NCBI GenBank assembly: GCA_964035545.1
Contig: OZ037770.1
Span: 4,941,662 to 5,005,661, forward strand
Direction: 5' to 3'
DNA: 64,000 nucleotides
Source: Bugula neritina
Taxonomy: Eukaryota; Bryozoa; Gymnolaemata; Cheilostomatida; Bugulidae
Positions within the stretch are counted from its first letter, which is position 1. Every line of letters begins with the position of its first letter. The notes beneath the pieces were generated by a model that had not been told where the DNA came from, searched no databases, and was given only the letters and a program-made list of their open reading frames with translations. This document shows positions 1-64,000 of the stretch, piece by piece. Position numbers and translations under genes: made by a program.

Positions 1-3000
1 GGTATGCACGCATGACTTGTGGCAACACCGTATCCCATTCCTCTTGACCTCGTCCAAGGAGGAGACTCCGGAGCGCATCACCTAGCATCCGGTTGTTGCG
101 CTCCACCACCCCATTACCTTGAGGGTGGTAGGGGGTGGTCCTGCTCTGATTTACTCCCCAGAGGTGGCAAAGGTCGCTCATCAGTTGAGACTGGAATTGA
201 GCGCCTTGATCAGAGTGTATCTGTTCGGGAAGCCCAAAATAACAGAATACATGTTGGTCTAGTGCCCTGGCCACTGTTGGGGCTGATGCATCTGGGATGG
301 CCAGAGCATCCGCCCACCTAGTAAAGTGGTCGGTTAGTACTAGGATCCAATTATTGCCTCTGGGGGTCAGGGGCATGGGTCCGACCAGGTCTACAGCGAC
401 TACTTGCCAGGGCCTGCCAGCATATAGCCTCCGCCGTCCTGCTTCACCAGGGGGGCGGCTATGTTTACTGGCCTGGCAGATCTCACACTGTTTGACTCTG
501 AGCCGGACGTCACGCTCCATCTGCGGCCAATACCACCGGAGTCGTAATTTGGATATCACTCGCTTGACCCCTGCGTGGGCCTGCTTGTGAGTATCCCAAA
601 TCAACTCACGGCGGATGGCTGTGGGGCAGACTACCCTCTTCCTCTCCGGGTGTCTGCCGCTGGCAGCTAGAGAGATGGTTAGCAACCCATCCTGCCCGAT
701 CCGCAGCGAGTCCCAACGCTGACAGTATAGCCGGAACTCGGCGCATCCCTGTCTTATGCGTTCCTCGCTGGGTCGTCGCCCTTCCCGTTTGGCCCGGTAT
801 ATGTCTGCCACGACTCCAGGCAGTTCTTCTTGGAGCTTCTTCAGCTCTCGAACATTACCGGCCAGTACAGGGTTGGCGCGGAGGTTTTGCACATCCTCCG
901 GGGACTCATCAACTCTCTGCCTGAGTTGACCTTGATCCCAGTCAAACGGTGCTCCGTGATGAGCCAGCGTCTCCAACTCGCATCGCGGGGGACCTCCATC
1001 CCTCCTCTCGATGTTGAGACACTGTTTGCAACCTCCGTCAGGTCGGCGACTCAACCCATCCGCATTGCTGTGTCTCTTGCCCGGTCGATGTTCGATCCGG
1101 TATGAGAATTCAGCTAGGATTTCGAGCCACCGGGCGACCTGACTAGAGGGCTCTGCTCTCTTGCACAGCCAGATCAGCGAGGCATGATCCGTACGCAGCC
1201 GGAACTTCCTGCCATATAGGTATGGTCTGAAGTGCTTCACTGACTTGATTACTGCCAGCAGCTCCTTGCGGGTAGTGCAGTAATTTCGTTCAGCGGGAGA
1301 GAGAGACTTGCTGTAGTAGGCTACTACTACTTCTCGGCCTTCCTGCACTTGTGACAGCACAGCGCCAACATTCTGGTCACTGGCGTCCGTGTCTAGGATG
1401 TACTCCAGAGTGGGGTCTGGGTAGGCCAAGATGGGCGCCGTTAGTAGGCAACCCTTGAGGCGGTCGAACGCTTCTTGTTCGACTGGGGTCCACTGCCACG
1501 TCACTCCCTTTGCGGTGAGCCGGTTTAACGGCTGGGCTATGCCCGCAAAGTCTGGTATGTATTGCCTGTAATACCCTACCAGCCCCAAGAAAGCCCGGAG
1601 TCCGGTCAAGTCTTGGGGGGTGACCCAGTCTTCTACCGCCCGTACCTTTTCGGGATCCGTTGCCACGCCGTTTCGACCGACAACGTGCCCCAGGTACTTG
1701 ACCTCCGGCTGCAATAGAGCGCATTTGGAAGGTTTGAGCATGAGACCGGCACCTCGGAGTCTCTCGAAAACCTCCTGCAGACGACTGACATGTGTCTCGA
1801 AGTCTGGAGAGATTACGATGACATCATCGAGGTAGACCAGCAGTGTCTTCCAATGGAGTCCGCTAAGGACTTGTTCCATCAGCCTCTGGAAGGTGGCTGG
1901 GGCGGAGGTTAACCCGAAGGGCAGCACCTTCCACTTCCACAAACCGTCCCGTGTGATAAACGCCGCTTTCTCTTGGGCGTCGGGACTCAGAGGAACCTGC
2001 CAATAGCCGCTTAGCAAGTCTAACGTACTGAAGTACTTGCTGCCGGCTAGGGCGTCCAATGACTCGTCAATACGAGGTAGAGGGTAGGCGTCCTGTATGG
2101 TTACGCTATTGAGTTTGCGGTAGTCCACACAGAACCGCCAACTGCCGTCTTTCTTCCGGACCAGTACGACTGGCGAGCTCCACGCACTATGGGCGGGCTC
2201 TATCAGTCCCCGGTCCAGAAGATCCCGTACTTGTCGGCTAACCTCCTTCTCTTTCTCCGGCCCCAGCCTGCGTGTGGGCTGCCGGACAGGAACTGTCCCT
2301 GCAGTCAGCGGTATTTCGTGTCTGACAATTCCAGTCAGCCCCACGTCATGCTCTCCGCTGCTGAACACTTCGCCGTAGTCGCGTAGTAACTTAGCCATAG
2401 CTTGGCGTTCTCTGTTACTCGCGCAGCCGCCACTGGCTGTTTCGTATAACTCCCGGAGATGTGTTGGGACTGCCCCTCGTCCCTGAATAGGGTGTCGAGG
2501 GGGTGCCTCCGTCGTGTCACCCAGCGACGGGCCCACGTCCTCTTCCTGGACGGAGTGGAACCGGCCCAGCATTGACCCAGCTGGGAGCTCAATGGGCTCA
2601 GTAAAGGGGTTGACACACTGCACTAAGACCTCCCCTCGCTCAGTTAGTCGGTTTAGACTACTGGCGAGTTGGATCCTTTCGTGCGCGCCTTCAACGACCC
2701 CGAGCCTGGCTATCCGGTTGCTGTTCACTCGGCAGTGGATAGTAGCTCTGGAGCGTCCGGGTACGGTGCAGTTTCGAACTACCTGAACACCGCCCACCAG
2801 AAGACGCCCAAACTTATCCACACAGGCGAGTTCTCGCCCGCCCATCAGCACCACCGACTTACTAAAGTCGATTCGGCATTGGTGTTGCTTCAAGAAGGGC
2901 ATGCCGAGGATAGCATCTTCCTCCAGTTGACCTATGATAAAGGTCTCCTGTACAGCCTGATCTCGGACACGCCCAGGGAGCTCGATAATACCATAAAAGG

Positions 3001-3544
3001 GGATACATGACCCGTCTGCCAGGGTGCCATGTTCTCCAGTATACGGTCGTACTCTATCCCTGTCCCGGCGGGGCAGTGCCTCAAAGACTCTACGACTGAG
3101 AAGGTTGGTAGTACAACCGGAGTCGAGCAGGAAAGTGACGGCGTTGCCGGCCACCTTTCCGGGTAGGAAATAGCTCTCTCCATGTGGTTGTACTTTCACC
3201 CCCCCCGCATGTGTTGTCCTGGGTTGACAGGATGGCGGGGGTTTCACCCGTGGTTTACGGGGCTTCCGGCGGCGAGGTTGGTGCCGGCGGGGTTCGGGCC
3301 TCTCCACTGGGCCTTCTGGCTCCATTTCAGTGGCGGGCTCCTCTTCCCGAGGTAACCGGTGAAACCGGTTAGTGAGTGGCAGGGAGAAGGTACTTGGCCG
3401 TTGTGCGGGCCTACTAGTCCTGCGTGGTACCTGCCACTCGGGTGGAGCGTTTCGTCGTGTCCGTACGGACAGACGACGGCGTTTCCCACCATACTCCTTT
3501 AGTTGCGGCCCGCGGGGAGGGAGTGTGTCCGCGGGCCGTGACAG
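1..3544 (-). CDS. pol: pol polyprotein (protease, RT, RNase H, integrase), partial, frame open
   Basis: This polyprotein copies the element RNA and inserts the DNA. In order: an aspartic protease with DSG near 3116-3124, a connector, a reverse transcriptase whose YLDD active site is at 1823-1834, an RNase H/tether region, and an integrase with an HHCC zinc-binding part and a DDE core whose GNGVVE catalytic segment lies near 99-131. The frame is -1 relative to gag and probably begins at the shift site 3544-3550. It runs to position 1 without a stop that I can find. The RT fingers (roughly 1950-2420) are present here and deleted in the copy at 24 kb. The integrase C-terminus and any downstream ORF are off the window. 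Confidence 0.88.
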   Translation of the reverse strand, partial: MSRPADTLPPRGPQLKEYGGKRRRLSVRTRRNAPPEWQVPRRTSRPAQRPSTFSLPLTNRFHRLPREEEPATEMEPEGPVERPEPRRHQPRRRKPRKPRVKPPPSCQPRTTHAGGVKVQPHGESYFLPGKVAGNAVTFLLDSGCTTNLLSRRVFEALPRRDRDRVRPYTGEHGTLADGSCIPFYGIIELPGRVRDQAVQETFIIGQLEEDAILGMPFLKQHQCRIDFSKSVVLMGGRELACVDKFGRLLVGGVQVVRNCTVPGRSRATIHCRVNSNRIARLGVVEGAHERIQLASSLNRLTERGEVLVQCVNPFTEPIELPAGSMLGRFHSVQEEDVGPSLGDTTEAPPRHPIQGRGAVPTHLRELYETASGGCASNRERQAMAKLLRDYGEVFSSGEHDVGLTGIVRHEIPLTAGTVPVRQPTRRLGPEKEKEVSRQVRDLLDRGLIEPAHSAWSSPVVLVRKKDGSWRFCVDYRKLNSVTIQDAYPLPRIDESLDALAGSKYFSTLDLLSGYWQVPLSPDAQEKAAFITRDGLWKWKVLPFGLTSAPATFQRLMEQVLSGLHWKTLLVYLDDVIVISPDFETHVSRLQEVFERLRGAGLMLKPSKCALLQPEVKYLGHVVGRNGVATDPEKVRAVEDWVTPQDLTGLRAFLGLVGYYRQYIPDFAGIAQPLNRLTAKGVTWQWTPVEQEAFDRLKGCLLTAPILAYPDPTLEYILDTDASDQNVGAVLSQVQEGREVVVAYYSKSLSPAERNYCTTRKELLAVIKSVKHFRPYLYGRKFRLRTDHASLIWLCKRAEPSSQVARWLEILAEFSYRIEHRPGKRHSNADGLSRRPDGGCKQCLNIERRDGGPPRCELETLAHHGAPFDWDQGQLRQRVDESPEDVQNLRANPVLAGNVRELKKLQEELPGVVADIYRAKREGRRPSEERIRQGCAEFRLYCQRWDSLRIGQDGLLTISLAASGRHPERKRVVCPTAIRRELIWDTHKQAHAGVKRVISKLRLRWYWPQMERDVRLRVKQCEICQASKHSRPPGEAGRRRLYAGRPWQVVAVDLVGPMPLTPRGNNWILVLTDHFTRWADALAIPDASAPTVARALDQHVFCYFGLPEQIHSDQGAQFQSQLMSDLCHLWGVNQSRTTPYHPQGNGVVERNNRMLGDALRSLLLGRGQEEWDTVLPQVMRAY

Positions 3545-4365
3545 TTTAACGCCCCCTGGTATTGGGGTCGTCCTTTCTGTCCCTGGTCCTGATCAGCGCT
3601 ACTCCAGCCCTGTCCCACAGACGTTGGGGGCATCCGTAAGGCCTGACCGGGGCCAGCACTGGCCAGAATGGTTACCAATTGTCCCAGCATCTCTACCATG
3701 CGGTCCACTTCGGCTTCCAGCGGGAGGGCTTCGGAGCCTGTCGTAGCCCTGGCAGCGCTGACTCCAACTACTGGGGGGTTCCTTTGTGCCCGATGCATTT
3801 GGGTAGCCAACAGGTAAGCTTCTCCAGCCTTCAGGGCATCCTCTATTCTGGTTATCCCTTTAGCTCGTAGGTGATGGTCTAGGCCCAGGTCGTTTAGGGA
3901 CTGGACAAAGGCGTCATAGGTGTAACGCTCTTGGTGTTGTGCTGGCAGATCGCTATATGCAATCTGCGCCAGCTTCTTCACCGTCGCGGCATGTTCCTGC
4001 AGCGAGGTCCGCGGGGTGCGGCACAATCTCTCCAGCTTGGTCCTAGCGTCTATGACGGAGGTGCCAAAACGGGCCCGCAGCGCAGCCAGTATGCCGTCTA
4101 CGTCCGTTCCCACTCCGTACGGCTTGGCTTGCTCCGTCACCGCTCTCCGCAATTGAATGAGGGCCACTCTATGCGGCCATTGAGCAACCTCCATTACCTC
4201 TCTAAATTCTTGTATAAATTGTTCGACATCTTCCGACCCAGTAAAGGTGGGAGCTTTCAAGCAATGTCTATAAGCTTCTTCTGCCTCACGATTTACAGGA
4301 TTAACAGCATTTCTACGCTCACCTTCTACTGGGGGTGGTTGCATTCTAGCATTTTCAGTCTCCAT
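3499..4365 (-). CDS. gag: gag (capsid-like) protein of the left gypsy element, 288 aa
   Basis: The ORF starts at the ATG just after the primer-binding site and leader and ends at a TAA inside the gag-pol overlap. The middle (about residues 35-175) is a Ty3/gypsy capsid-type domain with motifs such as FTGSEDVEQFIQEF and YTYDAFVQSL. It is roughly 60 percent identical by eye to the gag at 24759-25640. The CCHC zinc knuckle seen in that relative is not visible here: the matching C-terminal stretch reads through glutamine- and glycine-rich sequence, perhaps after small indels. Gag forms the intracellular particle that packages element RNA. Whether this form packages RNA without a knuckle cannot be told. 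Confidence 0.85.
   Translation of the reverse strand: METENARMQPPPVEGERRNAVNPVNREAEEAYRHCLKAPTFTGSEDVEQFIQEFREVMEVAQWPHRVALIQLRRAVTEQAKPYGVGTDVDGILAALRARFGTSVIDARTKLERLCRTPRTSLQEHAATVKKLAQIAYSDLPAQHQERYTYDAFVQSLNDLGLDHHLRAKGITRIEDALKAGEAYLLATQMHRAQRNPPVVGVSAARATTGSEALPLEAEVDRMVEMLGQLVTILASAGPGQALRMPPTSVGQGWSSADQDQGQKGRPQYQGALNCHGPRTHSLPAGRN
3506..3550 (-). promoter_or_regulatory. candidate -1 ribosomal frameshift signal, left element
   Basis: On the minus strand the heptamer GTTAAAC (3544-3550) lies in gag phase as G TTA AAC. It is followed by 5 nt and then a perfect 10-bp GC-rich hairpin (arms 3529-3538 and 3506-3515, loop 13 nt). Gag stops just inside the following sequence and pol continues at -1. 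The same layout occurs at 25589-25633 with one compensatory base-pair change. Confidence 0.72.
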
Positions 4366-4379
4366 CTTTGATGTACACT

Positions 4380-4397
4380 ATCCCACCGCTGCCACCA
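4380..4397 (-). other. primer-binding site, tRNA-Leu(AAG) type
   Basis: One base inside the LTR end the minus strand reads TGGTGGCAGCGGTGGGAT. This 18-nt match is complementary to the 3' end (acceptor plus CCA and part of the T arm) of an animal tRNA-Leu(AAG) as I recall it. The right-hand element uses the same site at 24657-24674. Confidence 0.8.
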
Positions 4398-4398
4398 C

Positions 4399-4777
4399 TG
4401 TTATAGTTTTCAGATTTAGGGTTGATGTGCCACCAAGAGAGTCTATTTATCACTAGAGAAACTTCACCAGTTATTTCGTGTAGATATCGTTATATTTAAT
4501 ACAAGAATACATAATAAAAGTCCCATGTACAACAGTAATGATACGCACGTCTATTTAGTTTACAGCACTATCCTCAACTATACATTATAAAAAACACGAT
4601 ACATTATTTCAAACCAGTTACACATCTAATCTATTTCACACTCTAGCTTCGACTGAGTTAGCAGCGGGAAACTACAATTGCTGCTAACTATCAACTACGC
4701 TAATTGGCTATCCATTGTTCCGGGTCAATTACGCGACCCTACATGTTGTGCTGCTGGTAGTTCCACGAACCACCACA
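4399..4777 (-). repeat. 5' LTR of the left gypsy element, 379 bp
   Basis: On the minus strand it begins TGTGGTGG and ends TAACA, the TG...CA form. The first 195 or so bases (U3 side) and the last 50 are close to the 305-bp LTR at 24351. The middle is different and about 75 bp longer. No partner LTR is in the window, so its age cannot be judged. Its outer edge lies about 60 bp beyond the RPF1-like stop codon. Confidence 0.88.
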
Positions 4778-4836
4778 ATAATATTTTATTTTGGTTCACT
4801 TTGCATATAGAAAATATAAATACTAATGAAATGGGT

Positions 4837-5899
4837 TCAGAGATTAAACTTCCTACGGCTGGTATCCATTTCATGTCTCTTGTGCATCCATTCATATTCA
4901 CCGAACTTGGAGTCAAACGTCCCTTTCTGAATGGAACGTAGTTTGAGTGTGAATCTTGGGCCAAGCTCGTGCAAACCACACTTCTTCTCATTGCGGAACT
5001 GAAAATGATATACAGTAGTAGTAGTAGAGCAGTGTTTGAACTATACATTATAAAATATAAAATAATTTATACAATAATACAGCAGCTTTAGCTAACATAA
5101 TAATGATAATTTGAAGTAAAATATTTTATATAATACACAGATATCTATTCAACAAGAAAATACTGATCTCCAATGGTATCTGGATTATTGAGTACACACT
5201 TGATATCTCCAGTTTTTAGCTAGTTTCACAATTTAGTTGCTAATGTATATTTTGTTTGTCCCCTTCTAAGAAAATTTTAATAAATACAACGAAAGTATGA
5301 GGGTTTTATCAAAATTTGATTGAATTCCCATGTTTGAACCTAACTTTTTAATGAATTAGGAGATGAGGACCACAACGAAAAAACCATCACGGTTTGTATA
5401 AATATTGAGCTAATATTACAACAAGTATGCAGCATTTTAAGGTTGGAACTTGGAACTCCCAACTCCAAATCCGAGAGTCCCTCACTACTGTACTCAGTTA
5501 CATGCATCACGGAACTGCTTGTAGAATGATTCAACTAAAACCATCATTAGCCTAAGTTCTAGTTCATTATTTCTTGGGAGGGGGGACTGGGGTGCTTGAT
5601 ACATTTAATTCAATCTAAAGGAAAGATGCTGCCTTTCTCCACTACTTCTAAACCAATGGGGTTTCCCTACCACAACTAATCTAATAACAACTGTCCCTCA
5701 CCTGGTATCTGTGATGTCTAAAGAAGATGAAGTCTCTTTGATTGTGAAATGTGATGACCCTGCGACCATTGAACTAAGGGTCATGCGGGAACAGCGGGGC
5801 AAACATCCTTCCCACGGTCAGCCCTAGCCTTGTGTTGAAGTTGTTGAGTATTACCTCTGGAAGATGGGACGTCGTCTCCCCAGCCTTCTTTATTTCAGT
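4837..5899 (-). pseudogene. RPF1: RPF1-like ribosome biogenesis factor, last two exons only, with in-frame TAG
   Basis: Two minus-strand exons match the C-terminus of ribosome production factor 1, a Brix-domain protein for 60S subunit assembly in the nucleolus. Exon 5702-5899 (66 codons) has a good acceptor (TTTCTTGTTTCAG) and donor (CAG/GTGAGG) and carries [16 protein letters not shown] and TFHNQRDFIFFR. Exon 4837-4998 (53 codons plus TGA) carries [14 protein letters not shown] and the terminal [11 protein letters not shown]. Phases agree (0-0). One codon after FPHDP is TAG where the family as I recall it has Gln. I searched by eye for the upstream Brix exons on this strand as far as the lectin gene and found none. 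It is therefore probably a 3' fragment of a duplicated gene, though distant or diverged 5' exons are possible. Confidence 0.8.
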
Positions 5900-6239
5900 C
5901 TGAAACAAGAAACATCATAGCAAATAGCTGTGGAGATGCTGGATTACTCATTGTTTATGTTTACCCTTAATATAACTATAGGTAGTCCACCAGTATGTCT
6001 CACATGTTAGCTGAAACAAATCTTTACATGGATAAGTCCATACTATACAGTGTGATAACATTGTATTGGCCATGCCCATTCCCTTATATTATCAATATGC
6101 AGTCAGCTACATACTATGACCTTGTTACATAATAGAATACAAGTATGTCAGGCATCAGACCAACTAAGCAACAGGAAGTAACAAGAGAGGACAACATCAT
6201 ATTGAATCAAAATCAATATCAACACTCAATATTCCCCTA

Positions 6240-6378
6240 AAAAAAAACTCACGCAAGTTTATAGTCGCTATCCCTGTGAGAAACCCCTGATAGAAAGGGT
6301 TTTTGTTAGAACGGGCTGAGGACATGTTCAAATGAGGCACAGGAGCAATTATGACTGGATGCTCTTCCTAACATCACC
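6240..6378 (-). repeat. 5'-truncated copy of a tRNA-derived SINE
   Basis: On the minus strand it matches the body and tail of the SINE at 20454-20690 (shared GATGTTAGGAAGAGCATCCA, then a CTATAAACT..GTGAGTTTTTT tail). It lacks the tRNA-like head. It is flanked by an imperfect direct repeat of nearly 40 bp (6206-6245 and 6380-6417), which may be a target-site duplication. Confidence 0.68.
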
Positions 6379-6458
6379 AATCAAAATTAATGTCAACATC
6401 CAATATTCCCCTAAAAAGATGGAACTAAACTAAATTGTGCTCTTCTACTTTCATGACA

Positions 6459-6821
6459 TTCAGTCAAAAATTCAATTTTGTCGAGTTGAAAATTTCACTG
6501 AGTTGAATTGCATTGGAAAAGCCACTCATCAATTTTTTTTCACTTGCCACAACTTAATTGGCCGATTTTAGAATAACAATCAATGGGGAAGATAACTCTT
6601 TGTAGATATTGATATTCAATGATGACTTTAGAGACTGGATGACATATTTATAGTATTTTTATAATTATATTGGCATTAATGCTGTCAACTTGACAAATTC
6701 ACTACAGTTTCAAATGGCATCAACTAACTAACTTAGAAAGGGAGTTTCCACATCAATATGATTTCAATGGGTTTCAGTTTTTAACTATAAAGGGGTACTC
6801 AGCCGAGTGAAATTGACTGAA
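6459..6821. mobile_element. MITE-like dispersed repeat, copy 1
   Basis: It shares most of its length with 61093-61495 in the same orientation, at around 80 percent by eye. Both copies begin with a TTCAGTCAA-type end and finish with its inverse TTGACTGAA, so short terminal inverted repeats bound them. It has no coding capacity, which fits a non-autonomous DNA element. Confidence 0.6.
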
Positions 6822-8109
6822 ACTCAGTAATTTAATATATTAAAAAAATTAAAGAACTTAGGCTATCTCCATTTCTCTACTACTGCTCCTAAATGCTTTA
6901 TAAGTTTAGGTTTAGAAGTAAAAGGTTAAGTCCTTCAAAGAAAGTGACTTATTTAACTATACGACTTATTAGAACACAGGTTATTCTGAATTTCCAAATG
7001 ACTGCCCCTACTTTGAGATGAAACCCCAGGTACTGGTCACCTTAGCCTACTTTTCAAACATGTCTCACTACAAGAGGGGGCCCAGGTAAGAGCCCAGAGT
7101 GAAACTGATAAACTGAGTTGTGGGAAACAAGGAAGTTTCATTCTCTCAGACTGGGAGAGTAGCAGCTCAAACTCACATGAAAACTGACCAATGGAAAACC
7201 AGAAATCAAAGAGTATTAGCCTGTGAATGTACCTGAGTGTAATTTACTGGGTTGGAGCTAAGGCTAACAAATATATTCCAACTACAAACAATTATTGCTG
7301 AAACCACTGAAGTGATGCTACAGCATAGAAAGTGTAATCAACTATGTGAAATATCAACAGAGAAGTAATACATCGTAATTAAATTTAAATAAGTTTGTGC
7401 CATCCACTACTTTTACTGTCATTACAGAGCTTGGTAACCTTGCATTAATCAAGAAATAGCGTATTATGTACGTTTTATCTATATTGTTCTCCACTAGAAA
7501 AGATAAAAACCTATGACTTAAGCATAGAATTCTTTTAAGAGAAAACAAGAGTCAATATCTGGTTAGTATCAAGGAAACAAGGACTATGATATTGTAGACT
7601 TTTGTTTAGTGGTTTGTGCAGTGCTACATGATAGAATGAATAATTAGTCCATGATAGTGCTACTTTAGTACTTATATAAAGGCTACTAGCATTGGGAGTG
7701 ATCAGTCAGTGAGCGACTCAGATACTCAGTGAGTGAGTTTATTAAATAGTAATTCAAACAACCTGCAGGACCCATTCACTGATTAAACTAATGGATATCC
7801 AAGCCAGTTAATGAATTACAGAATGAATATACAAATATCTCATTTAAATCAAGACTCAAATCAGTGTAGGCCTGTCAGAACAAGTCAACAAGTGAAAACC
7901 TCACAGCTAGAAATCTACAGAATAATTCCGAAGAGTATAAAATGTCTCTATATGTAACAGGAAATGAAATAAACTCATGTCACGGAATACCAATATAATG
8001 CACTTTCCTTTGCAAGGGAAATGAAACCCTGACTTTGATATTCATAAGAGCAACATTTCTAACATAAGTGCAATGAGTATACAAGAGTGTATGTAGAGAT
8101 ACAAATATT

Positions 8110-10343
8110 TTACCTCCTGAAACAAAAGAGACAGGTGAGCAGCACAGCCACAATGATAATAACACACAGTGCTACAGCCAGTGCAGTGATTATCATATCT
8201 CTCTGAGTTAGACCTCCACCACTACCTCCTTTGTCAGTTGTTGATGACGTATCTACATCTAGAGTCACTGCAAACAGAAACATTAAAATATCATAATTTT
8301 GTGAGTTCTGTAGAATCATTCAGATACAGAAAAGCATATTTTCAAACCACTAATAAATTCTTGATAATTATTAATAACCAATCACTGCCAACTATGAGTA
8401 TTCAAGTTTATCCTAATCATTAAATGGAATAGGAGCATTAGCTATATACACTGCTCCCTCCATATCTCACAGAAATTTTTTACAAAATTTCACAGGTCAC
8501 AGGCTTGGACCATTATTTTGTGGCTTATGTATATGTGTGTAGGGAGAAAATGTGGTATGGATCCATGAGTTAAATCTGGCATTCTACTAATTCGCAAATT
8601 GAGGTTTCCAGACCTGCAGCTTAGTGAGATACAGAAGAACCAGTGTTTTTAGTGTTAATCAAGAATAGAAAAGAGCCGTTAATAAAGCAGAGCTAACTTT
8701 TAGTCTGTCCAGTCATCTCAGCCTTCCGTGATGTAGCTTGAGTTGCCGACAGAGTATTGGTTGAGCTAGCGGGTGGATTACTTGAGGCCCCTACAGTTGA
8801 TATTAATAGCTGAGGTTACAGAAAGCTATGGAGAGGTTCACTCAAATAACACATGAGATACACAAAACATGCATAGAGACACACAGAGGAAGAAAAGAGG
8901 TTCTAACCAGAAATACTTACTACTGGTTGATGAAACTGTATATCTTTTGGTATACAGTCCTGGATTGTTAATAGCATCATTACACCACATTTCCATTGGA
9001 TCATCTGTGAATATATCAATAATTAAATACATGATATAGCAGGATAAATCAGTTTGTATCAAGTATTATTACAGTTAAGAATAATCAACTAGCTCAAGAA
9101 TAAATACCAATAAATAAACTCACTTGATGTTAACTTAACATGGGCTCTAGACTGACCACTTAGCTGAATATTGTCTGCAAACACAACTGTGAACATATTA
9201 AGATTTACACCAAATTCATGGGTTCTGTTCATCGATAAATAAACGGGATTGTCTGGAGGTGCATCAGACCAACCATTCTGACCAGCTGGTTTGTACAAGA
9301 AATACTCATTTTTAAAAAAATGAGCCATTCTTTGTCTAATAAGAGTTATGTTTTGTGTAAAGAACTGCTGATTGGCTGGTTTGAAGTCACATGAACAAGA
9401 TATCTTTCCTGCTGCTGTGTCAGGTGAAGGAGTGGTTAGAAACACAGACTGACTGGATGGTATAGTTTCATATCTGTCTTCACATATGTCCAAGGTGTAG
9501 TCTAAACAAACAAACAAAATTATTTTAATATGCAATAATACATTATATGATTTCATGGAGGATTAAACTTTTAATATATCCATCAAACACAAATACAACT
9601 TATGCATATATAAATCATTTGACACACTCAGCTATGAAACTGAATAAAAACACCATCATGAATGGTTACAGTTTGCTGAACTGTGAACGGCTACGGCATC
9701 ATTTACTAAAATAAAATTTATTAACATTGACTTCAGTATATCCATAACTATCTGACTTTAATATATAATTTAGTAAATCAAGCAAGTATCAGGCAATGAA
9801 AACCAAATCAATACCAGATTTGATGCAGGAAAACTTCACCCTCAGTTCCTTAGCTTTAGGATATCCTGTCTCACACTCTTCTTTAGGTACTGTAATATTT
9901 ATTCCTTGAGGTCCTATGGAACAGCTCTGTTTAGCATAGCAGTTGGCTCTGATTCTGTCCTCATTCTGACACACACTGTGTTGGCCATCCAGATATTCAG
10001 AGTTTCCAAACACTGGGCAGACCAGCAGATCACATGGTACAGTACCTGAGTAATTTTCTAGTGATATGATTTCTATCACTGAATCTTGTGGACAGGATAT
10101 GTTTGCAGATCGCGAGAGTTCTCCTGAGTTTTCATCAAAATTATAGGTTTGTGTTTGAGGAGCTACAGAAGCAAAAAGAGGTACAATGTTATTTATTCAT
10201 CACCTACAAGTTTATAACAGAACTCCAAAAAGTTATCACTAAGCAAGTATATCTGAAAAACTAAACTTACCAGAATTTGAAGTTGCAGCTTGCAGAATTA
10301 TCAAAAAGTAAACACACAGCAGAGCAAAACCCCAAGCAGCCAT
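8110..10343 (-). CDS. single-pass membrane protein with SUEL-type lectin domain, six exons
   Basis: Exons on the minus strand are 10271-10343, 9815-10162, 9124-9501, 8921-9004, 8698-8790 and 8110-8267, about 378 aa. Exon 1 encodes a signal peptide (MAAWGFALLCVYFLIILQ). Exon 2 has the Cys pattern and CPVFG, QSCSIG, VKFSC segments of a rhamnose/galactose-binding (SUEL, latrophilin N-terminal) lectin domain. Exon 3 is an unrecognised extracellular module with NxT/S sites. Exons 4-5 form a short Cys-containing piece and a Ser/Thr-rich stalk. Exon 6 has one membrane helix (MIITALAVALCVIIIVAVLL) and a few cytoplasmic residues ending FRR and TAA. All five internal junctions are phase 1, the signature of shuffled extracellular modules. 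Exon 5 has a weak donor (GTTAGC). The last exon could instead splice at AG/GTAAAA into an unseen tail. A carbohydrate-binding surface receptor or adhesion role is inferred. Confidence 0.72.
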
Positions 10344-11639
10344 CTTCTACAAATTAAAAAGATGGTGAAATGAGTGGTTGAGAAAAGTTATTAAAGAAAC
10401 ATAATGATTAAAATATTTAGTAAAAAGATCAATATTCTAGCCCCAAAATAAAATAGCCATCACAGCTATTCTGAAAATTAAAATATTCTTCAACAGCAGA
10501 AGCTGGTCATTTCACGACATCGTTTTATAGGCTTCTTGTGAGGACATGTTTCAGCCTAGACTAGTATACGCTATTATTAGTAAAGTTATTCTCTCATATT
10601 ATATCCCATAATTGCAGGATATGCTGCCTCACAGACTACTTACATTGATAAAACTGAAACATTCCCACAGCATTTTAATAGTAAGTCATCACCTAGGAAG
10701 GGTGTTGGTAGCCTCCCCTCCCCCAGAGGAAAACAACAAAACTGTCATAAAAAACTGGAGAACTTTATTAAAATATATTAAATCCAACTTAGTTTTTAAT
10801 CATTGATGGTGACTTTTCATGGCGACTTTGAAACAAGCAAAATTGAGAGACTTTTTCTAATTATTTCTTCAATTTTAATCTAAAGAAAATCTGAGAAAAT
10901 GTATTTTTATAAACTAATTCTACTTGCAGCCTATACTTGATACTTTACTTTAACATAAATAAATAAATATGCCTGAGCAAAGTTCAAATCTATGTTTAAA
11001 TTTATTATCACCTCCACTTATTAGGCAGAAGACAGGAAGCAGGGGTTTGCATTGTTCAGTGACTAGTCAATATTTCAAAGGCTCATTTGACATTTCCACT
11101 TGAACATTTTCTTTCTAGTGCTTTAATTCTGTTTTTGAGCAGTTCATATTTTGCATTACAGCCCAGAACAATTTGCTTAACCTAAAGCTAAATGCCTGCA
11201 TAGATTCCACATTGCATTAGGCTCAGTATATATGCATCCAATTATGTTGGCAAAGAAAGCTTGATTTATAAATCCCCATTAAAAGTAAAGCCTAGTTACA
11301 GAAAATTATTTTAAAATTTATTCTATTTCTATAACTTATTATTGCAACATCTAACTTAATTTAAATAACAACTTGTTTTAGAACTTCCATTTTCAAAGCA
11401 ACAGAAATTCAGAATATTGTTTTGAGATACCTACACAATAGTTTATCTATCAATTTATTCACTAGAACAAATTAAATACAAAATCACAATCAGCAGAGCT
11501 AATCACAGCTAATAGCATACTATGCTTTATAACGCTGACTATGTTTTCAACAGTAGCAGAAGATACTTATATTGATATTTACAATGAGCAAAAATTTAAA
11601 TTATGCCCTAAAAATCAAAAGACCAGGCTAGACCTAACT

Positions 11640-12550
11640 ATCACTTGTAGTCAATTATTATAATTATAATGATAATTATGTCAATGCTACAATTCAAGCT
11701 GTTAATATTATTATTATTATTATCATACTAATACTCATTATAATAATCAACTATAAAGAAAGGTATAGTCATTGGGATTGTAACACTAACAGCCATACTT
11801 ATACTCCTAATAACAATGGCAATGATATTCATATTAAATTTGATAAGATACATAACTTTGTGAACACTAAAAATTAATAGTAAGAGAGAATAATTTAAAC
11901 TTCAAATTATATATAACAATTAACATGAAAACTTACTGATACTAAAACTAATACTAATATTACAATCATAATGATAATCATAATACCAATATTATTAAGA
12001 AAGTCATTATTAATTTGGAGATCATTATTGATTATTCAATATGAATATGAATATCACTATGAACACCGGAATACGTTGACAATCACAATGACACTGATAC
12101 GTAATTTTGAAGAGCAGAATGAATATGTTGTCAAAATCAAACTCAATGTGTTTTAGTATGAGTTTCATTCCTAGTTCTACTTTAATATTAGTAACCTTAA
12201 AACTAAAAGAGAGCGAGTTCAGGAACAAATAACGCGTAATAATCACACATAATTATTATGTGTTATTATATTTAATTTTATTACGCGTTATTTGTTACTA
12301 TTACTATTAGTATTACTATTAGTATAAGTATTAGTATTATGATAATAGTAATAGTAATACCATTGGCAATAGTGAGTAACACTAGTAATAGTAATACTAA
12401 AAGTAGGAGTGTAGTACAACTACTACTAGACCTAGTAGTACTAGGTTTAGTAGTACTAATACTACTAGTAGTACCAGTACTAGTAGTAGTACTAGTACTA
12501 GTAGTAGAGTACAGGTACTGAGTAGTACTACATCGAGACTGAGCAGTGAA
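11640..12550. repeat. degenerate TAC/TAG/ATT trinucleotide zone rich in palindromes
   Basis: Long runs are built from ATTATT, AGTATTACTATT and TAGTAGTACTAG-like words, strongest at 12400-12530. Because TACTAG-type words are near self-complementary, the zone can fold on itself. Similar zones lie at about 18480-18900 and 37480-37990, the latter inside a transposon-like insert. Confidence 0.6.
12224..12296. repeat. nested inverted repeat with CGCG-centred arms
   Basis: Arms of 19 bp (12224-12242 and 12278-12296, AACAAATAACGCGTAATAA and its complement) match perfectly. The 35-bp interior holds a smaller hairpin (CACATAATTATTATGTG). It may be an element end or a replication-slippage product; I see no gene beside it. 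Confidence 0.7.
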
Positions 12551-15500
12551 AACTGATGGTGATATGTACATATTAAAATATAAACTTATCCAAGTGATTA
12601 AATTACTTTGGTCAAATATTAATAAAATTATTAGCGACGCTAACCATTTATTTTTAACTTTAGAGTGCAACACTAACTCACCCACTGCCACTGTGACACT
12701 GACTGGAAGCAGCTACATTCTGTTGCAAAATGAGAAATGAATTAAATATTGTCGGTTTCAGCGGCTAGAGCGGCAAGAGTCAGCAATCAAAATGTATTGG
12801 ATGCAGTGGGGGAGGGAGTGAGGTGCCGCTTAGTACACAACGATATTTTATGGATTTACTACTACGTCTGAGGCCTATTTTAATAATCGATTGAAAATTA
12901 CGACTTTGCTACAATACCATAAAACTAGGTGATCGATGGAAGCACAACTCTTATTTTAACAAACGGCAATTTCGTGTACGTCGTAAATTACCCTGTTCCC
13001 TGTAATCTGAAAATATTATAACAATATTATTATAGAGAGATCTGAATAATTTATAGACCCAAAAGTTGTAATTTTTTATTTTTTCAATTATATTTTTTTT
13101 TCAAATATTTTTTTTATAATTGTCACTACCCCAATTAGAAAACTTAAAACTTGTTTTCGAAACAGAGTAGAGACGACTCTGAACATAATTGCTATGATAC
13201 TAGACAGCAGTAGATGCCATCATATGCAATTTGTATAATTTCCCCGATAATATCGAAAAAAACATATTGCAATCTAAATATTGTTTTTATTATGACCATA
13301 AATATTATTAGACGTCAAAATAGAATAATTACGCACTATAATTTAAAAAAACTGTTTGTAGCTGTAGTGCTTTTATCACAATAACTTTCTCACATTCAGC
13401 TCTTTCCAGCCTTAGTTTATTAGGTCTCAGATGACTTATTCGATGGCGATAGTAATGTGGTTACTAGTTAATCGCTAACTCTAAGTCTAATAGTTATTTA
13501 TTATGCTACATTTTACTCTATAACACAGGCCACAGCTGTTTCATTTTCTTAATTACTGCACCTACCTTAGGCGAGCCATAACATGACAATGCTACCAAAA
13601 TAGAGAGGTTAGCCCAGATTCCCTACAGAAACCTGGATACAGCCGGCAAATGCTGGCCTTTGAGGCACACTCTTGACAAGTAGATGCTGAAGAGGGAGAG
13701 CTGTCTCGAATACATCAAAGGATCCACCAGTCGCAATCACTGCAGCTGCACCGGCCTCCACAGAAATCTCCATATTGCTAGAATTGGTGCGAGGTGTGCA
13801 GGCTGGAAGGCCAGTGCATCCCATCAGCAAGTCAATGTGCTGAAAGACTGGTTCAGCATTCTAACTCAGGACCTAAAGCATTGTATGGAGAATTTAGACG
13901 ATTCTGATGGCAGTCCCTGCATCTGGAGCAAGAAGTACTGCAGAGGCCGCACTCATTTTTATACACACAAGCATGATGTTGTAATACTGTTAGATTCTAT
14001 TGGTTATCTTTTGTTAATGCAGGTGGCTGGCTATATTATGTAGCCAGGTACTTTCTTTGTCTAGTTTCTTCTCCTGTTATATAATTAGAGGGCCTGATTG
14101 TGACCTTTCTTATTCAGTTGTGTTTTTTAATACCGTGTTTATACTCTAGCGCAAAAAAACAAAAATAGCTTAAATTAAAGATATTTATATAGTGTACTAA
14201 CTTAAGTAAAATAACCCACATGTTCAAAGGTTTATCAGCCTAACTCAACCCGCACGTAATTCTTGCGTATTACTAAGACGCCAAATTACTACAATATCTC
14301 ACAAAAATTTCGATATTTTAGTGAATTTGCTAATTAATACTGTTGTAGTTTTGTGCACTATTCTTTAGGGTGTTATTGCGTGCTCAATAAATACTGCATA
14401 TCACTGTGAGGTTATGTGAAGAACCGAACCAGTTGATTATTTAACGAGAGAACTGTATTAGAATTTCAAGTACGCACTTGCAATAAAAAGTCATATATAT
14501 ATATAAGTATAAAAAAGAAAAGAGTACAATTAGTAAAATGTTGCACAAGGTTAACCTGTCTACTTAACTACCATCGTCTAGACTGGTGTAGATACTGGAC
14601 GGCATTGTTTATATATGAGGGGTTGATCTTGATTGGATTAATTTAAGGTTCTGGTGTTGTCACCATAAAGGGTGATACGGTGCCACACAGGGAAGCGCTA
14701 TAACTAGCGGAGTTGTCCTCCTTGAGACAATAGTTGCACCATAATATATTGTAAGTCTGTAGCTGGGGCACTGAAGGGTGTGCTTCCCTAAACCACTGCA
14801 ACATACTATTAATATTAGCTAGTGTTCTATTTCTTACATTATCTTTTTTAACCTATATATAATTTACTTGTAGTTATAGTTTATTTTCACTCAGATCTAG
14901 AGTTTTGTCTTAGACCTCAACTGTCTAGCTTCTGCACTGCATTCATGCAGCTGGATGAAGTCATATAAGTATTTTGTACCAACATGACTCTGGAGTAGCA
15001 AATCTATAGCAACTGAATAATTTCTTCTTATAAACAGCATGCATACTTTATTATTATATTGTTTAGTTGTTATATTGTACTATTACATATAGTATCATTA
15101 TAATGTTATAGTATTACTGCATAATGCATAGCATCCTTTTATTATAGCATTGTTATATAGTATTATTTTATAGTTTTGTTATGTAGTAATATTGTATTGT
15201 ATTATTGTGTACAATTATGATATAGTACATATTATAGTTGTAGTAACTCTTTATTGAGTACAGCTGCATGCATTGTAATAATATAGATATTTTGTATATT
15301 ATTGTAGAAGATTATGATAGGCTACAGGGTATCATTATGTAGTAGTCTGGTCAACTTTGTTCTGTTTTGATATTATATTATATTATATTAGTCTTCATAA
15401 GTATTTCACTAAGTCTGCCCTTCTTTTTCACATAAAAATGTGTGTGATGAGTTTAAAATATTTAAAATCATATAGTACTTTTCTATAAGACAACATTATG

Positions 15501-15906
15501 GTTAAAGTTCTGTTGATTAGTAAAAGTATTATACAGTTAGTTGAACAAAATATTATTATATAATATGTTGCATGCTTGTGAGCACTCATACATAACCTTA
15601 AATGTTAAATTAAGTACAAATGCATAGTGTATGATTATATACAGTAATCATATATTTGTGTGTATTAGTATTGCATTCATTTAATACTATACTCTATTTT
15701 ATTTCAAAATATGTAGAAATTTATTGCAACTAAAACGTAATTCCACATGCAAGTGTTATGATATCATAATATATTTAGTACTGAAAAATTTCATTCGGTA
15801 TTAAAGACCTATATTTGCTATCATTACATGTTTAGTATTAAGAATTAACATGGTAAATCACTTACCTCTCGTTTGTACTGACAATAGAACTATAATATGT
15901 TTTTAG

Positions 15907-16251
15907 GTTATGGGATCTACAGGAGTTACAGATACTAGACATATCAGAGAATAACTTCACCAGTCTATACCATCTTCAGTGTGCAGACTGAAAAAATCTG
16001 CTAGAACTCAAGTTAATCTTCAATGACTGCATGACATCGTTGAATCAGCTGAGATACTATACTGCTAACACATCTTAGTTCTTTATACTAGGTGGTTGTA
16101 ATGCTCTTACAGCTCCTCCACTATAAACCTGTAAGAAAGAGGGTTAAATGCTGTGAGACAATACTACACACATTTGGCTAAAGGAGCAGGTAGAAATATT
16201 CCATTCGCTACAATAACTGTATTGTGAAAGACCAGCTTGCAGAGCACTAAT
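15907..16251 (+). pseudogene. decayed LRR-Roc exon fragment
   Basis: After a TTTTTAG acceptor-like end the sequence follows the start of the Roc-COR exon at 45392 base for base in long stretches: CTTCAGTGTGCA, CTAACACATCTTAG, CAATACTACACA, TTGGCTAAAGG. It has several stops and indels, and the homology becomes gapped just where the GTPase P-loop would be. It is a dead paralog, which shows that this receptor type was duplicated in the neighbourhood. Confidence 0.78.
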
Positions 16252-19200
16252 AGCAAGTGGTGTCTGCAGGCTGATAATGCTTGCACATATTAGGCTTATT
16301 TTACCATTGTATAAGTATATGATTTCACCTGTGAAATTTGCCTGGTTTACCTAGCTTATGATGTCATTTCCTGTCACTTTACACTCTTGCAGTGTTTCAT
16401 TTCACTGTATATCATATAATGATTATTTTAATTGATTTGTTTGTTTTGTTTGTTTGATTTGTTTTGATTATTTCAATTATATATAATTGTTATCTAGCTA
16501 TTATAATAATTCAACGTTATTTACTAGTTATTTATATCTCACCTACAATCTCAGCGCTTATAGTTTACTAAATTTTGCTTATATTATTACGGTTCAATTA
16601 TTTTTGACCAATATATAATGCAAACACCTGTTCTTTATTTTGAAGGTAATTAGTTGTAATGCTTTTTCTCCGTTAGTCATCAGCATTATTGCCTTTTTCT
16701 ATTTTTTCATCTAAAATTCAATTTTATACTCTATGAATAAATTGTATGTGTTTATTATGAACCAAGTCATTTATGAGTTCTAATAATTACACTCAAACGT
16801 AGAACTTTGTTTAGTTTTGAAAGAAAAATTTATTGTCTAAAAGTTTGAAGCTAAAGAAACTAGTAAAAAGTTTCGATCTTTCATGGCAGCTGGTTGATAG
16901 AACATTTCAGCTGTAAAACGTACATTTAGGTTGGATAATAAACTTATTATAATTGGCGTGTTTACAATTCTACAAAAAAAGGTAAAAGTGTGGCTATACG
17001 TTGTGTGACAGCTATAGTTAATGCCAAATACTTGAATAAATAAAATTCAGTTAGTTTGCACAATTTTTTAACTATGCTTATTTCTCCCTAAAACTTTGTT
17101 AATTTAGTGGTAAACAATTTTCTATAGCAGCATATTCTATTGAATGCATAGAAAGGCAAAATATTCTATTGATCTAAAGAACATAATTATACTCCGATAT
17201 GTGATACAGTATAAATATTATACTTATTTATATGATTGACAAATGAATACAGCTGCGTAGTGAAAAATAATTGCCTGGCTGGGATTCGAACCCGTGACCT
17301 CTGGCTAACAAGTACACCACTGGACTTCTATAGGTATATTCACATGCAACACTACACATAGATGTGGTTTAAAAGTTTTTGAAAGTATTGTTGATATCCA
17401 TTATAATAATGAGTATTGACATAGTTTAGTAAAAGCAGTATTCAGTGACCAATTTTGATAATGTCTCTCTATGTGTTCAAAGTTGCATTTTATGTAACCG
17501 TTTCAGAATGAAATTTTGTTCAGTAGATGCACAGATTTTCAAATTTTACTAGTGGTTATACTTTTACATATTTCATTGTCCTAAATATTATAATATGGAT
17601 ATACAATATATGTATCATTTACTAAAGAAATATTACTTTGAGACCTACAAATATTATTGATATAATCGTGACCTAACGTCATATATATCATAATTCACTC
17701 TTAATTGCCTGCCACCAGATTTGTTGGAAAAAGAATTAGCATGAAGTTCAGCATAAAGTTATTAGAGGCTATAATATGGATTACGTATTAATTCATTAAG
17801 GAGAAAGGATAGGCTGAGTCAAACGCTGCAGTTGTGTTTTAAACTATATACTATGTATTTATTATCACAAAGGGATCATCAGGTGAGCAGAAGTCCTCCA
17901 TATTTCAAGTTGATAAATTTTGTGTGGAGTAATACCGATGTCAGATTAACAGCTGTATTTGAATGTTTGACATTTGCACATGTAGAATGCTACATTGTAG
18001 TATAATACCATATTACAATAGTATATTGAATATTATAGACAGTGACTAGTGAGATAGTTGTCTCCCCTAATGCATTCCAATACAATCACCAGCTTGCAAA
18101 AATAGAACAAATCACACATAACTCTTAAATTATTAATGAATACAATAATATAACTATATTAAACTATTATACTATTAATTATTGGCACAGATAGATGAAA
18201 ATAATGAAAACTGTTTTTAGCCGGGAGAGGAAAACTCTACAGTGCAAATAATAGATAGCGTATTGTTTCTAACCAGCGTGAGTAGTTGCTTTTCTTTGCC
18301 GTTTCCGACTTACTTCCTAGTTGACTAGAGTCACAAAATTCCTAACTCGTTAAATTTTAATCCACCATTCCCTGTTATGATAGTTTCATTTATTTTTTTC
18401 AAGTTGCTGTATTAAATAATTAAGTTACGTGAGTGTGAATTATAATTATCTTTAGTGGCACGTAATCGTTTTGGTTTTCAGGTTATATTATCTAATACTA
18501 ATAGTAATACTAATACTAGTAGTTATACATCATGTATAACTATTAGTATTAGTATTACATGTTCATTTCGATATTCATATTCATATTGAATTTGATATAC
18601 ACTTACTATTAGTCTTCCACTTACGCTACGGTATACGTATGAGTTATAGTTTGTGTTATACTTAAAGCAATAGCTTATCATTATGATTATGATTATCATC
18701 ATCATTATAATAGAGTGGTTATGGTTTAAGTTATACTGATAATCACTTTGACTTTAAGTTTATCAATATCATTATGATTATTGTTATGGCGTTAGTATTA
18801 CTATTAGTATTAGTAAAAGTATTAGGCTAAAAGTAAATATACTGATAATCGTAACGGTTAAGTTAAGCTGATATTCATATACTCATACTGTTTTGTAATA
18901 CTAACAATGAATAACAGAATAAGTGATAATATCAGTAATGATGACGGTAGTTTTGTTGAAAATCAATATCATAATGATGAAATAACAATAACATATTACA
19001 AGCATTAATAATTGTCACTATAGTCTATAAACCCCTAGCAATAGTATTGCTATAACTATTAGGTATCATTATTAAATCTAATGATACTAATAAGCAACTT
19101 TTAATATAAATATGAATATATAATAATTTGATGTTAACTATATATCCATGACCAAAATGATAATGTAATACTGATACTGATAATAATATACTAATTAAAT

Positions 19201-20453
19201 AAAACTCTGGATATCAGTATCAATATGAATATGATTGTTTATGATATTGTGATGTAATATTTGTGTTAGTATGCATGTAGTAATATTTATTGATATTTAT
19301 GATAATTAATGACTATTACTATGCTAGTTCTTAGCTTTATTGTTTATATTAAGCCTAATGACTATGCTGATTATTATATATTATATCTACACAAGCGCAG
19401 TACCCACGGCAACACCCATAGGCGATTATGTTTAATAGTTATGATTAAACTACGCCACAATATTTTGAATTAGTTTGATATTATTTTGGCAATAACCAAA
19501 TTCATAAACAAAGCCACATGTTGATAGTGTAATTGTTTTTTAAACTTACAATTGGTTCTTCTTGCAGTGTTTCTTTAAGGTTTTTACTTTAATATATGTC
19601 AGGAAGTTTGCCATTTGCATCTGCATGTAAAATTACATAATTTTTAACATAATTTAAATGGTTTTATAATCTTTTAGTGAATTAGTGAGCTCTTGTACTT
19701 GGTTTTCACAAATATTGTTATTCTAGATATACTCTAACATTAGTCAGATTGTATTTCAGTAATTAAATGAATCAAGCTGTTTAAGTATATACAGCTATAG
19801 AAGTTTCATCACTGCTTCTTAGCCTGGTTTTAGTTATTATACTTTGTTAGAGGTTGTTGTGTAGCATTCCTAGTTGGTTTGAGTTATGTTTAGGTATGCT
19901 TTAGCTACTTTGCTTGTCTCAATACGATATAGTACGTTATTGTTTAACATCTATTTGTTTAGTAAAATAGAATATTTGATGAAACTTGTGTGAAAAAGCA
20001 AACTAAATTAGCTCAGTTTTCTGAGTGTTTTGTATGTTTGCTAAAGTTTAGTTTTGAGGCTATTGTTATAGCCAGGGTTTAAGTTGTTTTTATGTAATGG
20101 TTTTCGATACTTTTCTATCTGTACAGGTTCTATATAATTTATTTTGGTGATTTCTTAATATTTAGTATAAGTTGATTTAATTAACGACCATTCATTAGTA
20201 TTTCTAATTCATCTTCATTTAGAGGCGCAGCTTTTTTAAAATTTTATGTTTCAAACATATAACTTATTTCACCTGCCAACAAAATAGCTTTATATATTAC
20301 TAAGAATGGTCCATCAATTTTTTGCGATAGGAAAAACATGAAATATGTGCTTAACAATGTGTTTAATCAAAGTGTATGTATATTTCTACCAAATGATATA
20401 ATTACCTTAAGGATGTTGTATTTGCATAAATCACTTTATAAATCAGCTATATG
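16252..20453. other. gene-less AT-rich stretch
   Basis: I see no coding exon. It contains one tRNA-like repeat (17271-17331) and a second zone of ATTAGTATTACTATT-type words (about 18480-18900, with a small TAGTTATAC/GTATAACTA hairpin at 18520-18545). Confidence 0.5.
17271..17331 (-). repeat. tRNA-like sequence, SINE head or tRNA pseudogene
   Basis: The minus strand has a good B box (GGGTTCGAATCCC at 17281-17293) preceded by a degenerate A-box-like GTCCAGTGGTG. The arms do not make a convincing full cloverleaf, so a SINE head or pseudogene is likelier than a working tRNA. Confidence 0.5.
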
Positions 20454-20690
20454 GCTGTAGCTCTGCATGGTCTAGGGATTACAGCGTTTGCCTATAGTAA
20501 GCACAAAGTCTTGGGTTCGAGCCCAACAAAGGCCATTGGTGATGTTAGGAAGAGCATCCAGTCATAATTGCTCTTGTACCTCATCTGAATAAGTCCTTAA
20601 CACTATTAAACAAAAACCTGTCCCATCAGGGGTTTTCTCCAGGAATGGTGACTATAAACTCGTATGAGTTTTTTATATGACTATGGCTGT
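20454..20690 (+). mobile_element. tRNA-derived SINE, near full length
   Basis: It has a tRNA-like head with A box TAGCTCTGCATGG (20458-20470) and B box GGTTCGAGCCC (20514-20524). The body (GATGTTAGGAAGAGCATCCAG..) and a hairpin-like tail (ACTATAAACTCGTATGAGTTTTT) are shared with the truncated copy at 6240-6378. Transcription by RNA polymerase III and mobilisation by a LINE are inferred from the structure. Confidence 0.72.
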
Positions 20691-21810
20691 GCTATAGTCA
20701 TATAGTAATTACTATGCTATATTACTTGGCTCATCCATTACTTTTTTGTTTTATGGTTTGCTTCTCACAGAGATAAGTCTCCTTTCTATAGATGACTGTA
20801 TGTGCTTGAATATAAGAAAAGATGTGTAACCTGATGGTTCAGCCTTCAACTGGTGGATATCTACATGTAGGTATGTGTTTTAATTTATCGATACTATCAA
20901 CTACTGACTTGGCTGATTATCACTGTAAATAATTAGGGGGACAAATCATTATTCCCTGAACCCATTGCTCCGAAGGTTCATTAGTCCGAAAATATTTGCC
21001 TATTACGCACGAAATGAAACCTATAAAAGTTTTATTTTATTAGACGACCACACACACAGGATAGTTAAGGGCAACCTTTTAGTTCTAGCTGCTATGCTGA
21101 TGATGCATTGTTATCATATAAGAATTCAGTCCCAGTAAAATAAAATCTTACCTAATTGTGCTAGAATCAAAATTTAAAAACTATGTTATAGATAGCTTTC
21201 TTCCTTAGCGCGGTTTTTTATGGAATTTTTAATTTTCCATGTTTTGGCTAAGCTACAGACAAAAAACTATTTATTTTCTCCTATTTTTAGCTGAAAAAAC
21301 ATCATGTCAGTCCCAGTAAAATATCTCAGCAGGAAAACATAACATCTGGAAAAAGAAAACACTGTTGGAATCCTGAGATATTTCTGCAGCGCAATTTTTG
21401 TAATGTTTCTGATAGCTTTTTTAGATTTTCTATAAATTAGTGATTTATAGGCTGAAAATGAGATAATTTTTCTTTACTGATAAGCACTGCGCATCACTTC
21501 AAGCTTCAGTGAACGCGTAGGGATGAGAAGATATTGGCTTGTCCATTACTAATTACAGACCTGCTAGCCTACAAGCTAGTGAATAGCTTGGTGTGTAATT
21601 CATTTATAGAGTAGCCACAATGGAATGTTGGTATACAATGCAGCCCTAATTGAGCTTGCTGTTTATTGGTCATAGCCTAATATCAGGCTAAACATACACA
21701 GGCAGGCAACACGCATGCCACCCACAGAACAATATTATAGCAAGAACCTAGACTACATTGTGAGCTAAATTTATGATATTCTTAGTAAGGATGCCCTTAA
21801 CTATCCTGTG
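20691..21810. other. gene-less stretch with degenerate duplication
   Basis: No exon is visible. The segment GTCCCAGTAAAAT recurs at about 21130 and 21310 within two related AT-rich blocks, suggesting an old local duplication of roughly 180 bp. Confidence 0.45.
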
Positions 21811-21825
21811 CACACATATATATAT

Positions 21826-21826
21826 A

Positions 21827-21892
<66 letters not shown>
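21826..21892. repeat. (TA)n microsatellite, first tract
   Basis: A nearly uninterrupted (TA)n tract that directly abuts the first hammerhead unit. It gives spurious poly-Tyr/Ile ORFs. Confidence 0.95.
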
Positions 21893-21896
<4 letters not shown>

Positions 21897-21900
21897 CAAT

Positions 21901-21945
21901 CTGTGGACAGCAGCTGTTTCGGGGTGTGTCCCCTCATCAGCACAG
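21901..21945 (-). ncRNA. hammerhead ribozyme motif, copy 1
   Basis: The minus strand reads stem I CTGTG, the core CTGATGA, stem II GGGG-ACACA-CCCC, GAAA, a short stem III (CAGC..GCTG), the cleavage triplet GTC, then CACAG closing stem I. All invariant core bases are present. The very short stem III is the form described for Penelope-like retroelements, and an element of that class lies immediately to the right. Confidence 0.8.
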
Positions 21946-22172
21946 AACAGAGTACCATGGCCCACACCTTCGCAATAGTAGAAACTTATGTTTCTACTAA
22001 AGCATATTTAAAAGGTGTGTAAACTCAAGCCAGAGAGCTCAAGTGACTCTAGGGGTCACCTAGGAGTCACGAGCCTTGCAAAATGCTAGCAGCTTGAGTT
22101 TGTGACCATGGTGAGAGAGCTCAATCACTGAATGTCATTGCTGAGCATTAAGTGAGAGCATAATACCTCAAT

Positions 22173-22217
22173 CTGTGGACAGCAGCTGTTTCAGGGTTTG
22201 TCCCCTCATCAGCACAG
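22173..22217 (-). ncRNA. hammerhead ribozyme motif, copy 2
   Basis: This is a direct repeat of the first motif 272 bp away, with the same core, stem I CTGTG/CACAG and GTC cleavage site. Stem II is GGGG-ACAAA-CCCT, keeping pairing through one G-U wobble. Two tandem copies could cut out a unit of defined length from a transcript. Confidence 0.8.
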
Positions 22218-22235
22218 AACAGAGTACCATGGCCC

Positions 22236-22342
<107 letters not shown>

Positions 22343-23390
22343 TACCAAGCAACTGTGGATACTGCCGAAAACGAGCCTGCAACATACATTGGCCTAAGTG
22401 AAGGTTTGAGTATGATTTGCAAATCTTTAAAATATTCCATTTTAAGCTGAATTTTGTTTTGTTGTCTTTTAAATTCCAGATGTGTCTGCTGAGTTGCGTG
22501 CTGTTAGCTTTATCTGCATGTAGGAAAGAGGCTTTGTGGTTATTGAATCTGGTTTTGAAGGTAGTCGAACAGAGTCCTATGTATGAATGGCTGGAATTAT
22601 TGTCCTGTCTTGTTACAGTTGCTTGGTATATTACGTCTTTGTATAAGCATTTACCATTTAGTGGACAGTGGGAAGGTTGTTTGCAGTTACATTGTGTGTC
22701 ATTTAGTTTAGTAGCGGTAGTAGGGGTGTGTGCGGTTTTAAGTTTGTGATGGTTCGAGCCATCAATAATATTTTTCATGTTGGGCATGCATGAATAGCTA
22801 ATTTTTATAGTTTTCCTATTGAAAATTTTACTTAGTTGGTTGGATGGTGGAAAGCATTTGTCGATGATTTGAAGAAATTTCTTCCCTATTTTGGTTTTTA
22901 CTGTTGAACTAAAAGGTGGGTTGTACCACAATATGTTTCTGTTTCTATTTCTATTATTGTTGTTGGATTTGGGTGTCGGGTTATATTTTAATTTATAGTC
23001 ATATCCACTGTTTGATAGTGCTTCTTGGTACGGTTGTATGGTGGTTTTAAACTCTTCTTCATTGGAGGATAGTGAGCTAAGTCTTCTATTTATATTTTCT
23101 GGTATGTTTTTCAATACTGCAGGTGGGTGGTCGCTTTGTTTGTGAACGTAGAGGATAGTGTTTCCAGGTTTTGTATAGGGTTTATAGGATTGGTTAGTCA
23201 AGTTGAATATTTTAAAGATTTGCAAATCATACTCAAACCTAACCAATAGATGTAATTTATGCAACTATGAGAAGTATATAATTTTAAAACAACCGGAATT
23301 ATCTTCCCTCAACAAACGAAAAGAGCTTTCCACCACGTGTCGACATAAACGCAAATTTTTACTTGCGCACTTAACAGACGCTAGTTAAAA
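22343..23390. mobile_element. Penelope-like element, rearranged with an inverted coding segment
   Basis: Three pieces are fused. 22343-22401 (+) encodes the start of a GIY-YIG endonuclease ([21 protein letters not shown]). 22402-23240 (-) encodes the end of a reverse transcriptase (NTILYVHKQSDHPP, ENINRRLSSLSSNEEEF, KISYSCMPNM) and a GIY-YIG domain (VIYQATV, SYIGL, FKTRFNNHK). 23205-23388 (+) encodes the family's usual C-terminus (CNLCNYEKYI, LNKRKELSTTCRH) and a stop. A perfect 36-bp inverted repeat (22402-22437, 23205-23240) marks both ends of the inverted part. The N-terminal RT core is absent, so the copy cannot move by itself. Confidence 0.85.
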
Positions 23391-23457
23391 CATTCCAGCG
23401 TAGTAATACACTAACAATACTAATTTCAAAACAAAATCACTCAAGCGTACACACAAC

Positions 23458-23502
23458 GACCTGATGATCGTAGCTCGCACTACGTGAAACAATATTGTAG
23501 TC
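23458..23502 (+). ncRNA. hammerhead-like motif in the Penelope-like 3' region
   Basis: GAC, CTGATGA, T, a 5-bp stem CGTAG/CTACG with 6-nt loop, T, GAAA, the palindrome CAATATTG, TA, GTC. It has the hammerhead core order, but stem II starts with a T/T pair instead of the usual G-C and stem I shows only 3 bp. It may be a divergent or decayed ribozyme. Confidence 0.5.
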
Positions 23503-23614
23503 AATAGAATGAAGATCTAAGTTTATTTTCATATCCAAAATTGTATTAGTACCAAATATAAATACTCTATTTTTCGAAATATTGAGTTCTTTTGATTCAT
23601 TTTTAATTATAGAA

Positions 23615-23616
<2 letters not shown>

Positions 23617-23683
<67 letters not shown>
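23617..23683. repeat. (TA)n microsatellite, third tract
   Basis: An uninterrupted (TA)n tract of about 65 bp after the Penelope-like 3' region. The flanking 23690-24350 is AT-rich and shows no gene. Confidence 0.95.
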
Positions 23684-23687
<4 letters not shown>

Positions 23688-24350
23688 TAGAAATAGTAAA
23701 ACAAGGTAACCCCTTGATTAGTACTACAGAGTAGGGTATACAGACTACAAATCCCTGTCTGTAGCCTTGTTATCCAATGAGATATAGTGCGCATCTATAG
23801 GTATGCTGAAGGGTTGGTTCAGCATGGAACAATGACAGACCAACTGTGATTGTTTCTGTAGCAATTTTATTTTCATTGTAAGTATAATTATAAAAGAGTA
23901 TATCAACTTCCAAGCTAAGGATTGTCTTTATTTATCTTTCTACAGGCTTTCTAGTCGCTATAATTCATGTTTGGTCTCGTTAACTATCTTGTATAGCTAG
24001 TGTGTATTACTACTACTATTGAATGCTCTTGCATTGTTACACTTATTTAACTTTACCTATATGATTGTATCTAAATTTTTTTATCCCACTATATAAATGA
24101 ACGAAATAGTCTAAAAAGTCCTTCGAAATGAGTTCTTCTCATTTTCCGCAAACTGCCTCAAGTCAAATAAAAACTATCATCAATCCGTTTGAGTTATCAC
24201 TTATTCAAATTTACAAATATGTTTAATGCAAAAGAATATTAGTGAAGAATATATATTTATATATAATAAATTATGTAAGTATTTGAGAAAGTAGTCAAAA
24301 CCCCTGAAATAAATTTGTTCAACCTTTTAATGAAAAAATTCATGAAATAT

Positions 24351-24655
24351 TGTGGTGGTTCGTGGAACTACCAGCAGCACAACATGTAGGGTCGCGTAAT
24401 TGACCCGGAACAATGGATAGCCAATTAGCGTGTTTGATAGTTAGCAGCAATTACAGTTTCCCGCTGCTAAGGCAGTCGAAGCTAGAGTGTCAAATAGATT
24501 AGATGTGTAACTTGTTTGAATATAATGTATCGTTTTTATAATGTATAATTGTGTGTAAAATATACTCGTTCACTCGACTTATCCTGGTGCAGTTCTATAG
24601 CAAATAAATAGACTCTCTGGATAGCACATCAACCCTAAATCTGAAAAACATAACA
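24351..24655 (+). repeat. 5' LTR, right gypsy element
   Basis: 305 bp, TGTGGTGG...CATAACA. Its U3 side resembles the left element's LTR, but the middle is shorter and different. A TAAATAG-type AT-rich stretch lies near 24605. I do not place the start site of transcription. Confidence 0.95.
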
Positions 24656-24656
24656 G

Positions 24657-24674
24657 TGGTGGCAGCGGTGGGAT
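24657..24674 (+). other. primer-binding site, tRNA-Leu(AAG) type
   Basis: TGGTGGCAGCGGTGGGAT, one base after the LTR, complementary to a tRNA-Leu(AAG) 3' end as I recall it. It is identical to the site at 4380-4397. Confidence 0.82.
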
Positions 24675-24758
24675 AGTGCATCCAAGATGGAGACTGAAAA
24701 TGCTGGAACTTAACCACCGGCAATAGAAGGTGAGCGTAGAGACAATGCTGTAGAGACA

Positions 24759-25640
24759 ATGCCTGTTAACCATGTAGTAGAAGAGCGAAGGGTTCCGCGA
24801 GAACTAACTGAAGACCGCTACCGGTTAAAGGCGCCCACCTTCACGGGTGAAGAGGAGGTGGAACAGTTTATCCAAGAGTTTAGCGACGTAATGGACGTCG
24901 CCCAGTGGCCCCCTAGGGTGGCCTTGCTGAAGCTTAGAATGGCATTGATGGACAAAGCCAAGCCTTATGGGCTGGGCGTAGACATTGATAATATCTTTGC
25001 TTCTCTGCGGGCCCGCTTCGGCCTCTCTGCTACAGATGCCAGGGCCCGATTGCAGAGGTTGCGGCGTGATCCCCGCACCCCGCTGCGGGAGCACGCCGCC
25101 GCGGTCATGAAGCTGGCACAGATCGCGTACAGCAGCTTGCCCCCAGTCAACCGCGAGAGGTATACCCTCGACGCTTTCATAGCATCTGTCGACGATCTGG
25201 GTCTCCACCATCAGTTTCTAGCTAGGGGAGTCACTACCGTTGAAGATGCTCTGACTGAGGGGGAAGCTTACCTCCTAGCTAACCAAATGCATAAAAGTCG
25301 CGGAAGCTCCCGTCAAGTGGAGATAGACCGCGCAGACACGGCCGCGGGACAAGGGGAGGAAACCCCCGCCGCGGCTGCCGTGTCCCAGTTGGCGACGGCA
25401 TCGAAAGTCACTCAACTGACAGACATGCTAGCCAAGCTGATAGCAACTCTGACACCACGAACCCCAGTGAGTACCGCCCCTGAGCCCATGCGGCCACCGG
25501 CGCCGCCACAGGGAGAAACAGTCAGTTTTTGCTGGGAGTGCGGAAATCAAGGGCATTTCCGCCGATACTGTCCCTTCCTAAATCAGGGGTTAAACTACCG
25601 CGGCCCGCAGATGTTCCCACCTCCTGCGGGCCGACGATGA
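24759..25640 (+). CDS. gag: gag protein with capsid domain and CCHC knuckle, 293 aa, intact
   Basis: Structural protein that assembles the intracellular particle and binds element RNA. The capsid-type domain spans about residues 25-170 (LKAPTFTG, QFIQEF, REHAAAVMKLAQIAY). A single nucleic-acid-binding knuckle CWECGNQGHFRRYC (CX2CX4HX4C) is near residue 255, followed by a basic tail and TGA. The start is the first ATG giving the whole capsid domain; the nearby upstream ATG at 24744 is in the same frame and might be used. The frame overlaps pol, which continues at -1. Confidence 0.9.
   Translation: MPVNHVVEERRVPRELTEDRYRLKAPTFTGEEEVEQFIQEFSDVMDVAQWPPRVALLKLRMALMDKAKPYGLGVDIDNIFASLRARFGLSATDARARLQRLRRDPRTPLREHAAAVMKLAQIAYSSLPPVNRERYTLDAFIASVDDLGLHHQFLARGVTTVEDALTEGEAYLLANQMHKSRGSSRQVEIDRADTAAGQGEETPAAAAVSQLATASKVTQLTDMLAKLIATLTPRTPVSTAPEPMRPPAPPQGETVSFCWECGNQGHFRRYCPFLNQGLNYRGPQMFPPPAGRR
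25589..25633 (+). promoter_or_regulatory. candidate -1 ribosomal frameshift signal, right element
   Basis: GTTAAAC at 25589-25595 in gag phase, a 5-nt spacer, then a perfect 10-bp hairpin CGGCCCGCAG/CTGCGGGCCG with a 13-nt loop. Gag stops at 25638-25640. The pol frame read from 25595 continues into the protease. Confidence 0.74.
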
Positions 25641-27412
25641 AACCCCCAGGGAAGAAGAAACGCAGGTCACCCAGACAAATACCGCGTACTGGCGACCAAC
25701 AGTGGCAACAGCCACGACGGACCAGCAAGGGGCTTCGCCCCGTGGCTGCCTTTTCTATGCCTCTTCACAACAGATTCACAGGGCTACAAGTCCAAGAATC
25801 TGGATGGGAGCCCACAAAGGTAGCCGGGAATCTAGCCTCGGCACCCCCGAGGCCTACCTACCACCGCCCCAAGAGACTTCCTTCGCGACCCAAAGCGAGG
25901 GAGGTACTCCCTGCGAGAGTAAGGCCTGAAGAGAGAGTTCAGGTGCAGCCCCATGGGAACAGCTATTTCTTGCCCGGTAAACTGGAAGGCAAAGCTGTTA
26001 CGTTCCTCATTGATTCGGGCTGTACCACAAACCTCTTAAGCCGCCAACTCTTCGACACCCTCAGTGCTAGGGTCAGGGGCGAGATGGAATCATACGAAGG
26101 GGAATACGGCACCCTAGCTGACGGGTCGTGCCTTCCCTTCTATGGTATAATTGAGCTCACGGGACGAGTCCGTGATCAAACGATCCAAGAGACATTCATC
26201 GTCAGTCAGCTCAAGGAGGATGCTATCCTCGGGATGCCGTTCCTAAAAAGGCACGGATGTCACATAGATTTTAGCAGATCTGCCATGATGATGTCCGGCG
26301 GGAACTCGCCTGCGTCGACAAGTTCGGCCGCCCTCTAGTGGGAGGTGTGCAAGTGGTACGCAACCGTATCATACCAGGCCGCTCCCGGGCTACCATTCAC
26401 TGCAGGGTGAATAATAGCCGGATCTCTGGACTCGGGGTAGTTGAAGGCGCGCACGAAAAGATCCAACTTGCCAGCAGTCTGAATCAGCTGACTGAGCAAG
26501 GGGAGATCTTAGTGCAGTGCGTCAACCCCTTTACCGAGCCTATCAAGCTCCCGGCTGGGTCGATGCTGGGCCGTTTTCACTCTGTTCAGGAGGAAGACGT
26601 AGGCCCGTCGCTGGGTGATGCGACAGAGGCACTCCCTCAGTGCCCTACTCAAGGGCAAGGGGCAGTCCCCGCACATCTCCGGGAGTTGTATGACACAGCC
26701 TGTAGCGGCTGCGCGGGACGGTTTGTGGAAGTGGAAGGTGCTGCCTTTCGGGTTGACCTCCGCCCCAGCCACCTTCCAGAGGCTGATGGAGCAAGTCCTC
26801 AGCGGGCTCCATTGGAAGACACTGCTGATCTACGTCGATGATGTCATCGTGATCTCCCCAGATTTCGAGACACATGTCAGTCGTCTGCAGGATGTCTTTG
26901 AGAGACTCCGAGGTGCCGGTCTTAAGCTCAAGCCTTCTAAGTGCGCTCTATTGCAGCCAGAGGTTAAGTACCTGGGGCACGTTGTCGGTCGAAACGGCGT
27001 GGCAACGGATCCCGAGAAGGTACGGGCAGTAGAAGACTGGGTCACCCCCCAAGACTTGACCGGACTCCGGGCTTTCTTGGGGCTGGTAGGGTATTACAGG
27101 CAATACATACCAGACTTTGCGGGCATAGCACAGCCGTTAAACCGGCTCACCGCAAAGGGAGTGACGTGGCAGTGGACCCCAGTCGAACAAGAAGCGTTCG
27201 ACCGCCTCAAGGGCTGCCTACTAACGGCGCCCATCTTGGCCTACCCAGACCCCACTCTGGAGTACATCCTCGACACGGACGCCAGTGACCAAAATGTTGG
27301 CGCTGTGCTGTCACAAGTGCAGGAAGGCCGAGAAGTAGTAGTAGCCTACTACAGCAAGTCTCTCTCACCCACTGAAATTACTGCACTACCCGCAAGGAGC
27401 TGCTGGCAGTAA
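25595..27412 (+). pseudogene. pol: pol, protease to RNase H part, with two frameshifts and a 470-nt deletion
   Basis: The aspartic protease (LIDSGCTTNLLS, near 26010-26045, then ILGMPFLKRHG) is intact up to about 26290. A 1-nt loss relative to the left element then shifts the frame, and reading continues at 26338 in the protease-RT connector. At 26715/26716 the RT fingers and part of the palm are gone. The remaining RT (LPFGLTSAPATFQRLM, YVDD at 26831-26842, YLGHVVG) and RNase H begin in a third frame. A 4-nt loss near 27374 ends it with a stop at 27410-27412. Only 2 bp of CG are shared at the deletion junction, as expected for a template jump or end joining. No active RT can come from this copy. 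Confidence 0.92.
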
Positions 27413-27420
27413 TAAAGTCA

Positions 27421-29151
27421 GTGAAGCACTTCAGACCATACCTATACGGCAGGAAGTTCCGGCTGCGTACGGATCATGCCTCGCTGATCTGGTTGTGCAA
27501 GAGAGCAGAGCCCTCTAGTCAGGTCGCCCGGTGGCTCGAAATCCTAGCTGAATTCTCATACCGGATCGAACATCGACCGGGCAAGAGACACAGCAATGCG
27601 GATGGGTTGAGTCGCCGACCTGACGGAGGTTGCAAACAGTGTCTCAACATCGAGAGGAGGGATGGAGGTCCCCCGCGATGCGAGTTGGAGACGCTGGCTC
27701 ATCACGGAGCACCGTTTGACTGGGACCAAGGTCAACTCAGGCAAAGAGTTGATGAGTCACCGGAGGATGTACAAAACCTCCGCGCCAACCCTGTACTGGC
27801 CGGTAATGTTCGAGAGCTGAAGAAGCTCCAAGAAGAGCTGCCTGGAGTCGTGGCAGACATATACCGGGCCAAAAGGGAAGGGCGACGACCCAGCGAGGAA
27901 CGCATACGACAGGGATGCGCCGAGTTCCGGCTATACTGTCAGCGTTGGGACTCGCTGCGGATCGGGCAGGATGGGTTACTAACCATCTCTCTAGCTGCCA
28001 GCGACAGACACCCGGAAAGGAAGAGGGTAGTCTGCCCCACGGCCATCCGCCGTGAGTTGATTTGGGATACTCACAAACAGGCCCACGCAGGGGTCAAGAG
28101 AGTGATGTCCAAATTACGACTCCGGTGGTATTGGCCACAAATGGAGCGTGACGTCCGGCTCAGAGTCAAACAGTGTGAGATCTGCCAGGCCAGTAAGCAT
28201 AGCCGCCCCCCTGGTGAAGCAGGACGGCGGAGGCTATATGCTGGTAGGCCCTGGCAAGTAGTCGCTGTAGACCTGGTTGGACCCATGCCCCTGACCCCCA
28301 GAGGCAATAATTGGATCCTAGTACTAACCGACCACTTTACTAGGTGGGCGGATGCTCTGGCTATCCCAGATGCGTCAGCCCCAACAGTGGCCAGGGCACT
28401 AGACCAACATGTATTCTGTTATTTTGGGCTCCCCGAACAGATACACTCTGATCAAGGCGCTCAATTCCAGTCCCAACTGATGAGCGACCTTTGTCACCTC
28501 TGGGGAGTAAATCAGAGCAGGACCACCCCCTACCACCCTCAAGGTAACGGGGTGGTGGAGCGCAACAACCGGATGCTAGGTGATGCACTCCGGAGTCTCC
28601 TCCTTGGACGAGGTCAAGAGGAATGGGATACGGTGTTGCCGCAAGTCATGCGTGCATACCGTAGCACCCCACACACCAGTACTGGTGAGACCCCAAACCT
28701 CTTGATGCTCGGGAGAGAGACTCGTGTCCCTGACCATCTCACCTATCACGTTCCAGAGCAAGACAACTCGGTTCACGAGTATGCCAGTGAACTAGTGGAA
28801 CGGATGAAGGCCGCACACGATATACTGCGCCAACAGCAGTGGAAGGTGCGGCACGATGATTCCGATGAACCACTTCTCTATCAAATGGGAGATAAGGTGT
28901 GGATGGTCAATTACCGTAGGCGTCGTGGACAGGCTGATAAACTGAAGCCTGAGTTCGTAGGCCCTTACGTGGTCGTCGAGGCTATGCCCAATCATACGTA
29001 CAAGATTGAGCGCTCAGGACAGGTGTCTATCCAGAATGAGTCTCGCTTGAAACCGTATTGGGCTAGCCCCGACGGAGTGGGAGAAGCCCCCCCCGTTGTT
29101 AGAGCCCAGGAGGCAGACAACAACGCGCGGGCGACGGCGGCATGGACCTGA
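27421..29151 (+). pseudogene. pol: pol, RNase H end and integrase, open reading frame detached from RT
   Basis: A 576-codon open frame begins within RNase H (FRLRTDHASLIWL) and covers the integrase: the H..H/C..C zinc-binding segment (HKQAHAGVKR.., CEICQASK), the DDE core (VAVDLVGP, HSDQGAQF, NGVVERNN) and a C-terminal chromatin-side domain (GDKVWMVNYRR, KPEFVGPYVV). The sequence is nearly identical to the minus-strand element at 1-1300. The ATG at 27421 is internal to pol, so a separate protein would not normally be made. The family's usual C-terminal tail continues in another frame from about 29100, so a small indel probably lies at 29100-29150. Confidence 0.9.
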
Positions 29152-29686
29152 ATACGAAGTGGTCATACCGCGGGAAGAGAACTTGGTGAGAGAGGAGCGG
29201 CAGCTTTTGTCAACAGAAGCGTGTCCGCCACCGCCAAGTCTAATTCCATCACTTCCAGAAACCGAACCGGTTCCAGAAGTGCAAACCCCCACGGAGGGAG
29301 GGGCTCCGTCCGGAGAACAAGAAGAGGTGACCGCTAACGGTGAAGTAGAGACGCCATTAGAGGCCCCTACTAACGAACCGGCAAGCGTGTCACCCCCCCT
29401 AGAAAGGGGACAGCGTACGAGGCAACCCCCCGCATACTTGAAGGACTTCATATGCGACTGCGTTAAAAGCGGCGTGTATGAAAGTCTAGGGGAAAACCGT
29501 ACAAGAAAAGTATCAAGCAAATGTGGGAGTTGTCAACACCACGGAAATATCAACTTTTGTATCGGCGGAAATAGAAACAAAATTCATCCGCCGGGTGCAC
29601 AAAGTCTTAATCACGCACCCCAACCACGTTGCTCGATCTTTTCATACGCTGATGCAGTCAAGAGTAGACGTGTTTCTAAGCAGTAG
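29102..29686 (+). pseudogene. C-terminal tail of pol in a shifted frame
   Basis: An open frame rich in Pro, Glu, Ser and Thr ends with RTRQPPAYLKDFICD, the pattern often found at the very end of animal gypsy pol proteins. It overlaps the integrase stop in a +1 frame and is most simply the original tail separated by an indel. After the LKDF motif the sequence is not recognisable. Confidence 0.6.
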
Positions 29687-29966
29687 TTCAAACCATTTCA
29701 CAAATTCAGTATGTCTTACAACAACAGATCGTGGGGTGAGTTAACTATATCCTAATACGAAACTAGATTGCATCGCTCAGCTCTGACTCACTGAGTCAAT
29801 CGAGCTGGAGATAGGTTAGTGAAATACCGTAGTAAGAACTCAGTTTGACTTAGAGATTTTTATAATCTCATTGCAATACGTGTTCTATCTGACTATTCAC
29901 TACCATAAATCTCTACGAGGTAACTGAATTAGGAGTTGCCAAGCTATTCAAGCTGACAACACGGCA

Positions 29967-30782
29967 GTGTACTGTATTAACACTGTTGAAACTTTTTCAG
30001 ATTACACTCGACCCGCTACAACCAGGGTACGGGATAGAACACTTCCCGCTCCGCATCCGGAGGAGTATGCTAGTGGTGACCGGCCTGAGCCACTACGCCG
30101 CCGTTGGCGGTGGGTGTCTCCACAAACAGAGGAAGAAATAGAAACGGCCTGGGGGTCCAGAGGACGGACGAGATGCCAGATCTGTGGTGAAGAATGCGCC
30201 TCTCACCGCTCCCTTAAACTACACGTCAATGCTCATCTCCTACTAACATTCTGCCCCTGCGGGTACAATGATGTGTATCCCTACCCCGTCACCAGACACC
30301 GAGCGACGGGCTGTTTCCCTGGAGAAAACTACGTGGTCGACGCTAAGCTATACCCGGAGTTCCTCACACTTATACGACCTCTGGTGAAGAAGGCCATGCT
30401 GTTAGCTGTTCTGTCCTCGGGGTTCCAACGTGTGTTAGACAACGCCCGCCAACAATCCCCGTTGGTGTCTGACCGCCCTCAAATTACATACACCCCCGAG
30501 GAGATTACATATCCAGAAGAAGGGGAGATCTCCCCTACCCCGACGAAGAGACGAACCAGGTCCCCCAGCCCCCCCTTGCGCCGCAGACGGACACCGTCCC
30601 CAGACCCAGTCCGCCTAGCCACAGTAGAAAAACGCCTCCTACGATTACAAGAAGAATTCACCCAGCTGGCACCAGATCTACTTAATACTACCACAGGACT
30701 CTTCCAGCTAAAGGGATCCGTATGCCGTATGAAACGGAAACTGCGTACCTGCCAAGCCAAGCACCGGCGTGCCCAACAATGA
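29967..30782 (+). CDS. extra 3' ORF of the gypsy element: C2H2 zinc finger, SR-rich and coiled-coil protein
   Basis: The 271-codon frame lies between pol and the 3' LTR, where some LTR elements have an envelope gene. It has no signal peptide or membrane segment. About residue 70 begins a classic zinc finger CX2CX12HX3H (CQICGEECASHRSLKLHVNAH), then a second, less regular Cys/His cluster (FCPCGYNDVYPYPVTRHRATGC). A Ser-Pro/Arg-rich stretch (RTRSPSPPLRRRRTPSP) and a Leu-rich, possibly coiled-coil end follow. A TTTTTCAG/ATT acceptor-like site at 29991-30000 could place its exon start there. GC content is higher than in flanking host DNA, like the rest of the element. A nuclear nucleic-acid-binding role is inferred; I know no named family for it. 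Confidence 0.7.
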   Translation: MYCINTVETFSDYTRPATTRVRDRTLPAPHPEEYASGDRPEPLRRRWRWVSPQTEEEIETAWGSRGRTRCQICGEECASHRSLKLHVNAHLLLTFCPCGYNDVYPYPVTRHRATGCFPGENYVVDAKLYPEFLTLIRPLVKKAMLLAVLSSGFQRVLDNARQQSPLVSDRPQITYTPEEITYPEEGEISPTPTKRRTRSPSPPLRRRRTPSPDPVRLATVEKRLLRLQEEFTQLAPDLLNTTTGLFQLKGSVCRMKRKLRTCQAKHRRAQQ

Positions 30783-31059
30783 CTCTGGTTCTGCTGCCGG
30801 AATAATCTGCAATTTCATCCTCTTGGGGGAACCCAGGACCTCGTGCAAATGCTTGACTGCTTGACAGGTTATTCCTTGTCTAATACCACAGCTAGCCGGT
30901 ATTCCTCGTCTATAGCTGGTCAATTGTAGGTAACAGATTGTTATAATGACTCTGCCTATTATTATGTCTCTTCCTGTATATTATGTATTATTTTTGTCCA
31001 CTGATGTATGTAGTTACTAATGAATGTTTTTTTTATATATATATCAGAAAGAGGGCTTT

Positions 31060-31075
31060 CTGCTGGTGGGGGCGG
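31060..31075 (+). other. polypurine tract candidate
   Basis: The purine-rich GGTGGGGGCGG run directly before the 3' LTR is the expected plus-strand primer position, though T and C interrupt it. Confidence 0.5.
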
Positions 31076-31380
31076 TGTGGTGGTTCGTGGAACTACCAGC
31101 AGCACAACATGTAGGGTCGCGTAATTGACCCGGAACAATGGATAGCCACTTAGCGTGTTTGATAGTTAGCAGCAATTACAGTTTCTCGCTGCTAAGGCAG
31201 TCGAAGCTAGAGTGTCAAATAGATTAGATGTGTAACTTGTTTGAATATAATGTATCGTTTTTATAATGTATTATTGTGTGTAAAATATACTCGTTCACTC
31301 GACTTATCCTGGTGCAGTTCTATAGCAAATAAATAGACTCTCTGGATAGCACATCAACCCTAAATCTGAAAAACATAACA
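31076..31380 (+). repeat. 3' LTR, right gypsy element
   Basis: 305 bp, differing from the 5' LTR by about three substitutions by eye (for example CCACTTAGC for CCAATTAGC). It ends about 120 bp before the first coding exon of the next gene, in the same direction. Confidence 0.95.
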
Positions 31381-31499
31381 ATATGCAGGTATATCCATAT
31401 ATTTTGTTACTTATTCATATATAATCTATGTTTTAGATAGAGCTGTTGCGCCTTAGCTGATACTTATCACCAATCAAGACAAGCTACTAATTGGTAGCC

Positions 31500-32197
31500 A
31501 TGGCAACGGCTGGTGAGTGAAGTTAAATACTATTTTATTCACTTATATATGGAGAGTAGAAATATTTAACCTCTGAAGCTATGTTGATGTTATGCCCAAA
31601 CCATTTAATATATATCTATAAAACTATTTGATTATCATTACTTCCTATAATACTGTTTTATGTCACTAATTAGCGTAATACTGTGAAAATAGAACAATAG
31701 GTAAAATTATGCTAGCAGTTGGGTTAGAGTTGTCTTATCTCAACATAATAAACACTGAGCTATAAACTATATATTGAGTGATTATTTCGAAATAATTTAT
31801 TACTATAGAATAAAATATATGTTATATAGTTATATACAGCTATGAAAACTGAAATCCACCATATCATAAATATATTCAAGGGGTAGATGGCAGGTGTTAG
31901 AATGATAGACACCACCTGCTATAAGCACTGTGTAATAATCACACTATCACTGTATGGTGTTACAGAGAATATGAGAATCTGGTTCAGACATTCGGGTCAG
32001 CCTCTTGTAAGCTGGGAGGATGTACTGAAAGGTACTACCAAGTCATATGCTACTGCTGAGGTAAAACGTGAAGTTGGGAGATATGATATCACAGCTCTGA
32101 AACTGGAGGGGACAATTTCAAGTAACATTGGAAAGATTGCTGGTAAAGCCAGGTGTCTATGTGTTTCTAACCTCAATGACAGAGCAAGTCTGGACAA
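31500..32197 (+). other. first exons of the LRR-Roc-caspase gene
   Basis: Exon 1 (31500-31512) is GCC ATG GCA ACG GCT G followed by the donor GTGAGTG. It has a good start context and phase 1. Exon 2 (31894-32197) follows GGCAG and supplies about 101 residues (for example VTENMRIWFRHSGQPLVSWE, SNIGKIAGKARCLCVSNLND). It ends GACAA/GTTAGT in phase 2, which fits the repeat exons exactly. I do not recognise the domain. An alternative start is the in-frame ATG at 31887, seven bases before the acceptor cut, if exon 1 is not used. Confidence 0.6.
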
Positions 32198-35100
32198 GTT
32201 AGTGTCTATTACAATAGCTGTATAATTGCTAAATGAGCTCATTTGTGTTATCAATTCAATAATAACAGATAAATTTTGCAGTTACTATTAACAGATAGCT
32301 GTATTTTACTGACAATCATGCACAATTATCAAATCTTTCTTAGCTTCTTGCCTTAACCACTTTAACTATCCATTGCTAAAATGATACACTATATATAGCA
32401 ATACTTGGTAAGCATTATATCAACATGTGAATTTTTGAATGTTTGAAATAATAACAGATTTCGCAAACCTCTCAGGTAGAGTAGATAATTTACAGCCCAC
32501 CATATTCATTATGTTTAAAAGCACAAAGCTATAGATTGTGATTTGCTTGAGATTATATTGTATTAGAGTTTCTCAAAACTTGAATATAACCATGTTTTAA
32601 TCATTTGGCATCACATACTCTAATGTTATAAACCTTAGTTAACAAATAATGTAGCACCCACTTGTACTTTACTAGTATCTATTTCTCATTAAATGCTTAT
32701 TAGCTTTCTGTATTTTACCCCGAATACACCTTGTCGGAATATATTTGTTTCTTGGATATTTTACTTGATTGGATATACAAGTAGTATATACAGTATATAA
32801 CATTATCCTGATACAGTGGATTACATATATTATGTACCTTTTATTACAGTTTATGTCAGCTGACTCAGTTAGAGAAATTAGACATAGGATGGAATTTTCT
32901 CTATACAGTACCAGAAGTTGTGTCATCATTCACATCACTTAAAGAGTTGAACATGTGGAGCTGTAAATTATCTAATCTACCTGAGAGGTCTGTTAGTCAC
33001 AATACTCTTTCTGTGTCAGAAATTCAATCACTCACATCTTTACATGCTTGTCAATTATTGCTAGAGTATATAATCCTACATTGTTATGTTCGAAGGCCTT
33101 ACAATTTTTTTTTAGTAGTTTTTCACATCCTGTGAATAACCCAGTTTCAAGGTATGAGATTGTATGGTATTATGCCACAAGACCTTTTTGTAATTTATAA
33201 CAAACAGCCATCTATAGTTTACTGGCAATCATGCCAAGTTTCGAATCTTTCTTAGCTTCTTGCCTTAACCACTTTACCTATCCATTGCTGGAATGATTTT
33301 GTTTTCTGCATTTTTACCTGGCTGACTACGCTTCAGCAATATAGTCTATACAGTGTATATTATTATCACACAGTAGACTACATATCTCTTACCCTTTATG
33401 ATTATACAGTCTATGTCAGCTGACTCAGTTAGAGGAACTATACATAGGATGGAATCCTCTCTACACAGTACCAGAAGTTGTGTCATCATTCACATCACTT
33501 GAAGAGTTGGATATGTGGGACTGTGATTTATCTACTCTACCTGAGAGGTCTGTTAGTCACAATACTCTTTCCGTTTCAGAAAGTCAATCACTCACATCTT
33601 CACATGCTTGTCAATTATTGCTAGAGTATATTATCCTACATTGTTATGTTCGAAGGCCTTACAATATTTTTCTAAGTTTTCTAAAGCATAAAGCTATAGA
33701 TTGTAATTTGTTTGAGATTATATTGTATTAGAGTTTCTCAAAACTTGAAAATAAACTTGTTTTAATCTTTTGGCATTACATACTCTAATGGTATAAACCT
33801 TCCTTAACAAATAATATAGGACCCACTTGTACTTTACTAGTATCTATTTCCCATTAAATGCTTATTAGCTTTTTGTATTTTACCCTCAATGTGCCTTGTG
33901 GGAATGAATTGGTTTCTTAGATATTTTACCTGATTGGATATACAAGTAGTATATACAGTATATAATATATTATCCTGATAGAGTGGATTACATATATTAT
34001 GTACTTTTTATTACAGTTTATGTCAGCTGACTCAGTTAAAGAAGCTGAACATAGCAAATAATCCTCTCAACACAGTACCAGAAGTTGTGTCATCACTCAC
34101 ATCACTTAAGGAGTTGAATATGTTGGACTGTAAATTATTTGCTCTACCTGAGAGGTTTGTGGAGTCTTTTTTTTATTTCAAACATTCAATAATTCACATT
34201 TTGATATAATGCTTACCAAGTATTGCTAAATAGTGTACCATTATGTACCGTTAAAAAGCACAAAGCTGTAGATTGTAATTTGCTTGAGATTATATTATAT
34301 TAAATTTTCTCGAAACTTGAAAATAACCATGTTTTAATCATTTGGTATTACACACTCTAATGGTATAAACCTTCTTTAACAAATAATGTAGCACCCACTT
34401 GTAGTTTACTAGTATCTATTTCCCATTAAATGCTTATTAGCTTTCTGTAGTTTACTTTGAATATGCCTTGTCGGAATAAATTTGTTTCTTGGATATTTTA
34501 CCTGATTGGATATACAAGTAGTATATACAGTATATAATATTACCCTGATACAGTGGATTACATATATTATGTACCTTTTATTACAGTCTATGTCAGCTGA
34601 CTCAGTTAGAGAAACTAAACATAAGATGGAATCCTCTCAACACAGTACCAGAAGTTGTGTCATCACTCACATCACTTGAAGAGTTGAAAATGGAGAGCTG
34701 TAACTTATCTACTCTACCTGAGAGGTTTGTGGAACACAGTCCTAAGTTATTCAATAATTCAACATTTCACATAAATTTATATGCCTACCATTTCTTTCTA
34801 AAGTGTATATAACCCAATTCTGCTATGTTAAAAACTCTAAAATGTTTCTTTTTTAAATTATCTCGTAGTTTGCCATAACCTTGAAATATCATCAGTAATT
34901 TATGGTTGTATAACATTGAATATTATTATGCCACAAGACCTTTTTGCAATTACATGTAATTAACAAACAGCCATCTACAGTTTACTGGCAACCATGTCAA
35001 TTATCGAATCTTCCTTAGCTTCTTGCCTTAATCACTTTGACTATCCATTGCTGGAATTATTGTGTTTTCTGCATTTTTTACCTGGCTGACTACGCTTAAG

Positions 35101-38100
35101 CAATATAGTCTATACAGTGTATAATATTATCACACAGTAGACTACATATATCTTAGCCTTTATGATTATACAGTCTATGTCAGCTGACTCAGTTAGAGAA
35201 ACTAAACATAAGATGGAATCCTCTCAACACAGTACCAGAAGTTGTGTCATCACTCACATCACTTAAAGAGTTGAATATGGGTAGCTGTAACTTATCTACT
35301 CTACCTGAGAGGTTTGTGGAACACAGTCCTAAGTTATTCAATAGTTCAACATTTCACATAAATTTATATGCCTACCATTTCTTTCTAAAGTGTATATAAC
35401 CCCATTCTGCTATGTTAAAAACTCTAAAATGTTTCTTTTTAAAATTATCTCGTAGTTTGCCATAACCTTGAAATATCATCAGTAATTTATGGTTGTATAA
35501 CATTGAATATTATTATGCCGCAAGACCTTTTTGCAATTACATGTAATTAACAAACAGCCATCTACAGTTTACTGGCAACCATGTCAATTATCGAATCTTC
35601 CTTAGCTTCTTGCCTTAATCACTTTGACTATCCATTGCTGGAATTATTGTGTTTTCTGCATTTTTTACCTGGCTGACTACGCTTAAGCAATATAGTCTAT
35701 ACAGTGTATAATATTATCACACAGTAGACTACATATATCTTAGCCTTTATGATTATACAGTCTATGTCAGCTGACTCAGTTAGAGAAACTAAACATAAGA
35801 TGGAATCCTCTCAACACAGTACCAGAAGTTGTGTCATCACTCACATCACTTAAAGAGTTGATTATGTGGAGCTGTCAATTATCTGCTCTACCTGAGAGGT
35901 TTGTGGAGTCTTTTATTATTTCAATCATTCAATAATTCACATTTTGATATAATGCTTACCAAGTATTGCTAAATAGTGTACCATTATGTACCGTTAAAAA
36001 GCATAAAGCTATAAATTGTAATTTGCTTGAGTATATATTATATTAAAGTTTCTCGAAACTTGAAAATAAACATCTTTTAATCATTTGGCATTACATTTCC
36101 TATTGCTATAAAACCTTCGTTAACAAATAATATAGCACCCACTTGTAGTTTACTAGTATCTATTCCCCATTAAATGCTTATTAGCTTTTTGTATTTTACT
36201 TTGAATATGCCTTGTCGGAATAAATTTGTTTCTTGGATATTTTACCTGATTGAATACACAAGTATAATATACAGTATATATAATATTATCCTGATACAGT
36301 GGATTACATATATTATGTACCTTTTATTACAGTCTATGTCAGCTGACTCAGTTAGAGAAGCTGAACATAGTGAAGAATCCTCTCAACACAATACCAGAAG
36401 TTGTGTCATCACTCTTATCACTTAAAGAGTTGAATATGAGGAGCTGTGAATTATCTGCTCTACCTGCGAGGTTTGTGGAACACAGTCTTTCTGGTTTCAA
36501 ACATTCAATAATTCACATGTTGATATAATGCTTACCAAGTATTGCTAATTAGTATGTCACTATGTATTGTTGAAAAGCATAAAGCTATAAATTACAATTT
36601 TCTTGAGGCTATATGATATTAGAGTTTCGCAAAACTTAAAAATAAACATGTTTTAATTATCACACATTACATTTCCTATTGCTATAAAACCTTCTTTAAC
36701 AGATAATATAGCACACACTTGTAACTATAGTTACTAGTATCTATTTCCGATTAAATGTTTATTGGCCTAGCTTTTATATTTTACTTTGAATATACCTTGT
36801 CGGAATAAATTTGTTTCTTGCATATTTTACCTGATTGAATACAGAAGTATAGTACATACTCTATATGTGACCAGTCGCGACAAAACCGGGGATGTGGCGG
36901 CGTTTATTAAGTGTAGTAAATGAAGGTTTAATTTGGAAATACTTAAATTTGAAATTAATTTCCAATTTTTAGATTTTAGACTTTTCTAGTGCAAAAAAAT
37001 CTAAGGATTTCAAAAATCATACTTTCGTAAGCATTTGATGATTCCTTCAGCTCTAAAATTGCATTTAACGTTGGTAACTAAGGCTTTCAATTTTTTAAAT
37101 GATGAAAAAATTGCGAAGTTATCGATTAAAGAAAGAAGACAATTTTAGTCACTTTCATAGCATGAGATCTTGCGAATTTATTTTTTATCAAATGAATTTA
37201 GCTTACACCTCTCTCTTCGTACTGTCAGAACCATCATATTTAAAATCGAAGGCTAGTTTTAGTTTTTCATCGTGTTCCATCCAAAGTTAGCTTTTAAGTT
37301 ACTGAGCTGTTTTGCCCTTTGGTGATAAATGCTGAACTTAATCTTTATCTTTAGCGTTCAAGCTTGAAAACCACAACAATACAGGTAATTATACTCAAAA
37401 CAATCATTTACGCTACTAACTTAGAATTGTTGCCAGGATTATTTGTAGTTATCAATTTAATAATATTTATACTATGACTAGGAGTAGGAGTCTGTCTTAG
37501 TCTATTCTATTCTATACTACTACTAGTAACTATTTAAATGACTTTCACTATGACTCACAGTTTGAGGTACGGTTACTCATAATGATAATCATAATGACTA
37601 TTATTCATGATTTACTGATACTGGTATTTGGTAGTAAAACCAAATGTAACTCATTAATAATACTAATAGTAATAGTATAACTTATAACTATAAGTATAAG
37701 TAATTAATAATTATAAATTCACTATTACCATTAGTATTACTATTACTTATTACTTATTAGTATTACTGTATTATTATTTGGGTCTGACTCTGAGTTTTGC
37801 CTTTGCTATTAAAACTTGATACTCATACTGATAGTATTATATTTATTGATTTATTCTATAGTTAATATTTCAATTTACATTAGACTTACTCTTACTCTTA
37901 GTTACTTTTAGCCTCTGTCTTAGATTTTGTCAATACAGTTACTGATTACTATTACTATTAGTATTAACATTTGGCCTACTAGTACTAGTCAAACTACCAG
38001 TTCCTTTTGTGATTTTTAAATTAGCTCAAAGTTTGATTTAAAATATAATGATAAAATCTTTATCACATTATGCAGGCTTACAGTTAGTGTTACTATCAAA

Positions 38101-41100
38101 ACTCAATTGATAATCATATTTATATTCATAAAAGCATCACCTATAATTAAATTGAAATGATAAATGTGACTAAATGTAAATGATTATAATGATGAAATAT
38201 TAATGCGAGTTCATGATGATTCTATAGTTGACTTGACTTAGTTTTTCAGTAACTTACTTTTAGTCTTATTTAGTGAGTAGTAACACTAACTGAATGCATA
38301 AATAGTCTAAACTTTTTAATTTTATTATAAGATGAGCAAAAATTTATTCATATTTTAAAGTAATTCATTGAATTCAAATTGATTTTATAGTAAATGTCTT
38401 CAATAGGTTCAGTTGCACTTAGCTAGCTTTTTTACTCAATTAAATGCCCGAGTGGTTAATAGTTATCTAAAGACATTGCTTCAAAATTGCCAATTGCAGA
38501 TATGCTAGATATTCAAGTGCATAATGTGTAATTTTACTGATAATACTATGTTAATATAGAATAATCCGATATTCTGTACATTTTAGAAAATGCACTTGTG
38601 AGGGCATTAGAGTGAAGACTTATACCTACACAACTCTACTACCTATCAATCTAATACTTCTAATGTAGACACTCCGAATTATGGCTTGCAAGGTTATGGC
38701 TTCTGCTTATTTCATTCATAAAAAGGTTTGCAGTCTTTTAATGATGTGCTTGAAAATTATCAAGCATTTTTTTAATTTAAATTGTTCTGTTTAATTCAAT
38801 AAATTTAAACGTTGATGAAATGCAGGATCACAATTAACTACTGCCATAATAGTACTACAAGAGTGTTCAGCCAACTAAATTTTTATAATATAACTGGGTA
38901 TAATTTCTAATCAAGCTACCGTTTCCTTTTGTTATTTAAAAAAAAGTCAACATTGTACTTTCAGCTCTGGAATAGACAATAAGTGGGTAGATTTGCAGAA
39001 TGGAGGTCAAGTAGCAGCATCTATAATTGCTAGAAAATCAACTGATGATAGTGATGAAGCTTTTGCCACATACATGATGTTATGTGTCCATACTCCGTAA
39101 ACTCATATTATGAAGACCAAGAAAGTAGAAAGATGATAAGTGCCTTCTCTGCAAAAACCGTAGAAGCTATCTAATTTTCTTTTCTTGATAAGAGTTAATT
39201 CAAGCATAATGGTTGTATCCAGGCTGGATTTTTTACTGCATTCAATTGGTTTTTTAAAATAATGTATTTGATGTTTTTTTTAAATGTGAATATTAATGCC
39301 TAATAAAACTCAAAAGTTCGAATAGCTGATTTTTGTTTATAATATTTTCAACATCTCAGCCAAATCAATTGCTAAATTTAGTTGCTGTTAGAGATTATAA
39401 AGATATTTATAAATGAACCTCGCATGATCTCATAATAGTCAAATAATTTTCTCATAAGTGTTCTACTCATAAAGCAATAATTATGAAACAGCACAGCTCA
39501 ATAGCTGCAGTTTGATATATTACAGAATATATTAGAGGAAAGGGAGGTATTCAATGTATAAGAGGAAGCAGCTGCCATTTTGTTTTATATGATTTCCTGC
39601 TGACTTGGATGCCTAATTTAAATATCTCAACACACAAACTTGCTGAAACATCTTCTTTGCTGGAATTGTTAAACCTTTCAACCATTAAACAAAGTAAAAA
39701 GCAAATTGGCAAATAAATTAGACAAAAAGTTTGACGGCCATATTTGACCTAATTTCATGTTGAGGCAGCATGAAATTTAGTTTAACAGAAAGCCCAAACT
39801 TTCACAATTATTTTGATACCAAATTTGTCACTATTCCTGTTATACAAAGACCCGTTGCTAAGGCTTGTAAATTGTAAACAAATAATTCTCAACTTATTCT
39901 AGAGTTGCCAACTTTAAACGCGATTTTCTCGAAACAGTAATTTAGAAATTCTAAAAACGTTGAGGTTTTTAAATACTGATATCTCGAGTTCTACTTATGC
40001 TAGAGACTTCAAATGAAGTGCAAAATGTTCAGAAAAGTCTGCTCTATCACTCTATAGTGATAACTAGATATCCAACATTTTATATACATCCCTTGCTTTG
40101 TGGTGCCAGGTCACATATACAGTATAATATAATATTATTCTGATAGATTGGACTATATATATGTACATTTTCTATACTTTTTATATTACAGCTTATGTCA
40201 GCTGATTCAGTTAGAGAAACTACACATAGCAGATAATTTTCTCTACACAGTACCAGAAGTTGTGTCATCACTCACATCACTTAAAGAGTTGTATATGTGG
40301 AACTGTAAATTATCTACTCTACCTGAGAGGTTTGTGGAACACAGTCTTTCTTGTTTCAAATACTCAATAATTCACAGGTTGATATAATGCTTACCATGTA
40401 TTGGGAATTAGTATATCACTATGTATTGTTGAATAGCATAATGCTATAAATTATTATTTTCTTGAGGCTATATGATATTAGAGTTTCTCAAAACTTGAAA
40501 TAAATATGTTTCAGTTATCTGGCATTAAATTTCCTATTGCTATAAAACGTTCTTCAACAAATACTATATAGCACCCACTTGTGGTTTACTAGAATCTATT
40601 TCACATTAAATGTCTTTTACTTTGAATATGCCTTGTCGCAATAAATTTGTCTTTTTTCTGCATGTTATACCTGATTGAATACACAAGTATAGTAGACAGA
40701 GTACGTACTATTATCCTGGTACAGTAAATTACATATATTATGCACTTTATATTACAGTCTATGTCAACTGAATCAGTTAGAGAAACTAGACATAGCAAGT
40801 AATTCGCTCTACATGGTACCAGAAGTTGTGTCATCACTCACATCACTCAAAGAGTTGGATATGTGGAGCTGTACATTATCTACTCTACCTGAGAGGTTTG
40901 TGGAACACAGTCTTTCTTGTTTCAAACACTCAATAATTCACACATTGATATAATGCTTACCCAGTATTGCTAATTAGTATGTCACTATGTGTTGTTGAAA
41001 AGCATAGAGTTATAAATTACATATTTCTTGAGGCTATATGGTATTAGAGTTTCTGAAAACTTGAAAATAAATATGTTTCAGTTATCTGGCATTACAAATT

Positions 41101-44100
41101 TCTTATTGCTATAAAACCTTTTTAACAAATAATATAGCACCTACTTGTAGTTTACTATAGTGTGTATTTCTCATCAAATGGTTATTAGAGCCTTCTGTAC
41201 TGTACTTTGAATAATATGCCTTAGAGTAATAACTTTGCTACTTGGATATTTTACTTGATTGAATATGCAGTGTTTGTTATGATACAATAGATTAAATATA
41301 TCACATACTTTATATTACAGCCTGTGCCAGCTGACTCAGTTAGAGAAACTAAACATAGGAGGGAATCCTCTCAACACAGTACCAGAAGTTGTGTCATCAC
41401 TCACATCACTTGAAGAGTTGAATATGGAGATATGTAACTTATCTACTCTACCTGAGAGGTTTGTGTGCCACAACAAATTTTATATATCACTTTTAACATT
41501 CAACAATTGTTATTTTGAAGCAGAATTTCAACACAGTAAGTACTACATTGAGATGTATATACTTTTTCTCTGCAAACCTCCATATGAATCTTCCCGTTGC
41601 TGGGCATATTGTCAATTAGCACACTATCTAGAAGTTTCCTCTGCTTCACAAGTTATTTTATAGTATTTCTATATCTTTTTGAATATTTCCCATGATAGGT
41701 TGACTGGGCTGTTTTTCAGAAGTCGTTTTAATAACTCTTTTCATTATATTATAACTATAGCTACTTCTGTACACATAATTGGTATATATTATATTATTAT
41801 TATAGTAAAACAGTTTCTTATTACTGTCTGATTGAATGCACAAGTGCTATATACAGTACATAATATAATCCTGATACAGTGAATTACATATATTGTGCGC
41901 TTTATATTACAGTCTATGTAAGCTGACTCAGTTAGAGAAACTAGACATAAGTGGAAATCCTCTCAACACAGTACCAGATGTTGTGTCCTCACTCACATCA
42001 CTTAAAGAGTTGGATATGAGGAGATGTAACTTATCTAATCTACCTGAGAGGTTTGTGTGTCACAGTCTTTCTTGTTTCAAATACTCAATAATTCACAGGT
42101 TGATATAATGCTTACCATGTATTTGGAATTAGTATATCACTATGTATTGTTGAATAGCATAATGCTATAAATTATTATTTTCTTGAGGCTATATGATATT
42201 AGAGTTTCTCAAAAGTTGAAAGTAAATATGTTTCAGTTATTTGGCATTACATTTCCTAATGCTATAAAACCTTCTTCAACAAATACTATAGCACCCACTT
42301 GTAGTTTACTAGAATATATTTCACATTAAAATCTTATTAGCTCATTCGCTTATTTAACTTTGAATTTGCCTTGTTGCAATAGTTTTGTTCCTTGGATATT
42401 TTACCTGATTGAATAGACAAGTATAGTATACACAGTATATAATATTATCCTGATACAGTAGATTACATATATTGTGCGCTTTATATTACAGTCTATGTAA
42501 GCTAACTCAGTTAAAGAAACTAGGCATAAGTGGTAATCCTCTCAACACAGTACCAGAAGTTGTGTCATCACTCACATCAATTAAAAAGTTGGATATGTGG
42601 AGCTGTGGATTATCTACTCTACCTGAGAGGTTTGTGTCATCCTAATGTTTGAAACATTCAATAATTCACATGTTGATATAATGCTTATACCAAGTATTGC
42701 TAATTAGTATGTCACTATGTATTGTTGAAAAGCATAAAGCTATAAATTAGAATTTCTTTGAGGCTATATTGTATTGGAGTTTCTCAAAACTTGAAAATAA
42801 ATATGTTTCAGTTATCTGGCATTGAATTTCCTATTGCTATAAAACCTTCTTCAACAAATACTAAAGCACCCACTTGTAGTTCACTAGAATTTTTTTCACA
42901 TTAAATGTCTTTTACTTTGAATATGCCTTGTCATACTAAATTTGTGTTTTTTTTTTCATGTTATACCTGATTGAAGACACCAGTATAGTATACGGAGTAC
43001 ATACTATTATCCTGATACAGTAGACTACATATATTACACACTTTATATTACAGTCTGTGCCAGCTGACTCAGTTAGAGAAACTACACATAAGAGACAATC
43101 CTCTCAACACAGTACCAGAAGTTGTGTCATCACTCACATCACTTAAAGAGTTGGATATGAACAACTGTAAATTATCTACGCTACCTGAGAGGTTTGTGTC
43201 ATCTTAATGTTTGAAACATTCAATAATTCACAATTTGATATAATGCCTACCAACTACCAAGTAGTGCTAATTATTATGCCATCATGTATCGTTGAAAAGG
43301 ATATAGCTACAATAGATTACAATTTTCTTGAGACTATATGACATTAAAGTTTCTCAAAACTTTAATTAAATAAACATGTTTTAATCATCTGGCATTACAT
43401 TCTCTATTGCTATAAACCTTTCTTTAACAAATAATTTAGCACCCACTTGAAGTTTACTAGAATATACTTCACATTAAATGCTTATTAGCTTTCTGTATTT
43501 TACTTTGAATTTGTTTTGTTGCAATACATTTGTTTCTTGGATGTTTTATCTACTTGAATATGCAAGTATAGTATACAGAGTACATCCTTTAATCCTGATA
43601 CAGTGGATTACATGTATTATACACTTTATATTGCAGTCTATGTCAGCTGACTCAGTTAGAGAAACTGGACATAGGATGGAATCCTCTCAACACAGTACCA
43701 GAAGTTGTGTCATCACTCACATCACTTAAAGAGTTGGATATGTGGAGATGTAACTTATCTACTCTACCTGAGAGGTTTGTGTGCCACAACAAATTTTATA
43801 TATCACTTTTAACATTCAATAGCTATTATTTCATAGCAATATTTCAACACAGTAAATACTACATTAGGATGCAAACCTGCAAACCTACATATGAATCTCA
43901 CCGTTTCTGGGGATATTGTCAATTAACACACTATCTATAGAAGTTTCCTCAACTTCACAAATTATTTTATAGTATTTCAATATCTTTTTTGAAATGCTTA
44001 CCATGATAGGTTGACTATGCTTTTCTTCAGAAATCGTTTTAATAACTCTTTTCAATATATTTTAACTATAGCTACTTCTGTATACAAAATTAGTTTTTAT

Positions 44101-47100
44101 TATATTATTTTAATAACATATTATCTCATTATTTTCAAATTAGTCAGAAAACCACTTCCTTATATTTTCAATGACATCATATATCACATACTTAACTCAA
44201 TAAACTGTATTGTGTAAGGCTCATTAGTAACAATGCATGGTGGATTATATAGTATGTTTTACTTAAATAATCACATTTGAGGTACAAATATTTCGACATG
44301 AAAGATCTGACATTATATTGCTAACCTAAGAAGAGAAAACAAATCATATATTGCCACTTTGTTTTTTGCATGCTCTACTTTAGTTGTCTCTCTCAACTCT
44401 TGGTGTAGTAGAAGCCAATTTTTATTCTATTCCTGTTCTCAAATAACCAATGAATATATTTCTTTATATCTAATTCACATTTTTAAGTGACTAATTAACT
44501 GGCCTTTAAAAGTGTAACATGTTCCTTGCAAGACGATGACTTTCCAGAGTTGTATTCTATCATAGTGAAATAATTCACAGCTTCTACTTTCTGTCTAAAA
44601 ATATGCTGCATTTATTAGAATACTTAGTGGGAAGTTGTGTCAGAAGTATTTTTTTTTATTGAAACTACTTTAATGCCTTGCGTAGGTGTTTCAGAGCTGT
44701 ACTGTGTTCCTATTTGATGATAAATTACATGTATTATGGCACATAAAACAATATTCCTTATAATTATAACATCCATATAGTAGAATATCAGTGTGAACAG
44801 TTACTCAGTGATCAGAAGTGTCAGAAGTATTTTATTTTTACTTCACATTACTTTAATGCCTTATGCAGCTGCCACAAAGCTGTAGCCTACCATGTTCCTA
44901 TTTGCTGATAACTGTATCATGGCACATACTAGAAATTTTCTTCTCTGTATTATAAAATATTATTCCTTCTAGTAGAATACTTGTGTGAACAGTTACTCAG
45001 TGATCTGCCATATAGAAAAAGATTTCTGTATGATAGTATTCTGTCTAGGGTGTGTTTTTATGACAGTACTTAGTACAAATGTAGCACTTTTCTTACCAAA
45101 TATACTTATAATTATACTGTTATATATATCTCTATGAAATACTTAAAACTTTATGCATCGTATATATATAACATGATACCCGTACATAATTGTAACTTAG
45201 ACATACTTGTTTTCTTTCCTAAATTAATGTACTAATTCAAGGTATTGTATATAAACTTGTTATAGCAACTGCAACTCAGTACTATATTATGTGTAATTAT
45301 TGTTATACTAATATTGGGTATCTTTATGAAAACTATTATATCAATTATCTGTATAGTTAGGTCTAATAATAGAAATATTATATATTGTTAGAATACAGAG
45401 ATTAAAGAAGTTACAGAAACTCAACATTTCAAGGAATAAATTCACCAGTCTCCCATCTTCAGTATGTGCATTGAGCAATCTGCACATACTGAATATATCC
45501 TACAACGAATTTATGGAATCTTTGAGCCCTGAGATACTACAGCTAACACATCTTAGGACCTTCGATACATATAGCTGTGATGCTCTTACATCTCCTCCAC
45601 TGGAAGTCTGTAAAAGAGGACTCGATGCTGTGCGACAATACTACACAGACTTGGCTAAAGGTGCTGGTAGAAATCTTCCATTTGCTACAATAGTGGTGTT
45701 GGGGAACACCATGGCAGGTAAAACCAGTCTAATCAGAACATTACAGAGCACTGACAAGAAAAGAGTTTTAACTGACAGAAGTCCTAATGCAGAGTATGAT
45801 GAGACCACAAAAGTGTTCAATGTGGAAGAGGTGGAGGTGGATGGTACAACTCTTCGTCTCATAGATATGGGAGGCCAGGAGGTCTACCATATCACATACC
45901 ATTTAACACTGAGACAGAATTGTGTACCAGTAATTGTAGTCAACATGGAGCAGTATGATCAGATTTCGAAAATGTCTACAGACAGAGAGGCTGTGAGAAA
46001 GCTGGCTTTTGACTTCATGTCTCACCTCTATCTCGCTCATCCAACTCTTGGCCCACCTAAGCTTGTTTTCACACACAAAGATAAGTTTCCGAGTGAAGTT
46101 TTCCAACGGCTTCGAAAAAAGTTTCTTAAAGTTTCTGAGAAGTTATGCAAAAATATTCTTGAAGAAGAGAACAGTTTGGAAGGTGACTTTGCTCGAATTC
46201 AACATTTCACTGCATCAAACGGAAAAGTGTTCTCCAATGACAACATATATGAAGTTGGGAAATTTGACGAGTACAAGATATTTGAATCGATTAAAAAATC
46301 TCTTCTTCAAAGTTGCCAACACTTTGTGAAGCCACTTCCAAAAGTCTGGGAGGATGTCAACAACAACATTTTGTCATTACAGACCTCACATAACACCTTT
46401 GATGAAATATTGGCTATGATAAACGAAAAGCAGGATAACATTGAAGCAAAACACTTGGATACGATTATCATGTACATGCATGATTGTGGCAAAGTTCTCT
46501 GGTATAAACATATTGATGCACTCAGGCCATACATATTTCACAAGATCACGGAAATTACCAAGCTACTCTGTGTCTTGTATCATCATGATCCAGACGTCTG
46601 GCAAAGTAGAGTTGATCAGTTCCAACCGTATTTTTCAATGGAAGGAGTGAGGATTGAAAAACAAGAATTTGAAGAGTTTGTGAATTCCTTTAGAATCAAT
46701 GGCTTGATGATGAAATCTCTTCTTGTATATTTGATTTGAAAAGAAACTTCGTTCACTGGTGAAAATGATGTGAAAATTGCTGTTTGCTTGCTCAGAACAT
46801 TCCGTTTATTGTATGGCCCTTTGAATAATGATTCTGAAGATCCGTACTTCATAGTCCCTCAGTTTGCCAAAGAATCCTACAGCCTCTCCTACACTCCGCC
46901 AAAGGAGCTGATGCTTTATACCGAAACGCAGTTTAATGGTCTGGCATTACCACAGCATGTCTACCATCAGATGACGGTTGGTTTGCTGGAACTATTTGCT
47001 GACAATTCTGCCACAATACAGGTGAAGAGAAATGGAGCAAATGTCTATCAAGATAAAATATATACACAGCTGATACATGACTATGAATCTAAAAGAGTTT

Positions 47101-50100
47101 TGCTCTACGCGTCATCTGATGCAAATAATATCACCAAAGCGTGGGAAAAACTCATTTCAGTCAACAACAACATCCTCAGACATGTTATGGAAACTTGGAC
47201 TGCCAGTCGTCCAGTCACTGCCTGCATCTGTGCTCACTGCTTACTGCTAGGTGTTCTGTGCCCTAAAAAGTCTATTCATCCTAAATGGTGTTTTCGCTCC
47301 CTGATGAAACCTACACCAGTTGTCAAGAAGTGCAGCGGATCTTCAACAATCTTGTGCAATAATGAGGAGATCCCAAGAGCTCTGATTTTTCCATGTATGT
47401 ATCACTAATATTGTTTATTACTATGATTTTATAAATGGAAACTTTTGCCTACTACATAAATGATTTTCTTTACTACAAACTCTAAACAAAACCTGCTAAA
47501 AAATTTTTAAATTTGAAAATAATCAAACAAAAGGCATTATATCTCGTGTTGTAACATTCTTGCAGTGGTTCTGTCTCAACTTATGTTTAGCTACCATTTA
47601 AGTTGATTACAGTATACATAATATGTGAGCTGGTTGTAGTATATGTAGACTGCACTGTTTTATTCAGGTGAGGCATTGTCTGAGAAAGAAACCGATGAGC
47701 TCGTGAAGCTATTGACTCAACTCAAACTTCGTAAACAACAGAATGATGCAACCAGAATTGGTATATCTGTATAATACTCACTTTATCAACCTTTAATGTT
47801 ATTAAAGAATTCAGAGATCTCAATACATGCAGCAGTTCGTTTACTCTGACTAGAATTTTTAGAAAACTGATTGTTTTTGTCAAGCGATCAAGGAAATGGC
47901 AATTTTGCTATTCTTCTGTTTTTTAAATCCTGGTGTTAGCCAATCAAATCATGTGACTGCAGATGATGATGATGATCTGAGTGATCTCTCTGAAGATGAT
48001 GACAATCTGTATCCTGATGAAGACAATGAGAAAGACATGAAGTTGATACAACCCAACCTAAAGACTACCAGAAACCTGAGGATTAAGAATCTTTTCTCAA
48101 ATGCTGAACAGGTTGGTGCATCAGTTTAGGGTCATATGTTCACCTTATTCGTTAGATTCTTATGCTTGTATAACCTATTCTTAGACAGAACATTATAAAC
48201 ACATGCATCTGTAGCAAAATGATACTATTTACTGTTAGCTTTATTATTAGGCCATGTGTGCCTCAAACATGTTTAACTAGATTTACAAATATGTCAACTA
48301 ATACTATCATTTTTAGTATATTTTTATCCAGGTGTTCAGTATGACCAGAGAGAGAGGAAGAGCTCTGATAATAAACAACAAGAACTTTGTTGAAAGACCA
48401 GACTTATGCAGGGAAGGTTCAGATGCTGATGTTGAGAATATGTCTCTCATGTTGAGATCTCTCAAGTTTGATGTTGAGACACACTCAGACCTGACAGCAG
48501 AGGTATGTTGTTATGGTGAAAACAATGCGAGCACTATTTAACCATCAAGTAGATTTTCGTATATAATGTCTTGTTTGTTCTTTAACCAAATATTTTGTAA
48601 AGTTTGTAGTATATTTTAACAAAATATTTTTTTTCACATTCACTGAATTATATCTTTAATTGTACTTAAGAATTTTTCTAAAGCTGCATTGAAAATTTTG
48701 GGTCTTGTTAGTTTTTGCTCACTTTTTGGTTTTTTGTTAGGTTGATGAGAAAACTTTTTGCTCACATTGCATATGAGTCAGCTTACTTCATTTAGTACAC
48801 ACCAGGAAATTATGACCTAACATTAAAGTTTACTCATAATCCATTGAAATTTACCATACATGGTATATTTATGTGCTGATTTTAACTACGCATAACAGAA
48901 AAGGTTAGCTAGGAGGGGATTCCCCAACATTAAAGCACAGGTCATTGTCATATGCACTTATTATTTTATATGTGCGGACCGTTACGAAAAAACTGTGACT
49001 GTCTGCAAGTCCAAATTAGCTAAATAATTAAGAAAGACATGGGAAATTAAGCATAATCAAAAATCATCTTGACTATTTAGTTGTATTTATTGATATGCTA
49101 TTAGTTTTAGGCAAAAACCTATAAATATTAGCACCTAAATTGAAAAAATAGCTAAAACTGGAGATTTCGAGTGTGTACTAAATTAAGTAAAATGACCCAT
49201 AACTCTATAGCAATTATTTGACACTTTAAATGAAGTAAATTTGTTTGACTGTTTAAATTCGTTTTCAAATTTGTAGGAAATGCTGTCTGCTGTGAAGTCT
49301 GAGGTGAAAAAGGGGAAACACAAAGAGTTTGGATGTCATATACTGGTTGTTATGACTCATGGTAGAGAAGATAACTGTATCTATGGAACTGACCTCGAGA
49401 AGGTCAACCTCACTGACCTGTGTGATTTGCTCACTCCTTTGTATTTCGATGGAACAAATAGAAAACCTAAGGTTGTCATACTAGAAGCCTGCAGTGGAGG
49501 TAGTTTGTAGTATAAATTTGAACTTTTAGTTCAATGGTTGAACTAGTAAATACTCCCTGTCAGAAACTAGTCATCTAATTAATTGGCGCTTTAACATGAT
49601 TCATAGTTTGGATTGCTTGAGCAACTGGGTGTCTTGAGATTGTTTAGCTCACAATATTAAGGTCGTTGTTATGTATGTGTTACAGCAAACATTGAAGTAA
49701 GCCCAGACAGATCTGGTCTTGCAGCAGATCAAGAAGAAGAAACTGAAGCTGCCTCTTCTACACCTTCTGAAGCTAATGAAGAAGACAATGATGAATATCC
49801 TGAACCGCCAAGAAAAAGAATTAGACTCATTAGACCAGTCTCACCACCAGAACCTAGAATAGAAGAGTGTAGAACTGTACGGGATATAGATGATCTTCTT
49901 GTTCTGAAGAGTAGCGTCTGCTGTAAGTATAGCAAGAGAAAGTTGTTCATTGGTTTGATAAATGTGCAGCTACAGTTTTTTTCAATCTAAAAGTCTGTTT
50001 CCTAAATTTAATCTGACCATGCTATATGTAATCTTTTTCTTGTTCTTCGTAAATTGCGAGTTAATGTTCAAAATCAAACAGAATTTAGAAAATTTCAGGC

Positions 50101-50781
50101 TTGCTTTGTCTACACCATGCTTTGAGTTTCATTTAATTTTATTGCAGCATCAAAGAGACATCCTGAGTATGGATCTCCTATGATTAGAGCTCTAGTATCT
50201 TCAATCTACAAACATGCCTGTCATCGTGATCTCTACACCATCTTTCAGCAGGTGAGTTTAAAATGATAATTTTGTCAATTTCTACTTGTATATAGAAATA
50301 TTTTTATGTTTAGCTGTGTGATAATTTACAATTTGCATGTCCAATGAATAAAATATAATGTAAATTAGGTAGCTTCTTAAAACGTGCTCGTATTTTTACT
50401 AATTTATATTTCTCCCACTGTGCCTGTTGTAAAGGTTAAAGCCCAACCTCAAGCTTTTCTTTAATATATTCTATAGTGGTAGCAGACAACTCTCAGGATC
50501 TACTTGCTTAGATTGAATATGAATAGGAAAGCCTAGTTTAGCAGCTGAAAGTTGTACCTTATCACAGCTATAAGTAGTTAGTTAGAACACAGTCTTACTA
50601 GTCATTACTTACTCTACAGGTGGACACTAAACTAGTGAAAAAACTGTATGCAGATGAAGATTCAGAGAGAAGCAGAAATTTGGTTGCAATCTGGAATACC
50701 CTTCCATTCAGTAAAAGACTTTACCTGTTTCCTGGCTTCGATGGGTTTAATAGAGAGGACAACTCCTCACTCAGCACATAA
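31500..50781 (+). CDS. LRR-Roc-COR-caspase fusion protein, 24 exons, one internal TGA
   Basis: Exons: 31500-31512, 31894-32197, fourteen 138-nt repeat exons from 32850 to 43774, 45392-47394, 47668-47760, 47963-48111, 48332-48502, 49277-49499, 49686-49922, 50148-50251, 50620-50781. The phases (1, then 2 throughout the repeats, then 1,1,0,0,1,1,0) match at every junction, and the total is 5391 nt, exactly 1797 codons. Domains: short N-terminal unit, 28 leucine-rich repeats, Roc GTPase, COR, acidic linker, caspase p20 and p10. Roco proteins are GTPase switches that dimerise through COR; caspases are Asp-specific proteases activated by proximity. A receptor that turns on its own protease is inferred. 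In-frame TGA at 46737-46739 means the copy may be a pseudogene, an allele, or read through. A split into two genes between COR and caspase is the main alternative. Confidence 0.72.
32850..43774 (+). repeat. tandem array of 14 LRR exons (138 nt each, phase 2-2)
   Basis: Exons: 32850-32987, 33410-33547, 34017-34154, 34587-34724, 35174-35311, 35761-35898, 36333-36470, 40192-40329, 40758-40895, 41321-41458, 41913-42050, 42492-42629, 43054-43191, 43637-43774. Each follows an ATTACAG-type acceptor and ends at CCTGAGAG/GT (CCTGCGAG in the seventh). Each encodes exactly two 23-residue repeats of the form LCQLTQLEKLxIxxNxLxTV and SSLTSLKELxMxxCxLxxLP. Introns are also near-copies of one another. Because length is 46 codons and phase is symmetric, any number can be skipped or gained without changing frame. 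Differences concentrate at the x positions on the predicted binding strand. Confidence 0.92.
36866..40113. mobile_element. 3.25-kb insert with terminal inverted repeats in an LRR-array intron
   Basis: The left end reads TGTGACCAGTCGCGACAAAA. The right end is its imperfect inverse (complement TGTGACCTGGCACCACAAAG). TATA flanks both sides (36862-36865, 40114-40117), consistent with a TA or TATA target duplication. The array's repeat pattern is interrupted exactly here and resumes after it. No transposase is recognisable; inside are trinucleotide runs (37480-37990) and an exon-like scrap at 38963-39100 (acceptor, then WVDLQNGGQVAASIIARK). Probably a non-autonomous DNA transposon. Confidence 0.72.
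44637..45003. repeat. local tandem duplication, two units of about 180 bp
   Basis: Blocks starting GTGTCAGAAGTATTTT at 44637 and 44818 run in parallel (ACTTTAATGCCTT, GTTCCTATTTG, GGCACATA, GTAGAATA, GTGTGAACAGTTACTCAGTGATC) with scattered differences. They lie in the intron before the Roc-COR exon. Confidence 0.7.
45392..47394 (+). other. Roc-COR exon of the fusion gene
   Basis: After a TATTGTTAG acceptor come about three more leucine-rich repeats (LQKLNISRNKFTSLPSSV). The Roc GTPase follows, with P-loop GNTMAGKTSL near 45706, switch II DMGGQEVY near 45867 and a G4-type THKDK near 46072. The COR dimerisation region runs to the end (YFIVPQFAKE, QFNGLALPQHVYHQM), with a Cys-rich tail (CICAHC). 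The frame is the same throughout except for TGA at 46737-46739 (after LLVYLI, before KETSFTGEND), 33 codons upstream of a conserved COR block. CGA (Arg) to TGA by one transition would explain it. The donor CCAT/GTATGT at 47394 leaves phase 1. Confidence 0.88.
47668..48111 (+). other. linker exons between COR and caspase
   Basis: Exon 47668-47760 (31 codons, phase 1-1) encodes a charged helix-like stretch (SEKETDELVKLLTQLKLRKQ). Exon 47963-48111 follows CTGCAG and encodes an Asp/Glu-rich run (DDDDLSDLSEDDDNLYPDED) and a basic end. Such acidic, Asp-rich linkers are possible caspase cleavage sites. These exons connect the two halves in frame and are the key link in the fusion model. No stop, poly-A signal or new start with a promoter is obvious between them. 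Confidence 0.6.
48332..50781 (+). other. caspase domain exons (p20 and p10) of the fusion gene
   Basis: Five exons. 48332-48502 has the p20 start (RGRALIINNKNF, GSDADVENMSLMLRSLKFDV). 49277-49499 has the catalytic His in VMTHGRED and the catalytic Cys in LEACSGG, where most caspases have QACRG or QACQG. 49686-49922 is an acidic intersubunit linker with several Asp (GLAADQEEE, EEDNDEYPEP), then the p10 start DIDDLLVLKSS. 50148-50251 (EYGSPMIRALVSSIYKHA) and 50620-50781 (SKRLYLFPGFDG, stop TAA) complete p10. The His-Cys pair is present, so a protease is plausible. The Glu before the catalytic Cys may alter the P1 pocket, although Asp preference depends on several residues. AATAAA candidates lie near 51136 and 51349. 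Confidence 0.88.
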
Positions 50782-51659
50782 ATCCAATATGAAACTGCGC
50801 AAATTTTAGTTTAGTCGTTGAACAAAGTTCTATGACATTTTACTCTACTTGCAGAGTGAGCTTGCGTGTATGGGGATAAATAATCATAGCTGACAGCTAA
50901 ATTATCTACATGAATCGAAGAGTTCTTACTTTTATATTTTACCTTGGATATAAACCTATATGTTGATTACATCTATATCATTAAATTTCCTTGTGATGTC
51001 ATTTCCTATCACATAATCATATTATTATATAATATTTTGTCTTCTCACATTACCGTTACATAATCAGTTCACTTCGGAGTTAGTATTTGTGTTTCTATAT
51101 AGTATTTTATGCCGTATAGTAGTTATATTAACACTTAAATAAATATTTTTTGCCTTGTAAAACATTAACCATTCCTGCTTATTATATCAGTTATATGGTT
51201 TTTAGTCTTTGGTTATCATTTATATTTTGATCTAACATTAAGCACTGACTATGTTGTTTCGGCACATGTTCTAATGGCTATGGTAATATTATTATCATAA
51301 TTATAGTAGCTTGCTAGTATATATTGAAGTTTGCTCTTTATATTTTATCAATAAATTTTATTCAAATATTTTATATAAAAAATTTCAATTGCTTTTAAGA
51401 TTTCAAGTCTGGAAAATTTTACTTCAATAATCTGTGATTAAAGTAACGAGTACATTATTTACAAATAATGGTTATAAAATTTGTCATTTTCTTATCTGCA
51501 TCTGCAAACCAATCATTTTTCAACTAAGCTAATGAAACGACAGCATCATTTTTCACTTAATGCTATTAAGACACTTTGTGCAGATATGACTCATTAGTTT
51601 TAGAAGACATATCATTTAGGAGAAGGTAAACTTCAATCTCAACCCTCCGCTGCCAACCA
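50782..51659. other. 3' flank of the fusion gene, no gene
   Basis: AT-rich sequence that probably contains the 3' UTR and poly-A site (AATAAA near 51136 or 51349). Nothing else is recognisable. Confidence 0.5.
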
Positions 51660-53400
51660 AAGGAAAGGCTTAATCTGACAGTTCATGCAACGACGCTGGT
51701 GCCGAACTGTAACTGCTCCTGTAGGTACGCCAGCGACGTGGAGAGTGGGGACATGCTACACGGGCAACAGCCTGTTTTCCGTATGATCAATGCCCAGGCA
51801 CACACCTGCACACCACCATCCTTTTCTCACTGGAGAGAAAACTCCGGATTTGCCTTCTGCGGAAACACAACATGTGGAGCGGTTATAAGCTGAAGCTCAA
51901 TTTGTGTAGAGCAAGGCACCAGGTGTTGCTTCTGACGGTGGAAGAGGTCTCTAGATCTCGCTGGACAGTTACCACTCGCAATAAGCTGGGAAGCCTCCAG
52001 CCAGTTAAGTGATCTTCTGCCACAGTCCGCCTTCCTCATTGGGCGCAAAGGAAAAAGAGGACAACCGAACAGCAGACTGCAATCTTTTACGGGGCAACGA
52101 AAAATTGAAAATAAGAGACCAGGTCCTGAATTGAAATGTTTGAAGGTCCGTACTTTGCTAACTTTTCTATTTATCAATTTACAGAACATCAAAGACACCT
52201 GAAAATCATCCATCATAAACGATGAATTCAAGAGAATAAGCGTCGACATTACTACCCTTCAAGAAACGCAACTAGCTAATAGTGGCACTCTATAGAAAAT
52301 TACTACACATGTTACTGGCGGGAAAGAAGTTCTAATTAGCCAAAAGTGTATCAAGTTGGCTTTGCAGTGAAGAACAGTTTCTTGAGTATGGTAGAGCCAT
52401 GTACTAGCAGCTCATTGCATAAGAGCAATGTATAAGGGCATCAAGATGGCAACGGGACTAATCCATAGTAAGATGCCTCCTCTCAAACCTTCCACTGGAG
52501 AAGTCATCACCAAAAAAGGAAAGCAGATAGAGAGATGGGTAGAACACTAGACCCACCTGCACTCTCACCAGAAAGTTGTGTCTTCCTCTGCTCTTGATGC
52601 AGTTGAATGTATGTATGTCCACTATTGATGATTTTGATGACGAAACCACTGTAGATGACCTTGATAACGCCATTGATAGTTTGTCCTAAGGCAAGACACC
52701 TGACAGTGATGGAATATCTCCTGATCACATCAAGCGCTGCAAAACTAATCTTTTACATTCCCTGCATGAAGTTCTTTGTCAGTGCTGGGAAGAAGGTGCT
52801 GTGCCACAAGACATGAGAGATGCAAACATCACCAAACTTTACAAGAATGAGAGAGACAAAAAAAAGATCTCAACAATTAAAGAGGCATCTATTTCACTGC
52901 TCAGCATTGTTGGCAAAGTGTTTGCCAAAGTCATCCTGGCTCACCTACAGATACTAGCTAAACGGGTCTACCTGAGTCGCAGTGTGGTTTAAAGAGCAAA
53001 AGATGCCTTTTCATGTTGCCTTTGTCAAATTGACAAAGGCTTTTGTCCTGGTCAACAGAAAGCAGTTGCCAAAAATCCTTCCAAAGATCGGCTGCTCTTC
53101 AAAACTGCAAAGCATGATAGAATATTTCTACATGCAATAACATGAAGGAGACAGCAATGTTTGACAGCAACTTTTTCGGAACCCTTCGACATACGAAGTG
53201 GCGTTACACAAGGCTGCATTCTTGCACAAACACTCTTTGGTGTCTACTTTGCCACGCTCTAAAAGCGCGCTTTTGATAATACATCAGAAGGTATTTGCCT
53301 ACAAACTAAATTCAATAATAAACTCTTTAATTTTGCCTGACTCAGATCCTCCAAAAAGTTTTTCGAATTGTCATCAAAGACATGCTGGTTGCTCATGATG
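51660..53400 (+). pseudogene. decayed LINE (non-LTR retrotransposon), endonuclease and RT remnants
   Basis: The GC-richer block starts with a leader-like region. It then shows an apurinic endonuclease scrap around 52225-52400 (TTLQETQLANSG, QVGFAVKNS) and a reverse transcriptase scrap around 52690-53030 (SDGISPDHIKRC, CWEEGAVPQDMRDANITKLY, SLLSIVGKVFAKVILAHLQ). Further RT pieces (SGVTQGCI-like) follow near 53200. Many stops and frame changes separate them, so it is an old copy. The RT wording resembles the family with LYKNKGDRSDCNNYRGISLL; the exact clade is not assigned. Confidence 0.8.
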
Positions 53401-54368
53401 CTGCTTTGATATGAATAATTGCTTGCAATATAAGATTCCATAACTGTTGGCATATGCAATGCGTTTTGTTGGTGAAACTTCAGGTTTCGGGGTTGTTTTC
53501 TCTCATAGCCCTATAATTATACTATATCAACTAACTAGGCAAAACTCTGTGGAAATAAAATCGAATGAACAACTAATTGAGAATTATTCAACATTCTTTG
53601 TTTAAAATATTATAATGCTGCTCACTAACACAAACTAACATGCATGTATGTATAACTTTTTAACAGACATTGAGTGTTTTTTTAAACAATAAAAATCCTT
53701 GGTGGTATAAATTAGCAAATTGTTAAACCCCTTAAGGTATTCTGCAGTTATAATCAACTATGACGAAGCCTACAGTTGAACTTAATTCTATTTCCTGTAT
53801 TGTTCATCTAGAACAGGCACATATGACACGCTATAGGACTGTGTTTAAGGTTGGCCAGTGACCCCATGTCTTGATACAACTTACACCATCTTTAAACTCA
53901 ATATAAAATTATCTAGATATAAGAATGTGTGATGAACAAACCAATGTGACAAACATTACCAGATATGAATCAAAACCAGATAGTTTATCTCTCCAGGTCT
54001 GTTAGTTTACTTTGTCTTCATGTTTGTAATGATTAGCTAAAAGCATCATTTTCAATATATAACTTTTTTATTTATCAAAAATTATTAAACTTGCTTTGAT
54101 GTCGATGAAATTATATATATATATTTCAATGTATAATAATGTTTGTGAGAATTGGTGAAAAAATACATAACGTGCAACTTTCTTGCAAAAATATAAATAG
54201 TTATTACAGACAAAAAATGGATCCCAGTGCATATAAAAAATATGTATATAGATCTCGTATATGCTTCGTATTTTCACAAATGATAATATTCTACGCTATG
54301 TGTCCAATACCAAAATATGAACGTGATCAAACAATAATAGAGTATTCTAAAAAAATATTCTTAACTTT
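53401..54368. other. intergenic, no gene seen
   Basis: AT-rich with short ORFs (one of 104 codons at 54139-54453 on the plus strand overlaps the last proline dehydrogenase exon antisense and looks random). Confidence 0.5.
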
Positions 54369-57300
54369 TCACTCCATAATCCTGTATTTTAATTCAGAGT
54401 TGAGGAGTTGTCGTTCTTGTCTAGAGTTGGCTATCAGAGAGGAATTTTCATGAGACCGTCTAGACAGATATGGCAAAGACTCGCTGATTGTTCCAACAGC
54501 CACTGATTTATACACAGGATATCCCTTTTGACCTAAATACAACAGGATACTGAGAATAAATATTTATTGACAAGCTTCTCGTATAGTTCGATGGAAGTTG
54601 TCTTCTTTTTGAAGAATATTTTTCCTGAAATAGGTATATATAGGTGGCTGAGTATTATAGGTTTAGATAGCTCTTAAGAATTACTAACTACAGATGAAGG
54701 TATATTTAAACCGGTCAGGTTCCGTTGGGTTTTGAATATTTACTGAGTTTAAAACAGTGCGACTTTGAATTTTATTGCACGATTCTCATCTGCATTGAAG
54801 AGTTTAAAGTTGATTTGTAACTTAATAAATTTTCCGGGTTTATGGTCACTAACCCTACAACAGTCCCAGATAGAAAAAGTAAACTACAATTTTCTCTTTT
54901 ATGTTGTAAAAGAAAATTATGACTGAGTACCCTTTTTCAACTCACCAGTGGCCTTTGTATAAGATAGAACTGCTGTCTATATGCTTACTAAGCCTGTGCT
55001 TTAACCACTAGATCATGCTGCAATAGTTACACTTACCTAGAGTATATGTTATGTGGTCACACATTCCATAAACCTGAGCAAGTATCACTTTCCTCTCTTC
55101 ACTTGAAATACCATAACTTCTCATTCTACATGAGAATATTATTACTATAGCTATCTTAAGTTTATATAATACATTATGCATGCACATAGATATAATGTAT
55201 ATGGGCATTGCATCCGAGAGGAATGGATTATGTAAAGTTGTTAGTAATAAAACATTTGATCAGTTTCCACCACAGCATGACCAGCTACAATTAAACTGGT
55301 AAAACTATATCTACCTTTCTACAGCCTGTTTGATGGAATCTTGGTTATGAGAAGCGAGAACAAATCTGATTTGTCTCCCCTGGTTACTGTTATCACGGAT
55401 CTTCTGCAGTAGCCAGTTGGCTGTAGAGTTGTATGAGTTATGTGTAGCCTGTATTCCATCGTGTACAGGACAAGGATGACCTTGACTTTTAGCTCCATTT
55501 TCCTCAGCTACCATGTACGCCCCCCTTACCAACTTAGCTGAAATATCAAACACACAGTTTTTGGAACCTCAGCCTTCTGTTATATAAACAAATTAAATAA
55601 TTCTACATAATATATGTGTGAATCAGTCAAAAGGAAGTAAATAAACATTCCTAAGTAATTAAACAAATATAATATTGAACTATACTCATCTGTTGATAAA
55701 AATTTAAAATTAGCTGTATTTTGTCAAAGTTTATATTATGAACAATCTCATTTTAATATAAGTTAAGTGTTTTGTTTTTTTACAAGAACCCAACATTGTA
55801 GAGTCATTAGAGTATAATTGGATGCATCAATAAATTTTAAAATGCATTTTGAGATATACCAATCAGCTGAAGAAAGGGCATCGGAAGGTCACATGGATCC
55901 ACAGAATATAGTATAAACTGTAATAGATTATCCCAAATCAATCTTTAATCTAATATACAATATGTTGGCAATTGTGAAGTAGAATTTCCTATCAATTATA
56001 TATGGCTTTGCTAGTTCAACATATTGGGAATTTTGATTATTATTTATATACTTGGAAGTTGTTCTCTAAAATGGTGTTGAGGGCCAACGCATAGACAACT
56101 CCGTATGCTAATCAGGTAATCAACCGGAAAACTGACTGACTCACCCCCATAGTGAAGGTTATTCTTCTCAGCAAAATTGAATTCCCACTGCAAGGCCTCA
56201 AATGACTTCTACAATGTGCAAGAAACAACCAACATAGTGTGCACACATGCAGACATCTTTGTAGAATAGGTTATACAATTACCAAAAATATATTTACATG
56301 GAGAAACAAAAACACATCTTCTGCACCTTGAGAACCAATTTGGATCAAGTTTAAATGTTTAATAGAGAAAAAATAATGAAAGAAAGACAACTTTTGTTTG
56401 GTCTGTAAATCCACATTCTGAAACTTATAACTATCTGTAGATAACAGCAGTCTAACCTTGAGGTAGCATTGTGTTGTGTTCCAAACAACAGCCTTAGTCC
56501 TATTACACACTAGACTGAGAGCCATGGCCAAAGCTGTGAGAGCCGGGTTCGTGTTGGTATACTCAGCGTCTACCATCAACACGGTATTCGTGGCGACTGC
56601 TTTCTGTCCCACTTCACCGAGCAGGATCAGCCCCGACAGCAACTCTGGAACAGTGCCGGAAGCCCCAGGTGTCTCCGCTAGCCACTTCAGGGTGTTTACA
56701 GGTGCAGCATAAGTGCTGTATAATGCAGTGGAAGTAATTATGAATGTCAGAACAAATTTTAGTTGATATTTGAACTATTTAAAAGGAGTCAACACAGACT
56801 TATATGACAAAACACACTCAAGTTTAAAGTCCTTATCCTAGATGGACGAGATATTTTAAAAGCTGGCTAAAATCTTAAATTATTATGTAGCACAAGAGTA
56901 ACAACACACATGACCTTTACTAGAGATTGACCCCATGAAATTGGTTTTACTAAGTCAGCAATCTCACTTTCAAACCAATGCTGCTTTCCAACATATTTAT
57001 ATGATAAGCAGAAGGTATAATAATATGCAGATTTGGTGAACATCAATTTTTTGCAGATTAAGGTTTTTGAGCTTCACAATTGGCACGTTGAATATGCACT
57101 CCAAACCAAGACACATGATTACAATATAGGAACTTAAGCTATATCTCATGCGATCCATAGATCTAAAGGACTTATCACTCACACAGATTACAGACTATCA
57201 CTACTTCTCACTGCTACAGGACTATCAGGACTATCAAGAGAAAAGATTTAATGTGAACCAGTTACAACTGGCTTCAACCAAAACATTGCGATATGTATAA

Positions 57301-60300
57301 AAAAAATTTCAATGATGGCTGTCACTGAGACATGAAAATATAATAGCTCATGATAAGCTGACTGACAGCACAATACTATGGAAACTGAAAAACCCATTTG
57401 CTATGAATTATAATATTTATTTTGTAACGAATCTAAAATCTGCCAGCCTACACTGCAAATGCTCTTATATAATTGAGAGCTCCTCCCCCTCCCCCTCCCC
57501 CTACACTATGCCCTTTGTTATAACCCCTTTTCCCCTTCCCACACCACTTACGCTCACTGCATGTCCATCATTGCTTATGTGAATGAATTGTTCATTTGGT
57601 CAACATGCCGAAACAACTACTTTGAATGAAACCACAACCATAAGTTAATACAAACTACAAGCACAATTTAATCTGTTATCATAATGGCAGCCAAGCTTTT
57701 TGATGTAGAATGTTCTAGAAATATAATGAATAAACTATGGGGTTGTTTAAATACACAATGGCGTTGTTTCCATGACAACAAAGTCCATCTACATTCACAC
57801 TAAACATTACATTATCTTGATTGTTATTCTTAAACTTGTGTAAGTCTTGTAAGTCTATGTAAACTCATGTAATTCTTAATTGTTTTTTTTCAAGTTCTCA
57901 AATAGAATTCACACTTTCTATAAAGTGTATAAAGTGTATATATTTGCAGTTGAAATTGAAATTTATGATTTCTAGTTAAAAGTCTGGGTGCAGAGCGAAA
58001 TTAGGTTACTGTTATAGTAATATAGGTGAAAACCAAAATATATAAAAATAACTACAGCCTTAAAAAGGAATCAAAACCTAAATTATAGCCCAAGTCCTAA
58101 CAGACTAAAAGAAATATCAGATGTTATACCAGGGTTGTGGGTGCGCATGTACTCAGCTGAACTATAAATAACTTTCTCTCTCACTTCATCAGACAGTAGG
58201 GACAGTGACTTCTGTTCAAATACAATAATAATATATCTTATAAGTATATCAACAGATGAACAGAAGTCTTAAATTATAATTAGACAATTGCAATTTTTAA
58301 TGCTTTCATAAACATAACATACATAGATTTTCACAGGATAAATCTAATTCCGTTGAACTAAATGCCAAGTTTTACCAATTAAAATACTGAAACCAGAAAT
58401 AGTAGCTAAAACAACAAAGCAAGCAGTGAACTCACCAACAGGTGTGATGTGAACATAGCAGAAATACGAATTTGCATGTAGGAGCCATACGGAGTTATCT
58501 TTTCAGTAATACCTTCCATCATTTTGATAATGTTTTTAGCATTGCCATTAGCTTCCTGAACCCTTTAAAGCAATCTAATTCAATTGCAAAACTGGAATAG
58601 AGCCAATAATAACAAACTGAAAATGAAGTCATTTTTTTATTCTTAGTTTGCAGTCACAGTTGTCGTTTTGATAAAGATACAAAATATTGTTATTAAAAAC
58701 TTTTTTAATAAAAAGATGCTGATATATCACTAATGATAAAGTACATCATATGACCTGTGTGGATCTCAAAAGTAACAGTATAAGATAAAAGTCAAACATG
58801 TTATATAAATTTGAATATGTTATACAACATTTGCTGATACCTTATGACACATTGTCAAGCATACGGTATTGGGCTGCATGCACTGCAAAAAGCTGTAATG
58901 TGAAGCTTGCTATGTTAATTATAATCAGCAAAGTACTGAATCAGATCACATTTCAGATCAAGTCACAGTTCAAGTCAATTATGGCAATGTATGACTTTAT
59001 AGTGTTTAAATGAATTGAAAATACAATATAACCAATAAATTGCTCTAACAGCATTTATCACAGTTTCTAAAATACATTTTTGTAATCATAGACCATAGTA
59101 CCAAAAACGCAATCAACAGATTTTTCAAGTCCTTGCTATATAAAGTTATTAAATTAACTTTTGTTGATTCCATATTCTATAAAATTATTGTCATCACTAG
59201 GAACTGATCCCGACACCCGCCGGTTGCAAGTGCAGACGCACTAACCATACTACACCACAAGGTCTATTGGAAAATCGCAATAATGCGCACTTGCTCAAAA
59301 ATTAACTCATTCCAGAACATTTTTGAAGACAAGTTGCATATAGTCAACACTCTAACTAAGTCCACAGGTGAGTTGAATAAAATCAGCTTGAATAAACTCT
59401 GAGAATTAGTAAGTCATTTAGCTGTCCCACGCATAAAGAAGGCAGACAACTTAAAAATAGTTCTTATGTATTTTATGAACTACACATTTCTACGCTTCGG
59501 GCTGTCATATACCAACCCTCTAATCTACTTGAAAGAGAAAGGAAACTTACTTGTCTATGGCCTCCATTACCATTAGAACAAATGTGCCACTGTTGGCTTT
59601 AGCCAGTTTATCAATATTATATCTAACATCGGCTATAGTCACACCCCCAACAAACTGGTCATAGAACAGAGGCTTTACAAGGGCAGAAGACAGTCTTTTA
59701 CCCAGAATTCTCTGTGTCCTTTCAAATATCTGTAACAAAACAATTGCTGCTCAAGACTCTACAAATATTTTCCAACTGAGAAATAATATATGTACAGAAA
59801 TAACAATATTCTATAACATTGTTCCACCTTTATATTATGTCTGTTTAAATTACTGAGTGAAGCACATCACCAATTGATGTGATGGCAAAGGTGACTGATA
59901 TCATTGACTTCGATAATATTGCTAAAGAATATTTTATTCACTTTTTTATTTACTTTGCTTTCTATAAAACTGCATAATAATTGGCGAATTTTCAAGTCCT
60001 ACTGGTTAAGAGTTGTATGCTCCTGTCACTTATCACAATATTATATTGAGTTATAAGAAGCACACTAAGATGTAAGTTATAATAAACTGTCATATCATAT
60101 TGTGCAATTTTACAACTTCCCTATAATAAGATAATGATGCGCAATATTATATAAAGTTGTGGTGTTTTGTAATACAATACCCTATATAATTTACATAATA
60201 AGTTTCAAAAGTAATGTAAAGCGAGACTTAGTATGTAACACATAACCTCTGCTGATCTGCTGACAAATGTCCTGCTGGAACAGACTCTGAAGACTGTCAG

Positions 60301-60501
60301 AGCTCTCACAATCTCCCACAATGACTTTTCTTTGAAAGCTTGCTTGTGATCAGTGAAATCAAAATCTGCAACTGGAGATGTCGCTGTATCTTCTGCAACT
60401 GTTTCTTGGTCGATTAAAACTGCCTTTTGCTGACGGGGCAAGACAGTTGATAAATATTTCTGCTGCCGAAAATGTCGGGCAGAGAGCTTGAGAAAAGACA
60501 T
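54369..60501 (-). CDS. PRODH: proline dehydrogenase, mitochondrial, ten exons, 487 aa
   Basis: Oxidises proline to pyrroline-5-carboxylate with FAD at the inner mitochondrial membrane. Exons on the minus strand: 60247-60501, 59551-59729, 58436-58562, 58130-58211, 57192-57213, 56457-56715, 56145-56208, 55315-55537, 55037-55125, 54369-54532; 1464 nt, all phases closing. The N-terminus (MSFLKLSARHFRQQKYL) is basic and Ser-rich like a mitochondrial presequence. Family motifs in order: FDFTDHKQAFKEKS, KPLFYDQFVGG, VLMVDAEYTNTNPAL, TTQCYLK, AKLVRGAYM, LASHNQDS, QVYGMCDHIT, and PYLSRRSHENSS, whose RRxxEN holds the substrate carboxylate. The 22-nt exon is predicted only because it restores frame between its neighbours. 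The protein is shorter than human PRODH, mainly in the N-terminal and middle regions. Confidence 0.9.
54967..55024 (-). repeat. tRNA-like repeat in a PRODH intron
   Basis: The minus strand reads GCAGCATGATCTAGTGGTTAAAGC, an A-box-like tRNA start, with a degenerate GCAGTTCTATC in the B-box position. It sits just after the ninth PRODH exon and is probably a SINE head remnant. Confidence 0.45.
59200..59270 (-). repeat. tRNA-like repeat in a PRODH intron
   Basis: The minus strand has GTGGTGTAGTATGGTTAGTGCG followed by a loop-like CTTGCAACC and a degenerate B box GGGATCAGTTCC. The acceptor stem is not convincing, so a tRNA pseudogene or SINE head is favoured. Confidence 0.5.
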
Positions 60502-61092
60502 TACTGGACAAGTCAGAATCTGAGTGCAAATTAAACTTGTTTTACAAAACAATGTTGTGGGAGAATCTAATGTCAGCTGTCAAGTGTGGTTACTGCAGAG
60601 TGTGTTGTACTGTGAACAGTAAACTTCTAACACTCAGTTTGATTGGCCTAACAGTAATATCTGGTCAGTTACTTACAACAAACCAGACACTGTGTAACAT
60701 ATTAATATAACACTGAAGTAAAGATTTACACTATAATCTGATTGGTATAGATATATCATTTGCCTACATCAGTGTTGGTATATTTAGCTTGCCTCCAAGG
60801 ACTGCATTGTGCAAACAAATTTCTCATTGACCAATGGAGACAGTGCTATTGCAGGCACAAATTCATTCAAACAGTTCTATCAAATTAAATAAGGGCTTAC
60901 ACTATAATCTGATTGATATAAAAATACATTATTATTTGCATAGGCTTTTTACATATGTCAGCATATTAAACCAGCTGAGCAACTGAAAGTAGGAAAAGAC
61001 AAACATCTGGTTGAATGAAAGCTAATGTTGTCACAAAATATTCCGCTAAAAATGTAAAATGAAACTGAAGTTGCATTTCATACTTTCACAAC
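60502..61092. other. 5' flank of PRODH
   Basis: Upstream sequence of the proline dehydrogenase gene. It holds no ORF of interest. I cannot point to a specific promoter element. Confidence 0.45.
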
Positions 61093-61495
61093 TTTCAGTC
61101 AAAAATTCAATTTGGTCAAATTAAACATTTTACCAAGTTGAATTGCATTGGAAAAGCCAGTTGCAAAAGTCTTCAATTGTGACAACCTAATTAGCCAATT
61201 TTAAAATAACACTTAAAAAAGAAGATAACTCCTTGTGGATGGTGATATTCAGTTATGACTTTAAAGACTAGATGACATATTTAAAGTATGTTTATAATTA
61301 TATTGGCTACGCCTTTTATTATTACTTTAAATTGCAATCAGCTTTACAAATTAACTACAGTCTCAAATGACTTCAAATAGCAATTAAGTCAGCCATATTT
61401 GACTGTTAGAAAGTGAGTTTCAGCAGCAATATGATTTCAATGGGTTTCAATAATTTATTATAAAAGAGTACTCGCTCAAGTGAAATTGACTGAAA
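61093..61495. mobile_element. MITE-like dispersed repeat, copy 2
   Basis: Partner of 6459-6821: shared GAATTGCATTGGAAAAGCCA, GATGACATATTTA and ATATGATTTCAATGGGTTTCA, with TTTCAGTCAA/TTGACTGAAA ends. It is about 40 bp longer owing to an internal insertion near 61310-61350. Confidence 0.6.
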
Positions 61496-61629
61496 CCCGG
61501 CACTTTTTTCAAATAAAAATCAAAACCAGCAACTAGTAGTTGGAGACATCAATGTAGTTGATATTTCAGATGTCAAATCATGGTTATAGTAAAAGAGGGG
61601 TATCGTCACATTGGCAGTGAGAAGTTACA

Positions 61630-62343
61630 GAGAAGAGGGTACTGAGAGGAGGATACTGAGAGGAGGATACTGAGAGGAGGGTACTGAGAAGAGGGTACTG
61701 AGAGGAGGATACTGAGAGGAGGGTACTGAGAGGAGGGTACTGAGAGGGTACTGAGAGGAGGGTACTGAGAGGAGGGTAGTGAGAGGAGGGTACTGAAAGG
61801 AGGGTACTGAGAAGAGGGTACTAAGAGGAGAGTACTGAGAGGAGGATACTGAGAAGAGGAGCATACTGAGAGGAGGGTACTGAGAGGAGGATACTGAGAG
61901 GAGGGTACTGAGAGGAGGGTACTGAGAAGAGGGTACTGAAAGGAGGGTACTGAGAGGAGGGTACTAAGAGGAGGGTAGTGAGAGGAGGATACTGAGATGA
62001 GGGTACTGAGAGGAGGATACTGAGAGGAGAATACTGAGAGGAGGGTACTGAGAGGAGGGTACTGAGGGGAGGTTACTGAGAGGAGGGTACTGAGAGGAGA
62101 ATACTGAGAGGAGGATACTGAGAGGGTACTGAAAGGAGGGTACTGAGAGGAGGGTACTGAGAGGAGGGTACTGAGAGGAGGGTATTGAGAAGAGGGTATT
62201 GAGAGGAGAGTACTGAGAGGAGGGTACTGAGCGGAGGGTACTGAGAGGAGGACACTGAGAGGAGGGTACGGAGAGAAGGATACTGAGAGGAGAATACTGG
62301 AAGGCGGGTACTGAGGAGAAGGTAATGAGAGGAGGGTACTGAG
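61630..62343. repeat. 14-bp minisatellite, about 50 copies
   Basis: Tandem units of TACTGAGAGGAGGG and variants (A for the last G, GAAGAGGG, occasional short units). The purine-rich strand is the plus strand. ORFs read through it on the minus strand (SVPSSQYPPL repeats) are by-products. Confidence 0.95.
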
Positions 62344-64000
62344 TTATTGTTGGAGATCTTCGACTGCTCCATCTGCTTCTTATTCTTTTTTCCTACATAT
62401 AAGATGACATAATTTGATAAATATTGCTGACTTTGTGCTGTCAAAATGTTTAGGAAACTGTGAGGCATACTGCATTATATCACTTACTTGTTTATATTAT
62501 AAACTGTAAATTTTAAACAAACTGCTGACATACAATCATAACACCAGGTGTTATAGCAGACTCCAACTTTTTTGGTCTATAAACTTGGAAAATTGAATTC
62601 TAAGCTATTCAAAAAATTACCTGCAGTGATTAATTAATCAACAGACAACTGCATAGTACATAGCTAAACACTAACGTGTTTAAACAGCTTTGAGTGCCTC
62701 TGAAACTGAAGGTGTCCAACGTTTGCACTGTTCAAACATATATAACCAATGAAAAACAGAACCTAGAGCCGTGCTAGACTCAAACACTGACCGCAATAAA
62801 TAGTTATATTCTTAGAAGGGTATGCCTTACTCACTCCACATAATATTGTATATAACCAATAGAATGCAAAACTCTGGCGGCTATGCTAGACTCAAACATG
62901 AAGACAACAATGAGCATTTTTTAGGAGATTATGCTAAATGTATCAGCACCAAGTAACTGAGATATTGATACTAGTTAGCACTTACTTTATTCTGATTACT
63001 AAACAAAGTATCTACACAATCATTTAACTGAACCCACATACTGGAGAAAGTGAGAAAACATAACTCATACGATTATTTAGTGAGAAATACTTAAAATATC
63101 AAATTGTGCATGATTAATATATGAAATAAACAACATGTCTAGGAAAGTGTGAGGAAGTGAAAATTGGAAAGTTCAAGCAGTGTACTATAATATTGTACAT
63201 TTTCGCATATCTTAAAAGGCTCAGTTCATTTAAAGTTATTGAGAGAATGATTTATATAATTTACCAATAAATAATTTAACATAATTAGTAAAGTATCTAC
63301 TGTTTTCACAGTTATCCATGTTCATAGGATTTGACCTTTGTGCAAAAATCATCCAACTAAGGCAGCAATGATAATTTTATTTATATTTAATCATAACAAT
63401 ACAATTATCAAGTTGAAAGCATTGTAAAATTTAGACCTTTGTTGTAATTTTAGCAAGTAATGATAATATCATTACTTGCTAAAACTAAGAAAAATATTAT
63501 TTTTCTTGTTGCCTAATTAATATCATGTTATAATGTTGCATTTTGTAATATCACAGCGATTTCATGATTTGAGTTTTCATCTATAATTCCTTCAACATCT
63601 ATAACCAGGTGTTTGGCTTAAAAATTCATTCAACTGTTTATTAAAAATAAATTTCAGAGTTACATGTAGTTACAAAATAGGGATTCGCTTGTCTAAGTCC
63701 TACTTATTACCTGTAATCAATTATTGGAATTAATTTACCTTTAACAGAAGGAAGTATATGCACTGTTAGGGCATATATACACTATGTTTCTTTTGTTATT
63801 TTAACTATCTCCCAGGTTGTTACTTGATTTTACACGCTAGCATTCTCTATAGTTGTAACAACAGTAGACTCTACTAACACAGAAAATATCATGATGTTTA
63901 GTAAAATGTCACTTTAAATTCTTTTAACTTCACTTCTAAATTATCTATAAGCAATTGGATAATACATATCTGTAAAATTAGGCTTTTGTTTATAAAAGGT
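62344..64000. other. gene-less end of the window
   Basis: AT-rich. Two related blocks (about 62737-62800 and 62850-62912, sharing ATATAACCAAT and GCTAGACTCAAACA) form a small duplication, with a degenerate tRNA-like GTTTGAGTCTAGC on the minus strand. A hairpin lies at 63448-63484. No exon is recognised. Confidence 0.5.
63448..63484. repeat. perfect 17-bp inverted repeat with 3-nt loop
   Basis: TTTTAGCAAGTAATGAT, AAT, then the exact complement. It could be the core of a small foldback element, or a transcribed hairpin if the region is expressed. Confidence 0.75.

Follow-up and report, generated by a model that had tools for sequence, protein, structure and literature searches.

The gene at positions 31500-50781 of the window (the whole 64,000-nucleotide stretch of Bugula neritina chromosome 6, tzBugNeri2.1, that was analyzed here) is best read as one decaying copy within a large family of bryozoan one-piece receptors, in which a caspase would be self-activated through a Roc-COR switch in the service of immunity or self/non-self discrimination; we put the probability of this reading at roughly 0.6. 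The initial annotation had proposed a single LRR-Roc-COR-caspase protein. Judged from sequence, this fusion is real at the level of the family, with dozens of paralogs and single predicted proteins in Watersipora, but it does not extend to the copy in the window, which carries a premature stop after COR-A.

Rebuilding the annotated exon set reproduced it exactly, with 24 exons on the plus strand adding up to 5391 nt (1797 codons), phases in agreement throughout, and GT-AG boundaries at 23 of 23 introns. The annotated P-loop, COR blocks and caspase His (THG) and Cys (EACSGG) were likewise recovered. However, the 1797-codon frame had been taken as open and contains an in-frame TGA, and the segment at 46.5-47.3 kb labeled as the Roc exon is COR, Pfam placing Roc at ~45.69-45.97 kb. 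The features, including the 24 exons, are as follows.

31500-31512, + strand: first exon of the rebuilt model (doubtful)
31894-32197, + strand: second exon of the rebuilt model (extension to 31894 doubtful)
31966 or 31968 to 32197, + strand: N-terminal exon (NMRIWFRHSGQP... domain), from an acceptor common to three paralogs
32850-32987, 33410-33547, 34017-34154, 34587-34724, + strand: LRR block 1, exons 1-4 (tblastn, splice sites)
35174-35311, 35761-35898, 36333-36470, + strand: LRR block 1, exons 5-7 (tblastn, splice sites)
40192-40329, 40758-40895, 41321-41458, 41913-42050, + strand: LRR block 2, exons 1-4 (tblastn, splice sites)
42492-42629, 43054-43191, 43637-43774, + strand: LRR block 2, exons 5-7 (tblastn, splice sites)
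45392-47394, + strand: last LRRs, Roc, COR-A and COR-B, a single exon in paralogs
~45690-45971, + strand: Roc (Pfam PF08477, 32.7 bits, cut-off 27)
45702-45725, + strand: Roc P-loop GNTMAGKT (sequence)
~46338-46538, + strand: COR-A (Pfam, 18.9 bits, below the cut-off of 35.3)
46737-46739, + strand: in-frame TGA, codon 1199 of 1797, between COR-A and COR-B
47668-47760, + strand: linker exon 1, 'LSEKETDELVKLLTQL' (phase 1-1, splice sites)
47963-48111, + strand: linker exon 2, acidic and Asp-rich (rebuilt model, Watersipora alignment)
48332-48502, + strand: caspase p20, first exon (Pfam on the spliced sequence)
49277-49499, + strand: caspase p20, second exon, holding His, S1-position Glu and catalytic Cys
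49358-49360, + strand: catalytic His (MTHG)
49484-49486, + strand: S1-position Glu
49490-49492, + strand: catalytic Cys (EACSG)
49686-49922, + strand: intersubunit linker and start of p10 (alignment to Watersipora protein P0052)
50148-50251, + strand: caspase p10 (alignment to P0052)
50620-50781, + strand: last exon, C-terminal part of p10 (KRLYLFPGF) and stop codon (P0052 alignment, rebuilt model)

The likely start of the N-terminal exon is 31966 or 31968, since the acceptor (TTACAG/TTTCAG, ending at 31965 in the window) is shared by three paralogs, two of which have an in-frame stop just 5' of it (read by eye). Searched in its longer annotated version, this exon gave no Pfam match. It shares 30% identity with the P0051 N-terminus of Watersipora (E 1e-8). 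Of its 54 genomic matches, 50 lie within 60 kb upstream of a same-strand Roc-COR or COR-A match, with 46 distinct partners among them. All 14 LRR cassette exons are 138 nt long, phase-symmetric (2-2) and encode two 23-aa LRRs each; a concatenation of three second-block exons matches Pfam LRR_4 at 3.4e-21. Variation among the 14 exons is concentrated at concave sites: pN/pS is 1.77 at eight concave positions versus 0.49 elsewhere, these eight having been fixed after the table for the first ten candidates had been seen, and for the ten positions chosen first dN/dS is 1.05 versus 0.68. A genome search with the cassette exon gave 790 candidate places, and all 150 that were scored match, so that the count is a lower bound.

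The Roc domain is directly followed by COR, although the COR-B part of the exon has no Pfam match. The G and K of the P-loop and key Roc residues are invariant across a 42-row alignment, and the window Roc also has IDMGGQE and THKDK, which we take to be the Roco motifs DxGG and THxD. Roc-COR is under purifying selection, as computed from pairwise dN/dS among the paralogs closest to the window copy (the median leaves out 1 of 406 pairs, with dS ≤0.02).

At least 94 Roc-COR exons, the window's own included, are present in the B. neritina genome (94 scored of 171 first-look candidates), and for 92 of them a same-strand caspase exon follows within 12 kb, where shifted chance predicts 5.2. The two halves, whose separation in paralogs would have spoken for unrelated neighbors, are consequently linked almost throughout, and this linkage together with the Watersipora proteins puts the arrangement beyond chance. 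We estimate from these sequences that the species has about a hundred such LRR-Roc-COR-caspase genes, most of which look intact. The halves have not always moved together, because identity to the window in Roc and identity in the caspase are only partly congruent (Spearman 0.68 across 68 pairs, from 71 of the 94 Roc-COR matches); genes on chromosome 1 whose Roc is 64-69% identical to that of the window have caspases of two types, 63-70% and 36-42% identical.

Six Watersipora subatra proteins, four of them named after MFHAS1 by NCBI, unite LRRs, Roc and a caspase within a single chain, with the Pfam scores of Roc and COR both under cut-off. The two linker exons jointly align at the same place in all six, beating 500 of 500 shuffles each (in P0054 the alignment covers the acidic part only), and by eye a stretch like linker exon 1 was seen in the distant paralog L005 and one like linker exon 2 in L008 and L005. 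Searches of proteins, which depend on shared 5-residue words and may miss other phyla, gave full matches in Watersipora only, plus the Roc-COR fragment P0001, when a spliced paralog was the query, and P0050 itself and five others, all from Watersipora, when P0050 was used. In Foldseek the predicted model of P0052 matches LRRK1, LRRK2 and CtRoco, and its C-terminal part, with p20 modeled at moderate and p10 at poor confidence, matches caspases. VIA-align gave Roc-COR, LRR and GTPase chains, with no caspase among the 50 matches listed. The structural match holds domain by domain and not for the whole arrangement, because whole-model TM-scores are low (query-normalized 0.40 at best, rmsd often 7-15).

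The spliced window caspase scores 115.9 bits against Pfam PF00656 (Peptidase_C14; cut-off 21.4), aligns with P0052 across p20 and p10, and has animal caspases as its best PDB matches (3.9e-21, over p20), the nearest solved structures being apoptotic caspases. By sequence, its place in the caspase fold family holds; we do not claim Asp specificity. The PDB alignment puts Glu in the place of the S1-pocket Gln of QACxG, presumably the residue that confers Asp specificity on caspases, and since caspases have Gln there, cleavage after Asp by a window-type caspase is doubtful. The second p20 exon has 132 matches in the genome, the window's own included. From 40 of these, hand-picked along the match list, some without a Roc-COR partner, with the frame picked by motif score and residues read by eye, the S1 position was scored in 39 as Glu (19), Gln (14), His (4) or Leu (2); the catalytic His is lost in 1 of 40 and the Cys in 5 of 39 (L096, cut before the Cys, counts for His only), so that some family members are probably not proteases. 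These substitutions would also suit a C-terminal domain that is mainly a regulated or decoy protease scaffold of changed specificity and not a death executioner. We consider this unlikely, given that both His and Cys are retained in the window and in the other sampled exons, that the closest structures are apoptotic, and that Watersipora P0050-P0054 keep the Gln (QACSG).

A full member of the family would thus comprise a short N-terminal domain, a variable LRR cassette array as sensor, Roc-COR as a GTP-controlled dimerizing switch, a conserved and partly acidic linker, and a caspase domain as executioner. The concave LRR face would recognize a microbial or non-self ligand, binding would alter Roc-COR in its nucleotide state or in the geometry of its dimer, and two caspase domains would be brought together or freed and the p20-p10 linker cut, leading to cell death or signaling. 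We infer expression, ligand, GTP cycle, protease activity and cell death for this family from sequence. The GTP-bound form of CtRoco is the monomeric one, so a scheme in which GTP makes dimers and dimers make active caspase may run the wrong way. Alternatively, the LRR diversity might mark self and the receptors serve allorecognition or colony housekeeping (fusion/rejection, polypide regression) in place of antimicrobial defence: bryozoans are colonial and are named among allo-incompatible animals (PMC8195603), and a family that is clustered, duplicated and variable in its LRRs suits allorecognition no less than immunity. Our analysis yields no tie between the family and fusion or regression, however, and we regard such an exclusive role as improbable.

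Within this family the window copy is probably a pseudogene, its caspase beyond the reach of ordinary translation, because of the TGA and because all 29 paralogs compared, those closest to the window copy and not a random sample, have a sense codon at that position. Stops inside the match were found in two further Roc-COR exons among the 94 scored. A 71-nt GT..AG stretch (46725-46795) was rejected as a frame-rescuing intron, as 71 mod 3 is 2, which shifts the frame, and relatives code across it. That the copy still works, with the TGA either misassembled, confined to one allele or read through, would fit its being the sole internal in-frame stop in 24 exons with GT-AG introns throughout, and a closest paralog that is 97% identical over 447 residues. 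With sense codons in every paralog compared and an assembly QV given as 53.7 (PMC11480708), which makes a random base error unlikely, we think a working copy quite improbable.

The division into two adjacent genes, LRR-Roc-COR ending at ~47.4 kb and a caspase gene from 48.3 kb, was rejected as very improbable: the first residues of the window's caspase exon include a Met (VFSMTRERG), as they do in seven of eight relatives examined (the exception being P0050), which favors it and makes a short caspase isoform possible, but the first linker exon begins mid-codon, the phase-matched linker pair recurs in single-chain Watersipora proteins and, by eye, in distant paralogs, the alignment to P0052 continues into the caspase, and 92 of 94 Roc-COR exons are linked to a caspase exon.

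The animal Roco proteins MFHAS1, LRRK1/LRRK2 and DAPK1 have the Roc-COR core and fold in common with the bryozoan family. MFHAS1 is not known to carry an enzyme domain beyond COR, the LRRKs have a kinase, and DAPK1 has a kinase and a death domain; to our knowledge, none of them has a caspase. NLR/Apaf-1 inflammasomes and apoptosomes couple an LRR or repeat sensor and an NTPase switch to caspase output by proximity. Their NACHT or NB-ARC switch is absent from the window gene, which has Roc-COR in that place and the caspase on the same chain, so that a CARD/DED adaptor is not needed. A six-frame, exon-by-exon search of the genome, which may overlook split domains, gave one partial NACHT match (33 bits, cut-off 26.7) and no NB-ARC match; the control genomes for these and for the CARD, Death and gasdermin searches were prokaryotic, with no animal positive control. 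The suggestion of an apoptosome or inflammasome without adaptors gains some weight from this scarcity.

The annotation's statement that no animal LRR-Roc-COR-caspase has been described agrees with our literature searches, which gave none among the matches listed (titles, abstract starts and passages, with subscription papers and preprints outside their scope); it needs qualifying in that unremarked Watersipora models were already deposited and the architecture has been reported in bacteria (Kaur et al. 2021, PMC8195603). According to that paper, the bacterial LRR-AP-GTPase(Roc)-COR proteins have the same order of fast-evolving N-terminal LRRs, Roc, COR and a C-terminal effector, caspase being among the effectors named, with several paralogs per genome. 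The bacterial system is predicted only and has at least 24 effector types (PMC8195603), whereas the Bugula genes are intron-bearing animal genes in about a hundred copies, caspase being the only effector looked for. Brown-algal ROCO candidate immune receptors, as described by Teng et al. 2024 (PMC11378527), likewise have phase-2 symmetric LRR cassette exons, diversifying selection at concave LRR sites and many paralogs (111 in four species), and the window LRR exons have the same phase symmetry and diversified concave sites. The algal exons, for which alternative splicing is reported, are 72 bp with one LRR, against 138 nt with two in Bugula; the main text of that paper has no mention of caspase, and one of its three groups has another C-terminal peptidase domain, IPR009003 (PMC11378527). 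Actiniarian NG1, in the account of PMC5094078, similarly joins animal LRR-Roc/Ras (with COR at a low threshold) to an immune-type effector, which is TIR_2 and not caspase.

More tentatively, and at less than even odds, the NLR inflammasome/apoptosome layer of bryozoans may have been largely replaced by these hundred or so receptors, through duplication of LRR cassettes, caspase swapping between paralogs and, in one clade, a Gln-to-Glu change of S1 specificity. If our reading of the family is true, each of these animal receptors would sense, switch by GTP and execute by proteolysis within a single polypeptide. Roc-COR, which also forms the core of the Parkinson kinase LRRK2, would stand where other receptors have NACHT or NB-ARC, and caspase activity would be a direct read-out of Roc-COR conformational change. 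The domain order common to bacteria, as reported in PMC8195603, would be an instance of either convergence or ancient sharing among immune systems, and the LRR exon arrays raise the question of invertebrate receptor diversity generated by exon duplication and splicing.

The LRR-Roc-COR-caspase architecture is real and widespread in the Bugula neritina genome. Protein searches of the genome with the Roc-COR exon (45392-47394) and the second p20 caspase exon (49277-49499) yielded at least 94 and at least 132 matches, respectively. For 92 of the 94 Roc-COR exons, the 12 kb that follow on the same strand include a caspase exon (median distance 2.3 kb, all partners distinct), compared to a mean of 5.2 and a maximum of 18 in 500 shifts of the caspases; a caspase exon no more than 12 kb away on the upstream side or the opposite strand is seen for only 2 of the 94. 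The fusion, proposed initially for a single gene, is thus borne out at the family level; with respect to unlinked halves in paralogs, named beforehand as refutation, the two Roc-COR exons outside the 12-kb limit have a caspase exon at 12.2 and 16.1 kb. Eight further caspase exons on contig C7 are located 2.0–2.8 kb downstream of COR-A matches, bringing the family to about 102 members or more. Of the 54 matches to the N-terminal exon (~31966-32197), 50 lie upstream of a Roc-COR or COR-A match at a distance of no more than 60 kb, and 46 different partners are represented. Among the caspase exons, 40 of 132 have no Roc-COR partner among the 94 matches; subtracting the C7 eight and the pair found at 12.2 and 16.1 kb leaves 30, so that caspases outside this architecture probably exist as well. 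Caspase exons not paired with any of the 94 matches cluster at G000:C9:9322752-9412877 and G000:C2:30512948-30549371 (G000, the genome searched). One Roc-COR relative, G000:C1:33885166-33886500 (-), has a stop-free open frame listed at 2363 aa, against the usual 680–750.

The window very likely represents positions 4,941,662-5,005,661 of chromosome 6 of this cheilostome bryozoan (genome size 215.8 Mb). The assembly report (PMC11480708) gives nine chromosomes for tzBugNeri2.1 (35.64, 33.58, 32.42, 24.8, 17.72, 16.05, 15.81, 13.35, and 10.88 Mb) and a quality value of 53.7. Besides the gene, the window contains the following features:

24714-29686, + strand: Ty3/Gypsy-type element just upstream of the N-terminal exon, with RNase H, integrase zinc finger and core within 27376-29148
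3499-4377, - strand: open frame resembling, by eye, the first open frame of that element
9789-10193, - strand: weak SUEL-type lectin match (17.5 bits, under the cut-off of 31.4)
56274-56774, - strand: weak proline dehydrogenase match (18.6 bits, under the cut-off of 27)
61606-62474, - strand: long repeat built on a SSQYPPLSTLLSVP-like unit, several frames open

The exon structure and phases of the 24-exon model in the initial annotation were reproduced (5391 nt, 1797 codons, GT-AG at 23/23 introns), and Pfam matches were obtained to LRRs, Roc (32.7 bits) and, on the spliced sequence, Peptidase_C14 (115.9 bits), with COR-A sub-threshold at 18.9 bits. That annotation missed an in-frame TGA at codon 1199 (46737-46739), the sole internal stop found, and its first exon is doubtful because the splice acceptor ending at 31965 is common to three paralogs, two of which carry an in-frame stop immediately upstream of it. 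Removal of the TGA by splicing of a nearby 71-nt GT..AG stretch was rejected, as this would shift the frame. All 29 aligned paralog Roc-COR exons have a sense codon at this site; among the 94 exons of the family, a total that counts the window's own, 90 have listed frames of 630 residues or more, and the window frame, at 460 residues, is the shortest listed. Given the 97% identity across 447 residues to the nearest paralog, C6:4652740, and no further internal stop, a young pseudogene is the most probable interpretation, and the window copy is probably dead; it is not the sole damaged member, since stops interrupt the match in two other Roc-COR exons. Purifying selection acts on Roc-COR (median dN/dS 0.27 for 405 pairs among the window's 29 nearest paralogs), and the window copy differs from its nearest paralog by just 24 changes (dN 0.010, dS 0.018), too few to judge relaxation.

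All 14 LRR exons of the window (32850-43774) are 138-nt, phase 2-2 cassettes encoding two LRRs each, and two adjacent units of exon plus intron share 98.6% identity across 587 nt. A 3.7-kb intron (36471-40191), a candidate insertion or site of lost exons, divides the array into two blocks of seven; the other array introns span 422–469 nt. Genome-wide, 790 candidate LRR exons were detected, and all 150 that were scored matched without a stop. Variation is concentrated at the solvent-exposed x positions of LxLxxNxL, which account for the top seven of the 46 columns by variability (39, 14, 13, 36, 11, 37, and 34); the eighth, column 42, is not such a position. Mean entropy is 1.96 bits at eight exposed positions (these seven plus 16) versus 0.23 at the other 38, and pN/pS across the 14 exons is 1.77 versus 0.49 elsewhere. 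None of 100,000 random sets was as extreme, a figure that is partly post hoc because the eight positions were fixed after viewing the column table. For the ten candidate positions chosen first, dN/dS was 1.05 versus 0.68, with 1.06 for all positions.

Among sampled p20 exons, the His is absent in 1 of 40 and the Cys in 5 of the 39 that reach its site. At the site where caspases have Gln, the window and 19 of these 39 exons have Glu (14 have Gln, 4 His, and 2 Leu). Because metacaspases and the paracaspase MALT1, with an acidic residue at that site, cleave after basic residues, changed cleavage specificity of the Glu-type domains is a fair guess. Chromosome-1 genes with Roc-COR 64–69% identical to the window's carry two caspase types (63–70% and 36–42%), in what looks like caspase module swapping between paralogs.

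Bacterial LRR-Roc-COR proteins with C-terminal effectors, including caspase, have been described (Kaur et al. 2021, PMC8195603), so this kind of protein is already known there and B. neritina has the animal version. LRR cassette exons of phase 2 that evolve under diversifying selection are reported for brown-algal ROCO genes (PMC11378527), and an actiniarian LRR-Roc-TIR gene is on record (PMC5094078). No animal LRR-Roc-COR-caspase appeared among the literature matches listed, in agreement with the original claim; as far as could be seen, the animal protein, the family size, and the LRR exon system are undescribed.

Two predicted Watersipora subatra proteins, P0051 and P0053, which combine LRRs, sub-threshold Roc, and caspase in a single chain, begin with MGAKSS and MGCSLS, which we take to resemble N-myristoylation signals; membrane anchoring of these proteins is possible. 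Upstream in the window, no start of this kind was recognised.

The B. neritina genome search produced one partial NACHT, 4 CARD, 11 Death, and 3 gasdermin matches and none to NB-ARC, a search that exon-split domains may escape and whose control genomes were all prokaryotic; these counts support, but do not prove, a scarcity of NLR-type switches. The best CARD match, G000:C2:9943461-9945862 (-), lies ~1.8 kb upstream of a same-strand Roc/GTPase match, and the two are perhaps one gene. The gasdermin-like matches (G000 C2:4312189, C2:2048552, and C2:4286293; 26.8–32.2 bits, cut-off 25) are possible caspase substrates.

Ligand binding by the LRRs would change Roc-COR, and this change would bring together or free the caspase domains, whose intersubunit linker would then be cut, leading to cell death or signalling. 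In CtRoco, the monomer is the form favoured by GTP; the active state of the receptor could therefore be either. As to the function we infer for the family, immune defence and allorecognition would match the genomic pattern about equally, with defence favoured.
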